IMG/VR virus record: IMGVR_UViG_3300044630_002215
Location: 1-43,578 of that record
Direction: 5' to 3' (one strand)
Source: a virus
DNA: 43,578 nt
Below the pieces are notes generated by a model. That model worked only from the letters and a program-made list of their open reading frames with translations, ran no database searches and was not told where the DNA came from. The translations under genes and the position numbers were made by a program. Shown one piece after another: positions 1 through 43,578 of the stretch (positions within the stretch are counted from its first letter, which is position 1; every line of letters starts with the position of its first letter).

Positions 1-1483
1 CCGATGTACCGCTCGTACCCGATGTTGTACCTACTGCTATACCAATTTGTTTTATGTTGGTAATTATTGAAGGTGCTGCTGGTATTGTACCTGTTGCAGC
101 TACTGCTGTTACTTGTACATCAGATGCATTTGCTTGAAAATAAACTTCATAATAATCATTAGCATTTGCACTATCAATAATAGAAACGAATGGTAACTGC
201 TTTGCACTTTGGCTTCTTAAACCTAAGATAGAATCAGTTCTAATAATATTAGTACCATTTTTCCTTAACCAAATATTAACATCTGCACCTCCACCACCTG
301 TATGTTCAATTTGTAATGAATATGCTATTTCATAGATACCAGTATGTTGAACAGTAAGTTGTGAACCACTGAAAACAATACCATTACTATATTCATCATT
401 TGTGTATGTGATTGCTGTTGGTGTATTTGCCGCTGTAACCACTTGAGTAGCTGTACTTGTAAACGCACCATACCAGTTAGCTATTGAAGCTCCTGATGAA
501 CCATCGATACCATTACGACCAGTAGTTCCAGATGTCCCAGCTGACCCACTGCTGCCAGATGTCCCAGAAGAGCCACTGCTGCCAGACGACCCACTTGTCC
601 CAGTTGACCCACTGGTCCCCGCTGTCGCAGATGTCCCAGAAGTACCACTTGACCCATCTCCTCCACTCGCACCATCTAAGTTAACAGACCAAGCAGAATA
701 AGTTCCACTACCTACTGTTCTAGTTGGAGCTGCGAATGATAAAGAACCTGTTGCTGGATTATAAGCTGTAACCTCACACTCTTGGAAGTTATTAGCGTCA
801 TAAACCACAATGATAGATTGAGCTACCGTATATGCTAATTGAGTACCTACAGTTAAAGTTCCTGCATTACCCAATGTAAATGTTGTTGATGAAGTTGTGG
901 CATATCTGTCACCTTGTAAACCACTTGTACCAGAAGTCCCAGATGTTGCACTACTGCCAGAAGTTCCAGCCGTACCACTTGTCGCAGACGAACCACTTGT
1001 CCCACTTGTCGCAGACGTTCCAGATGACCCACTTGAACCTCCCGTTCCGTCTGTGGCAGATGTTCCAGAAGACCCACTCGACCCACTTGTTGCAGATGTC
1101 CCAGAGGAGCCACTAGTCGCAGATGAGCCAGATGTCCCACTTGTTCCCCCCGTTCCGTCTGTCGCAGATGTTCCAGAAGTCCCAGATGTCGCAGACGACC
1201 CACTTGTCCCCGCGGTAGCAGATGTCCCAGATGACCCACTTGTCGCAGATGAGCCACTAGTCCCTGCGGAGCCAGATGACCCAGAAGTCCCAGAAGAACC
1301 AGATGTCGCACTTGTACCTGCAGTCCCTGATGTCGCACTTGTTCCAGATGACCCAGACGAGCCAGAAGTCCCAGAAGAACCAGAAGAGAAGCTCGTAGCG
1401 GTCACAATTCCGTCCGTTGCTACAAGAACTCCGTTAAGACCTCTTACCTTTAAATCGCCTGAAATTAATCCTTGTATTGCCAT
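1..1483 (-). CDS. Collagen-like / C1q-like tail fiber, C-terminus missing (partial)
   Basis: Open reading frame of at least 494 residues that starts at ATG 1483 and runs off the left edge with no stop. Residues 1-32 are a short head (MAIQGLISGDLKVRG...). Residues about 33-190 and 273-331 are dense triplet repeats of the GTS, GSS and ATS type. Between them lies a small globular segment (193-271). Residues about 333-475 look like a C1q/TNF-type beta-sandwich as found in phage fibers, with a GIYEIAYSLQI core strand, NIWLRKNGT and a YYEVYFQANA strand. A third GTS repeat has begun at the edge. The likely role is a trimeric receptor-binding fiber at the tail tip, last in the late block. The repeat DNA is clearly richer in G+C than its surroundings. 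Fold assignment is by eye; the fiber role is inferred from architecture and position. Confidence 0.75.
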   Translation of the reverse strand, partial: MAIQGLISGDLKVRGLNGVLVATDGIVTATSFSSGSSGTSGSSGSSGTSATSGTAGTSATSGSSGTSGSSGSAGTSGSSATSGSSGTSATAGTSGSSATSGTSGTSATDGTGGTSGTSGSSATSGSSGTSATSGSSGSSGTSATDGTGGSSGSSGTSATSGTSGSSATSGTAGTSGSSATSGTSGTSGLQGDRYATTSSTTFTLGNAGTLTVGTQLAYTVAQSIIVVYDANNFQECEVTAYNPATGSLSFAAPTRTVGSGTYSAWSVNLDGASGGDGSSGTSGTSATAGTSGSTGTSGSSGSSGSSGTSGSSGSAGTSGTTGRNGIDGSSGASIANWYGAFTSTATQVVTAANTPTAITYTNDEYSNGIVFSGSQLTVQHTGIYEIAYSLQIEHTGGGGADVNIWLRKNGTNIIRTDSILGLRSQSAKQLPFVSIIDSANANDYYEVYFQANASDVQVTAVAATGTIPAAPSIITNIKQIGIAVGTTSGTSGTS

Positions 1484-1484
1484 C

Positions 1485-1991
1485 TTAAACGTATTTAAAA
1501 CTTGTTTTATTTTTCATATCCCCGCTCAACATTTTCCACATTTTGTTTTTGCTAATCCCTAAAGCATCTGCCGCCTCTTGCCCACCTTCATAGTAAATTC
1601 CAGTTGATTCATCTAATATAATCTTTTTATCTGGGGCAAATTGATAATTTGCAGCTAACCATCTTCCTGCTGCTCTTGTTGCTTCTGTTATTTCTCTAAA
1701 ATTATTTTCAACAGCATGAGTGACATTTTCTTGACGAGTCATCCATTCTAAATTACATAACATATTGTTAGTCTTATTTCCATCCATATGATTTACCTGT
1801 TCCTTGTTTTCTGGATTTGGTATATATGTTTCTGCTACTAATCTATGTACAGAATAGAACTTATTTTTGATATGTACTCTTAAATAATTAGAACCATTAA
1901 AATGCAGTTTTAAAAACCTCATAGTCTTTAATGAGAATATTTTCCCATCAACGGTTACTAGATATTCAGGATGTTCTTTTAATTGGCGCAT
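1485..1991 (-). CDS. HNH homing endonuclease (NUMOD4-HNH type)
   Basis: 168 residues. The N-terminus resembles NUMOD4 (a PEYLVTVDGKIFS strand pair). An HNH_3-like core follows: YSVHRLVAETYIPNP, then VNHMDGNKTNN and CNLEWMTRQENVTHA, giving His of VHRL, His-Met-Asp and the downstream Asn residues expected of the metal site. The C-terminal third (YYEGGQEAADALGISKNKM...) looks like a NUMOD1-type helix-turn-helix for DNA recognition. Such proteins nick or cut DNA and spread themselves into homologous phages. It stands free between a tail protein and the fiber, with its stop one base from the fiber start, and no intron is visible. It probably has no virion role. Confidence 0.85.
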   Translation of the reverse strand: MRQLKEHPEYLVTVDGKIFSLKTMRFLKLHFNGSNYLRVHIKNKFYSVHRLVAETYIPNPENKEQVNHMDGNKTNNMLCNLEWMTRQENVTHAVENNFREITEATRAAGRWLAANYQFAPDKKIILDESTGIYYEGGQEAADALGISKNKMWKMLSGDMKNKTSFKYV

Positions 1992-1995
1992 AATA

Positions 1996-2523
1996 TTATT
2001 TAACTAGTATTCTAACAAATTCATTTAAGTAGAAAGGTACAGTAGATGCAACAGTTAAAGTTCCTGTTGATGATGTCCATAATACTTGATTTCCAGTTGG
2101 TGTGCCTGAAGTAAGGATGGCACCAACATCCAAACCACCTCTTGATGCATAAAGTAAAGTTGTATTTACTGCTTCAGAGAATGTGATGCTAGCTGTTCCT
2201 TCTACTGCAAAATTAGAGTATTCGCGAACACCTTGTCCACCACCGCCCGGTACTACATTACCACCAGAGCTACCATTAGCTAATATTTCTTGTGCTATTG
2301 CAACCTTAGCCCCACAAAGAGCAAAGACGTAATTACTTACGCCGGGTATAGTGCTTATATTTTGGGTAATACCAAAATTCAAAGCCTTCCACTCCATATA
2401 TAATTGAATTGCTTTTCTTGGGTCTATGGTACCATTAAAAAATCCTTTTTCTTTTGGAATTGTATCGTTCCATAGGTATTCAGCTATTTTGGCTATCGAT
2501 AAAACTTCTGCTGGTGTTGGCAT
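1996..2523 (-). CDS. Putative tail structural protein, 175 aa
   Basis: No family recognised. The N-terminal 75 residues are helical (AEVLSIAKIAEYLWND..., RKAIQLYMEWKALNFG). A glycine-rich hinge (SSGGNVVPGGGGQG, about residues 84-97) leads to a C-terminal beta-rich domain (ASITFSEAVNTTLLYASRGG). A helical anchor, flexible linker and beta tip is a common plan for small tail appendage proteins. It sits 10 bases downstream of another small structural gene and just before the homing endonuclease and fiber, so a tail-tip or fiber-attachment role is inferred from position. Confidence 0.5.
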   Translation of the reverse strand: MPTPAEVLSIAKIAEYLWNDTIPKEKGFFNGTIDPRKAIQLYMEWKALNFGITQNISTIPGVSNYVFALCGAKVAIAQEILANGSSGGNVVPGGGGQGVREYSNFAVEGTASITFSEAVNTTLLYASRGGLDVGAILTSGTPTGNQVLWTSSTGTLTVASTVPFYLNEFVRILVK

Positions 2524-2533
2524 TACTATTTAT

Positions 2534-3052
2534 TTAGAAGAAATAACTTTGGTTTGTACTAATGAATGTCGCTCTGTTTAAAGCTGCTTGCGCACTGAAA
2601 ATATCAGACGCAAAAGATATAGCTTGGTATGCAGAATCTAATTCTACTCTAAGTATCATTTTAGTTTGATACCAGTTAGTGCTTGCTGTAAGATTTGCAT
2701 TTGCTACTTGGCTTTCAGTTAAACCATAATAGAAAGTTTCATTGTATGCTGTAAAGGCAAAGGATGTGGTTTTATTTGCTACCACCACATTTGAAGCTGT
2801 TAACCACTGGACAGTAATACTTAATGCTGTATCTTGTATTAGTACATTTAAACTAGTGGTTACATCCACCAATGCCCACTCAATATAATTGGTAGCAGTT
2901 CCCGCTGGTACCAAATAAGTACCATCTGATTGTAATAAATAAATTCTACGCTTAGTAATAGTTCCATCTGAACCCGTTGAGGTATCAGTTAAAAAAATTA
3001 AATTAGGCGTGCCGCTATTCTGGGATGCGGTAAAATTTGGGGAGAGAGGCAT
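2534..3052 (-). CDS. Putative tail structural protein, 172 aa
   Basis: Beta-rich protein without a recognised family. It has Ser/Thr-rich strands such as NLIFLTDTSTGSDGTITKRR and ALSITVQWLTASNVVVAN, and an aromatic C-terminus (NQSYFF). It is the first gene after a TATATTTG box at 3069-3076, which lies in the only sizeable gap in this part of the late block. This gene, the 175-residue gene and perhaps the fiber may therefore form their own transcription unit. A tail or adhesin-associated role is inferred from position only. Confidence 0.5.
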   Translation of the reverse strand: MPLSPNFTASQNSGTPNLIFLTDTSTGSDGTITKRRIYLLQSDGTYLVPAGTATNYIEWALVDVTTSLNVLIQDTALSITVQWLTASNVVVANKTTSFAFTAYNETFYYGLTESQVANANLTASTNWYQTKMILRVELDSAYQAISFASDIFSAQAALNRATFISTNQSYFF

Positions 3053-3068
3053 TGTATTAAAATTTTAC

Positions 3069-3076
3069 CCAAATAT
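3069..3076 (-). promoter_or_regulatory. Candidate promoter, -7 box TATATTTG
   Basis: Read leftward the box is TATATTTG, a perfect match to the Bacteroidota TAnnTTTG element. It lies in the 37-base gap after the 1283-residue gene. Transcription would begin near 3062, about 10 bases before the ATG at 3052, the same geometry as at 24811 and 31603. No convincing -33 TTG was found. Confidence 0.5.
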
Positions 3077-3089
3077 AAGAAATTTATAG

Positions 3090-6000
3090 CTATTTTTTGT
3101 TTATATCCTTCTGTTTTGCTACTTCTGCTTCAAATAATATTGCAGGGACTGTAATTTCATTAATTTCCCTTTTTATTTTTTCCATGTCAATAACGCCATT
3201 TTGGAATTTAGGATTGTTTATTTTAAACTGCTCTAATCCCTCTTGAACTGCTTGTTGGTAATAATCTTTTAAAACTACGACTTTTTGAGCATCAGTCAAT
3301 TTGCTATATCTACCATATAAAGAAGATGCCATATCGTTTATAAAAGGTGATAATTGATTGTAATTTGCCTTACCTATAGCTATAGTTAAATCTCTTCTTT
3401 CTGATGGTGTTAATTTAATTTCAGTATCATCGACTTTAATTTGCTTTGGTATGGATGGTGGGAAAAAGTCAACATTATTTGTCCTTTGGAAATCATTAAA
3501 TATAATAGCTCCAAATTTGTCCTGACTTCCACTTTCCATCCCCATCATACTTCCCGCTACACCTAAAACAGAATTGTCGTTTTTAATAGGCTCTCCATCA
3601 AATATAGAAATTTTTGAAGGTGGATTTCCAGAGTCTTCTTTATATAAATTCATAGCTACACGAACTAAGAATTGTCTTTGCTTTGTATTGTTTACTATTT
3701 CTTCCCAAGCTGTTTCTCCTGTTAATTGTGCTTTGTATGGTAATGTATATCTGCTTAATTGAACCATTTCACTTCCGGTAATGGTTCCTACAGCATTATT
3801 AACAATATTATTAACAAAATATGATTTTGCTGCATTTCCACCCTTTTGGAATGCATCCATAACTCTAGCTCCTTGGTCAAAAACTAATTGATTCATAGAT
3901 GCCTTTGCAGAGTATGTCATTTCATCAATTATATCCATAGCCAATGATTGCTCTGGTTCACCTTTTAAAGCTCTTTGTTTTTTATCTTGTGCTATTTCAG
4001 CTTTTGTTTCTGCAATAGCTCCTAATGGTCCAAACCAAGTCAAATCAATCCAATAGTCTTCCCCACCATGTAAAGCACCCCAATTCAGTTGATTTTGTCT
4101 TCCGAATACTGATTCTCCTAATGATTCTTTTTCTTTAGTATCTCTATCATTTGATGGTCTTATAAACCCATTAGCTACTAGCCACGCTGCAGCATATGCT
4201 AACCCATATCCAACTACTGCATGTGTAAAAGCATCTTTAGCCTTTTCCTCATATTCTCTAGCTTTAGATGCATTACCATTTTTTTCATTTATTTTATATT
4301 GTATAGTATGAAGTGCTGACTGACTTAATGCAAATGCCGGATTAACTGCTTTAAAAGTTGACCATGCGACATTGGCTGGTATATTTATAAATGGATAGCT
4401 AGTGGTCTTTGCTATTGAAACAATACCTTTAGCCCCCTTAATTAATTTGCTATCTTCTTTACTTATCTTTAATGCTTTATCCACCCAGTCTGAAATTCTA
4501 GCTAAAAAACTTTTTTCTTGGAATACAGCTTTTTCGCCTTCGCTAATTATTCTATTAGCCATTTCCTCTGAAAGTGAAGCTGCATTTGGATTTTTTTCAT
4601 CACTTAATATCTTAAAAGCAACCTTTTGCGGCGCACGCATAAATGCAATTATATCAGTATCATTTATTAAGCCAAGCTCCATTACTGCAATTTGCATAGC
4701 TGTAGCTCCTTCAGCAGCATATCTTTGCGGCAGGTCACCCAATCCCATAGCTCTTAAAATAAAATCAGCTCTTCTTGCAGGCCATGATGCTCTTATACGT
4801 CTGTCAAGTAATTCTGTTTTAGTTAATAGTTTTTGGCCGGCTTTATAGAATTCAATATCTTTTATAGCTTGTTTTGGAGATAAACTACTTTGATACGCTG
4901 TTTTTGAATTAAAATCTGGTTGTGTTATACCTAATAAAAAGTTTTTATAACCTTGCTTAGCACCTCTTTTACCTTGTTTAAAATACCCTAAATTAGCTAA
5001 CCATAAACTAGACTTAGGCTTATATATAGGACTTTGCGAACTAATATATTTTTGATTTAACACACTTGCCCAATATAATCCTTGTTCTAGTATATTTTTT
5101 ACAACAGCTTTTGGGAATCTAAGTTGAGATTGATATACTATGTTATATACAGGGTTTTTTATTAAAGTTGGTATTCCTAATATTTGCCCTGTTATTAAAC
5201 TTCTTAATGTTTGAGTTATATCTGAATTTCTTGATAAAACATTATACATTTCCGTTGAAGCTAAACTTGCATCATCAACAGCTTTATCATAAACTTCTAT
5301 TGCTTTATTTAATTCCTTTTCATCACCATTAACAAGACTAATCATTTTATCTTCCAAGTCTTTGGTAGAATTAATAGTTGTCATTAAAGATTCAATATTC
5401 TTAACGTCTTCAGGCGATAATTCAGCAAGACCTATAGATTCTGCAATTATTTTTTTAAAATCATCATATTCTAAAGCACCATTTTCTATTAATCTTTTTA
5501 TAGACCTATTAACAATTTCTTCTTTTTGAATATCATTAATAGCTTTTAATTTTTGTCTAAAATTATCAAGATATTGTTTAGATTTTTTATCTATATATTC
5601 TGGTGATAATTTCTTTGCTTCATTATATAACTGTTTAATATCGTCTAATTCTTTTTTAGCTACAGTTGCTTTTTCAGATAATGTTTCTTTTTCCTTGTAT
5701 TTTTCAGCACTAAAATCATTTTCTTTTATTCTTCTTTCTAATTCTTTTCTTTTTCTATCTAATGCTTCAATGTATTTTTGTTCTTTCTTTTCTGACTCTA
5801 GTGTTAATTTATCTAACCAATCTTGCTTAAATGCATCTTTGTCCCAATTTTCAGTTCCTAATTTTTGAGATATATATCTAATAGCATCGTCTATAATAGC
5901 AGTTACTGACTCCCCGGCAGCATACGCTTTTTTCATTGCTTCAGCTGCTGTATTAATAATCTCTTCTACGCCGATACCCATTTTCTCAACTCCCTGCACT

Positions 6001-6941
6001 CCTGCTAACTTCTGAATCCAAAGTTTAGCTGTGTCGTCTATTTTTTTAAATATGTTTTCTTTCCTAGTCTTTCTTTGCTCTTGTCTTTCTTCTTTAAGAA
6101 TTTCTTCAGCCTTTTGTTTAATATAACCTTGTACTTCTTCTCCTTTAATTATTTGGTCATATAAACTTTTTAATGACAATTCATCTTTAGCAAATCTTTC
6201 TTTAAGCAATTGCTTTCTTTCAGTATTGATTTTCATAACAATACCTAATGGACTTGTTTTGTAAAATCTTTTGATTTGAGCTATCCATTGACCACTGCTT
6301 GTAGAAATATCGGAATATTCTGAAATCAAATCAGCTTGTCTTAATGCAAGGTCATCTGCTTCATTTGTTTTCCCGTCTTTTCTTAATGCTTGTTCTTGTA
6401 AAAAAAGATTGTTTATTGATTCCCCAAATATTGCTGAACCTACTGAAGGATGTACTTCGCCCGTCTTGGCTGCAATAATTGCATTCTCAACCCCAATATC
6501 TGCTATAATAGCCTTTGCAGCATTCTCTGCTTGCTCCATGTTAGCCTCAAAATACGTCCCATTCTCCTCTATTAGCATTTTTGTTTCTTCCGAAAGATTA
6601 GCGCCTAATAAAGTATTTAAGATTGCTTTTTTCCTTTCTCTTGGGGTTTTAATTTTTTCATTGTCTTCACCTTGGATGGCAGTTTTTTCCCCTTGCTTGC
6701 TTGGTTCCACTCTTGGACGTTCACCCCCTGTTTCTCCAGTTCCGCTCTGTGGACGTTGAAGTACCTTTCCTGTGCTAGGCTCTTGTACGGCATATTCTTT
6801 AGTTTTTATTTTTGACAAGTCTATATCACCATTTTTAACTAAATCATCTATGCCACCTTTTTCAAGATAAGCTTTTAATTCAGATTCAGTCATTGGGGTA
6901 CTAACCCCTTTTATGTCAATGTAATATAAACACTCTGCCAT
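3090..6941 (-). CDS. Large internal virion protein with LPD38-like region, 1283 aa
   Basis: Very long, mostly helical protein, likely packaged in the capsid and ejected with DNA. Residues about 1-100 are a small domain and a Pro/Gly/Glu-rich linker. Residues about 240-560 are highly charged, Lys/Glu-rich and probably coiled coil. A hydrophobic stretch (HAVVGYGLAYAAAWLVANGF) lies near residues 904-925 and could cross a membrane. The following segment (SVFGRQNQLNWGALHGGEDY, then WIDLTWFGPLGAIAETKAEI) resembles LPD38-type domains of phage polyvalent proteins. No enzymatic motif was recognised. It follows the ferritin-like gene by 10 bases. The ejection role is inferred from size, composition and position. 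Confidence 0.6.
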   Translation of the reverse strand: MAECLYYIDIKGVSTPMTESELKAYLEKGGIDDLVKNGDIDLSKIKTKEYAVQEPSTGKVLQRPQSGTGETGGERPRVEPSKQGEKTAIQGEDNEKIKTPRERKKAILNTLLGANLSEETKMLIEENGTYFEANMEQAENAAKAIIADIGVENAIIAAKTGEVHPSVGSAIFGESINNLFLQEQALRKDGKTNEADDLALRQADLISEYSDISTSSGQWIAQIKRFYKTSPLGIVMKINTERKQLLKERFAKDELSLKSLYDQIIKGEEVQGYIKQKAEEILKEERQEQRKTRKENIFKKIDDTAKLWIQKLAGVQGVEKMGIGVEEIINTAAEAMKKAYAAGESVTAIIDDAIRYISQKLGTENWDKDAFKQDWLDKLTLESEKKEQKYIEALDRKRKELERRIKENDFSAEKYKEKETLSEKATVAKKELDDIKQLYNEAKKLSPEYIDKKSKQYLDNFRQKLKAINDIQKEEIVNRSIKRLIENGALEYDDFKKIIAESIGLAELSPEDVKNIESLMTTINSTKDLEDKMISLVNGDEKELNKAIEVYDKAVDDASLASTEMYNVLSRNSDITQTLRSLITGQILGIPTLIKNPVYNIVYQSQLRFPKAVVKNILEQGLYWASVLNQKYISSQSPIYKPKSSLWLANLGYFKQGKRGAKQGYKNFLLGITQPDFNSKTAYQSSLSPKQAIKDIEFYKAGQKLLTKTELLDRRIRASWPARRADFILRAMGLGDLPQRYAAEGATAMQIAVMELGLINDTDIIAFMRAPQKVAFKILSDEKNPNAASLSEEMANRIISEGEKAVFQEKSFLARISDWVDKALKISKEDSKLIKGAKGIVSIAKTTSYPFINIPANVAWSTFKAVNPAFALSQSALHTIQYKINEKNGNASKAREYEEKAKDAFTHAVVGYGLAYAAAWLVANGFIRPSNDRDTKEKESLGESVFGRQNQLNWGALHGGEDYWIDLTWFGPLGAIAETKAEIAQDKKQRALKGEPEQSLAMDIIDEMTYSAKASMNQLVFDQGARVMDAFQKGGNAAKSYFVNNIVNNAVGTITGSEMVQLSRYTLPYKAQLTGETAWEEIVNNTKQRQFLVRVAMNLYKEDSGNPPSKISIFDGEPIKNDNSVLGVAGSMMGMESGSQDKFGAIIFNDFQRTNNVDFFPPSIPKQIKVDDTEIKLTPSERRDLTIAIGKANYNQLSPFINDMASSLYGRYSKLTDAQKVVVLKDYYQQAVQEGLEQFKINNPKFQNGVIDMEKIKREINEITVPAILFEAEVAKQKDINKK

Positions 6942-6951
6942 TTACTTTAAT

Positions 6952-7446
6952 TTAAACGTCTTGTATATGTTGGTCAAACTCTAATAGCTCTTTTGTTGCT
7001 TCAGCTATTTTATATTTAGCTAATAAATCACCATAATGACCTACTGCTTTACGTTGAATTTCAACGAATTGTAAAAGATATTGTGCTACAGAAACATCTT
7101 CGTCTTCTGCTTTTTTATAAAAATCTTTATATTGCTTATATACATCCATTTCAATGTTATAACCAACCTCTAATGCATCACCAATATCTTTTACTTTATC
7201 TGTAACGGCATCTATCTTTGGCAAATCTGCACAATCGCCCATATCATTCATGAACTCAACATGCATCTGATAATGAGTTAATTCTTCAGCACTTTCTGCT
7301 AAGAAATACTTCTGGCTACCAAAATAACCTAAACTTTGTAATTGGTTAGCTAGGCTTTTCCATAGGTTAGACTGATACAATTCAATGTAAACAGCTTCCT
7401 GCATGCCCTTTTTCATACTTGGGCTTAGTAATGATTTTACTGACAT
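6952..7446 (-). CDS. Ferritin-like protein
   Basis: 164 residues, the usual length of bacterial non-heme ferritin (FtnA). Aligned by eye with E. coli FtnA, the four-helix pattern is kept. IELYQSNLW (residues 21-29) matches helix A, with Glu22 for Glu17. ESAEELTHYQ (51-60) matches helix B, with Glu55 and His58 for Glu50 and His53. Glu99 matches Glu94. In helix D, QFVEIQRKA aligns Gln131 with Gln127, but Glu130 is replaced by Ala. The site-A iron ligands are therefore present and site B looks incomplete. FtnA oxidises and stores iron in a 24-subunit shell. The ATG overlaps the end of the 2115-residue gene by 10 bases, implying coupled translation with virion proteins. It could instead be a structural four-helix protein that has lost ferroxidase activity. 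Confidence 0.72.
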   Translation of the reverse strand: MSVKSLLSPSMKKGMQEAVYIELYQSNLWKSLANQLQSLGYFGSQKYFLAESAEELTHYQMHVEFMNDMGDCADLPKIDAVTDKVKDIGDALEVGYNIEMDVYKQYKDFYKKAEDEDVSVAQYLLQFVEIQRKAVGHYGDLLAKYKIAEATKELLEFDQHIQDV

Positions 7447-10400
7447 ATTTTTTTATTTTCTAATTGTTTCTTAATCTCTTCAAAGTTATCGTTTATTAGC
7501 GTTTTTACGGCATTTTTTGTTGACAATTTGTTGTCCCTTGGTATATTTTCGTACTCTTCTGCTACTGTTCCTGCTACTCTTCCACCAAGTAAATTACCAA
7601 AAACTTCTCTTATTTCTGGTGTTAATTCAATATCTATTGAAGAGCCTACTATTGATTTATATATTTGAGTTAACCAATTTTTTAAGTTTTCAAATACAGC
7701 TTTTAAAGATTTAGTAGGTGCTTTACCTTCTCTTAAATATCTTTCAAAGCCTCTAGCAAACATTTCTTCTGACCTTGTATTCCAATTATTATCAAATACA
7801 CTAGCCCACTTTTTAACTGCATCGTAATCTTTTTTAAATCCTTCGTCAGTTTCAGCTAATTTTTCAAGGAATCTTCTACCCAAATGGCCTGTAAATTCAT
7901 GAGCTAAAGTTGATATATCAGCACCATTAAATACATATACAGAAGCTTTATTGTCATTAACAAAATCAATTGCACCTTTAATATTACCTCCTTCATTTTG
8001 GAAAGCAATAATTGGATTTTTAATATCAGATTCATTTACCTTAGTTTCCAACCATTCCATATCATTATCATCTCTTACAGAAATAGCATCAGGTCTTAAT
8101 TTTTTAAATAATTCATTAAGCTCTTTATATTTATTTACTACAGTTGCTTGAGCAGAACTTAACCCATCTTCAAAATCCTCTTCATTTGATTCTGAATCAT
8201 ATCCATCCGGTTGATTAAACCTTTCAGTATTACCATCAGTAACATAAGCATCTCCATCACCATCATAATAAACAGTCCCCCACCCAAATAAATCTTCTCC
8301 CCCCATATTACTGTAGTTACTAGATATTTCATCTCTTAATTTATCTTCTATAGATTTCCATGAAACAGTTCTTATTTCTCCTTCAATTTCATTTCCAATT
8401 TCAATTTTATCAAATTCTATTTCTAATAACCTTTTAGCCAAATCACCCATATATTCATCAGGTTCATAATCTAAAAGTTCTGATAACGCAATATTATTTA
8501 AATCATCAAAATACTTATCAGCTTCATATTCTATTTCATCAAATCTATTAGCAGTTTCACTATCTATATAATCATCTATATTGTATCTAAATGTTTGTTT
8601 TCTTGGAGCTACTGTAATTTCAGCTCTATCTTGCTCAACTACAATATATTCATCTCCTCCATATTCTATTAAATCTCCGGCTTCTAACCGCTCACTATCC
8701 CCTTGAATAATGTCATATGGCGCACCACTTATGCCTGCTTTATTAACATAACCTTCAATTACCGCAAGAGTATATGGTGATGGGAATCTTACTACTTTAG
8801 CTCCTTCTTCAGCTGCTGATTTAAATGCTTCTCTTAATAATCTTAATTCATGGAATTTTTGAGATGCAATAAATTGTCTTTGCATAGAAGTCAAAGTACC
8901 CTTTTGCTCTTCTATTCTTTGTTGTTTATATTTTTGCCATTCTTTTTGAAATAAATTAACTTCACTCTTTAAATACAATTGACTCATTTCTTCATAATAA
9001 TCATCACGATTCCCTTCATACATATTTCTATGAGCATCTTTTATTGCTCTGTATGTTTCATTTTCACCAAATTTCATCCCCGGAGTAGGGAAACTTGAAA
9101 ATAATTGAGATGACAAATGTTTGCCATTTTTATCAAAAACGGATACGCCATCATCCCAACTATTTGGAAAAGAATATATTGATAATCCTTTTTGATATTC
9201 ATTATTTAATCTAATTAATTCATCTAATTCTTTATTAATCTGATTAAATTCCCTAGTAGTTTTAATTGTTTCTAAAGCTTTTTCATACTGATATATTTTA
9301 TTTTTATTTCTGTTAATCAAATATTTTATTTCACTTTGATTTATTACTTTGAAATCTAAATCTTTTACTAATTTATCTGTAAATTCTTTTAAAAATGGCC
9401 CCCAAAAATTTTTATTTATATATTCTTGTATTTCTGCTTGCGGTATTTCATCAGCTAATAAATCTAAAGCTTTATATTTTTGAAATACATCTGATTGCAA
9501 TTCTGCTACATTATACACACCATTTTTTTTGTTAAACCAAGTTCTTATATGACCAAATAAACCTACGTTTATTTCTGTAGTTTTATATGGGTTTTCTGAA
9601 GGATTTCTTTCATCAATCCATTTTTCTACATTTTCTTTTTTACCAGCAGTGCCTACATAATTTTGTATTTCACTTTCAGATAACCCAGATGGCATATCAG
9701 CAGCTACTGCAGCCCATGTGTCAGTGTTGGGTATTTGCTTTAATTCCCAAGTTCTATTTTCAACTCGTGACCTTATAAAATCACCACCAAAATGCCCAAT
9801 TTGGCCATGGTTTATAGGCGCATTAAATATAATTGTTTTATAATTTCCATAATCTTCAGCATTACCTAAATTACTTACTCCATAATCATCATAAGAATTA
9901 GTTCTTATTTTCTCAAGTTTCATTATTTGTGTTTCCACATCATTTCTAAAGTCGTCAAATGATATTCTTTTTAGACCTTTGTATTTTTCAAAGTTTAATA
10001 CATCGGTTATTATATCTTTTTCAATTTGCTTACCTTTTGATTTAATTAAATCAGCAATAGATTGAGGGTTAACCATTTGCCCTATCATTTTTTCAAATTG
10101 AGGTACATCTTCAAAAACAGCTAATGTAACTCTTGAAACAGGTGCAATTGGATTTTCTATATCTTGAAATAATACGCCACCTTTATTTTTAAATGCAGCT
10201 ACATCTCCTTTTTGAATATCTGATATGAATGTATCATAAAAGTTATCTAAACCTGTTGTTTGTTTCCACACCTTAGCCATTGCATCTAATAATGACATTT
10301 GTGCATCTATTTCTGCATCAGACATTGGTATTGGTTTAATCCCAACAGCTCTTTTGACCTTTCCTAATATTGACTTGTCAGCTGTTACTAAAACGCCTGC

Positions 10401-13400
10401 ATTTCTTAGGTTAATTAAAGTATCTTTTACTTCTTTCTTTTTAGTAGCATCTTTTTCGGCCTCTTGTTGTCTTTTTACTTCTGCTTTTTGTTCAGGGGTA
10501 AGTTTTACGGCTGGTATTAATTCTTCATTTTTAACCTGAGTTATTATTTCTTCAAATTCAGGGTCTGAGAATTCACCTACTTGCTCTGCTCTTAATTGAA
10601 TAGCATAGTCAAGCCCTTTTTCAGGGTTCTTAAATTCAATAGTAATTAATCTATCTGGCAATAAGCCTATTTCTTTATTTACTTTTTGTAATTGAAGTGT
10701 TATGGATTTAACATTACCATTCTCATCTAATTCAATTGGTCTTGGTACTACATCTGTAGAAGGTAATACAACATCTCTATCGGTAATTTGTTTTTCACCT
10801 ATTGAAGCTACTTTATTACCATCTTCATTGTATAGATTATAATTACCATCTTCTAATTTTAAATAACCACTTACGGTTTTACCATTTCTGTCTTTAAGGG
10901 TTGCTCTGCTGCCTTCAAATTGGCCAATGGCTTTGCTGACTGTTTTCTTTCCAACATCAACTCCAACACGCGTAATTGCGCCTTTTTGGGTAACTGTGCC
11001 AACTGTAGTCTTTGACTGATTTTCATATGTTAATATTTTATCTATTACAGGATTAATTAAATTCTTTAATGACTTGTTGTTTGTCTTAGATTGTAAATTT
11101 TCTAAAACTTGAGCTGCACTAAACAAATCTTCTTCATTAATAACTTCGCCATTATTTATCTTTTCAATGACTGGCTCTACTTTTTCTCTATCTTCAATTA
11201 CATATGGTAATACTTGTGAGAAATCTGGTTTTTCTAATTCTTCAGCTGGAGAACCTCCTTTATATGCCCCATCAGGCGCATCTTCGGGAATTCCAACTTC
11301 TTTCTTAATTTGACCAATTTCTGTATTTAACTCTTCATCATTAACCACACTAACTTTATCTGCAGCCTTTATAATATCGTTTATTTTACCATCTTGCTTC
11401 AATTGCTCATATTCTTGCATTGTCATAATTCTAGTTGAATTTTGACCGCCCGGTAGCGTTAAAACAATATATGGAGTAGTATTGTTTGAAATACCCTTTA
11501 AATCGGCCTGTGCTTGCCTTAATTTGCCCTCTAATACAGATTTGGCTGCTTGGTCTTGTTCTGCCTCTACATCTGCTTTTAAGGCCTCTACGTTTGCATT
11601 TAGAACTGTTATAACTTGAGCTTTTTCTGGGCTTACGCCTAAATCCTGCACTTTTTGCATACTTTGAGCAACATTCTGCAATTCTATTTTTTGTTCTTCA
11701 AATTGCTTTTCATTGATTACCCCAGTATTATAATAGTTTTGTAATACAATATTGGCAAAATCTAATCCCTGATTTTTAACTAAGTCGGCATAAAATTGAG
11801 TAGTTGGTTGAGTTGAGGCTGCATCTATTTTGCTAAGGGCTTTTCCAACAGCCGACATTACTCCAGATTGTCCAATTGTAGATAAAAATGTATCAGCTGC
11901 AATCTCTGGGTTTTCTTTAATAAATGAACCAATTCCTTTTGTATATCCGTTTTCTTTTGCTTGGTTATATTCTTGAATATATTCTGTTGGAATTTCCTCA
12001 GCTTGCTCTAAAGCGCCTCCTACAAAAAATGAGCCTATTTTACCTCCACCTTGTAATAATTTCATTGTACCTAAACCACCTAAAAAATAAAATGGTAATG
12101 TTATTTGGTTTGCTTTCTCTACTCTGCTTGCACTTTCGTATGCTTTATTAACATTGCCAGTTTCAGCAAGTTTTTGCATATAAGCATCTCCTGCATTTTG
12201 CATAGATTCCCCTTTGTAACCAGCATACCCAGCTGCTAAAGCACTTACCATAGGTATGGCGCCAAGACCTTGAGTAGCTAATCCAACTCCTAATGTTGGT
12301 AATAAAGTAGGGGCTGAAGCGCCCATAGATTGCATAGTACCACCTAGCGCCCTTTTATACCATTCTTTCCCATTCCAATCATATTGACCAATAGCAGTTT
12401 CATCTGCTGTTTGTCCTCTATTTAAAAGAAAATCAATAAATTTATTATCAGTACCATTCATTTGCAAATAACCTCCTATATCTGACAATCCTTTATTAAA
12501 TCCTGATATAAGTGATTTAGTTGCAAATGCTGGTAATCCTAATGCCATATCTGCTACTTTTCTTTGAGTATTTTTAGAATCAGCTAACCTTTGAGCTGCT
12601 CTATTATACACTTCATTTATTTTTTTAGCATCTTCTTTAGGTAAATTCTTAAATATTTCTGCACTTGTAACAGAACCTGAAATCTTTTTTAATTCATTTT
12701 CTATTCTGCCAAATCTATTATTAACCCTTACATTAACATTTCTAACCATCTTTTGATAATCTTGATTAAGCTGTGCTAATCCACTATCATATTCTGATTT
12801 CTTTTGGTCATATAAACCTTGAGCTGTTTGTTGGTCAAGTTGACCATTATTTATTTTTGCATTTAAATCAGCAACAAAACCACTAAAATCATTTCCTAAT
12901 TCATTTGCTGTTTGCTTAGCGTTATCTAATATTCCACTAGCCTCTTTTTCAGCCTCTTGTTTAATTACTGGTAAAATTGATTGTTGATTTGCGGACATTT
13001 TAGCAAACAAATTTTTTCCTTGTTTGCTCATTATAGAATTAATATTAATGCCAGCTTTTTTAGCTTCTTCATTAATAAATTTATCCATTGCAGGCTTATC
13101 ATAATCAGATTGCGCTCTTTTTTTAAGTTCTGCCAAAGCTGTTTCTCTTAAAAAAGAACCACCTCCTTTCGCTTTTATTTTTTCATCTAATATGCCTCTT
13201 GCTTTTTCAGTATTAAATACACCATTCTCAAATAAATTTTTATATCCATTATTTAATAATAGGTCATCTACACTAGAATAAATTTCTTTAGATTTTGACT
13301 TTAAAAGTCTATCATTTTCTGCTTTAGCTTTTGTATAATTCTGATTAACTATTTTATCTCTTTCGGGGTCATAAAAACCCGGAGCGCCCATTCCAGCAGA

Positions 13401-13784
13401 AGTGGTCTTTGAAGCTTTAGTATCTTCAAGAGCATCATATGCTTTCTTGACTTTATTTATAGATTCTTCAACTTCCGATAACTCTGTACTGATTTGTTTT
13501 GGCGCTACTGCAAAACCCCTTGTAACCATTTCTTGACCTTGCTCAAGAACGTCTTTGGATGGTAATCTTGATGGTATAGGGACAGATACGACTCCACCAT
13601 CTTTTTTTTTTAAATTATCTTGAAAATCATTAAAGTCTATAAATAAACCTTGAGTATTTTTATTTTTAGATATAAAGTCAAAAACTTCTTTAGGATTTGA
13701 AGCAATTTGATTTCTAAAATCATTTTCATCTACAAAAAGATTTGACTTAGAAACTACATTATATACATCTTTTATATCGGGCAT
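7437..13784 (-). CDS. Giant polyvalent internal virion protein with metallopeptidase domain, 2115 aa
   Basis: N-terminal helical region (about 1-450), then a Gly/Ala-rich hydrophobic segment near residues 480-525 that could insert in membrane (TLLPTLGVGLATQGLGAIP). A long middle part includes Gln/Lys-rich coiled-coil-like stretches. Around 1415-1440, HIRTWFNKKNGVYNVAELQS matches the polyvalent-protein motif usually written EIQSDW, and RLLREAFKSAAEEGAKVVRF downstream fits the same domain. The C-terminus is zincin-like: LAHEFTGHLGRR with His1962, Glu1963 and His1967, and a likely third ligand in SEEMFARGFERYL (Glu2006/2007). The spacing is HExxxH, not the classic HExxH. Phage polyvalent proteins are injected with DNA and act on host targets. 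Substrates here are unknown. Confidence 0.75.
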   Translation of the reverse strand: MPDIKDVYNVVSKSNLFVDENDFRNQIASNPKEVFDFISKNKNTQGLFIDFNDFQDNLKKKDGGVVSVPIPSRLPSKDVLEQGQEMVTRGFAVAPKQISTELSEVEESINKVKKAYDALEDTKASKTTSAGMGAPGFYDPERDKIVNQNYTKAKAENDRLLKSKSKEIYSSVDDLLLNNGYKNLFENGVFNTEKARGILDEKIKAKGGGSFLRETALAELKKRAQSDYDKPAMDKFINEEAKKAGININSIMSKQGKNLFAKMSANQQSILPVIKQEAEKEASGILDNAKQTANELGNDFSGFVADLNAKINNGQLDQQTAQGLYDQKKSEYDSGLAQLNQDYQKMVRNVNVRVNNRFGRIENELKKISGSVTSAEIFKNLPKEDAKKINEVYNRAAQRLADSKNTQRKVADMALGLPAFATKSLISGFNKGLSDIGGYLQMNGTDNKFIDFLLNRGQTADETAIGQYDWNGKEWYKRALGGTMQSMGASAPTLLPTLGVGLATQGLGAIPMVSALAAGYAGYKGESMQNAGDAYMQKLAETGNVNKAYESASRVEKANQITLPFYFLGGLGTMKLLQGGGKIGSFFVGGALEQAEEIPTEYIQEYNQAKENGYTKGIGSFIKENPEIAADTFLSTIGQSGVMSAVGKALSKIDAASTQPTTQFYADLVKNQGLDFANIVLQNYYNTGVINEKQFEEQKIELQNVAQSMQKVQDLGVSPEKAQVITVLNANVEALKADVEAEQDQAAKSVLEGKLRQAQADLKGISNNTTPYIVLTLPGGQNSTRIMTMQEYEQLKQDGKINDIIKAADKVSVVNDEELNTEIGQIKKEVGIPEDAPDGAYKGGSPAEELEKPDFSQVLPYVIEDREKVEPVIEKINNGEVINEEDLFSAAQVLENLQSKTNNKSLKNLINPVIDKILTYENQSKTTVGTVTQKGAITRVGVDVGKKTVSKAIGQFEGSRATLKDRNGKTVSGYLKLEDGNYNLYNEDGNKVASIGEKQITDRDVVLPSTDVVPRPIELDENGNVKSITLQLQKVNKEIGLLPDRLITIEFKNPEKGLDYAIQLRAEQVGEFSDPEFEEIITQVKNEELIPAVKLTPEQKAEVKRQQEAEKDATKKKEVKDTLINLRNAGVLVTADKSILGKVKRAVGIKPIPMSDAEIDAQMSLLDAMAKVWKQTTGLDNFYDTFISDIQKGDVAAFKNKGGVLFQDIENPIAPVSRVTLAVFEDVPQFEKMIGQMVNPQSIADLIKSKGKQIEKDIITDVLNFEKYKGLKRISFDDFRNDVETQIMKLEKIRTNSYDDYGVSNLGNAEDYGNYKTIIFNAPINHGQIGHFGGDFIRSRVENRTWELKQIPNTDTWAAVAADMPSGLSESEIQNYVGTAGKKENVEKWIDERNPSENPYKTTEINVGLFGHIRTWFNKKNGVYNVAELQSDVFQKYKALDLLADEIPQAEIQEYINKNFWGPFLKEFTDKLVKDLDFKVINQSEIKYLINRNKNKIYQYEKALETIKTTREFNQINKELDELIRLNNEYQKGLSIYSFPNSWDDGVSVFDKNGKHLSSQLFSSFPTPGMKFGENETYRAIKDAHRNMYEGNRDDYYEEMSQLYLKSEVNLFQKEWQKYKQQRIEEQKGTLTSMQRQFIASQKFHELRLLREAFKSAAEEGAKVVRFPSPYTLAVIEGYVNKAGISGAPYDIIQGDSERLEAGDLIEYGGDEYIVVEQDRAEITVAPRKQTFRYNIDDYIDSETANRFDEIEYEADKYFDDLNNIALSELLDYEPDEYMGDLAKRLLEIEFDKIEIGNEIEGEIRTVSWKSIEDKLRDEISSNYSNMGGEDLFGWGTVYYDGDGDAYVTDGNTERFNQPDGYDSESNEEDFEDGLSSAQATVVNKYKELNELFKKLRPDAISVRDDNDMEWLETKVNESDIKNPIIAFQNEGGNIKGAIDFVNDNKASVYVFNGADISTLAHEFTGHLGRRFLEKLAETDEGFKKDYDAVKKWASVFDNNWNTRSEEMFARGFERYLREGKAPTKSLKAVFENLKNWLTQIYKSIVGSSIDIELTPEIREVFGNLLGGRVAGTVAEEYENIPRDNKLSTKNAVKTLINDNFEEIKKQLENKKICQ

Positions 13785-13790
13785 TGTGTA

Positions 13791-15221
13791 TTATTTATAT
13801 GTTCCACCACTAGCTATAAAATTACTTCTATCTGATAATGACATTTTTTGAAATTCGGTTTTTGTAATAACTTTACTAGTTTTATTATCTGACGAAGGAT
13901 TTGCGACTGCTGCTTTTTCTAGCCCAGCATTTTTTCCTAAAAACTGCTGATAAAATGATGATAATTGCGTAATAACATTACCAGTTAAATCTATTGTAGA
14001 TTTTACTGGTACTGCTATTGCCTTACCATCCTTCATAACTTTTTCATTATAATTTACAATTATATTTTTAGGATTCCTTGGGTCAATTTCCATATCTTTA
14101 AAACCTATAAAACTACCTGTTATATCTCTATCACCTTGTACAGCAAATTTAGAAAAATGTTGATTTATTAAATCAATATTACCGGAATTTAATATATTAG
14201 CTCCTTTAGTTATAAAATCAAATGCATCTGGTGCATTATTTTTTGTAATACCAGAATAGTATGCTTGTCTTTTTCTTTTATATTCTGGAATTTCTTCTGC
14301 TTTTGACTTCTTTATTTCTGAAGGAACAAAACTTAATGTATTAGCAACAGATATTTCACCCAATGCGTTTTTTTCTTGTTGCTTTAATTCACTTAGTTTT
14401 AAAGGGTCTGTTGTAGTATTTATTTTCTTTCTTATTTCAGCAATATCTGGCAAATCGTTATTTGTTTCTGCTTTATATATTTTTCCTAATCTTTTTAATT
14501 CAGTTGCATCATTTGAAATGTCTTCAATTTTTACATCATAACCTCTTTTACCCATTTGCCCATATGCTATGCTTCTAACATCTTCAAGATTTGGTTTTAC
14601 TGTTTTTTGTTCGTATTGGTATTGTTTTGGCAATTGTTCTAATGGAACTATTTTAATGTCAGCATCTGAAAGTCTAACTGCATTTTTTAATTTCCCTTGA
14701 TACTCAAGTGCATCAAATGGCTTATAGGTTCTAAAGTTTGTTATATTGAATGGTTGGTAACCACTATTTACAGGAAGTTGAGATGCTTCAAAAGCTTTAT
14801 ATGTTTCAGGTTCTAATATCTCTCCGCTATTATTTGCGCGGGCAATTAAAGAACCTGTAGCTTTCGTTGTAGCTACTTTATCTTTAGAAGCTGCTATAAG
14901 TTTTTCGGCATTATCGTACAATGACATTAAATTGCTATAAGCTTTACCATTATCTAATGCAGTATTTGTAATTTCTTTTTTATTTTCAAAAAAATATTTT
15001 TTGGCTTGATTTTTTAAAGACATCAATCCATCTATATCATTTTGTGCCATACCAGCCCCAGTGATTTTAGTATCATAATCAAGAAGATATTTAGTCATAG
15101 CTTCTTGCTTAGCTTGTTCTTTTTGAGCAAGTTGAATAGCTAAATTTGCTGGTTTAGATGTTATATCTAAATTTAATCCTTTTTGATATGGGTTTATTCC
15201 TAGTAATCCTGTTGCTGCCAC
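13791..15221 (-). CDS. Putative internal virion protein, 476 aa
   Basis: Soluble, charged protein with no recognised family. The N-terminus (MAATGLLGINPYQKGL, then NLAIQLAQKEQAKQEAMTKY) is followed by helical segments. The middle and C-terminal parts are mixed alpha/beta (GSFIGFKDMEIDPRNPKNII). It lies between the 261-residue Gly/Ala-rich protein and the giant polyvalent protein, with 6- and 17-base gaps. This three-gene order (small, medium, giant) is reminiscent of the gp14-gp15-gp16 internal-core cassette of T7-like podoviruses. The analogy is positional; no sequence similarity to those proteins is claimed. Confidence 0.55.
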   Translation of the reverse strand: MAATGLLGINPYQKGLNLDITSKPANLAIQLAQKEQAKQEAMTKYLLDYDTKITGAGMAQNDIDGLMSLKNQAKKYFFENKKEITNTALDNGKAYSNLMSLYDNAEKLIAASKDKVATTKATGSLIARANNSGEILEPETYKAFEASQLPVNSGYQPFNITNFRTYKPFDALEYQGKLKNAVRLSDADIKIVPLEQLPKQYQYEQKTVKPNLEDVRSIAYGQMGKRGYDVKIEDISNDATELKRLGKIYKAETNNDLPDIAEIRKKINTTTDPLKLSELKQQEKNALGEISVANTLSFVPSEIKKSKAEEIPEYKRKRQAYYSGITKNNAPDAFDFITKGANILNSGNIDLINQHFSKFAVQGDRDITGSFIGFKDMEIDPRNPKNIIVNYNEKVMKDGKAIAVPVKSTIDLTGNVITQLSSFYQQFLGKNAGLEKAAVANPSSDNKTSKVITKTEFQKMSLSDRSNFIASGGTYK

Positions 15222-15238
15222 TTTTTATTATTTAATAA

Positions 15239-16024
15239 TTAATATTCTGGATAGAAAGATTCACCTTGAATTTGTGGATAATTATCTGCTTGACGTAATC
15301 CACCAAGATTATTTTGATAAGTTTTGCCAAAAGCAGATTTAAATCCACCAAGATTTGCTCCTAATGAACTTAATGTTGAATATTTACCATAAGGAGAACC
15401 CGGTATATTTGAAGTTAATGCTGATGGTGTAGAAACAGGTGTTTTAGCTGCTGCACCTGCGCCTCCGTAAATAGAACCTAACATATAATTACTTGCCGCA
15501 CCGCCTATCATACTTAATCCTGCATTAAATCTCTCATTTGCTGCTTGAGATTTCATTTGTTTTATACCTAACATTGTATTAAATGGAGTAGCTTGATTTA
15601 CATCATAAAGATATCTATCTTGAGCTGTTTTCATTTGAGTTGCACTACCTAATTGACCAAATCTTGCGTTTCTTTGTGCTTCTGCTTGCACTCCTAAATT
15701 TTGCATAGCAGCATTTTGACCAAGGGCTAATCTACCAATTCCACCAATTGCAGAGCGTCTATCTTGCAATGCTCCAATACCTTGAGCTGTTGCTCTTTGA
15801 GCATTCATTGCGCCTACTTGATATTGCTGAGATTGATAAGGATTTTCATTATATCTATTTAAAGCTTGTTGATAATAATTATCAAGAGATGCACTAGATT
15901 TTGCTAGTGGTCTTTGTTTAGCAAAGCTTTCAAAATCTCTTTCAGCTTTTCTTGCACCGCTTGTAGCAGATTGAATTATACCTATTCCTGCTTGCGCTAA
16001 TGCTGGTACTAATAATGGTAACAT
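15239..16024 (-). CDS. Small Gly/Ala-rich internal virion protein, 261 aa
   Basis: Low-complexity protein rich in Gly, Ala, Gln and Ser. The N-terminus is hydrophobic (MLPLLVPALAQAGIGIIQSA). A Gln/Ala/Arg helical middle (AMNAQRATAQGIGALQDRRS) and a glycine-rich segment (IGGAASNYMLGSIYGGAGAA, about 170-190) follow. This composition fits small membrane-active internal proteins of podoviruses. A TATATTTG box at 16086-16093, inside the end of the upstream gene, could start a transcript for this gene and the internal-protein genes after it. Confidence 0.5.
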   Translation of the reverse strand: MLPLLVPALAQAGIGIIQSATSGARKAERDFESFAKQRPLAKSSASLDNYYQQALNRYNENPYQSQQYQVGAMNAQRATAQGIGALQDRRSAIGGIGRLALGQNAAMQNLGVQAEAQRNARFGQLGSATQMKTAQDRYLYDVNQATPFNTMLGIKQMKSQAANERFNAGLSMIGGAASNYMLGSIYGGAGAAAKTPVSTPSALTSNIPGSPYGKYSTLSSLGANLGGFKSAFGKTYQNNLGGLRQADNYPQIQGESFYPEY

Positions 16025-16037
16025 ATATAATTATTTT

Positions 16038-16589
16038 TTATCTATTATTCAATGGTGAATTGATATATTTGGTAGTTGCGCTGTTCAAATATACGAAAGA
16101 ATTGGCACTTGTTTTCTCAAATTTTATGACCATGTAACCACCCTTCAAGCTATCGCCCTCTACAAGGCCTCCGGGACTGTTAGAATCCCTTAAAAATGAT
16201 GCTTGATACTCAGCTTCCAAAGTTGCAAAATCAGACTCTAAAAGCAAGCTTGTTTGGCTTGTACTAACCCCACTTGTATTCATTTGGGTAGTTATTACTG
16301 GACATGCCCATATGGTATTACCCGTTTCCATAACAGAAATCCAAGTCTTTTTATCTATTGAGGCTGTATTGAAAACAGTGGTTATTGAGGCGCCATATTG
16401 TGTGCCATAAAAGTTACAATAGTTTGTACTATTCGTATGCCTCCAAATACCCCCATCTTTGAACGAGAATAGGGTAGTATTTAGCTCCCCCATCATCTCT
16501 GGATGATATGAATAAAAAGACTCAAATGAGTTACCTACCTCGTCAAAGGCTATGGTATATGGGTCTTGATGAAAAGTTAATATTGCCAT
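16038..16589 (-). CDS. Putative tail/nozzle-associated protein, 183 aa
   Basis: No named family. The segment FYSYHPEMMGELNTTLFSFK, with DGGIWRH, YCNFYGTQYG and ITTVFN downstream (residues about 25-75), is a pattern I associate with virion proteins of crAss-like and related Bacteroidota phages, where it accompanies tail hub or nozzle components. The C-terminal half ends in GGYMVIKFEKT. It lies 9 bases after the 1938-residue nozzle gene, so the two products probably work together. Confidence 0.5.
   Translation of the reverse strand: MAILTFHQDPYTIAFDEVGNSFESFYSYHPEMMGELNTTLFSFKDGGIWRHTNSTNYCNFYGTQYGASITTVFNTASIDKKTWISVMETGNTIWACPVITTQMNTSGVSTSQTSLLLESDFATLEAEYQASFLRDSNSPGGLVEGDSLKGGYMVIKFEKTSANSFVYLNSATTKYINSPLNNR
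16086..16093 (-). promoter_or_regulatory. Candidate internal promoter, -7 box TATATTTG
   Basis: Leftward TATATTTG inside the 3' end of the 183-residue gene, 62 bases before the next ATG (16024). The extended sequence TCGTATATTTG is identical to the box at 24811-24818, which raises it above a chance match. It would drive the internal-protein genes. Weak because it lies in coding sequence. Confidence 0.3.
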
Positions 16590-16598
16590 TTTTATTGT

Positions 16599-19500
16599 TT
16601 ATAATTGAGTACAGTTTGTATTATCAGAGCAATCTGTTGCAAATCCTCCGAAAGAAATGGTAGGAGAAGAAGCTGTTGCACCTACGAAACTATCTATATA
16701 ATAACATTGTGTAGGTATAGTGCCTGTTATATGATAATATGACCCAACAGATAATGAACTAGAAGTAATAATATTGCTTGTTCCTCCACTGCAACTTGTA
16801 GCAGTATATTCAAAATTAGGAGGTGGTGGCGGTTCGGTTGTGGTTGTTGTAGGAGCGGCAGTAGTAGTTGTTGTAGTTGGCGCAGCTGTTGTAGTAGTTG
16901 TTGTAGTTGTACAAGAATTGCCTGCATTTCTCACTAAAGACCTAGTACCTGAATATACATATACATATCGTGTTCCGCTTACTTGTCCTGTGAAAGACCT
17001 AGTTCCACCTGTTACTAATGTTGTGGCTCCTGCGGCTGCTGATACAGCATCGCCATAAGTTGTAGTGTTAGCATAATAATTTGTACCATCACCACCAGCA
17101 AAGTTGTTAATTGTAATTGTTTGAGTTGTACCAGTACAAGTTGCAGTTATATCATAAGTTACAGGAGGTAATGTAGTAGTTGTAGTCGTCGGGGCAACAG
17201 TTGTTGTTGTAGTTGTTGGAGCGGCTGTTGTAGTAGTTGTAGTAGTTGTAGTTGTAGTACAATTTGGTGTTATTGTTTTAGCTAAAACATTACTATTATT
17301 TACTGCATCTCTTAATGCAACCCAGTATTGTTGATTAGTACCAATAGGGTAAGTTTTGGAAGTAGTAATTGATACAAATACCCCACCATAAGCAGCTGAT
17401 TCACTTGTATATAATTGAGTTGAAATTTGATAAGTTCCAGCTCCACCAGTAAACGCATTGGCTGTTATTTGACTACCTATTCCAGAACAAGTATAAGACA
17501 GAGTAAAATTAACTGGCGGTAAAGTAGTCGTAGTTGTCGTTGTAGTAGTTGTCGTTGTAGGAGCGGCAGTTGTCGTTGTTGTAGGAGCGGCAGTAGTTGT
17601 AGTCGTTGTTGTAGCACAAGAATTTCCGCCATTTTTTACCAATGACCTAGTCGCGGAATATGCATATACATAGCGAGTTCCTACAGCTTGAGATGTGAAT
17701 GTTCTAGTTCCACTAGTTACTAGTGTTGTTGCACCCGCTGCCGCTGACACTGCATCTGCATATGTTACTGTGTTAGCGTAATAATCAGTACCATCCCCGC
17801 CTGCAAAATTATTAATTGTAATATCTTGGGCAGTTGTACTTGTACAAGTTGCACTAAAATCATAAGTTAAAGGGGGTAAGGTCGTTGTTGTAGTTGTTGT
17901 GGTCGGACAAGTAGTAATTTCAAATGAATGAGCTATTTTATCGCTAATATTATTTTTATCTCTTAATGCTACCCAATATGTTCCAACAGCCAATCCAGTA
18001 AAAGTTCTTGTTGCTACAACGTCTGTATAAGTCCCTGCTAAGGCTAAAGCTTCGCTAGCATAGGTTGTACTTGATGCTTGATAAAGCCCAGAACCTCCAC
18101 TAAAACTAATCATAGCACCTACCCCATCACTAGAGCTACCATTCTCACATCCGCCAGAAGTATCAAAACTTACAGGAGCTACTGTTGTAGTAGTTGTTGT
18201 AGTAGGAGCTGCAGTAGTTGTAGTTGTTGCACAAGAATTTCCACCATTTTTAACTAATGACCTAGTTGCTGAATATGCATATACATAACGAGTCCCTACG
18301 GCTTGACCTATAAATGTTCTAGTCCCGCCAATTACCAATGTTGTTGCCCCAGCTGCTGCAGCTACCGCATCATCATATGTTACTGTGTTTGCATAATAAT
18401 CAGTACTATCTCCGCCAGCAAAGTTGTCTATTGTTATATCTTGAGCAGTTGTGCTTGTACAAGTAGCTGTAAAATCATAAGTCAAAGGTGGTAAAGTAGT
18501 AGTTGTAGTTGTAATTGTGCAAGTAGTAATTTCAAATGAATGAGCTATTTTGTCACTAATATTATTTTTATCTCTAAGGGCTACCCAATATGTTCCAACA
18601 GCTAAACCACTAAATGTTCTTGTTGCTACAGCGTCTGAATAAGTTCCCGCTAAAGCTAATACTTCGCTTGCATATGTTGTAGTTGATGCTTGGTAAAGAC
18701 CAGAACCACCACTAAAACTTACCATTGCGCCTACGCCATCACTAGAGCTACCATTTTCACAACCTCCAGAAGTATCAAAACTTACAAGTGCTTGAGTTGT
18801 TGTAGTAGTCGTTGGAGCCGCAGTTGTAGTTGAAGTTGTCGTAGTTGTAGTTGTAGTAGTAGTTGTTGTAGTAGTTGTTGTAGTTGGAGCCGCAGTTGTA
18901 GTTGAAGTTGTTGTAGTAGTAATAAATCTATTAATTTCCTCCATAGCAATTATATACTTATTAGTATAAGCATCAAATACACCATAAATACAAGGGTTAC
19001 CTAAATATGTTAATTCATTTGAAATACCATTATTTAACTCTTGTCTATATGCACTTAATGTAGCCACAAAAAAAGCATTCATTTTGTTAGTAATACTTAT
19101 TGCAGTAATACCATCTTGACTTAACCTACAAACAACACCTCTGTAATTATCTACAAAATAATCAGCAAAGTTATTCCAAGCTAAACTTGTTGCCGCATCT
19201 CCAATACCATAATCACCTGCATAATACTGAATTTTATTAATTAAAACATCTGTATTAGCTTGCAATGGGTTATTAGCACTATCTTTTAATATTTGAGTTA
19301 AAATAGGCACATTACCTACTTTAAACTTTTGATAAACCTTTAAATATCTATCTCTAACATGCAATCTTATTACATCTCCAAAGCTTCTATCGTATTCATC
19401 AAAGTTTTCGTAAAAGAATCTATTAGTACCGTTAATATTGGTATTAAATTGATATGCTTGTCCAAATCTAATTAAAGTAGGGAAATATCTTTTAGCTGCA

Positions 19501-22415
19501 TTTTCATCTATTACAGAAGGTCTACCATTACTATTTGTAACTAAATTATATGTATCATTAAAGCTACTTTCTATAATTTCAATATTATTATTTTTTATAA
19601 TATTGAAATCAAAATTAAATGGGGAAACTGTCAATGTTAATTCATCATATACTATTCTAGTGTAGCTAACTACTACCCAAATTTTTGCTGTAGGTGGAGC
19701 ATTAAATTCTTTGTTTACATCAAAGGTATAAATCTGGTCCGCAACTAAATTATTAGACTCAAGCGGCAATAATGAAACTAAAAATTTTGGGGCTACTGGT
19801 ACTATATCTGTACAAATTATAGCATAAAATGAAAATGATGTTAAATGATTACACTGAACTTGAATAGCACCCTTTATTGATATTGTTTTTGAATTAATTA
19901 ATGATTTATTATAAAAAAAATAATCATTATCAACCCAAGTAGGGTATTCATTAGGGTCTAAGCTAGCATAATCATCAACTTGAGTTTGTATTGTATATGA
20001 TGCATTATCAATAGTAGGAGAAACTGGGATACCTAATTTTTGTGTACGCCTTGACCATGGAGCTGGTCCTGTTGTTATATCCGCTAATTCTGAAGTATAA
20101 TTAAAATTATCACTATATAATACCCTTCTTTTCCTGTAAAATAAATCTCCATTTGTACCAGATATAGTTGCATAGTGATTAGGGCCAGCGTCTGCACTTT
20201 GTGTATGCTCTAAACCAATATGATAAGCATTTTCAGTTCCGGGATTCCCTATACCAAAACATCTACCAAATTCATAAAAAGCCCTTTGTGTTGAAGATAC
20301 ATTTGAAGTATAATTATACAATAATATTTCATAATGCAGCCAATCAGCTGTTCCGGGGAATTGAAAACCACTAGCCGGGTCCGTATCTATATCATCATAC
20401 GGGTATCTTATTTTTAAAAAATTACCAGTTGCCGTATATGTATTTGTATTTGCTGGCGTAGTATCTATATTATATTGGAATGTAGCTACTGTTCCTACAA
20501 TTTCATAATCGTATTGCTCAGGAATACTTAGAGCTGCATTATCTGCATCATATCTTCTAAAAAACTTAATTCTATCACCTTCGGTATAATTATAAGAAAC
20601 TACATTTGCGGTAGAACTAATCGAAGTATTATATAATTCAATATTTCCAATACCAATATAAAAAAATCTATCTTGGTCTATTTGAGTTGTCAATCCAGAA
20701 TATGCCGATTCGCTAACCCAAAATAATCTTTTATTATAAGTTGTATTATTTGACCTTAATACTTGATAATATATTGCTTCTAATGGGGGTCTATTATATA
20801 TTTTTAAATATGTTTGACAAAATTTAACACCATCTACTTGCGCAGGTGTATTAAAACCTGCATGGCCGTCTTTGTCTGTTTGAGCGCCAATTGTTCTACC
20901 CTCTGCATCAAAATATTGTATTGCATATTGATATCCTGAATTCGCTGCATTTGCGAATAATGTGTTATCTGCACCATATGGAGATAAATATTTAACACCA
21001 CTTGAGTATAAAATAAATCCTCCAGAATATGTAGCTGTTAAAACATTATCTAATATTGTAATTACCCACCCATTTGCAGTTAAAGCAGAACCGACAGAAG
21101 TTAATAAATTTGATACTAACAAAGGAGTTGAACTTGCATAAGCATAACTTATTCCTATATCTGCTCCTGTATTGCTTTGAGCATTTATAACATAAACACC
21201 TGCTGGATTATTTAAAGTAGTAACGATTCCAGAAGTGTTTTCACCTGTCCCAAAAACATAAACTTTCATTATAGTACCTACACTACCACTATCAAGTCCA
21301 TTGCAAGTAGCAAAAAACAAAAGACCACAATTATCAATAAAGTATTGCGATTCTTCAGTTTGTGTTTCGACTTGTAATACTACATCTGTTTTTTCATACC
21401 CCTCTGTAATGCCAGAGTATAATAATACGTTACCATTTGCTAGTTCGGCTGCGTTTGATTTTTGTGGAACCCAATCTTGTAGTTGAGCTGTTTCAATTAT
21501 GTCTATTAAAGCATATATACTATCATTATAAAATTGGAATGTATATATATCATTATCTAATATCCCAGCAACAGTTTTATCTACTTGAGTAATTAAATAC
21601 AAATCACTAGTAAGGCCATTAGTTGTATCTCTGAATGCTAATTCTATTTTTTGAACATTTACCCCTCCCGTAGAAACAGATAATGATATACGAGCATTAT
21701 TTAAATAATCATTTTCTGTAAAATTAAAAGTTGGCTGTTCTGGTAATGGGACTATACTTTTTGTACTCCATACTGACTTTTCATTATTATCATAAACAAA
21801 TCTATAAGAAAATTGAAATAATTTATTACGAACATTGTTTATAGTAAGGTCTGTTCCAGCTTCAACATTTTCATAAACTACTTTTGCCGGCATAACTGGA
21901 GGAGCTTTTATCACTAAAAGATATTCTGCTTTCCATGAAGTACCATAATTAGCTAAAATATTTATATTCCTAGGTGGGTTTAAACCATCATTAAAGAATA
22001 ATATATCTCCTTCTACATCTCTATAATATATATTAACTGATAAAACTTTATAAGATGGATTAAAATTTAAAATATCAATCCCATCGCTATCTGTTTTGCT
22101 TTCTAAAACCTTTACAATAGCTTCTGTGCTAGCATTATAATATAAAATGCTATTATAACCATTGCTATTCCAAAGAAAATAATAAGCCCTATCTCTTACT
22201 TTGTCTGGATAAAAACCAATTACTTTATTTTCGCCCGCAGGTAGTGTGTATGGTATTTCAGTATTACCTAAGATATTAGCAACAACCAAATCATTGCCAA
22301 CACCTTCTGAATCCTTAGTTATATTTAACGCATCAATATAATCTCCATTAGAAATTCTATATTGAGCAACATCTAAATTTAACTTACCATTAAACGGGTT
22401 ATTTATAATTGGCAT
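16599..22415 (-). CDS. Muzzle-like tail nozzle protein with poly-Thr-linked repeat modules, 1938 aa
   Basis: Two parts. Residues 1 to about 1160 are a beta-rich body. Its start (NPFNGKLNLDVAQYRISNGD, then IDALNI and LGNTEIPYTLPAGENKVIGF) follows the pattern of the muzzle/nozzle proteins that close the tail of crAss-like phages, a role like P22 gp10 or T7 gp12. Residues about 1165-1860 are a string of roughly 85-residue modules, each bounded by Cys and separated by runs of Thr with AAP. Type A (VSFDTSGGC...SFEITTC) occurs twice, type B (YDFTATC...KNGGNSC) three times, and a third type (NFTLSYTC...ITPNC) once. A final Cys-rich domain ends the protein. The body likely forms the nozzle; the modules probably project outward as adhesive or host-facing arms. 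Function is inferred from architecture and position after the ring proteins. Confidence 0.7.
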   Translation of the reverse strand: MPIINNPFNGKLNLDVAQYRISNGDYIDALNITKDSEGVGNDLVVANILGNTEIPYTLPAGENKVIGFYPDKVRDRAYYFLWNSNGYNSILYYNASTEAIVKVLESKTDSDGIDILNFNPSYKVLSVNIYYRDVEGDILFFNDGLNPPRNINILANYGTSWKAEYLLVIKAPPVMPAKVVYENVEAGTDLTINNVRNKLFQFSYRFVYDNNEKSVWSTKSIVPLPEQPTFNFTENDYLNNARISLSVSTGGVNVQKIELAFRDTTNGLTSDLYLITQVDKTVAGILDNDIYTFQFYNDSIYALIDIIETAQLQDWVPQKSNAAELANGNVLLYSGITEGYEKTDVVLQVETQTEESQYFIDNCGLLFFATCNGLDSGSVGTIMKVYVFGTGENTSGIVTTLNNPAGVYVINAQSNTGADIGISYAYASSTPLLVSNLLTSVGSALTANGWVITILDNVLTATYSGGFILYSSGVKYLSPYGADNTLFANAANSGYQYAIQYFDAEGRTIGAQTDKDGHAGFNTPAQVDGVKFCQTYLKIYNRPPLEAIYYQVLRSNNTTYNKRLFWVSESAYSGLTTQIDQDRFFYIGIGNIELYNTSISSTANVVSYNYTEGDRIKFFRRYDADNAALSIPEQYDYEIVGTVATFQYNIDTTPANTNTYTATGNFLKIRYPYDDIDTDPASGFQFPGTADWLHYEILLYNYTSNVSSTQRAFYEFGRCFGIGNPGTENAYHIGLEHTQSADAGPNHYATISGTNGDLFYRKRRVLYSDNFNYTSELADITTGPAPWSRRTQKLGIPVSPTIDNASYTIQTQVDDYASLDPNEYPTWVDNDYFFYNKSLINSKTISIKGAIQVQCNHLTSFSFYAIICTDIVPVAPKFLVSLLPLESNNLVADQIYTFDVNKEFNAPPTAKIWVVVSYTRIVYDELTLTVSPFNFDFNIIKNNNIEIIESSFNDTYNLVTNSNGRPSVIDENAAKRYFPTLIRFGQAYQFNTNINGTNRFFYENFDEYDRSFGDVIRLHVRDRYLKVYQKFKVGNVPILTQILKDSANNPLQANTDVLINKIQYYAGDYGIGDAATSLAWNNFADYFVDNYRGVVCRLSQDGITAISITNKMNAFFVATLSAYRQELNNGISNELTYLGNPCIYGVFDAYTNKYIIAMEEINRFITTTTTSTTTAAPTTTTTTTTTTTTTTTTTSTTTAAPTTTTTTQALVSFDTSGGCENGSSSDGVGAMVSFSGGSGLYQASTTTYASEVLALAGTYSDAVATRTFSGLAVGTYWVALRDKNNISDKIAHSFEITTCTITTTTTTLPPLTYDFTATCTSTTAQDITIDNFAGGDSTDYYANTVTYDDAVAAAAGATTLVIGGTRTFIGQAVGTRYVYAYSATRSLVKNGGNSCATTTTTAAPTTTTTTTVAPVSFDTSGGCENGSSSDGVGAMISFSGGSGLYQASSTTYASEALALAGTYTDVVATRTFTGLAVGTYWVALRDKNNISDKIAHSFEITTCPTTTTTTTTLPPLTYDFSATCTSTTAQDITINNFAGGDGTDYYANTVTYADAVSAAAGATTLVTSGTRTFTSQAVGTRYVYAYSATRSLVKNGGNSCATTTTTTTAAPTTTTTAAPTTTTTTTTTTTTLPPVNFTLSYTCSGIGSQITANAFTGGAGTYQISTQLYTSESAAYGGVFVSITTSKTYPIGTNQQYWVALRDAVNNSNVLAKTITPNCTTTTTTTTTTTAAPTTTTTTVAPTTTTTTLPPVTYDITATCTGTTQTITINNFAGGDGTNYYANTTTYGDAVSAAAGATTLVTGGTRSFTGQVSGTRYVYVYSGTRSLVRNAGNSCTTTTTTTTAAPTTTTTTAAPTTTTTEPPPPPNFEYTATSCSGGTSNIITSSSLSVGSYYHITGTIPTQCYYIDSFVGATASSPTISFGGFATDCSDNTNCTQL
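16826..18925 (-). repeat. Poly-Thr/AAP linkers and duplicated A-B-A-B-C-B modules inside the nozzle gene
   Basis: Seven Thr-rich linkers, encoded by ACA/ACT/ACG runs, alternate with repeated domains. The first linker is near 18786-18925. Then follow A1 (about 18785-18520), B1 (18490-18231), A2 (18180-17916), B2 (17876-17616), C (17520-17262) and B3 (17160-16913). A1 and A2 differ at about 6 residues in 89 but at many synonymous sites, so the duplication is not recent and the protein sequence has been kept. B3 is more diverged than B1 and B2. Confidence 0.85.
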
Positions 22416-22421
22416 CTATTT

Positions 22422-23192
22422 CTAAGCTTTTACAGTCATTCTTTGTGTGTCTAAATTTTGTTCGTAAGCTTGCATCAAGTACAATGGCTTAAATTGAGCA
22501 TTAGCAATTCTTCTTTGATTGTAAAATTCTTGCTTTCTATCTCTTTTATCGCCTAAATTACCCTTTCTTGTACTTGGCATAGATGCTATATCTCTCCAAG
22601 CTAAAAATGATAATAATGCCTCTCTAAATTGAATAGGTATTCTAAATGGCTCATCTGGATTACCACTAGATAAATATTCTATCATCAAATAAGAGTAATA
22701 AAAATATTGATTTAAAAGAACTACCCCATTAGCATCGTCTATATTAAATGAACCTACAAATGGTGAACCACTTGGTAAGCCGTATATATTTTGAAAACCA
22801 TACCCATCCCAATAATTAAACCATAAAGGCAAGTCAGATTGATACCAAGTAGCTAATGTATTATCTTGAGTTAAAGCAAGTCTATCTGGCTGTTGGTCTG
22901 CATAATAAGTCATTTTGTTATTAAACTTTAAAGGAATAATTTCTCCTACTGAGTTTAATACGCCTATCTTAGTATAACTAATATAATCATTAGGCAGTTG
23001 AGCGGTGTAGTTTGTTGTATCAATTGGTATTTTAACTGACCTAATTTTATAAAAAAAATCAAGCCCAAGTTTTTCCATACCTCTAACTGCTATATTATAT
23101 AATTTAGCGTATTTGTGGACTGATTGTTCACTTTCATCAATGTAATCATTGATTACTGAATCTATTGTTATATAATTTCTTGCTTGTGACAT
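22422..23192 (-). CDS. Ring/adaptor protein of the head-tail connector, 256 aa
   Basis: The N-terminus is helical (YITIDSVINDYIDESEQSVH, then YAKLYNIAVRGMEKLGLDFF). A beta-rich middle has PNDYISYTKIGVLN, and a C-terminal helix holds FREALLSFLAWRDIASMPST. This helix-beta-helix plan with a PxDY motif is typical of gp4/gp11-like adaptor and tail-tube proteins of podoviruses and of the ring proteins of crAss-like phages. It lies directly before the nozzle gene and after the GroES-like gene. The exact ring position cannot be told from sequence. Confidence 0.6.
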   Translation of the reverse strand: MSQARNYITIDSVINDYIDESEQSVHKYAKLYNIAVRGMEKLGLDFFYKIRSVKIPIDTTNYTAQLPNDYISYTKIGVLNSVGEIIPLKFNNKMTYYADQQPDRLALTQDNTLATWYQSDLPLWFNYWDGYGFQNIYGLPSGSPFVGSFNIDDANGVVLLNQYFYYSYLMIEYLSSGNPDEPFRIPIQFREALLSFLAWRDIASMPSTRKGNLGDKRDRKQEFYNQRRIANAQFKPLYLMQAYEQNLDTQRMTVKA

Positions 23193-23194
23193 TT

Positions 23195-23467
23195 TTAATT
23201 ATTTGTTGCGTAAGCTAATATATCATTGTGACGAATCAAGAAATGCAATTCATCGTTTAATAAAATGGCCTCCCCTGCTCCCTTGATATGAAAAATAATA
23301 TCATCTTTTTTTGCTTCCATTTTTATTTTAGCTGTGCCTCTTCCAGTAGAAACTACTTTAGCCTTACAGCTTCTTTCTATGTAGTTTTCAGGTAAAAATA
23401 AACCTCCCTCTGTAATACCTTCTGCCATAAATGGCTTTACTAAAACTAAATCTCTAATTGGTTTCAT
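23195..23467 (-). CDS. groES: GroES-like co-chaperonin
   Basis: 90 residues, close to the 97 of E. coli GroES. The start KPIRDLVLVKPFMAEGITEG matches the GroES N-terminal strand and mobile loop. GGLFLPEN (residues 21-28) corresponds to GGIVLTGS, and LFL replaces the IVL tripeptide that binds GroEL. KAKVVSTGRG matches RGEVLAVGNG. DDIIFHIKGAGEAILL and the final IRHNDILAYA match the GDIVIF roof-strand region and SESDILAIVE end. Phage co-chaperonins such as T4 gp31 redirect host GroEL to fold capsid protein. Here the gene is between two ring-protein genes, with 2- and 4-base gaps, suggesting late expression and perhaps folding of connector or nozzle proteins. No GroEL gene is in the window. Confidence 0.85.
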   Translation of the reverse strand: MKPIRDLVLVKPFMAEGITEGGLFLPENYIERSCKAKVVSTGRGTAKIKMEAKKDDIIFHIKGAGEAILLNDELHFLIRHNDILAYATNN

Positions 23468-23471
23468 ATTA

Positions 23472-24101
23472 TTAGTTATTATTATCTACTCCATCATTAC
23501 TTGTGTCTATTGGTCTTGACCTTTCAAAGGCTAATTGAGCTTTAATATACTCTACCATAATAGGCACATAATCATCTGGTATAATTAATGTTGAATTTAA
23601 ATCGCTTGAATCGCCACCACTAACCATTCTAACATTAGCTTTATAGGCAGTTAATGGTATTCCCGTACTCATATAAACCTCTTGACCTTGTGGCCAATAA
23701 ACCACTTTATTTTGAATTGGTCTTAATGTATCTTGATAGCCTACTTGGTTCATACTTAATGGAACAGCACCAAAAGTTGTTGGAGTATTATTATTGCTAA
23801 AATTTAATGTAGCTAGACCTTCATTTTTACCTAATGCTACTGGTATTTGTGGTAAGGTAAATTTAAAAGTAGTATTATTTACTGATGTTATTGTCAATCC
23901 AGAATAACTTGTATAAAATGAATTGTTTACATAAGCAACACCATCCATTTGAATACTATCTGTATAATTCTTTTTAGCAGCTACCCCAATTGCATCGTTA
24001 AGCCATTGATTAACCAAATTAAAAGTAATATTGCTATCATCTGATGGTTGCCCATTATAGATTTGTCTTAATATTCTTTCTATAAATGTTTTTCTAGTCA
24101 T
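23472..24101 (-). CDS. Ring/adaptor protein of the head-tail connector, 209 aa
   Basis: The N-terminus FIERILRQIYNGQPSDDSNI, then FNLVNQWLNDAIGVAAKKNY, is a helical pair. The centre is beta-rich (NNTTFKFTLPQIPVALG), and a C-terminal PDDYVPIMVEYIKAQLAFER helix follows. The plan is close to that of the 256-residue gene, and both carry the PxDY motif, so the two may be distant paralogs in stacked rings. Its ATG overlaps the stop of the preceding gene in a TAATG junction, indicating coupled translation. Confidence 0.6.
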   Translation of the reverse strand: MTRKTFIERILRQIYNGQPSDDSNITFNLVNQWLNDAIGVAAKKNYTDSIQMDGVAYVNNSFYTSYSGLTITSVNNTTFKFTLPQIPVALGKNEGLATLNFSNNNTPTTFGAVPLSMNQVGYQDTLRPIQNKVVYWPQGQEVYMSTGIPLTAYKANVRMVSGGDSSDLNSTLIIPDDYVPIMVEYIKAQLAFERSRPIDTSNDGVDNNN

Positions 24102-24793
24102 TATTGTCCTTGTTGAGTTACTTGATTAGCATATTGCTGTAGTTGCCCATCTTGCAAGTTTAACCCTATTAATTTTAATGCGCGTGCTATTATTTCCAAT
24201 AAATCTACATCAGCCCATACTGGCTGTTGGCTACCAGAAGCTGGTGGACCCGGATTATATGCAGATGGATTATATACAGGTCGTCCAGATACTGTTGTGT
24301 AACCCCAAACAATTGATGGAGCTTCCTTGATATAGTTTAAAGTAACAGTACCAATTGTTATTGGATAAAATTGGAATCCAGTACTAGTAATCATATAAAT
24401 AGGATTAGTCGCTACAGGGTCAATTGTACTATTGAAATAAGAATATAAGCTGTCTTGTTGAGTATATCTAACTCTTTGCACCGTAGAAGTCAATAAACTA
24501 TCTGCTTGAACATAGTCGCCCGGATAAGCTATAGCACCAGTGCCGGCATCAACTACGAGTGCTGTAGTTGCAAGCAATGGAGTAAGTCTTTGTCTTATAT
24601 TTTCGTTTTGACTATAATTTATTCTAGCTTGTGGTCTTCCGGGTTGGTATTGTTGAAACTCTCCTAATAAATAATCTTGATATGAAACCTGTGCTTGATT
24701 TATAGTCAGATTAAATTCTGATGGAGTTAAATAACCATTTTGCGCTTTGTTAATTGCAAATTGGCATATCTGATACATATCATTAACATTCAT
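24101..24793 (-). CDS. Portal-proximal adaptor/ring protein, 230 aa
   Basis: I chose ATG 24793 over the upstream ATG 24832, because 24832 lies inside the terminator hairpin and upstream of the promoter box at 24811-24818. With ATG 24793 the leader is about 11 bases. The protein then starts MNVNDMYQICQFAINKAQNG and continues YLTPSEFNLTINQAQ, a pattern found in connector proteins of Bacteroidota phages. A beta-rich middle (DAGTGAIAYPGDYVQADSLL) and a helical C-terminus (LLEIIARALKLIGLNLQDGQ) follow. It is first in a new transcription unit ahead of the other ring proteins. Confidence 0.6.
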   Translation of the reverse strand: MNVNDMYQICQFAINKAQNGYLTPSEFNLTINQAQVSYQDYLLGEFQQYQPGRPQARINYSQNENIRQRLTPLLATTALVVDAGTGAIAYPGDYVQADSLLTSTVQRVRYTQQDSLYSYFNSTIDPVATNPIYMITSTGFQFYPITIGTVTLNYIKEAPSIVWGYTTVSGRPVYNPSAYNPGPPASGSQQPVWADVDLLEIIARALKLIGLNLQDGQLQQYANQVTQQGQ

Positions 24794-24810
24794 TGAAATA
24801 AGTTGTACAA

Positions 24811-24818
24811 CAAATATA
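24811..24818 (-). promoter_or_regulatory. Late promoter for the connector/tail unit, -7 box TATATTTG
   Basis: Leftward TATATTTG between a terminator (24831-24870) and the adaptor ATG at 24793. Predicted start near 24804. The extended TCGTATATTTG recurs at 16086. A clear -33 TTG at the usual 17-23 base spacing was not found. Confidence 0.6.
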
Positions 24819-24830
24819 CGAAAAAGATAC

Positions 24831-24870
24831 AAAAAAGCCCCGTAATTTTTAGGCTACAGGGCTTCTTTTA
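24831..24870 (-). terminator. Rho-independent terminator after the capsid-proximal gene
   Basis: Read leftward, AGCCCTGTA pairs with TACGGGGCT (9 bp, one G-U) around a 10-base loop and is followed by TTTTTT. It lies 17 bases downstream of the 297-residue gene and just before the next promoter, so it separates the head unit from the connector/tail unit. Confidence 0.8.
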
Positions 24871-24886
24871 TTTAGAGGGGGAAAGA

Positions 24887-25780
24887 TTACATCAATTTCT
24901 TTAATTGCTCTAAAAATGCCTTACTTTCATCTTGAGGGTACATTGCAAATTCGACTAAATAATTTTGCGGTTTTTTGTCAGATGGTATCTTACAAATATA
25001 ACCTCCATTATTTGACCAATAAGCTGAACCTCTTTTTGTAGTAGTGTCAATTTTATTATCAATTAAAGCTTTTTTAACTATAAATGCTATTTCAACTTCT
25101 TTAGAACCAGCGCTTTGCATAAACTTATTAGGTTGAGCTTCAGCGTAAAGTTCGTAGTCATTTCTTAATGCATCCATAGATTTAGGCATTCCTAATTCAT
25201 CCGTAAATGTAATTCCCAAGAAATTAGAGTGCTTACGCATTTCGTCCTCGGTTGCCAATGAAGCATATTTAATTGCTTCAACTTTAGCGACTCTTTTAGC
25301 TCTTTCAAGCTCTGCTGTTCTTTGTGGATTCCACTGAAAGAATGTAATTTTTCTAGTACCTTTTTTGTTAGGATTATCTAGATTAGCGTTACATAGATTT
25401 AAAAACTCAAGAGCTTCTACGTCATATTCAGCTACTCTTAATACTCTTCTATCAAAAATTAAGCTTCTTCTGTTTTGTTCAACGAATGATTTTTCAAGTC
25501 CTTTTTGGTCTTCTACCCAAATACTTGGATAACCTCTCAAAAGTCTTATTCTTTCCATTCTACCTTTCTTTTCATTCCAAACATCGTCAATACCTTCCAT
25601 ATGGTATCTGCCATTTTTCTTGGTATCTGATAATTTGAAAATCTTGAAAGTTGTTGCTGTATTAGATGAAAAGGATTCCTGCATAGCTTGTGCAGCCTCA
25701 TCATTTTGTCTTTGTACTTTTACTTCACCTTGTTGTGAATAGTTAGCATCTGCTAACCCTACTGCCTTTAAACGAGCCAT
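24887..25780 (-). CDS. Capsid-proximal conserved protein, 297 aa
   Basis: Charged, soluble protein (MARLKAVGLADANYSQQGEV...) with no named family. It contains a central basic stretch (KSFVEQNRRSLIFDRRVLRV), a KITFFQWNPQRTAELERAKR segment and a C-terminal GGYICKIPSDKKPQNYLVEF strand. It lies directly after the capsid gene but behind the capsid terminator, so it should be made at lower level than the capsid. The position and basic character fit a minor head protein, possibly in contact with DNA. This is an inference. Confidence 0.5.
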   Translation of the reverse strand: MARLKAVGLADANYSQQGEVKVQRQNDEAAQAMQESFSSNTATTFKIFKLSDTKKNGRYHMEGIDDVWNEKKGRMERIRLLRGYPSIWVEDQKGLEKSFVEQNRRSLIFDRRVLRVAEYDVEALEFLNLCNANLDNPNKKGTRKITFFQWNPQRTAELERAKRVAKVEAIKYASLATEDEMRKHSNFLGITFTDELGMPKSMDALRNDYELYAEAQPNKFMQSAGSKEVEIAFIVKKALIDNKIDTTTKRGSAYWSNNGGYICKIPSDKKPQNYLVEFAMYPQDESKAFLEQLKKLM

Positions 25781-25802
25781 AAATGGTTATTTTTTAATGT
25801 TT

Positions 25803-25839
25803 AAAAAAGGTAGGAGCAATCAATAAAGTTGCCCCTACC
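25803..25839 (-). terminator. Strong terminator just after the major capsid gene
   Basis: Read leftward, GGTAGGGGCAA pairs with TTGCTCCTACC (11 bp with one G-U) around a 9-base loop, followed by TTTTTT. It lies 20 bases past the capsid stop. A second small hairpin (GGTAAC/GTTACC, 25850-25867) covers the stop codon itself. No promoter is visible before the next gene, so this probably acts as a partial terminator that sets capsid expression above downstream genes. Confidence 0.85.
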
Positions 25840-25858
25840 CGATTATTTTGGTAACAAA

Positions 25859-27271
25859 TTAGTTACCTTGAACGATGATAAATTGGTTTGCTGCACAAAC
25901 ACGAGTACCTCTGTAGGTAATCATCGCGATTTGATTAGTCATTGTACCATCTGTAGGGTTTGGAGAACCACCACCATATTGCCATACGCGAATACCGTTA
26001 CCAACAGTACCACCTTGAGGAGGTTGTTGATACATAATAGTGATATTCTTGTAAACTTGAGCGGTTTTCGCATCCTTAGTTTCACCCATTGGATAGATTA
26101 ATCCGAAATTACGGAAGTAATCTACATTTGGAGTTAAACCAGTAGTAACCTCAGTGTTGAATTGAGCGTACTTCTTTACAGATAATAAATATCCATCGAT
26201 GAAGATTTCTTGGAAACCATAAGCAACAGAAGCCTCTTTTGACTTCTCGCCTTGTCCATAAACGAAAGCACCAGCTGGGTAAGCAGCGAAGATACCATCA
26301 GAGAAATCTTGTCTTTGAAAGATATCAGTTAACCAAGCAGATTGCTTAGCACAACCATTAACGTCCATGATACGAGTAATCTCATGTAATTTAGCGATAT
26401 CTAATGTACCCGGAGTGTAACCAACAGTTTCACCGTCAGCAACAACTTTAGGAATGATACCTACTGAACCTTGAGAGTTAGAATCAATAGCGCTGTTATT
26501 TTGTAAATTACCACGCATTAATTTTGCTTCTACGTTGTTTTTGAAACGAACAAGAGTCTTATACATACCTTTGTAAGTAAACGCAGTAACGCCATTTTGA
26601 GCCATATCTGGAGATACAGGGAACTCATAATATGTTTCAGCCATTTGCGCTAAGTCAGTGTTAGACCAACCATCGCGAATTTCTGTTACAAAGTTATCAT
26701 ATCTTTCGTCCAATTGGATTAACGGATTGATAGCTTGAGAAGCTTCACCAGCATCTGCGTCACCACCGAATAATAAAACCTCACCAGCTAATAATGAACC
26801 AGAACCAGCTGATTGGAAGCCTTGAGTAGTTTGCTTAGGAGCAACTACAAAAGTAAATGCATTAGGAACAGAATCATCGATACTTACGATAACACCCTCA
26901 ATGTTTGAAGATGCAACACGCAAAGTTTCATTAACTCTTAATGGAGATTGAGTACCACTGTTGTAGTAAGCTTCTGCACCTAAAGTTAATGTAATAGAAG
27001 CACCAGCTGCAGCAGCAACTGTGCTATTGTTTGTAACACCCGGCATTAATTTACCGCGGTTTTCAAACCAGAAGTAGTTTAAGTTTTTAACTTCTTCCAT
27101 GCCGCTATGAGCAGCTAACCACCATGTAAAATCTTCATTGCCATACTTTTGAGTGTATTGCTTGTAGTACTGTGGAGTTAATAATTGTAGGTCAACCATA
27201 AGTTGCCTATTCTGGGTTTGCAACGAGATTGAACCCGGCTGCAAAATATTTGAGGTAGGTATTCCTGCCAT
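25859..27271 (-). CDS. Major capsid protein
   Basis: 470 residues, a usual size for an HK97-fold capsid protein. It begins AGIPTSNILQPGSISLQTQN and has a long mixed alpha/beta body with the segment TWWLAAHSGMEEVKNLNYFW near residue 50. It lies directly downstream of the scaffold gene and ends with NQFIIVQGN at a strong terminator. Codon choice looks more uniform than in the neighbouring genes, and the leader carries the A-rich element CAAAAAATAAAAAC, both consistent with very high expression. The assignment rests on position, size and expression signals; the fold was not tested. Confidence 0.8.
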   Translation of the reverse strand: MAGIPTSNILQPGSISLQTQNRQLMVDLQLLTPQYYKQYTQKYGNEDFTWWLAAHSGMEEVKNLNYFWFENRGKLMPGVTNNSTVAAAAGASITLTLGAEAYYNSGTQSPLRVNETLRVASSNIEGVIVSIDDSVPNAFTFVVAPKQTTQGFQSAGSGSLLAGEVLLFGGDADAGEASQAINPLIQLDERYDNFVTEIRDGWSNTDLAQMAETYYEFPVSPDMAQNGVTAFTYKGMYKTLVRFKNNVEAKLMRGNLQNNSAIDSNSQGSVGIIPKVVADGETVGYTPGTLDIAKLHEITRIMDVNGCAKQSAWLTDIFQRQDFSDGIFAAYPAGAFVYGQGEKSKEASVAYGFQEIFIDGYLLSVKKYAQFNTEVTTGLTPNVDYFRNFGLIYPMGETKDAKTAQVYKNITIMYQQPPQGGTVGNGIRVWQYGGGSPNPTDGTMTNQIAMITYRGTRVCAANQFIIVQGN

Positions 27272-27279
27272 GATATTTA

Positions 27280-27293
27280 GTTTTTATTTTTTG
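27280..27293 (-). promoter_or_regulatory. A-rich translation leader of the capsid gene
   Basis: Leftward CAAAAAATAAAAAC lies 8 bases before the capsid ATG. The identical 14-mer precedes the rightward gene at 34874, also 8 bases before its ATG. A-rich leaders replace Shine-Dalgarno sequences in Bacteroidota. A GGAGGAGG run is also present further upstream but is too far from the ATG to act as a usual Shine-Dalgarno. Confidence 0.5.
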
Positions 27294-27319
27294 CGCCTCC
27301 TCCAAAGGCAAATATCAAG

Positions 27320-28480
27320 TTACGAACTAAAAGCCCATTCTGCCATCCTTAGCCTTTCAGCTTCGGTGCCATTCAGGTCTGGTTTCGCTCCTTGAGGAGT
27401 GGGGCTTTGGTTGATATTTATATTCCCGTTTTTCTTTAAATGAGCCAACAATCTTTGAGATGCGGCTTCATTTGCTATTTTTGAGAAGATTTTTTCACGA
27501 TTCTCAAGCAAATATTTATCTGCCATTATTTGTTGAACATTTGGTTTCCCGTCCTTGGTAAACCATCTGCCTTCAAAATATGAGTCACTATCAAAATCAG
27601 CCAAATCATTCTTCATAGCCAATCTTTCGTCTTCACCTACATTAAATGAAATCGGTATTTCGACATCCTCGTCTTTTACCGAAACATTAAATCCGTTGAA
27701 GGATTGGAAATCAGAATCAAGTGTTTTTTCATAAATCGACCTTGCTTGTTGCATAATCTCAAATTCCTCTTGAGATTCAGCTTCTCTTCCAGCCTCATTA
27801 TAAATATCAGGTAACTTTATTTCACTTTTTAATTTTTCTAGCTCTGGTCTAATCACTTTCGCTTCAATCATCAACTTCCTATCTGCGTAATCTACTTGTG
27901 ACTGCCATGTTTTTACTTTACCAGCATAATCCTCATCAGATTCATTATAGCCCTGTTCAGGCTTTAAAGGTACGAAATATTGGTCATAAAACAAAAGGTC
28001 AACATCTTCAGATGTTAAATCTTTATATTTATTTTTAATATTTGTTTTAACAATTTCAGCAGCCAAGTCTGGTGTTAAATCTGAAGTTATTAATTTTTCT
28101 AACCTTTTTTGTTGATTTAGAATTTCGTAAACATCATCTGCTTTGCCTTCTTTAATAGCATCAAATAATGTTCTACTTACATCATCTTTAAATTCAAAAC
28201 TTGGTTGTTCCTTGAGTTTTTTAAACTCTTCTTCAGCTTGCTCTACACTATCATAGCCAAATCTTTCTTTTACAAATTGATTTGAGTCAAATGATTGAGT
28301 AGATACCGCTTGTTCCTCTACTTTTGTTTCCTCTTGTTGAGGAGGAGCTGCTTGTGCTGGCTCATTTGTTAAGATAGGGGCTTCTTCTATCTTAGGTTGC
28401 ACTTGTGGTGCGTTATCATCCGAAAACGGATTGAAGCCTTCTGCAAGCTCTATTGGAGCTGCTGGGGTATTCTCTGGCAT
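27320..28480 (-). CDS. Capsid scaffolding protein
   Basis: 386 residues, acidic and strongly helical. A Pro/Glu/Gln-rich N-terminus (PENTPAAPIELAEGFNPF, then PPQQEETKVEEQA) precedes Lys/Glu-rich coiled-coil segments (VEQAEEEFKKLKEQPSFEF). The C-terminal basic helix (ANEAASQRLLAHLKKNGNIN) could bind capsid protein. Composition, length and location immediately upstream of the capsid gene match phage scaffolds, which guide procapsid assembly and are then removed. No protease gene was recognised nearby, so removal may be by exit, not cleavage. Confidence 0.75.
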   Translation of the reverse strand: MPENTPAAPIELAEGFNPFSDDNAPQVQPKIEEAPILTNEPAQAAPPQQEETKVEEQAVSTQSFDSNQFVKERFGYDSVEQAEEEFKKLKEQPSFEFKDDVSRTLFDAIKEGKADDVYEILNQQKRLEKLITSDLTPDLAAEIVKTNIKNKYKDLTSEDVDLLFYDQYFVPLKPEQGYNESDEDYAGKVKTWQSQVDYADRKLMIEAKVIRPELEKLKSEIKLPDIYNEAGREAESQEEFEIMQQARSIYEKTLDSDFQSFNGFNVSVKDEDVEIPISFNVGEDERLAMKNDLADFDSDSYFEGRWFTKDGKPNVQQIMADKYLLENREKIFSKIANEAASQRLLAHLKKNGNININQSPTPQGAKPDLNGTEAERLRMAEWAFSS

Positions 28481-28505
28481 AAATGCTTATTTGGTTTCTA
28501 TTTTA

Positions 28506-28772
28506 TTAGTCTATAACTATAGTACCACTATTGTTAATGGTAATTACATAATCAACTGTTGTATCAGTTAACAAATGTACGCCATACCAACTTGTCCCGT
28601 CACCGTAAATTGGCTGCTTCGACTTGCTGCTGCTAAATAATTTATTAGCAGTAGTCAAGGTGGATGTTGTAGCGTAAACTATTTGTGTCCCTTGTGATGT
28701 TGCGACATTAAACGCTTCGCTTGCTGTTGGGTATGTATTTTTTGATAATACATATGCTATTAAATTTGCCAT
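28506..28772 (-). CDS. Small structural protein, 88 aa
   Basis: Beta-rich, Thr/Ser-rich protein of unknown family (MANLIAYVLSKNTYPTASEA...). It has a GDGTSWYGVHLLTDTTVDYV strand pair and ends in NNSGTIVID. It lies between the portal-proximal 126-residue gene and the scaffold, where head decoration proteins are often found. It has no poly-Thr tail, unlike its neighbour. Confidence 0.45.
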   Translation of the reverse strand: MANLIAYVLSKNTYPTASEAFNVATSQGTQIVYATTSTLTTANKLFSSSKSKQPIYGDGTSWYGVHLLTDTTVDYVITINNSGTIVID

Positions 28773-28791
28773 TTTTTATCTTTTTTAAATA

Positions 28792-29172
28792 TTAAGGTGC
28801 TGCTGTTGTCGTTGTCGTTGTATTACCTTGTAATAACAAATATTTACCAATAATACCAAATTCAACAATACCAGCTGCTGCAATTGATGCAACATCTGTT
28901 TTGGTTGTCAAATTAACTCCTAAAACCGAAACCCAGTTAATTGGTACTTCTGGTGCAGGGGATAATTGTCCTGTAATAGAACCATCATCGTTGGTAGTAC
29001 TGAAACTAACTGTTCCAGATGTACCTACAAATTGTACTACTGCAGAATCCCATCCAGATAAATCTTGGTAAAAATTATTATTAGCATTAAAGGAATCTGT
29101 CGCATCTACAACTGTGCTAATTTTTGAACTAAATTTTTGTAGTCTTATTAAAAGTTTACTTACCGTTGCCAT
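28792..29172 (-). CDS. Small structural protein with Thr-rich C-terminal tail, 126 aa
   Basis: Compact beta-rich domain (VATDSFNANNNFYQDL, then WDSAVVQFVGTSGTVSFST and WVSVLGVNLTTKTDV), resembling small capsid-decoration domains. It is followed by the tail NTTTTTTAAP and the stop. The same TTTTTTAAP motif ends the rightward 123-residue protein and links modules in the nozzle, which suggests a shared surface feature of the virion. It lies between portal and scaffold genes. No family was recognised. Confidence 0.5.
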   Translation of the reverse strand: MATVSKLLIRLQKFSSKISTVVDATDSFNANNNFYQDLSGWDSAVVQFVGTSGTVSFSTTNDDGSITGQLSPAPEVPINWVSVLGVNLTTKTDVASIAAAGIVEFGIIGKYLLLQGNTTTTTTAAP

Positions 29173-29194
29173 TTTATTTATTTTTTATGTTATT

Positions 29195-31585
29195 TTATTG
29201 TTGTTGCATTTGTTGTTGTTCCATCATCATTTGCTCTTGTTCAGGTGAGCCTTGACCTTGTTCTAACATTTGTTGTTGCATTTGTTCCATTTGTTGTTGC
29301 TGTAATGCCTGTTCCATTTGTTGATTATCAATAGCTAATGGCACTTCAATATTTTGCAACATTTCTGCTATTAAAGGCTTTAATTCTACTGGCATTGGGA
29401 TACTAGCTTTAGCTAAATCAAACATACCTTGAATTATAATCTCTCTCTGCCTTGCCTGTGTTTGTTTATCTAACAAAGCAGCATCGCCTTGAGCTTTTGC
29501 TTGCATGCTTGATTGTTGAATCTGTGCATTTTGCTCACTATTCATTTGAGCTTTTTCTTGCTCTGTTTTTATATATCTTTTTTGAGCTTGTCTAAAATAT
29601 AATTCAGCTAACGATACATTTTCTTTTGCAATTCTCATTGCTTTAAAAGGGTCTAAATATATTATTAATTGAGGGTTTGAGGCAATAGAATTATTCATCA
29701 TTGCTTGCAAATTTGCTATCTCCATTTCTGTTGGTAACATTTTTATTGTTGCAACAAAATTTCTATTTTTTACATCTTCCTCTTTAAGTAAATCTCTATA
29801 TTTTTCAGCTCCGTATGTTACACTTTTATTCAATAAACAAGCTATTTTTTTACAGCTTTCTTCCATTACATAAATATATGCATCATACATGTATTCAGTT
29901 GCATTATTAGCAAGTTGTTGAGAAGCTTGAATATTTGATGCAGCAACTCTTGGTTGTGCAGCTTGATTCATTAAATTAGGGTCTTCTCCTAACTCATCTT
30001 TTAATACTTGATAATGGAATTGGTATAATTGAATTAAAGCTTGTAATTGAGGAGCAAATCCTGTATTAGCTAATTCTGTAATTGGAACGGGTATTCTATT
30101 ACCCTCAGCATCTCTACCACGATAATAAAGTTTACCTGTTTGCTCCCATATTTTTTGTACTTCTAATGGTTTAACAGAATCACCTAATCCTAAATCAAGT
30201 TCTTGCAACGCATCAACATCAATAGAAGCACCTGCTGGAACCATCTTAGCTACCATTTGTTGTATCTTTAATCTAGCCAAAATCATTTGCTCAATAGGCT
30301 CTTCTATTTTTTCAGGTACAGCCACATTACGCATATCGTATGGGTCGTACATATAAAAACTATATGAAAATTCAGCATTGCCAATTTCTTTAGGGTCTTG
30401 AGGACGAATCATATTTTTCTTAATCCCCCAATGAATCATTTTTTGAGTAACAGGACAATATACACCCTCGTATATATTCCATTTTTTCTCTTCTAAATAT
30501 TCTTGATTCTCATCAAGTTTTTCAGGCTTGCCTTTTCTTATAATTGTGCTACCATTTTTTTTAGTTTTGGTAACAGTATATCCATCAGAATCTAATGTTC
30601 TAATTTCAAAATTCATTAAATCAATATTCCACTCATCATAAGGGCGTAACCAAGAAACATTCCAATCTTGCATCCACTTAATCTTATCTGTTAATTGGTA
30701 TTCTTTACATGACTGGGCCAACATAAATATATCTTCTTCAGATAATGTTCCACCACTAGCTTTACCATATCTAGCTCTTATTTCACTAATTTTCATAGAT
30801 AAAATATGTCCACGATATGTTGTATCTCTAAAATCTGGAAAATCAGAATATGAATAAATTGCGTTTTCCGGACGAATCCATTGAACATGAACTTCCCCTT
30901 CTTCATCCATCCAAGTATATGTACACACTAATCCAACCTCTGCTGAATCATGCAATAATCTTTGTTTTAAAACATCATTCCAACCATTAGCCTCTAATAC
31001 ATTATTACATCCAATGCTATATTGTATTTCTTCTGGTAAGTGATTAAATTCAGAAATCCATTGGTCTAATTCATCTTTATCTTCTGCAACAAATTGGCCT
31101 TGTGGAACCATAGGAATTCCAGATTGTTGTTCTAAATTAGCAAGGATTTGTTTATTTTGAAAAACAAATTCTGCTTCATTGGCTGCATCTTTTTTTAACA
31201 TTGCAGATGCTGAATCAGTAGCAGTAACTGTAACTTTTTCATTTCTACTCATCCATGCACCAACTAATCTTGCAACAATTGTATTACCAATAATAATTGA
31301 TTTCCAATTTATATTTACAAAGTTAGCTTTGCTGTTCATTTCCAAACGGTCCATAAACACACTCATGTCTATTTTACCATTTGCAATTTGTCTATTTTTT
31401 CTAAATCTATTATTTCTTAACCAAAAATAAGTTTGGTTACCGTATATTGTAGAGTAGATACTTTGTGCAACATTTTTACCGTACATGTAATCTTTCTTAG
31501 AAGATACATCGGTAGTAATTTGAAACTTTTTTAAAGCTTCTCCATTACTATTTGCTGCTGATATTGATAAAGGACTATCTGCCAA
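29195..31585 (-). CDS. Portal protein
   Basis: 796 residues, as expected for long podovirus/crAss-like portals. The portal forms the 12-fold ring at the DNA vertex. Recognisable features are its position after the large terminase, the helical wing and stem regions (ANAANEAEFVFQNKQ-like helices), a central WIRPENAIYSYSDFPDF segment, and a long Gln/Met-rich C-terminal helix (from about residue 690) that could form the barrel. The start is TTG at 31585. No in-frame ATG lies between it and the upstream stop at 31637, and the promoter box at 31603-31610 places transcription start about 11 bases before it. The next ATG (residue 33) would shorten the N-terminus. Confidence 0.82.
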   Translation of the reverse strand: MADSPLSISAANSNGEALKKFQITTDVSSKKDYMYGKNVAQSIYSTIYGNQTYFWLRNNRFRKNRQIANGKIDMSVFMDRLEMNSKANFVNINWKSIIIGNTIVARLVGAWMSRNEKVTVTATDSASAMLKKDAANEAEFVFQNKQILANLEQQSGIPMVPQGQFVAEDKDELDQWISEFNHLPEEIQYSIGCNNVLEANGWNDVLKQRLLHDSAEVGLVCTYTWMDEEGEVHVQWIRPENAIYSYSDFPDFRDTTYRGHILSMKISEIRARYGKASGGTLSEEDIFMLAQSCKEYQLTDKIKWMQDWNVSWLRPYDEWNIDLMNFEIRTLDSDGYTVTKTKKNGSTIIRKGKPEKLDENQEYLEEKKWNIYEGVYCPVTQKMIHWGIKKNMIRPQDPKEIGNAEFSYSFYMYDPYDMRNVAVPEKIEEPIEQMILARLKIQQMVAKMVPAGASIDVDALQELDLGLGDSVKPLEVQKIWEQTGKLYYRGRDAEGNRIPVPITELANTGFAPQLQALIQLYQFHYQVLKDELGEDPNLMNQAAQPRVAASNIQASQQLANNATEYMYDAYIYVMEESCKKIACLLNKSVTYGAEKYRDLLKEEDVKNRNFVATIKMLPTEMEIANLQAMMNNSIASNPQLIIYLDPFKAMRIAKENVSLAELYFRQAQKRYIKTEQEKAQMNSEQNAQIQQSSMQAKAQGDAALLDKQTQARQREIIIQGMFDLAKASIPMPVELKPLIAEMLQNIEVPLAIDNQQMEQALQQQQMEQMQQQMLEQGQGSPEQEQMMMEQQQMQQQ

Positions 31586-31602
31586 TTGAGTGTATTTTGT
31601 GT

Positions 31603-31610
31603 CAAATATA
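31603..31610 (-). promoter_or_regulatory. Late promoter before the portal gene, -7 box TATATTTG
   Basis: Leftward TATATTTG in the 55-base gap between the terminase and portal genes. Predicted start near 31596, about 11 bases before the TTG start codon at 31585. Same box and geometry as at 24811 and 3069. Confidence 0.55.
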
Positions 31611-31640
31611 CTAAATATTAAGAATTTAGTAAAATTTTAA

Positions 31641-33689
31641 TTAATTAAACACAGGAACATAACTTTTTACAAGCGCTTCTCTCTTGATTAGTTTTTGGAC
31701 CGGCTCCATTAAACAAACAATTAACATCAAAAAAGATACCGTAATATCATATTCGGTTCTGTTGTTAGGGTCGAATTTTTTTGCATCTTCAAGCAAATTT
31801 TCAAAATCTATTGAATCAATATGTGATTCAAAATACATAATCCCCACATCGGTTTGCTTTGTCAAACTAAACGGTGTAGTAGGAAATCCTTTGTGTCTAT
31901 CAGCTGTTTCTCTTTTTGCTGGGTCAATAGTTGAAAGTGGGTATGAACCAAGATAACCAACTCTTCCTCTATCTCTAAAATAGGATAGATAATCATCACT
32001 ATTATGCTCATACCAAGCTTGATAGCCATAAAATTCAGCTGCTAAAAGAACTTGTTCATGTAAGGTTTCTTTGATTTGTGGCCTTCCGTAAAGATGACCT
32101 ATGGCTTTCCCAGTATGTTCTGGATTTAATAAATCGTATCTTCTTCCTATCCAAGCCGAGGCTTTTGAACCATACTTACCACCTTGACTATTACTATAAC
32201 CATCGATTGCTATTGCACCATCAGATACCCTAGCTGGTTTTCTAGTTTTTACATCGTAAGTATGCTTGTTTTCTTCGCCCGCTTGTGGGAACTGGGTTAT
32301 AACCCAATGGAAATCTTCTTCTTTATCATTTATTTCTCGCCACCTAACTACTTGGTCAATATCTCTGTAAAATATAACATGACGCTTAAGTTTAGGATTT
32401 TCTTTTAAATAAGACTCTCTTGCCCCGATGTTCATTACATTAAAAATACACTTATCTGAATCCGTACTAAAAGCTTCGTCTATGGTAAGAGGTTCTTTTC
32501 TAATACGAGCAGATAATGCTCTTTGATTATTTTTTACTGTGTCCCTGTCAGCTAAAATTTGAGCCAAAGTTTTTTCTTCATCTGGATGCCCAAAATCGTC
32601 AAAATTTCTTGTACGCTTTGCAGACATGAAGAATCGATAAAGACCGCTAGAAGTAGTTCCATTATCTTGTCGTTTTTCTTGATTACTTTCTTCCCATAAT
32701 AATTTAAATGCATCTTGAACACCATCTTTTTCAGTTGTAAGTTTCTCTACTGTGGTGGTATATAATGCTTTGCCAATAATTTGACCTTCATCATCTAGCA
32801 AACAATAACGCACAACCTCGTGTCTATCGTACACATTAACCTCTGTGGTTTTACCGCACTCATCTGCTACATATCTATGGAGTTTTTGTCCATCATAGGC
32901 AACAGTATCTGCTGACTGATGGTCAATAACTGAACCTAATTCATCTTTATCTACATTTTCCTCTGCTTTTTTACCCCTTACGTTTGTCTTTTGGAATCGC
33001 ATCTCAGATTTTGGATTTACCCCCAAAGACATATCATATTCTGGTCTAAAAAACTTAGGTAGTCGTCTAAATGGATTTACAACCGTCTTAGCAAAGAATT
33101 TTTTAGCATCAGAGCCTGTTTTAGACTGAATACCGCCGTTTGTCATCTTTGTCCTTGTAGTATATTCGGTTACAAATAAACCAGCCACAAATGACTTACC
33201 AAACCTTCTTTTGGTTACCTCAAGCATCCCCATACATAACGGGTCTTGAATACAATATTCCATAAAATAGAACTTCTCTAAATCTGGTATCCTAAACTTT
33301 GGATAACCAATATCAATTGACCACCATTGCAAGTATAAATAGTGTAACCCAGTCAAATAAGTAGGCACCCCATTATTCATGTACCAAAATCCATTCAATC
33401 TTCTATCCCATTCTTGTCTTTTAAACTCCTCTAATCTTTCATCGTAAAATTCAAGCTCATCGTCTTTTTTCTTTTTATCAAACTCATCCCATTTCTTCAT
33501 TGTGTCGGCATACCAACTGGGCATCGGTATTCTTTTCCAATATTGTTCGCTTATATTTTTATCTCTTTCATAAATACCTCTAAATTCTAATTGTTTGGTA
33601 ATTATATTATAAACATACCCATCTGGAGGAAGATTACACTTCAATCCTTGGATATCTATAATAGTTCCACCTTCAATTTTTTCGTACAT
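31641..33689 (-). CDS. terL: Terminase large subunit
   Basis: 682 residues. It is the motor and nuclease that packages DNA into the procapsid. Residues 158-166 (VTKRRFGKS) are the Walker A ATP site. RYVADE (272-277) is the Walker B, with Asp276 and the catalytic Glu277. The C-terminal nuclease domain starts with AIAIDGYSNSQGGKYG, where Asp496 is the probable first metal-binding Asp. An adenine-binding-like segment HYLYLQWWSIDIGYPKFRIP lies near residues 116-135. It follows the probable small subunit by 2 bases and precedes the portal, the classic packaging order. Confidence 0.92.
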   Translation of the reverse strand: MYEKIEGGTIIDIQGLKCNLPPDGYVYNIITKQLEFRGIYERDKNISEQYWKRIPMPSWYADTMKKWDEFDKKKKDDELEFYDERLEEFKRQEWDRRLNGFWYMNNGVPTYLTGLHYLYLQWWSIDIGYPKFRIPDLEKFYFMEYCIQDPLCMGMLEVTKRRFGKSFVAGLFVTEYTTRTKMTNGGIQSKTGSDAKKFFAKTVVNPFRRLPKFFRPEYDMSLGVNPKSEMRFQKTNVRGKKAEENVDKDELGSVIDHQSADTVAYDGQKLHRYVADECGKTTEVNVYDRHEVVRYCLLDDEGQIIGKALYTTTVEKLTTEKDGVQDAFKLLWEESNQEKRQDNGTTSSGLYRFFMSAKRTRNFDDFGHPDEEKTLAQILADRDTVKNNQRALSARIRKEPLTIDEAFSTDSDKCIFNVMNIGARESYLKENPKLKRHVIFYRDIDQVVRWREINDKEEDFHWVITQFPQAGEENKHTYDVKTRKPARVSDGAIAIDGYSNSQGGKYGSKASAWIGRRYDLLNPEHTGKAIGHLYGRPQIKETLHEQVLLAAEFYGYQAWYEHNSDDYLSYFRDRGRVGYLGSYPLSTIDPAKRETADRHKGFPTTPFSLTKQTDVGIMYFESHIDSIDFENLLEDAKKFDPNNRTEYDITVSFLMLIVCLMEPVQKLIKREALVKSYVPVFN

Positions 33690-33691
33690 AA

Positions 33692-34075
33692 TTATATTCT
33701 TTTACCAGCTAACTCACCAACGGCATCAGCCATATTCTCTGGTGAAAATGGTTTCTTATTAGCTTGAACTACCTCTTTTTTATCAGTTACTTCTTGATTT
33801 ATTCCAGCTAATACTTCTAGTGCCTTTATTGAAGCAGAAATTGTTCCTGCATCTACCCATATTTTCTGCAATCTTTCAAAAGTCTTAATCTTAGGGTCAT
33901 CAATATCAATAGCTGTAAGGCTAGTTTTATTCAATAATTCAGCCATTTCATTAGCCTTTCTATTTAAGGCATGATATAGCTTACCAATACCATCTTGCTC
34001 GTAATAAGCATTTCTGCCTTGTAAATAGGCAATTTGCTTTTCTAAATCCTTTATTTTATCTAATTCTACAGACAT
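33692..34075 (-). CDS. Probable terminase small subunit
   Basis: 127 residues, all helical. An N-terminal coiled coil (DKIKDLEKQIAYLQGRNAYY) is followed by a central helix pair (TFERLQKIWVDAGTISASIK) and a basic C-terminus (ENMADAVGELAGKRI). No clear helix-turn-helix is visible. The assignment rests on size, helicity and its position 2 bases upstream of the large terminase, with which it is probably co-translated. It overlaps the cpn10-like gene by 10 bases. Confidence 0.55.
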   Translation of the reverse strand: MSVELDKIKDLEKQIAYLQGRNAYYEQDGIGKLYHALNRKANEMAELLNKTSLTAIDIDDPKIKTFERLQKIWVDAGTISASIKALEVLAGINQEVTDKKEVVQANKKPFSPENMADAVGELAGKRI

Positions 34076-34746
34076 TCTAATTCTTTTAATTGTTTTGCAT
34101 CTGATTTGCTATACCCCACCCATAAATCACCACTCTCAACCAATGCTGTCATATTATCGTTTATGGCTATAATCTCATTTCTATCGTTCCCGTCTGGATA
34201 ATATCTTAATCTGATAATTCTTCCTTCTGTACCATCGTCATTTTGATATATAATCTCATAATCACTTGAAATTACGGTATTAACTGCTCTGCCTTTTAAC
34301 TCACCGCTAGTTATGTATAGTTTATTATTCATTACTTCTGGCTCAATGCCCTCAAGCATACCATTGTATGGCTTAAATATTCTTAGCGCTGTAACAAAAT
34401 TATTTAAAGCGTTCCATATGGAACCTTTTGTTTCTCTCCACATAAAACATTCTTCGATTGGTATTGAGAAATATTGAATATCTGAAGAAGCTTCAGTAGT
34501 AGGTCTTTGATAATTAAAAATCTTATAAGTATCATGAGTAGCATTATGATGGATAAGTATTTCAGCCCCAGTAGGAATGTCTTTAGCATCGACAACTTCA
34601 GCATTAACCGGTTTAACATAGCGCATATTAAAATTGTCATATACTCTTTCTAGTTTAATTTTTGTACCATCTTTAAATGTATGACTATTTTTACTTTCTA
34701 AATCAACCTTAATGATTACCCTATTACTTGGAGCTTTCAATTTCAT
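34066..34746 (-). CDS. Cpn10-like beta-barrel protein, 226 aa
   Basis: Residues 1 to about 105 read like a co-chaperonin fold: APSNRVIIKVDLESKNSHTF resembles the GroES first strand and mobile-loop start, and VNAEVVDAKDIPTGAEILIH resembles the GEVLAVG...GDIVIF strands. The second half (LYITSGELKGRAVNTVISSD..., then NMTALVESGDLWVGYS) may be a second, more diverged barrel. It heads the packaging/head operon behind the promoter at 34765. It lacks the clear GGIVL-type loop found in the 90-residue protein, so GroEL binding is doubtful. Its role could be in assembly or regulation. Confidence 0.4.
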   Translation of the reverse strand: MKLKAPSNRVIIKVDLESKNSHTFKDGTKIKLERVYDNFNMRYVKPVNAEVVDAKDIPTGAEILIHHNATHDTYKIFNYQRPTTEASSDIQYFSIPIEECFMWRETKGSIWNALNNFVTALRIFKPYNGMLEGIEPEVMNNKLYITSGELKGRAVNTVISSDYEIIYQNDDGTEGRIIRLRYYPDGNDRNEIIAINDNMTALVESGDLWVGYSKSDAKQLKELECL

Positions 34747-34748
34747 AG

Positions 34749-34794
34749 TTTAATTAATTTAATACAAATGTAGTGCTAATTTAATTAATTTAAT
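34749..34794. promoter_or_regulatory. Paired 15-bp operator-like repeats in the divergent late/rightward promoter region
   Basis: TTTAATTAATTTAAT occurs exactly at 34749-34763 and 34780-34794, 31 bases apart (about three helical turns). The leftward -7 box (34765-34772) lies between the two copies. The same 15-mer, inverted, is at 40639-40653 beside another promoter. The arrangement suggests a common regulator, but the AT-rich background makes chance matches easier. Confidence 0.5.
34765..34772 (-). promoter_or_regulatory. Promoter of the packaging/head operon, -7 box TACATTTG
   Basis: Leftward TACATTTG fits TAnnTTTG. It lies 19 bases before the ATG at 34746 and between the two 15-bp repeats. 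No -33 TTG was found at normal spacing, which fits a promoter that needs an activator. Confidence 0.55.
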
Positions 34795-34826
34795 ATTTTT
34801 TCAAAAATAAATTCCTAATAATTGCT

Positions 34827-34834
34827 TATATTTG
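34827..34834 (+). promoter_or_regulatory. Rightward promoter, -7 box TATATTTG, for the two small paralogs
   Basis: TATATTTG followed by a leader of about 33 bases that ends in the A-rich element CAAAAAATAAAAAC (34852-34865), 8 bases before ATG 34874. It faces away from the leftward promoter at 34765. Confidence 0.6.
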
Positions 34835-34873
34835 TTGAAACAATTTTAAAACAAAAAATAAAAACCAAAAAAA

Positions 34874-35245
34874 ATGGCAAATCACTTATCGGTTTATGTT
34901 TATCGTAGAAATCAATACGATTTAAACAACCCAAATGGCACACCTGCGACATCTGGTGTATTATTCTCATTACCTACGGTTGGCTTACAAGTTCAACCTA
35001 CTACTGTGGTAGCAAATGGAGTACAAATGAATTCATTAATTCTTATGTACCCTAGTGGTCTTAATCAACCAGCTGAAAAATTATATAGTGCTGCAACAGT
35101 TGCACAGATAATTACAGCTATTAATGGTGGTGGTATTGTTACAACTACAACAACAACTGCAGCACCAACCACTACAACAACAACTGCAGCTTCAACAACA
35201 ACTACGACTGCAGCTCCAACCACAACAACAACTGCAGCACCTTAA
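34874..35245 (+). CDS. Small probable virion protein with poly-Thr/AAP tail, 123 aa
   Basis: Residues 1 to about 87 form a small beta-rich domain (VYVYRRNQYDLNNPNGTPAT...). They are clearly paralogous to the next gene, sharing RNQY, NGTPATSG, VANGV, MNS, GLNQ and STVAQI/ATVAQI-type blocks. Residues 91-123 are a low-complexity tail of Thr runs broken by AAP and AAS. The A-rich leader is identical to that of the capsid gene, which suggests high expression. I infer a decoration or surface protein whose Thr-rich tail projects outward. It is odd that it sits on the opposite strand from all other structural genes. Confidence 0.55.
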   Translation: MANHLSVYVYRRNQYDLNNPNGTPATSGVLFSLPTVGLQVQPTTVVANGVQMNSLILMYPSGLNQPAEKLYSAATVAQIITAINGGGIVTTTTTTAAPTTTTTTAASTTTTTAAPTTTTTAAP

Positions 35246-35273
35246 TTTAAAAAACAATTAAAAAAATAAAAAA

Positions 35274-35537
35274 ATGGCAACAATAGTATCAATTACAGCA
35301 TATCAAAGAAATCAATATGCTTTATTAAACTCTAACGGAACTCCAGCAACATCTGGCATTTCTTACGGATTCCCAGTAACTACATTTGCAGCTTACCCAG
35401 CTCCTGATAATTTTGTAGCTAACGGAGTAACTATGAATTCAATAGTCGAAGTAGCACCTACTGGTTTAAACCAACTACCCGTATTATTTTATACGACTTC
35501 TACTGTAGCACAGATTAATTCTGCAGCAAACGCTTAA
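35274..35537 (+). CDS. Small probable virion protein, tail-less paralog, 87 aa
   Basis: Paralog of the preceding gene across its full length (YQRNQYALLNSNGTPATSGI, then FVANGVTMNS and STVAQINSAANA), but it stops where the Thr-rich tail would begin. The leader is again A-rich (AAAAAATAAAAAAATGG). It is followed at once by a terminator, closing a two-gene rightward unit. The pair may be two forms of one surface protein, with and without a projecting tail. Confidence 0.55.
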   Translation: MATIVSITAYQRNQYALLNSNGTPATSGISYGFPVTTFAAYPAPDNFVANGVTMNSIVEVAPTGLNQLPVLFYTTSTVAQINSAANA

Positions 35538-35543
35538 TGAATT

Positions 35544-35571
35544 AGCCCCTATTTATTTAGGGGCTTTTTTA
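35544..35571 (+). terminator. Terminator of the two-gene rightward unit
   Basis: AGCCCCTA pairs with TAGGGGCT (8 bp, 6-base loop), then a T run to 35571. It starts 7 bases after the stop of the second paralog. The same DNA encodes the last codons of the opposing 45-residue gene. It lacks a T tract on the minus strand, so it should stop only rightward transcription. Confidence 0.85.
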
Positions 35572-35690
35572 TTTTCTTTATGTACTGTTTTTAGGTTTTT
35601 GTAGATTCTTTCAGAGTCTTCAATTTTACCATTAGCTGCGGCAATAGCGATTGCTAACCTTCTTAGTTTTTTTGCGGCTTTATTATTCAT
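35553..35690 (-). CDS. Small conserved phage protein, 45 aa
   Basis: Short basic helical protein (MNNKAAKKLRRLAIAIAAAN, then ERIYKNLKTVHKENKKAPK). The pattern KKLRRLA...ERxYKxLKxxHK recurs in small proteins of Bacteroidota phages, function unknown. It lies 9 bases after the 39-residue gene, last in the replication operon. Its C-terminal codons overlap the opposing terminator hairpin. Confidence 0.6.
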   Translation of the reverse strand: MNNKAAKKLRRLAIAIAAANGKIEDSERIYKNLKTVHKENKKAPK

Positions 35691-35699
35691 ACATTTGTT

Positions 35700-35819
35700 T
35701 TATCTGCCCTGCCCTCTGTATTGTTTTGGACGGGGTGAATGTTTGTTATAAGATTTTTTAGCTCTCCCTGATTTTTTTGTTCCAAATGTAACCTTGGATG
35801 AATTTGTAAGTTTTGCCAT
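35700..35819 (-). CDS. Small very basic conserved phage protein, 39 aa
   Basis: MAKLTNSSKVTFGTKKSGRA..., ending HSPRPKQYRGQGR. About a third of residues are Lys or Arg, and the FGTKKxGxAKKSYNKH...YRGQG pattern is one I recognise from other phage small proteins without a known role. The start overlaps the stop of the 74-residue gene in a TAATG junction, strong support for a real coupled gene. Nucleic-acid binding is likely from composition. Confidence 0.65.
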   Translation of the reverse strand: MAKLTNSSKVTFGTKKSGRAKKSYNKHSPRPKQYRGQGR

Positions 35820-36043
35820 TATTGTTTGTTTTTAAAATAATCTTTATCTAATTCCCCGCCGTCCATTTTATTGGGGTAAACAAGTATGTCGTCATCGTAA
35901 AAGTTCCGCACCATGCCATTGTGGTATAATATGACTTTCCAAACAGTGTTTGTGTTTGAGCCGTAGTCGAGCCATGCAATTGCTTTTCCATATCCTAAAG
36001 GGGTTTCTACATCAATAGTATTTATTAATTCGTGAATATACAT
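35819..36043 (-). CDS. Hypothetical protein, 74 aa
   Basis: Small acidic/aromatic protein (MYIHELINTIDVETPLGYGK..., ending DKDYFKNKQ). The core VETPLGYGKAIAWLDYG...NTVWKVILYHNGMVRNFYDD resembles a small SH3-like barrel. It is coupled by TAATG overlaps to SSB upstream and to the 39-residue gene downstream, so it is part of the replication operon. Role unknown. Confidence 0.6.
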   Translation of the reverse strand: MYIHELINTIDVETPLGYGKAIAWLDYGSNTNTVWKVILYHNGMVRNFYDDDILVYPNKMDGGELDKDYFKNKQ

Positions 36044-36384
36044 TAAATTTGGTTTTCATCTGTTTTATTACTTGATAATAATTGTAAACTTGTAACTCTA
36101 GCATGAAGCTGGGCTACTGTTTCTTTTGTTTTATCATTAAGATATGTTTTTGCTTCTGGCTTTCCTTCCATGTAAATCAAAGTACCCTTTTTAAGATAGT
36201 TAGCTACATTGGTTTTATCAGTCCAATAAGCGCAAGAAACCCAAGTTGTTTTATCTACCTCTTGTCCTTGTTGGTTTTTAAACTTTTCGCTGTAAGCCAT
36301 TGAAAAATTAATTACTGTTTTTTCATTTACATTGTTTACTGTTGCATCTTGTCCTAATCTGCCGATTACTGAAATTCTAATCAT
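36043..36384 (-). CDS. ssb: Single-stranded DNA-binding protein
   Basis: 113 residues with a full OB fold: MIRISVIGRLGQDATVNNVN opens like bacterial SSB, followed by INFSMAYSEKF, the VSCAYW motif with conserved aromatic Trp, a LIYMEGKPEAKTYL strand, and a short C-terminal tail (SSNKTDENQI). The tail is acidic but lacks the terminal DIPF of bacterial SSB, so contact with host proteins through that tip is probably absent. It binds ssDNA during phage replication and lies directly after the primase-helicase gene. Confidence 0.92.
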   Translation of the reverse strand: MIRISVIGRLGQDATVNNVNEKTVINFSMAYSEKFKNQQGQEVDKTTWVSCAYWTDKTNVANYLKKGTLIYMEGKPEAKTYLNDKTKETVAQLHARVTSLQLLSSNKTDENQI

Positions 36385-36401
36385 TGTGTTTTGTTTTATT
36401 A

Positions 36402-38261
36402 TTAAAAATTAATTTCTGTTCCATTATCATCTTTGTAAGGTGTCCAATTATCAAATGTTTTTTGTACTGACGCATCGGGTCTTAAAATTATATTTTTATC
36501 ATTTATAATTTTTTGTAATGAATCCAATCCATTGAATAAAAATCTTCTAGTTTGAAAATACATTTGAAATAAAATAAATCCTTTCTTACCAACAATTTTT
36601 TGCCTTCTAATTTTTTTACTATGAAATTCACAAGATGGATTGCTAGGGTCTGTTTGGGCAAAAGGTCTATGATATACAAGGATATTATCTAGTTTATTGT
36701 TCCACATTGCACCATCAGTTAAATCAAACACATCGGGGCAAGGATAGTTGCCATCAGAGGCTTTTACCATTTTAACAGGGTGAGCAATTATCCAAAAGAA
36801 AATATTATTTATCTGCGCAAATCTTGAGAATACAGACAATACCCATTCAAGATATTTATCACTTCTTGAAAACTTTTGATATTCGTTTGTCAATTGGTTG
36901 AAAGGGTCAATATCTACGCCATCAACATTCTCTTTCACAATTAACTCTAAAAATACTTCCATCACATATTGTGGAGTAGGCGAAACATCTTTAGGATAAA
37001 CATAAAATATATGCTTGCATACTAAATCGTAAACATATTCATAAACTTGTTTAGATGGTCTATGTGGATTTGCAGGACTACAATCACATCCTAAAATAAT
37101 TTCTACAAAATCATGGTAGTATTCTTCTGGTGGGTTATCTTCTGGCGAGAATGTTGCAAACTTTTCTCCATACAACATTATGCGCATAGCTTGGTACCAT
37201 TTTTTGAATGAAGATTTACCATAGTTACCAATTCCAGTAAGAACTGTAATCTCTCCTCTCTTTGGTTTAAACTTGTCATCCAAATCGGGTACTCCGATAC
37301 CATCTACTTTAGCATACCCTTCATCATAAATTCTTAAAGCTTGTTCTTTTACATCAATTCCATAAATAACATCTTTTAATTTTAATCCTTCATCAAATAC
37401 AGCTTTCTCCACCTCTATTTCCTTTCTAGAAACCTTATCAACTAATATTTCTTTATCAAATGATGCACTTCCAAAGTTTTTTGAATTTGCCTTGTATGCA
37501 GAACGTATTGCCCTATCTGCCTCACTCTTTGTAAACTCAGAATTCGTAATAAACTCTGTATGAATCATAGAATTTGCTGCAGTTTCATTAATACCAAAAC
37601 GACAACAAGCTGAAGCTAATTTGAATATAAAATTATTTCTTTCTCCCGTAACAAAAGCCTCATTTTTATTAGATAACCAAGTCAAAACATTCTTAAATAT
37701 TTTTTGGTCATCATCGTTTTTCTCATAAACAACAACCTTTTCGGTTTTTTTAATCTTCTTAAAAACTTCAGCCTTGTCGTTTATGTAAATTTCGGGGTCG
37801 TAACTCTCATAACATACTCTGCTTTGGTTAATTCCGCTTCGGTCAATTTCTGGAAACACTTCTTGTAATGCTTGGAAATGTTCTCTATGTTTTTCACCAT
37901 TTGCTATTTTTACCAAAGCTTTTAGTCCATTTCCAGAAGGGCTAATCCAACAAGCGTAAACAAACGAATGTGAAATAATCTCATTTTGCTTATCTCTAAG
38001 CTCAAATACATTGTCAAAATCCAAAACTATATACCCACTATGCTTAATTAACTGAGCATCAGTTCTATCAGGGCCAAATTTACCACTAAAACACACCGAA
38101 GGAAGGTTAAGTTTTATCTTATTTGCTTTTTCTTTATCAATTGTTCCTCTAATTTCAGATACGGTTGATTTACTTTTACCTTCTTGTATTCTTTTTAACG
38201 CGGCTTCAACAGAAATGTAATTTGGTTCCTTAGAAAAGATGTTTTTAAAAATTGTTATCAT
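36402..38261 (-). CDS. Primase-helicase (BT4734/VirE_N-type primase fused to RecA-type helicase)
   Basis: 619 residues. Residues about 35-170 match the VirE_N/BT4734-like domain of Bacteroidota mobile elements: SVCFSGKFGPDRTDAQLI, then YIVLDFDN with Asp81 and Asp83 as probable metal ligands, and the SPSGNGLKALVKI motif (107-119). Residues about 190-260 look like a PriCT-type helical linker (ACCRFGINETAANSMIHTEF). Residues 335-351 carry RGEITVLTGIGNYGKSS, a Walker A site in a DnaB/RecA-like helicase, with GVDIDPFNQL as the probable Walker B. Joining primer synthesis and unwinding in one chain recalls T7 gp4. Its ATG overlaps the stop of the initiator-like gene (TAATG). Confidence 0.85.
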   Translation of the reverse strand: MITIFKNIFSKEPNYISVEAALKRIQEGKSKSTVSEIRGTIDKEKANKIKLNLPSVCFSGKFGPDRTDAQLIKHSGYIVLDFDNVFELRDKQNEIISHSFVYACWISPSGNGLKALVKIANGEKHREHFQALQEVFPEIDRSGINQSRVCYESYDPEIYINDKAEVFKKIKKTEKVVVYEKNDDDQKIFKNVLTWLSNKNEAFVTGERNNFIFKLASACCRFGINETAANSMIHTEFITNSEFTKSEADRAIRSAYKANSKNFGSASFDKEILVDKVSRKEIEVEKAVFDEGLKLKDVIYGIDVKEQALRIYDEGYAKVDGIGVPDLDDKFKPKRGEITVLTGIGNYGKSSFKKWYQAMRIMLYGEKFATFSPEDNPPEEYYHDFVEIILGCDCSPANPHRPSKQVYEYVYDLVCKHIFYVYPKDVSPTPQYVMEVFLELIVKENVDGVDIDPFNQLTNEYQKFSRSDKYLEWVLSVFSRFAQINNIFFWIIAHPVKMVKASDGNYPCPDVFDLTDGAMWNNKLDNILVYHRPFAQTDPSNPSCEFHSKKIRRQKIVGKKGFILFQMYFQTRRFLFNGLDSLQKIINDKNIILRPDASVQKTFDNWTPYKDDNGTEINF

Positions 38262-39010
38262 TATTCAGAAATTGGTTTAAAGGCGTTTCTAGCGGTTTCT
38301 AATTCATTTTGATACTTCCCTCCACTTTTATTAGAAAGTGTCTGCATGGGTCTTAAATGTGGTATAGTGTTCCGAATTTTAGACTTCCATAGCTTTATTA
38401 TGTTATTATGACCATCTTTCCACCCATTTTCGACCCAAGACTCGTATTTTGATTTTAACGAGTATTCGTACAAATTGAAATTCATATTGTTCTTTGCCAT
38501 ATCCTCCTTGCAAAAGGACAAAAACTCCTCTATACTTGGTATAGTTTCTTTTACTTTACTTTTATTTACTTTACTTTGCGGTTTTTCTGCCACAGAAACT
38601 CCGTTACTAACGGTATTAGTGCTAACAAATTTACCGTTCACACGCTGTTGTTTCTTACTATTATCCTTACTGCGACCTCTTTTTTCGTAAACAGGTACTA
38701 GTCTTTCATCAAGCGATTCCGAGTTAATAAAGCCATTATTTAGGAATAACATCTCCAACTTAATGCAGTAATCCAGTACGTCCCGTATTTCTGTGGCAGA
38801 AACTCCGAAATCACCAGCCATTAATTCAAATTCTACATCTGAATATTCTAAAACATTACCATCAATGCCTGTTAAATACTCTAAAGTCATAGACCATATA
38901 GCATAGCCAGTAACTCCAAACTTTGTACGAATAGCTTTAACCTTTCTATGGTTTCGCATATCTCTATCGTGAGGGAAATAATCACAGTAATTCTTTATTG
39001 GGCGAGCCAT
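38261..39010 (-). CDS. Lin1244/Lin1753-type replication initiator-like protein
   Basis: 249 residues. The N-terminal 120 residues (NYCDYFPHDRDMRNHRKVKA, then KFGVTGYAIWSMTLEYL and a FGVSATEIRDVLDYCIKLEM winged helix) match the Lin1244/Lin1753-like domain (DUF4373) seen beside or within DnaD-like initiators. The C-terminal part is basic (RSKDNSKKQQRV) and then helical (YEYSLKSKYESWVENGWKDG), similar to a DnaD-like tail. It likely loads the downstream helicase at the phage origin. The TAATG overlap with the primase-helicase supports joint function. Confidence 0.8.
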   Translation of the reverse strand: MARPIKNYCDYFPHDRDMRNHRKVKAIRTKFGVTGYAIWSMTLEYLTGIDGNVLEYSDVEFELMAGDFGVSATEIRDVLDYCIKLEMLFLNNGFINSESLDERLVPVYEKRGRSKDNSKKQQRVNGKFVSTNTVSNGVSVAEKPQSKVNKSKVKETIPSIEEFLSFCKEDMAKNNMNFNLYEYSLKSKYESWVENGWKDGHNNIIKLWKSKIRNTIPHLRPMQTLSNKSGGKYQNELETARNAFKPISE

Positions 39011-39021
39011 TTAGAATTTAT

Positions 39022-39225
39022 TTAATCGTTAATAAAATCGGTATCTAAAGCTTTGTTTATTTTTGCTAGATTTGAATCTGACAAAACCATTATTCTATGT
39101 ATAAAAATAGAATAAAGACTACCATATGGTATATCTGTCTTTCTAGACAACCAAGCTAGGTTTCTTTCCTCAGTTTCTAAATATAAAAGAATTTCATCTT
39201 TTACATCAGTTTTAACTTTTGCCAT
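39022..39225 (-). CDS. Cro/CI-type helix-turn-helix protein, 67 aa
   Basis: Single small HTH domain: NLAWLSRKTDIPYGSLYSIF (residues 22-41) forms the turn and recognition helix, and SDSNLAKINKALDTDF (49-64) the closing helices. It heads the leftward replication operon and faces a rightward operon across a 110-base AT-rich gap, the usual place for a phage switch regulator. No paired CI-like partner or integrase was found, so it may time early genes in a lytic phage and not control lysogeny. Confidence 0.75.
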   Translation of the reverse strand: MAKVKTDVKDEILLYLETEERNLAWLSRKTDIPYGSLYSIFIHRIMVLSDSNLAKINKALDTDFIND

Positions 39226-39335
39226 TTATTTGATTTTTGATTAATGCACAAAATAAAAGCTATTATTTCATATTTCAAAATATATTTTTTAAATATTTTA
39301 TTTTTTTATTTAATTTTGATTAATTAGCTTTGCAA
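39226..39335. promoter_or_regulatory. Divergent AT-rich control region with tandem rightward -7 boxes
   Basis: No gene. Two rightward TAnnTTTG boxes, TAATTTTG (39311-39318) and TAGCTTTG (39325-39332), lie 14 bases apart just before ATG 39336. The first gives a leader of about 11 bases; the second would give a leaderless or downstream-starting transcript. No matching leftward box was found for the HTH gene. Confidence 0.45.
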
Positions 39336-39467
39336 ATGGAAAACAAAGAACTAATATACGAAATGGCTAAAAGATTAGATTTAGTTATTGAAGTTTGGAA
39401 AGAAGGAAAATATATTGGCAAATATAGATTTATAAATAACAAACTACACAAATGGAAAGATGGATAA
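39336..39467 (+). CDS. Small hypothetical protein, 43 aa
   Basis: MENKELIYEMAKRLDLVIEV, ending in RFINNKLHKWKDG. A helix followed by a short strand pair (WKEGKYIGKYRFINN). It follows the tandem -7 boxes and overlaps the next gene by 16 bases, which together support a real first gene of this operon. No function recognised. Confidence 0.5.
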   Translation: MENKELIYEMAKRLDLVIEVWKEGKYIGKYRFINNKLHKWKDG

Positions 39468-39646
39468 CCGAAGATGAAATAATGCACAGGATTAAAAATC
39501 ATCCTGACTTAACTAAAGATGATAAAGAAGATTTTTATTTTGATATACAGATGTTATACATTGGTAAAAAAGGTCAAGAAAAATTAGATAAACCAGTAAT
39601 TAAAAATCAAGAAAGAAATAAAATAAAAAAAGATGGCATACAATAG
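39452..39646 (+). CDS. Hypothetical protein, 64 aa
   Basis: Small charged helical protein (MERWITEDEIMHRIKNHPDL...) with the LTKDDKEDFYFDIQMLYIG segment and a Lys-rich end (KNQERNKIKKDGIQ). It overlaps the 43-residue gene at its start and the NinG-like gene by 14 bases at its end, typical of compact phage operons. A NinG-associated or regulatory role is possible from context. No family was recognised. Confidence 0.5.
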   Translation: MERWITEDEIMHRIKNHPDLTKDDKEDFYFDIQMLYIGKKGQEKLDKPVIKNQERNKIKKDGIQ

Positions 39647-40178
39647 TACAATAATAACAAAGAAAAAGCGTTGTGTTAATTGTGGCAATATTGATTATTG
39701 GTTTTCCAAAAAGATGTGTAAACAATGCGCCACCGTACATTCTACGCAAAAAAGAATGGAAGAATTTGAAGATGATACAGAAAGTTTTCAGAATCTTGTT
39801 CAAGACCTTGACCATGTATTTAGTCAATACATTAGAAATAGATATGCAGATAAAACAGGTATGGTTGAATGTTATACTTGTGGTAAAAAACATATGATTG
39901 CAGAAATACAATGCGGTCATTTTATGGGTAGGTCGAATTTAAGTACTAGATGGATGGAACAAAATTGCAGACCACAATGTATGGAATGTAATTACTTTAA
40001 AACTGGTAATATAGAAGAGTTTGAATACAAATTACACGAAGAAAATAATGCTGTAGTAGATTATTTAAGAGAAACAGCTAGGCAAACAGCAAAACCTACA
40101 AAAGATGAGCTAAAAGGCTTAATCCTAGAATACAGGGCAAAGCTAAACTTGGTAAAAAAGAAATTTATTGAAAAATAA
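39633..40178 (+). CDS. ninG: NinG/Rap-like recombination nuclease
   Basis: 181 residues, near lambda NinG in length (about 200). An N-terminal zinc ribbon has Cys14, Cys17, Cys29 and Cys32. DLDHVFSQYIRNRYAD (residues 59-73) is the family signature. The C-terminal HNH-like zinc site runs through VECYTCGKKH (Cys80, Cys83), CGHFMGRS (His96) and NCRPQCMECN (Cys112, Cys116, Cys119). NinG is a structure-specific nuclease that acts on recombination intermediates. It is last in a rightward three-gene operon and is followed by a terminator. Confidence 0.85.
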   Translation: MAYNSTIITKKKRCVNCGNIDYWFSKKMCKQCATVHSTQKRMEEFEDDTESFQNLVQDLDHVFSQYIRNRYADKTGMVECYTCGKKHMIAEIQCGHFMGRSNLSTRWMEQNCRPQCMECNYFKTGNIEEFEYKLHEENNAVVDYLRETARQTAKPTKDELKGLILEYRAKLNLVKKKFIEK

Positions 40179-40225
40179 TTGTATTTTTACGGTAGTTATC
40201 ATAGTTTGTAGATTTGTAGTTTCAG

Positions 40226-40256
40226 CCCCATGTTTTATAATGACATGGGGTTTTTT
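40226..40256 (+). terminator. Terminator of the ninG operon
   Basis: CCCCATGT (40226-40233) pairs with ACATGGGG (40243-40250) around a 9-base loop, followed by TTTTTT. It lies 48 bases after the ninG stop. Confidence 0.88.
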
Positions 40257-40530
40257 ATCGCTCATAATTGAGCCGATTGTCGCTCAAATACGGCTCAAAG
40301 TTGCCTTATTGGGTAACTTTTGTGATTGATAAAGTTTACTATTAGAGAACTTTTGTAACCAAATTGGGAACATTGTACAATGTTTTAGGTACAATATGTA
40401 AAATGTTGTAATGGAATTAGGGCAAATATGTTACTGATTTATATAGACTTGTAACAAAATTTGTTAATTGTTGGTAGTCATACTACGCAAGTCCTCCCCC
40501 TGTCGTAAAGCTATAACTTGACAAATAAGC
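40257..40530. other. Gene-free region with three dyad symmetries; candidate origin or control site
   Basis: No gene seen. TTGAGCCG (40268-40275) is inverted as CGGCTCAA (40291-40298), with an extra CGCTCAA between them. AACATTGTACAATGTT (40369-40384) is a perfect 16-bp palindrome. TAACAAA-A-TTTGTTA (40452-40466) is a third dyad. AACTTTTGT also occurs twice (near 40315 and 40349). Very AT-rich DNA follows at 40611-40660. The density of dyads between the replication and recombination blocks fits an origin or a regulatory hub, but nothing proves either. Confidence 0.35.
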
Positions 40531-40594
40531 AAAAAAAGGCTCCCAAGTAGAAACTTAGGAGCGATACCAGTTAAACCTTTAACTATGTCTTATG
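40531..40594 (-). ncRNA. Candidate small minus-strand RNA with two hairpins and a terminator
   Basis: A leftward TATATTTG box (40601-40608) would start an RNA near 40594. It then forms a perfect 7-bp hairpin (AGTTAAA/TTTAACT, 40569-40584) and a 9-bp stem with one mismatch (40539-40547 with 40554-40562), ending in seven U (40531-40537). No leftward gene precedes this terminator for over 2 kb, so it seems to serve its own RNA of about 64 bases. It does not fit a tRNA, and no known family was recognised. Confidence 0.4.
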
Positions 40595-40600
40595 CGGATA

Positions 40601-40608
40601 CAAATATA
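40601..40608 (-). promoter_or_regulatory. Leftward -7 box TATATTTG for the candidate small RNA
   Basis: Exact match to the box used at 31603, 24811 and 3069. It lies just beside a 16-bp palindrome (AAATTTAATTAAATTT, 40614-40629) and the rightward promoter of the recombination operon, making another divergent control region. Confidence 0.4.
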
Positions 40609-40613
40609 TACAA

Positions 40614-40662
40614 AAATTTAATTAAATTTATTTTTTTAATTAAATTAATTAAATTAATTTTG
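40614..40662 (+). promoter_or_regulatory. Rightward promoter of the recombination operon with AT palindromes
   Basis: The -7 box TAATTTTG (40655-40662) is 17 bases before ATG 40679. Upstream lie a perfect 16-bp palindrome AAATTTAATTAAATTT (40614-40629) and ATTAAATTAATTAAA (40639-40653). The latter is the exact inverse of the 15-mer found twice at 34749-34794. It abuts the -7 box, a good position for an operator. Confidence 0.45.
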
Positions 40663-40678
40663 TTCCAAAACACACAAC

Positions 40679-40876
40679 ATGGCAAGAAGCATTTCCCCCG
40701 ATTCAGTTTCCAGTAAGGTTGCTGATTTAACATTAGGCGAACACCTTAGGTTAGATAACCCATACACATCTGTAATGGTTATGGTATCCAATTTAAAGAA
40801 AAAAGACGCTCACAAAGACAAATTATTTAAGATTAAAGCTACTGACAACACTACTACTGTAACCAGAATAAAATAA
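40679..40876 (+). CDS. Hypothetical protein, 65 aa
   Basis: MARSISPDSVSSKVADLTLG..., ending KIKATDNTTTVTRIK. Small, basic, beta-rich C-terminal half (SVMVMVSNLKKKDAHKDKLF). First gene of the rightward recombination operon, 17 bases behind the promoter box. No family recognised. Position and basic character would allow DNA binding, which is speculative. Confidence 0.55.
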   Translation: MARSISPDSVSSKVADLTLGEHLRLDNPYTSVMVMVSNLKKKDAHKDKLFKIKATDNTTTVTRIK

Positions 40877-40885
40877 ACCAATATT

Positions 40886-41248
40886 ATGCATATACAAACG
40901 ATTAACTACACTAGAACATTTAACTTAGGAAACTATTCTTCTGAAAAAATTGGCGTTGAATTTGCTCTTAATGAGGGCGAATCTGCTACAAAGGCTCTTG
41001 ATTACGCAAGAGAACTTGTGGAAGAGTATCACAAGCAAAATGTAATTAAATTAAAAGATTTAAACGAATTTTACCAAGAAGTCCCAGATGAAATTATTCC
41101 TACCCAATCTAAAAAATCTTTAGCTGAAAAAACAATAGAGTTTATAAATGCTTGCAAGACTAAAGAGGAGTTAAGAGCTTGGGAATTAATGGCTAAAAAT
41201 AATCCAGAAGTATTGGAATCTTATAACGCTAAACATAAATCTTTATAA
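40886..41248 (+). CDS. Hypothetical protein of the recombination operon, 120 aa
   Basis: The N-terminal half is a beta sheet (IQTINYTRTFNLGNYSSEKI, then VEFALNEGES) followed by a long helix (TKALDYARELVEEYHKQN). The C-terminal half is helical (SLAEKTIEFINACKTKEELR, then NNPEVLESYNAKH). The TRTFNLGNYSSEKIGVEF pattern is common in small phage proteins placed next to exonucleases. It lies 2 bases before the YqaJ-like gene, so it may be a partner of that nuclease, for example in strand annealing. No annealing-protein motif is recognised. Confidence 0.55.
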   Translation: MHIQTINYTRTFNLGNYSSEKIGVEFALNEGESATKALDYARELVEEYHKQNVIKLKDLNEFYQEVPDEIIPTQSKKSLAEKTIEFINACKTKEELRAWELMAKNNPEVLESYNAKHKSL

Positions 41249-41250
41249 CT

Positions 41251-41979
41251 ATGAATTGGAATGAAACGCTAATCAGAGCAAGCTCTGTAGGGTATATAAT
41301 GACCGAACCAGTAACCAAAGCGGACAAAGAAGCTGGGTTACTTTCTAAGACCGCACAAAGACATTTGCTTGATGTTTATATTTCTAATAAGTATAATAGG
41401 AGTAAAGATATTCAAACAAAGCAAATGAAAAAAGGTATTGAAGTAGAGCAAGAATCGATTGATTTATTGTCTATGTTCTTAAAAAAACCTTTTGCTAAAA
41501 ATACGGAAAGATTTTCAAATAAATACATAACAGGGCTACCAGATATTATTGATGATGGAATTATTGATATTAAATCTAGCTATGACCTATGGACATTCTT
41601 AGGGAATATCCCAGACAAGCTTGATAATTTATACTATTGGCAAATGATGTCATATATGTGGCTTACGGGTAAAACCAAAGCTACCATTGCTTATTGCCTT
41701 GTAAATACACCAGATAATATTATCCAACAAGAGAAGTATTATTTGCTAAAAAAGCTAGATGTAATTTCAGAAGAAAGCCCAGAGTTTGTAAGAGAAGCTA
41801 TGAAGTTAGAATTAAACATGAAGTTTGATGATATAGCTATGGAAGAAAGAATACTAATGTATGACGTTAGTAGAAACGAAGATGATATTTTACGCATTGA
41901 GCAAAAAGTAGAAAAAGCAAGAGAATTTTTACAAGATATTGAAAACACCCATAAAAACTTTAATAATGGCAAAATCTAA
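41251..41979 (+). CDS. YqaJ-like PD-(D/E)XK exonuclease
   Basis: 242 residues. The start RASSVGYIMTEP (residues 9-20) matches the substrate-grip helix of YqaJ/lambda-exonuclease relatives. GIEVEQES (62-69) gives the helical Glu. TGLPDIIDDGIIDIKSS (94-110) gives the catalytic Asp98, Asp106 and Lys108. A conserved LYYWQMMSYMWLTG helix (127-140) follows. These enzymes resect one strand of a DNA end for recombination. The gene overlaps the next one by 14 bases. Confidence 0.85.
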   Translation: MNWNETLIRASSVGYIMTEPVTKADKEAGLLSKTAQRHLLDVYISNKYNRSKDIQTKQMKKGIEVEQESIDLLSMFLKKPFAKNTERFSNKYITGLPDIIDDGIIDIKSSYDLWTFLGNIPDKLDNLYYWQMMSYMWLTGKTKATIAYCLVNTPDNIIQQEKYYLLKKLDVISEESPEFVREAMKLELNMKFDDIAMEERILMYDVSRNEDDILRIEQKVEKAREFLQDIENTHKNFNNGKI

Positions 41980-42244
41980 AAAAGAAAAACAATTAAACCT
42001 TCCGCAAAATGCAGAACCATTAAACGGATGCGATTTCTGTATGCAATTTGATTATGATGAACCTCATGTAATTGGCGCAAGTGAAGATGCTGATGGAGTT
42101 TTAGAATTAATAATAAAATCTTATCTAGATGCAGGTTTAACTTTTGTATGCCCAACTACACAAAAGAAATTAAGAATATATGCTAGACCATTATCAGATA
42201 AAGGAAAAGAAATTCTAAATCAACAAAAGGAAGTTAAAAATTAA
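41966..42244 (+). CDS. Hypothetical protein, 92 aa
   Basis: I chose ATG 41966 (MAKSKKEKQLNLPQNAEPLN) over the ATG 27 bases upstream, because the shorter form has a natural Lys-rich start and overlaps the exonuclease stop by 14 bases. The rest is acidic, with a CDFCMQFDYDEPHVIG segment, a helix (LELIIKSYLDAGL) and a CPTTQKKLRIYARPL strand. Its three Cys (two in CDFC, one in VCPTT) could bind a metal. Role unknown, but it lies between two nuclease genes. Confidence 0.55.
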   Translation: MAKSKKEKQLNLPQNAEPLNGCDFCMQFDYDEPHVIGASEDADGVLELIIKSYLDAGLTFVCPTTQKKLRIYARPLSDKGKEILNQQKEVKN

Positions 42245-42247
42245 CAA

Positions 42248-42646
42248 ATGAAATACTCTTCAAGTTTTAGTCACGATTTAAACTTTGGAGAAAAGGCAGA
42301 AGATTGGCTTAATAATTTATTTAACAATGGTAAGCTTATTGAAGTTAAAAGCGATAGGCTTATACATAAAACTGGTAATTTATATATTGAATATAAATCT
42401 AGAAATAAACCAAGCGGATTAGCTACCACTACGGCTAATTATTGGATATATAGAATGGATGTGCTTGATGCTGCTATTTTATTGCCAACCGAATCGTTAA
42501 AAAAAGTTTGTAGAGTATATTATAAAAACAATGAGTTTAAAATGAAAGGAGGTGATAACGATACTTCCGAAGGATTTTTAATACCACTAATAAGATTGCT
42601 AAAAGATTTAGCATTATTAAGTCAAAACGATGAAAACACTATCTAA
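42248..42646 (+). CDS. Small PD-(D/E)XK nuclease, 132 aa
   Basis: FGEKAEDWLNNLF (residues 13-25) supplies the helical Glu15. LIEVKSDRLIHKTGNLYIEY (30-49) supplies Asp36 and the Glu48-x-Lys50 active site. SGLATTTANYWIY (56-68) is a family-like downstream segment. This pattern is found in small phage nucleases of the resolvase/VRR-NUC type. It may process recombination or replication intermediates with the YqaJ-like and NinG-like enzymes. It meets the opposing 94-residue gene tail to tail with a 4-base overlap and has no visible terminator. Confidence 0.7.
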   Translation: MKYSSSFSHDLNFGEKAEDWLNNLFNNGKLIEVKSDRLIHKTGNLYIEYKSRNKPSGLATTTANYWIYRMDVLDAAILLPTESLKKVCRVYYKNNEFKMKGGDNDTSEGFLIPLIRLLKDLALLSQNDENTI

Positions 42647-42927
42647 GATTTTTTATGAGCATTAGCAAACTTGCGAGCAGCTTCAACGCTACCAAAACCC
42701 CAAGCCTTTAATGCTAATGCTTTTCTTGTTGGTTCGCCATTTGGTTTTTTCATTGCTCCAAGCATACCAGCAAAGCGAGCTGCAAAAGAAACTCTACGAG
42801 GATTAACACCAGACTTAACCGGAGCTTTTAAATTGCCACCAGTTTCAGAATTATACGATGCTCTGCCTTTAGCGTTTAATCCGCCTTCAGGATTTTTACC
42901 TTCTTTACGTTGCCAAGCTCCAGCCAT
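42643..42927 (-). CDS. DUF6321-like conserved phage protein, 94 aa
   Basis: Basic small protein. AWQRKEGKNPEGGLNAKGRA (residues 4-23) and PRRVSFAARFAGMLGAM (43-59), then KALALKAWGF, form a pattern widespread in phages that I associate with DUF6321. Function unknown. The basic residues and motif spread suggest a small DNA- or virion-associated protein. It is the last gene of the leftward operon behind the RHH protein, 2 bases after the 51-residue gene. Confidence 0.7.
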   Translation of the reverse strand: MAGAWQRKEGKNPEGGLNAKGRASYNSETGGNLKAPVKSGVNPRRVSFAARFAGMLGAMKKPNGEPTRKALALKAWGFGSVEAARKFANAHKKS

Positions 42928-42929
42928 AA

Positions 42930-43085
42930 CTATTTCTTTTCTTCTGATTTAATTTTCTTTTCTTGCTTTAACATTTCGGCAGTTGGTTTCTTACCACTTC
43001 CTTTGTTAGCACGAATATTGTCCCATAAACCGCGTGGAGAATACGAGCCATCTGCTCGCTTCATCATTTTTAATTTACTTTTCAT
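42930..43085 (-). CDS. Small conserved phage protein, 51 aa
   Basis: MKSKLKMMKRADGSYSPRGL, followed by WDNIRANKGSGKKPTAEMLK and a Lys/Glu-rich end. The GLWDNIRANKGSGKKPTxEML block is one I recognise as very common in phages, function unknown. It lies between the RHH gene and the DUF6321-like gene, with 16- and 2-base gaps. This pairing with the DUF6321-like protein is frequent. Confidence 0.75.
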   Translation of the reverse strand: MKSKLKMMKRADGSYSPRGLWDNIRANKGSGKKPTAEMLKQEKKIKSEEKK

Positions 43086-43101
43086 ACGCTAAATTACAAA
43101 A

Positions 43102-43377
43102 TTATTTCCAATTTTCAGACTTCCATATAGCCAAATCTAGACCTTTTAAATTTTCAGGGGGTGTTGGTAGGTAATTAGCTATTTCCTCCAAATTTGGGGC
43201 CTCTGTGCGATAAGGAGGCATATTCTTGAAAGGAGCGCCTCTTTTAACTTGTTTTTCGCCATAATTATCCATTAAATAATTTAACACAGATTGCGCCGAT
43301 GTCAAATTCTGCTCTTTTTGAATCATATCCAACTTATCTAAGTCAAATCTAACTCCAATTGGTTTGCTTTTTGCCAT
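43102..43377 (-). CDS. Ribbon-helix-helix (Arc/CopG-like) regulator, 91 aa
   Basis: KPIGVRFD (residues 5-12) reads as the DNA-contacting beta strand, DKLDMIQKEQ (14-23) as helix A, and SAQSVLNYLMDNYG (27-40) as helix B, the RHH plan. The C-terminal half is Pro-rich (GAPFKNMPPYRTEAPNLEEI, then LPTPPENLKG) and unlike known RHH tails. Such dimers bind short palindromes. Two TGTAGCTACA palindromes flank its own -7 box, so self-regulation is likely. No toxin gene is adjacent, so an antitoxin role is not supported. Confidence 0.7.
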   Translation of the reverse strand: MAKSKPIGVRFDLDKLDMIQKEQNLTSAQSVLNYLMDNYGEKQVKRGAPFKNMPPYRTEAPNLEEIANYLPTPPENLKGLDLAIWKSENWK

Positions 43378-43385
43378 ATAAATAT

Positions 43386-43430
43386 TTTGTAGCTACAAAG
43401 ATAGGATAAATTTACCAATGTAGCTACAAT
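43386..43430 (-). promoter_or_regulatory. Promoter and paired palindromic operators of the RHH operon
   Basis: TGTAGCTACA occurs at 43388-43397 and 43419-43428, 31 bases apart. The first extends to a perfect 14-bp palindrome (43386-43399). The leftward -7 box TATCTTTG is 43396-43403, overlapping the first palindrome. ATTG at 43427-43430 is a possible -33 element, 23 bases upstream and overlapping the second palindrome. A protein bound at both sites would block both promoter elements. Confidence 0.6.
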
Positions 43431-43484
43431 AATTAACTTAATTCCTTTAGCATATCCCCTAATACATACTATAACCCATACACC

Positions 43485-43578
43485 CTATACCCTATACCAC
43501 CAAGCATAGATAATAGCAAGTGCAAGCCCCATACCATAGCCAAACCAATACTCTAACCAATAGCCTAAGAGCCAAGCC
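43485..43578 (-). CDS. Possible C-terminus of a small membrane protein (partial)
   Basis: Open frame entering from the right edge and stopping at TAG 43485-43487. It gives about 30 residues: AWLLGYWLEYWFGYGMGLAL, then AIIYAWWYRV. The stretch is hydrophobic and aromatic like a transmembrane helix, which could suit a holin or small membrane protein. The DNA is simple (CTATACC-type repeats), so it may be noncoding. The 100 bases between it and the RHH gene hold the operators. Confidence 0.25.
   Translation of the reverse strand, partial: AWLLGYWLEYWFGYGMGLALAIIYAWWYRV

Follow-up and report, generated by a model that had tools for sequence, protein, structure and literature searches.

What does a ferritin gene do between two giant genes of a phage, and where would its product act? 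The locus lies in an IMG/VR virus record of 43,578 bases, analysed here as a whole and referred to as the window. The original prediction had placed at 6952–7446 a ferritin-like product with the helix pattern of E. coli FtnA; these coordinates are right, with the 164-aa open reading frame on the minus strand, and two of the checks that it had proposed, a profile search and a structure prediction, the latter done for the monomer, both favour the ferritin family. The best Pfam model for the product was Ferritin (PF00210), at 52 bits against a curated cut-off of 24.5 (E 9e-14), with Rubrerythrin also above its cut-off (30.6 bits against 22.8), and a genome-wide profile search returned the same PF00210 match at 51.9 bits. 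The PDB sequence matches listed were ferritins throughout (T. maritima 1z4a, E 1.4e-7), at identities to solved ferritins of only ~18–24%. AlphaFold predicted five helices with a mean pLDDT of 93.4 and a pTM of 0.86, and Foldseek matched this model to the solved, FtnA-type ferritins of V. cholerae, E. coli and T. maritima at TM 0.91–0.94. The model shows the four-helix bundle of the ferritin superfamily (PF00210), followed by a helix E (residues 154–161) that aligns to FtnA, as expected of a maxi-ferritin; residues L155, F157 and D158 of this helix, which is absent from Dps and rubrerythrin, are invariant in a 22-member alignment of phage ferritins. By profile, PDB sequence match and predicted structure, the 164-aa product is a true ferritin.

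Two scans of IMG/VR recovered 35 and then 64 loci encoding relatives at 44–93% identity, and a scan with the protein of locus L094 added two further diverged relatives, L101 and L102; relatives of the phage ferritin are present on ~70 IMG/VR contigs. Among pairs with a usable synonymous distance, dN/dS was 0.035–0.11, indicating strongly purifying selection. Since so many viral loci encode relatives and the gene evolves under this constraint, the reading frame is not a chance one. That the ferritin is functional is very likely.

To examine the diiron site, we aligned the phage proteins with human H-ferritin and FtnA, whose reference sequences had been verified against the PDB chains. Residues E22, E55, H58, E99 and Q131 align with E27, E62, H65, E107 and Q141 of human H-ferritin (mature numbering), and all five are invariant in both the 22-member and a 14-member alignment of phage ferritins; together they form the site A and site B ligand set of a catalytic (H-type) ferritin. 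Four of them (Glu22, Glu55, His58 and Glu99) had been foreseen, and Gln131 is kept as well. The original prediction had also pointed to an alanine in place of the site-B Glu130 of FtnA. This alanine (A134) is indeed there, but it does not break site B: human H-ferritin has Ala144 at the same position, so Ala134 is the ordinary H-chain arrangement, and we ruled it out as the sign of a dead site. The diverged phage ferritins L094 and L095 have a Ser at the equivalent position.

The likeness to FtnA and vertebrate H-ferritin (PF00210) thus comprises the fold, the five helices, the E-E-H-E-Q ligands and helix E, and with vertebrate H-ferritin also the alanine. Conversely, the phage protein differs from FtnA in the loss of the site C acids (E126 replaced by Ile, E129 mostly by Lys), and it scored 25.6 bits against the 178-bit cut-off of the FtnA equivalog model (NCBIfam NF007638); its NCBIfam matches included neither a Dps nor a bacterioferritin model. 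It further differs from both references in that the conserved Tyr24/34 of H-type ferritins is replaced by a tryptophan (Trp29) in the window and the main clade, with Tyr retained in the diverged members L094, L095 and L096. The best reading of these residues is a catalytic H-type, non-haem ferritin of the 24-mer class, which would have ferroxidase activity and assemble into a 24-mer cage.

The ferritin gene lies inside a minus-strand block that runs from the terminase (31641–33689, minus strand) and the portal (29195–31585, minus strand) through capsid and tail genes to the giants and a tail-fibre-like open reading frame. Among the relatives, the gene occupies three positions. In arrangement A it stands between two giant genes, at 31 loci that correspond to 30 distinct contigs including the window, because L091 repeats L035; in arrangement B (36 loci) it lies between a portal-like gene and the next two genes, whose scaffold and capsid identity is assigned by position; and in arrangement C (three loci) it follows a single giant. 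Some of these contigs are near-copies of one another. All five of the most diverged relatives (L094, L095, L096, L101 and L102) have arrangement A. Every locus compared has the ferritin within the virion-gene block; whichever of the three arrangements it has, the gene is on the virion-gene strand and overlaps its upstream neighbour or lies within a few dozen bases of it. It is therefore highly probable, judging from gene order, that the ferritin is produced as part of the virion block.

Between groups A and B the terminase is only ~25% identical, as against 76% for the ferritin, 91% for a primase-like protein and 75% for the SSB, indicating gene exchange among these phages and arguing for strong mosaicism between the two groups. 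The primase-like gene (36402–38261, minus strand), so similar across groups with distant terminases, also occurs in the L143/L142 region of G001. A family tree built in order to date the moves between sites left most deep forks without resolution.

In the window, the ferritin was said to lie between two giants and to overlap a 2115-residue frame by 10 bases, and both statements hold. The upstream giant, U (7437–13784, minus strand; 2115 aa), overlaps the ferritin start by these 10 bases and contains a zincin-like motif, HEFTGH (aa 1962–1967), within a phrog_9880 match (aa 1601–2067). The downstream giant, D (3090–6941, minus strand; 1283 aa), begins 10 bases past the ferritin stop. Relatives with and without ferritin were located through a conserved 172-aa neighbour (2534–3052, minus strand), which served as an anchor and was found on 37 contigs: 25 have the ferritin, 11 have none, and on one, L121, the sequence begins too late for a call. 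Ten of the 11 ferritin-less relatives contain one long giant open reading frame, of 1921 to >3262 aa (some of them truncated at a contig edge), and the remaining one, L137, a D-like protein alone. The single giant of L114 aligns through residues 60–587 to residues 48–561 of the U of L115 (74%) and through residues 1751–2668 to residues 35–938 of the D of L133 (61%); likewise, that of L128 aligns through 641–1174 to residues 840–1370 of the 1377-residue U of L116, and through 1140–1890 to residues 38–838 of the D of L136. Because the single giants of ferritin-less relatives align in this way to U and D, the ferritin cassette, in these best cases and as judged by alignment, occupies the point where a giant gene is split. 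The relatives compared gave no fused single-gene homologue of the window's U and D; the window D does align, at 33%, to the protein that stands alone in L137.

One ferritin-less relative, G006, is 99% identical to the window in terminase and major capsid protein and 92% in the portal, and its 67 kb contig contains no ferritin, which means that the ferritin is not needed for the virion.

The split giants have remodelled ends. The C-terminal end of U (U-box, ..INDNFEEIKKQLENKKICQ; 7440–7514, minus strand) and the N-terminal module of D (D-box, MAECLYYIDIKG...MTESELKAYL; 6843–6941, minus strand) are conserved and were not found in unsplit giants; their consensus sequences are ..NF[DE]..., ..KIC and M[AG]..C.Y...YTE.ELK.YL, respectively. 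The D-box was present at all 31 between-giants loci, at none of 39 loci with the ferritin elsewhere and at none of 11 ferritin-less ones; the occurrence of the U-box tracked it, except in L094, where no U-box was detected. Models of the boxes from which the window and the diverged members had been left out recovered the window copy of the D-box (E 3.9e-11), plus those of L101, L094, L095 and L096, and the window copy of the U-box (E 1.5e-5), plus that of L101 (0.007); L102 was weak for both. One caveat is that in many of these phages the last U codons overlap the ferritin start codon, an overlap that favours a Cys codon there; however, L101, L102 and L096, with an overlap of at most one base, also have a Cys near the end of U. 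The boxes may link U to D, bind the ferritin or act as packaging marks. They could dock the split cargo halves onto a packaged ferritin cage, a virion-internal hub that would organise or accompany the ejected cargo, although we regard this as unlikely; they need not bind ferritin, because arrangements B and C have the ferritin without boxes.

Are the giants virion cargo? Upstream of them lies a muzzle-like virion structural protein (16599–22415, minus strand; 1938 aa; phrog_14478, E 1e-53), followed by a 183-aa protein (16038–16589, minus strand) that matches the C-terminal domain of the crassvirus muzzle only weakly (21 bits against a cut-off of 27) and aligns to the muzzle proteins of phi38:1 and Elemovirus. 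Next come a 261-aa protein (15239–16024, minus strand) and, in the same block, a 476-aa protein (13791–15221, minus strand) that occupies a crassvirus cargo position by gene order only, and then U, the ferritin and D. The giants thus have a post-muzzle position, with weak signatures in the window, where the muzzle and ring-2 matches fall short of their cut-offs and that of an SU10-type adaptor exceeds its own; in phi38:1 and Elemovirus, the equivalent gene scores above cut-off for the muzzle domain. The L101 giants on either side of the ferritin have the polyvalent-protein domains LPD23 and ART-PolyVal, and they match a PHROG named virion structural protein that also matches phi38:1 gp101; Pfam searches found no LPD23 or ART-PolyVal domain in the window's own giants. 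The crAss001 muzzle is gp44; mass spectrometry detected the cargo proteins gp45, gp46, gp47, gp49 and gp50 in virions, the cargo zone in the capsid amounts to ~5.1 MDa, and the authors propose that ejection proceeds through partial unfolding (PMC10172136). The window giants resemble this packaged cargo in their place after the muzzle and their giant size, and on gene order and homology they are probably virion cargo, as the original prediction had supposed; no ferritin is mentioned for crAss001 (PMC10172136). Many upstream giants, U among them, share an N-terminal module ending in LKKK (13593–13784, minus strand), which is possibly a cargo-loading or processing signal. It contains F-containing repeats, and the start of phi38:1 gp101 looks similar by eye.

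From this arrangement we favour, at a probability of about 0.5, a catalytic-type ferritin that is co-produced and most likely packaged with the giant cargo, and that oxidises and locks away Fe(II). Encoded in the virion-protein block, and presumably expressed late, from a cassette formed by U with its new C-terminal end, the ferritin and D with its new N-terminal module, it would be made together with the giant cargo and then most likely accompany it into the virion. Inside the particle, or in the host cell once ejected and refolded, the ferritin would oxidise and sequester Fe(II) and so shield DNA and proteins, packaged or incoming, from reactive iron. Packaging itself we judge, by analogy with the neighbouring genes, close to an even bet. 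The ferritin has neither the LKKK-ended module nor a D-box, so no shared packaging signal is seen, and an assembled ferritin cage, at 12 nm, is too large for the portal, so delivery would need unfolding.

A serious alternative, tentative as it is, holds that a functional ferritin is made late in the infected cell and stays there unpackaged, sequestering iron freed by the breakdown of host proteins and so limiting Fenton damage to replicating DNA; its location among virion genes would then set only timing and dose. This agrees with a complete and invariant ligand set, and with a dispensable gene that varies over three positions, as other accessory genes do, and the authors who described Dps and Mn-catalase of gut phages (PMC8008677) and Dps of Lactobacillus phages (PMC6669764) interpreted them in this manner. 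However, the ferritin was found only in the virion-gene block, and one arrangement is tied to a remodelled giant with new end boxes, which goes beyond the needs of timing. It appears quite improbable that the ferritin fold was exapted for a structural or docking role in the virion, devoid of iron chemistry: the constant adjacency to virion genes in the loci compared and the Trp29 of the main clade would suit such a role, but the five diiron ligands are invariant even at ~43–49% identity, when many other positions vary, and the diverged L094–L096 keep the Tyr. Finally, a 'Ferrojan horse', in which the ferritin would supply the tail with iron so as to take advantage of the host's iron uptake, is very improbable, because its precedents, a ferritin-like gp217 (by fold prediction) detected by mass spectrometry in the Vi01-like phage Sajous1 (weak; PMC10892097) and an annotated ferritin near tail and baseplate genes of Thermus phage phiLo, are set against neighbours that here are giant cargo-type, portal and scaffold-like genes and not fibres, a closed cage that holds its iron inside, an infection of the Sajous1 type that is independent of TonB or FeoB (PMC10892097), and nothing here that points to the tail over the capsid.

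Phage ferritin-like proteins are already known, mostly read as free stress-response enzymes. Such proteins are likewise encoded by Thermus phage phiLo_88, Sajous1 (gp217), an uncultured marine phage (A0A8D9C9X5) and Siphoviridae ctrzs15 ('ferritin heavy chain'); that of phiLo_88 is near tail genes, like the window ferritin, and those of phiLo_88, A0A8D9C9X5 and ctrzs15 show ~19–29% identity to it. To our knowledge, none of these four has a split giant gene or U- and D-boxes. The Dps proteins of Lactobacillus phages and 'Gratiaviridae' also represent the iron-oxidising ferritin superfamily in phages, although Dps is a 12-mer without helix E and the genes of the Lactobacillus phages are near replication genes, unlike the window ferritin among cargo genes. 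What stands out here is a catalytic-type ferritin in the cargo block, at the split of a giant gene with remodelled ends; the split giant and its boxes are the most unexpected part, beyond the original finding. If packaged, the ferritin would place within the virus particle a protein cage that carries out metal chemistry of its own, which would bear on the way phages deal with iron and oxidative damage during entry. The effect of the cassette can be tested, since close relatives that have or lack it exist in nature.

Among 50,697 phage records, no close relative of the ferritin was found in named isolates (best matches ~21–29%), nor was a ferritin present in the parts read of the isolate-related phages phi38:1, Elemovirus and ctfjg026. 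At the loci inspected for it, neither an additional ferritin nor a giant with a fused ferritin was found. The idea that the gene was recently acquired from a host gained no support, two motif scans of 84,980 prokaryote genomes having given no confirmed relative; these scans required short phage-type motifs and would miss ordinary ferritins. A defence role was also dropped, as PADLOC had no match to the ferritin or the giants. The terminase is nearest to those of MW202828, Elemovirus (Flavobacterium) and Cellulophaga, Tenacibaculum and Maribacter phages (22–29% among the matches listed), which suggests Flavobacteriales as hosts, and the ferritin phages are best read as a lineage of uncultured, crAss-like-tailed podoviruses.

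Three other features of the window deserve mention. Thr-rich repeats of the TTTTAAP type occur in the muzzle-like protein (16599–22415, minus strand) and in nearby small proteins (34874–35245, plus strand; 28792–29172, minus strand). A Cpn10/GroES-like co-chaperonin (23195–23467, minus strand; PF00166, 53 bits) is encoded between tail-ring-like and structural genes. Lastly, an HNH endonuclease (1485–1991, minus strand; PF13392) has relatives at several sites of the structural block on other contigs.
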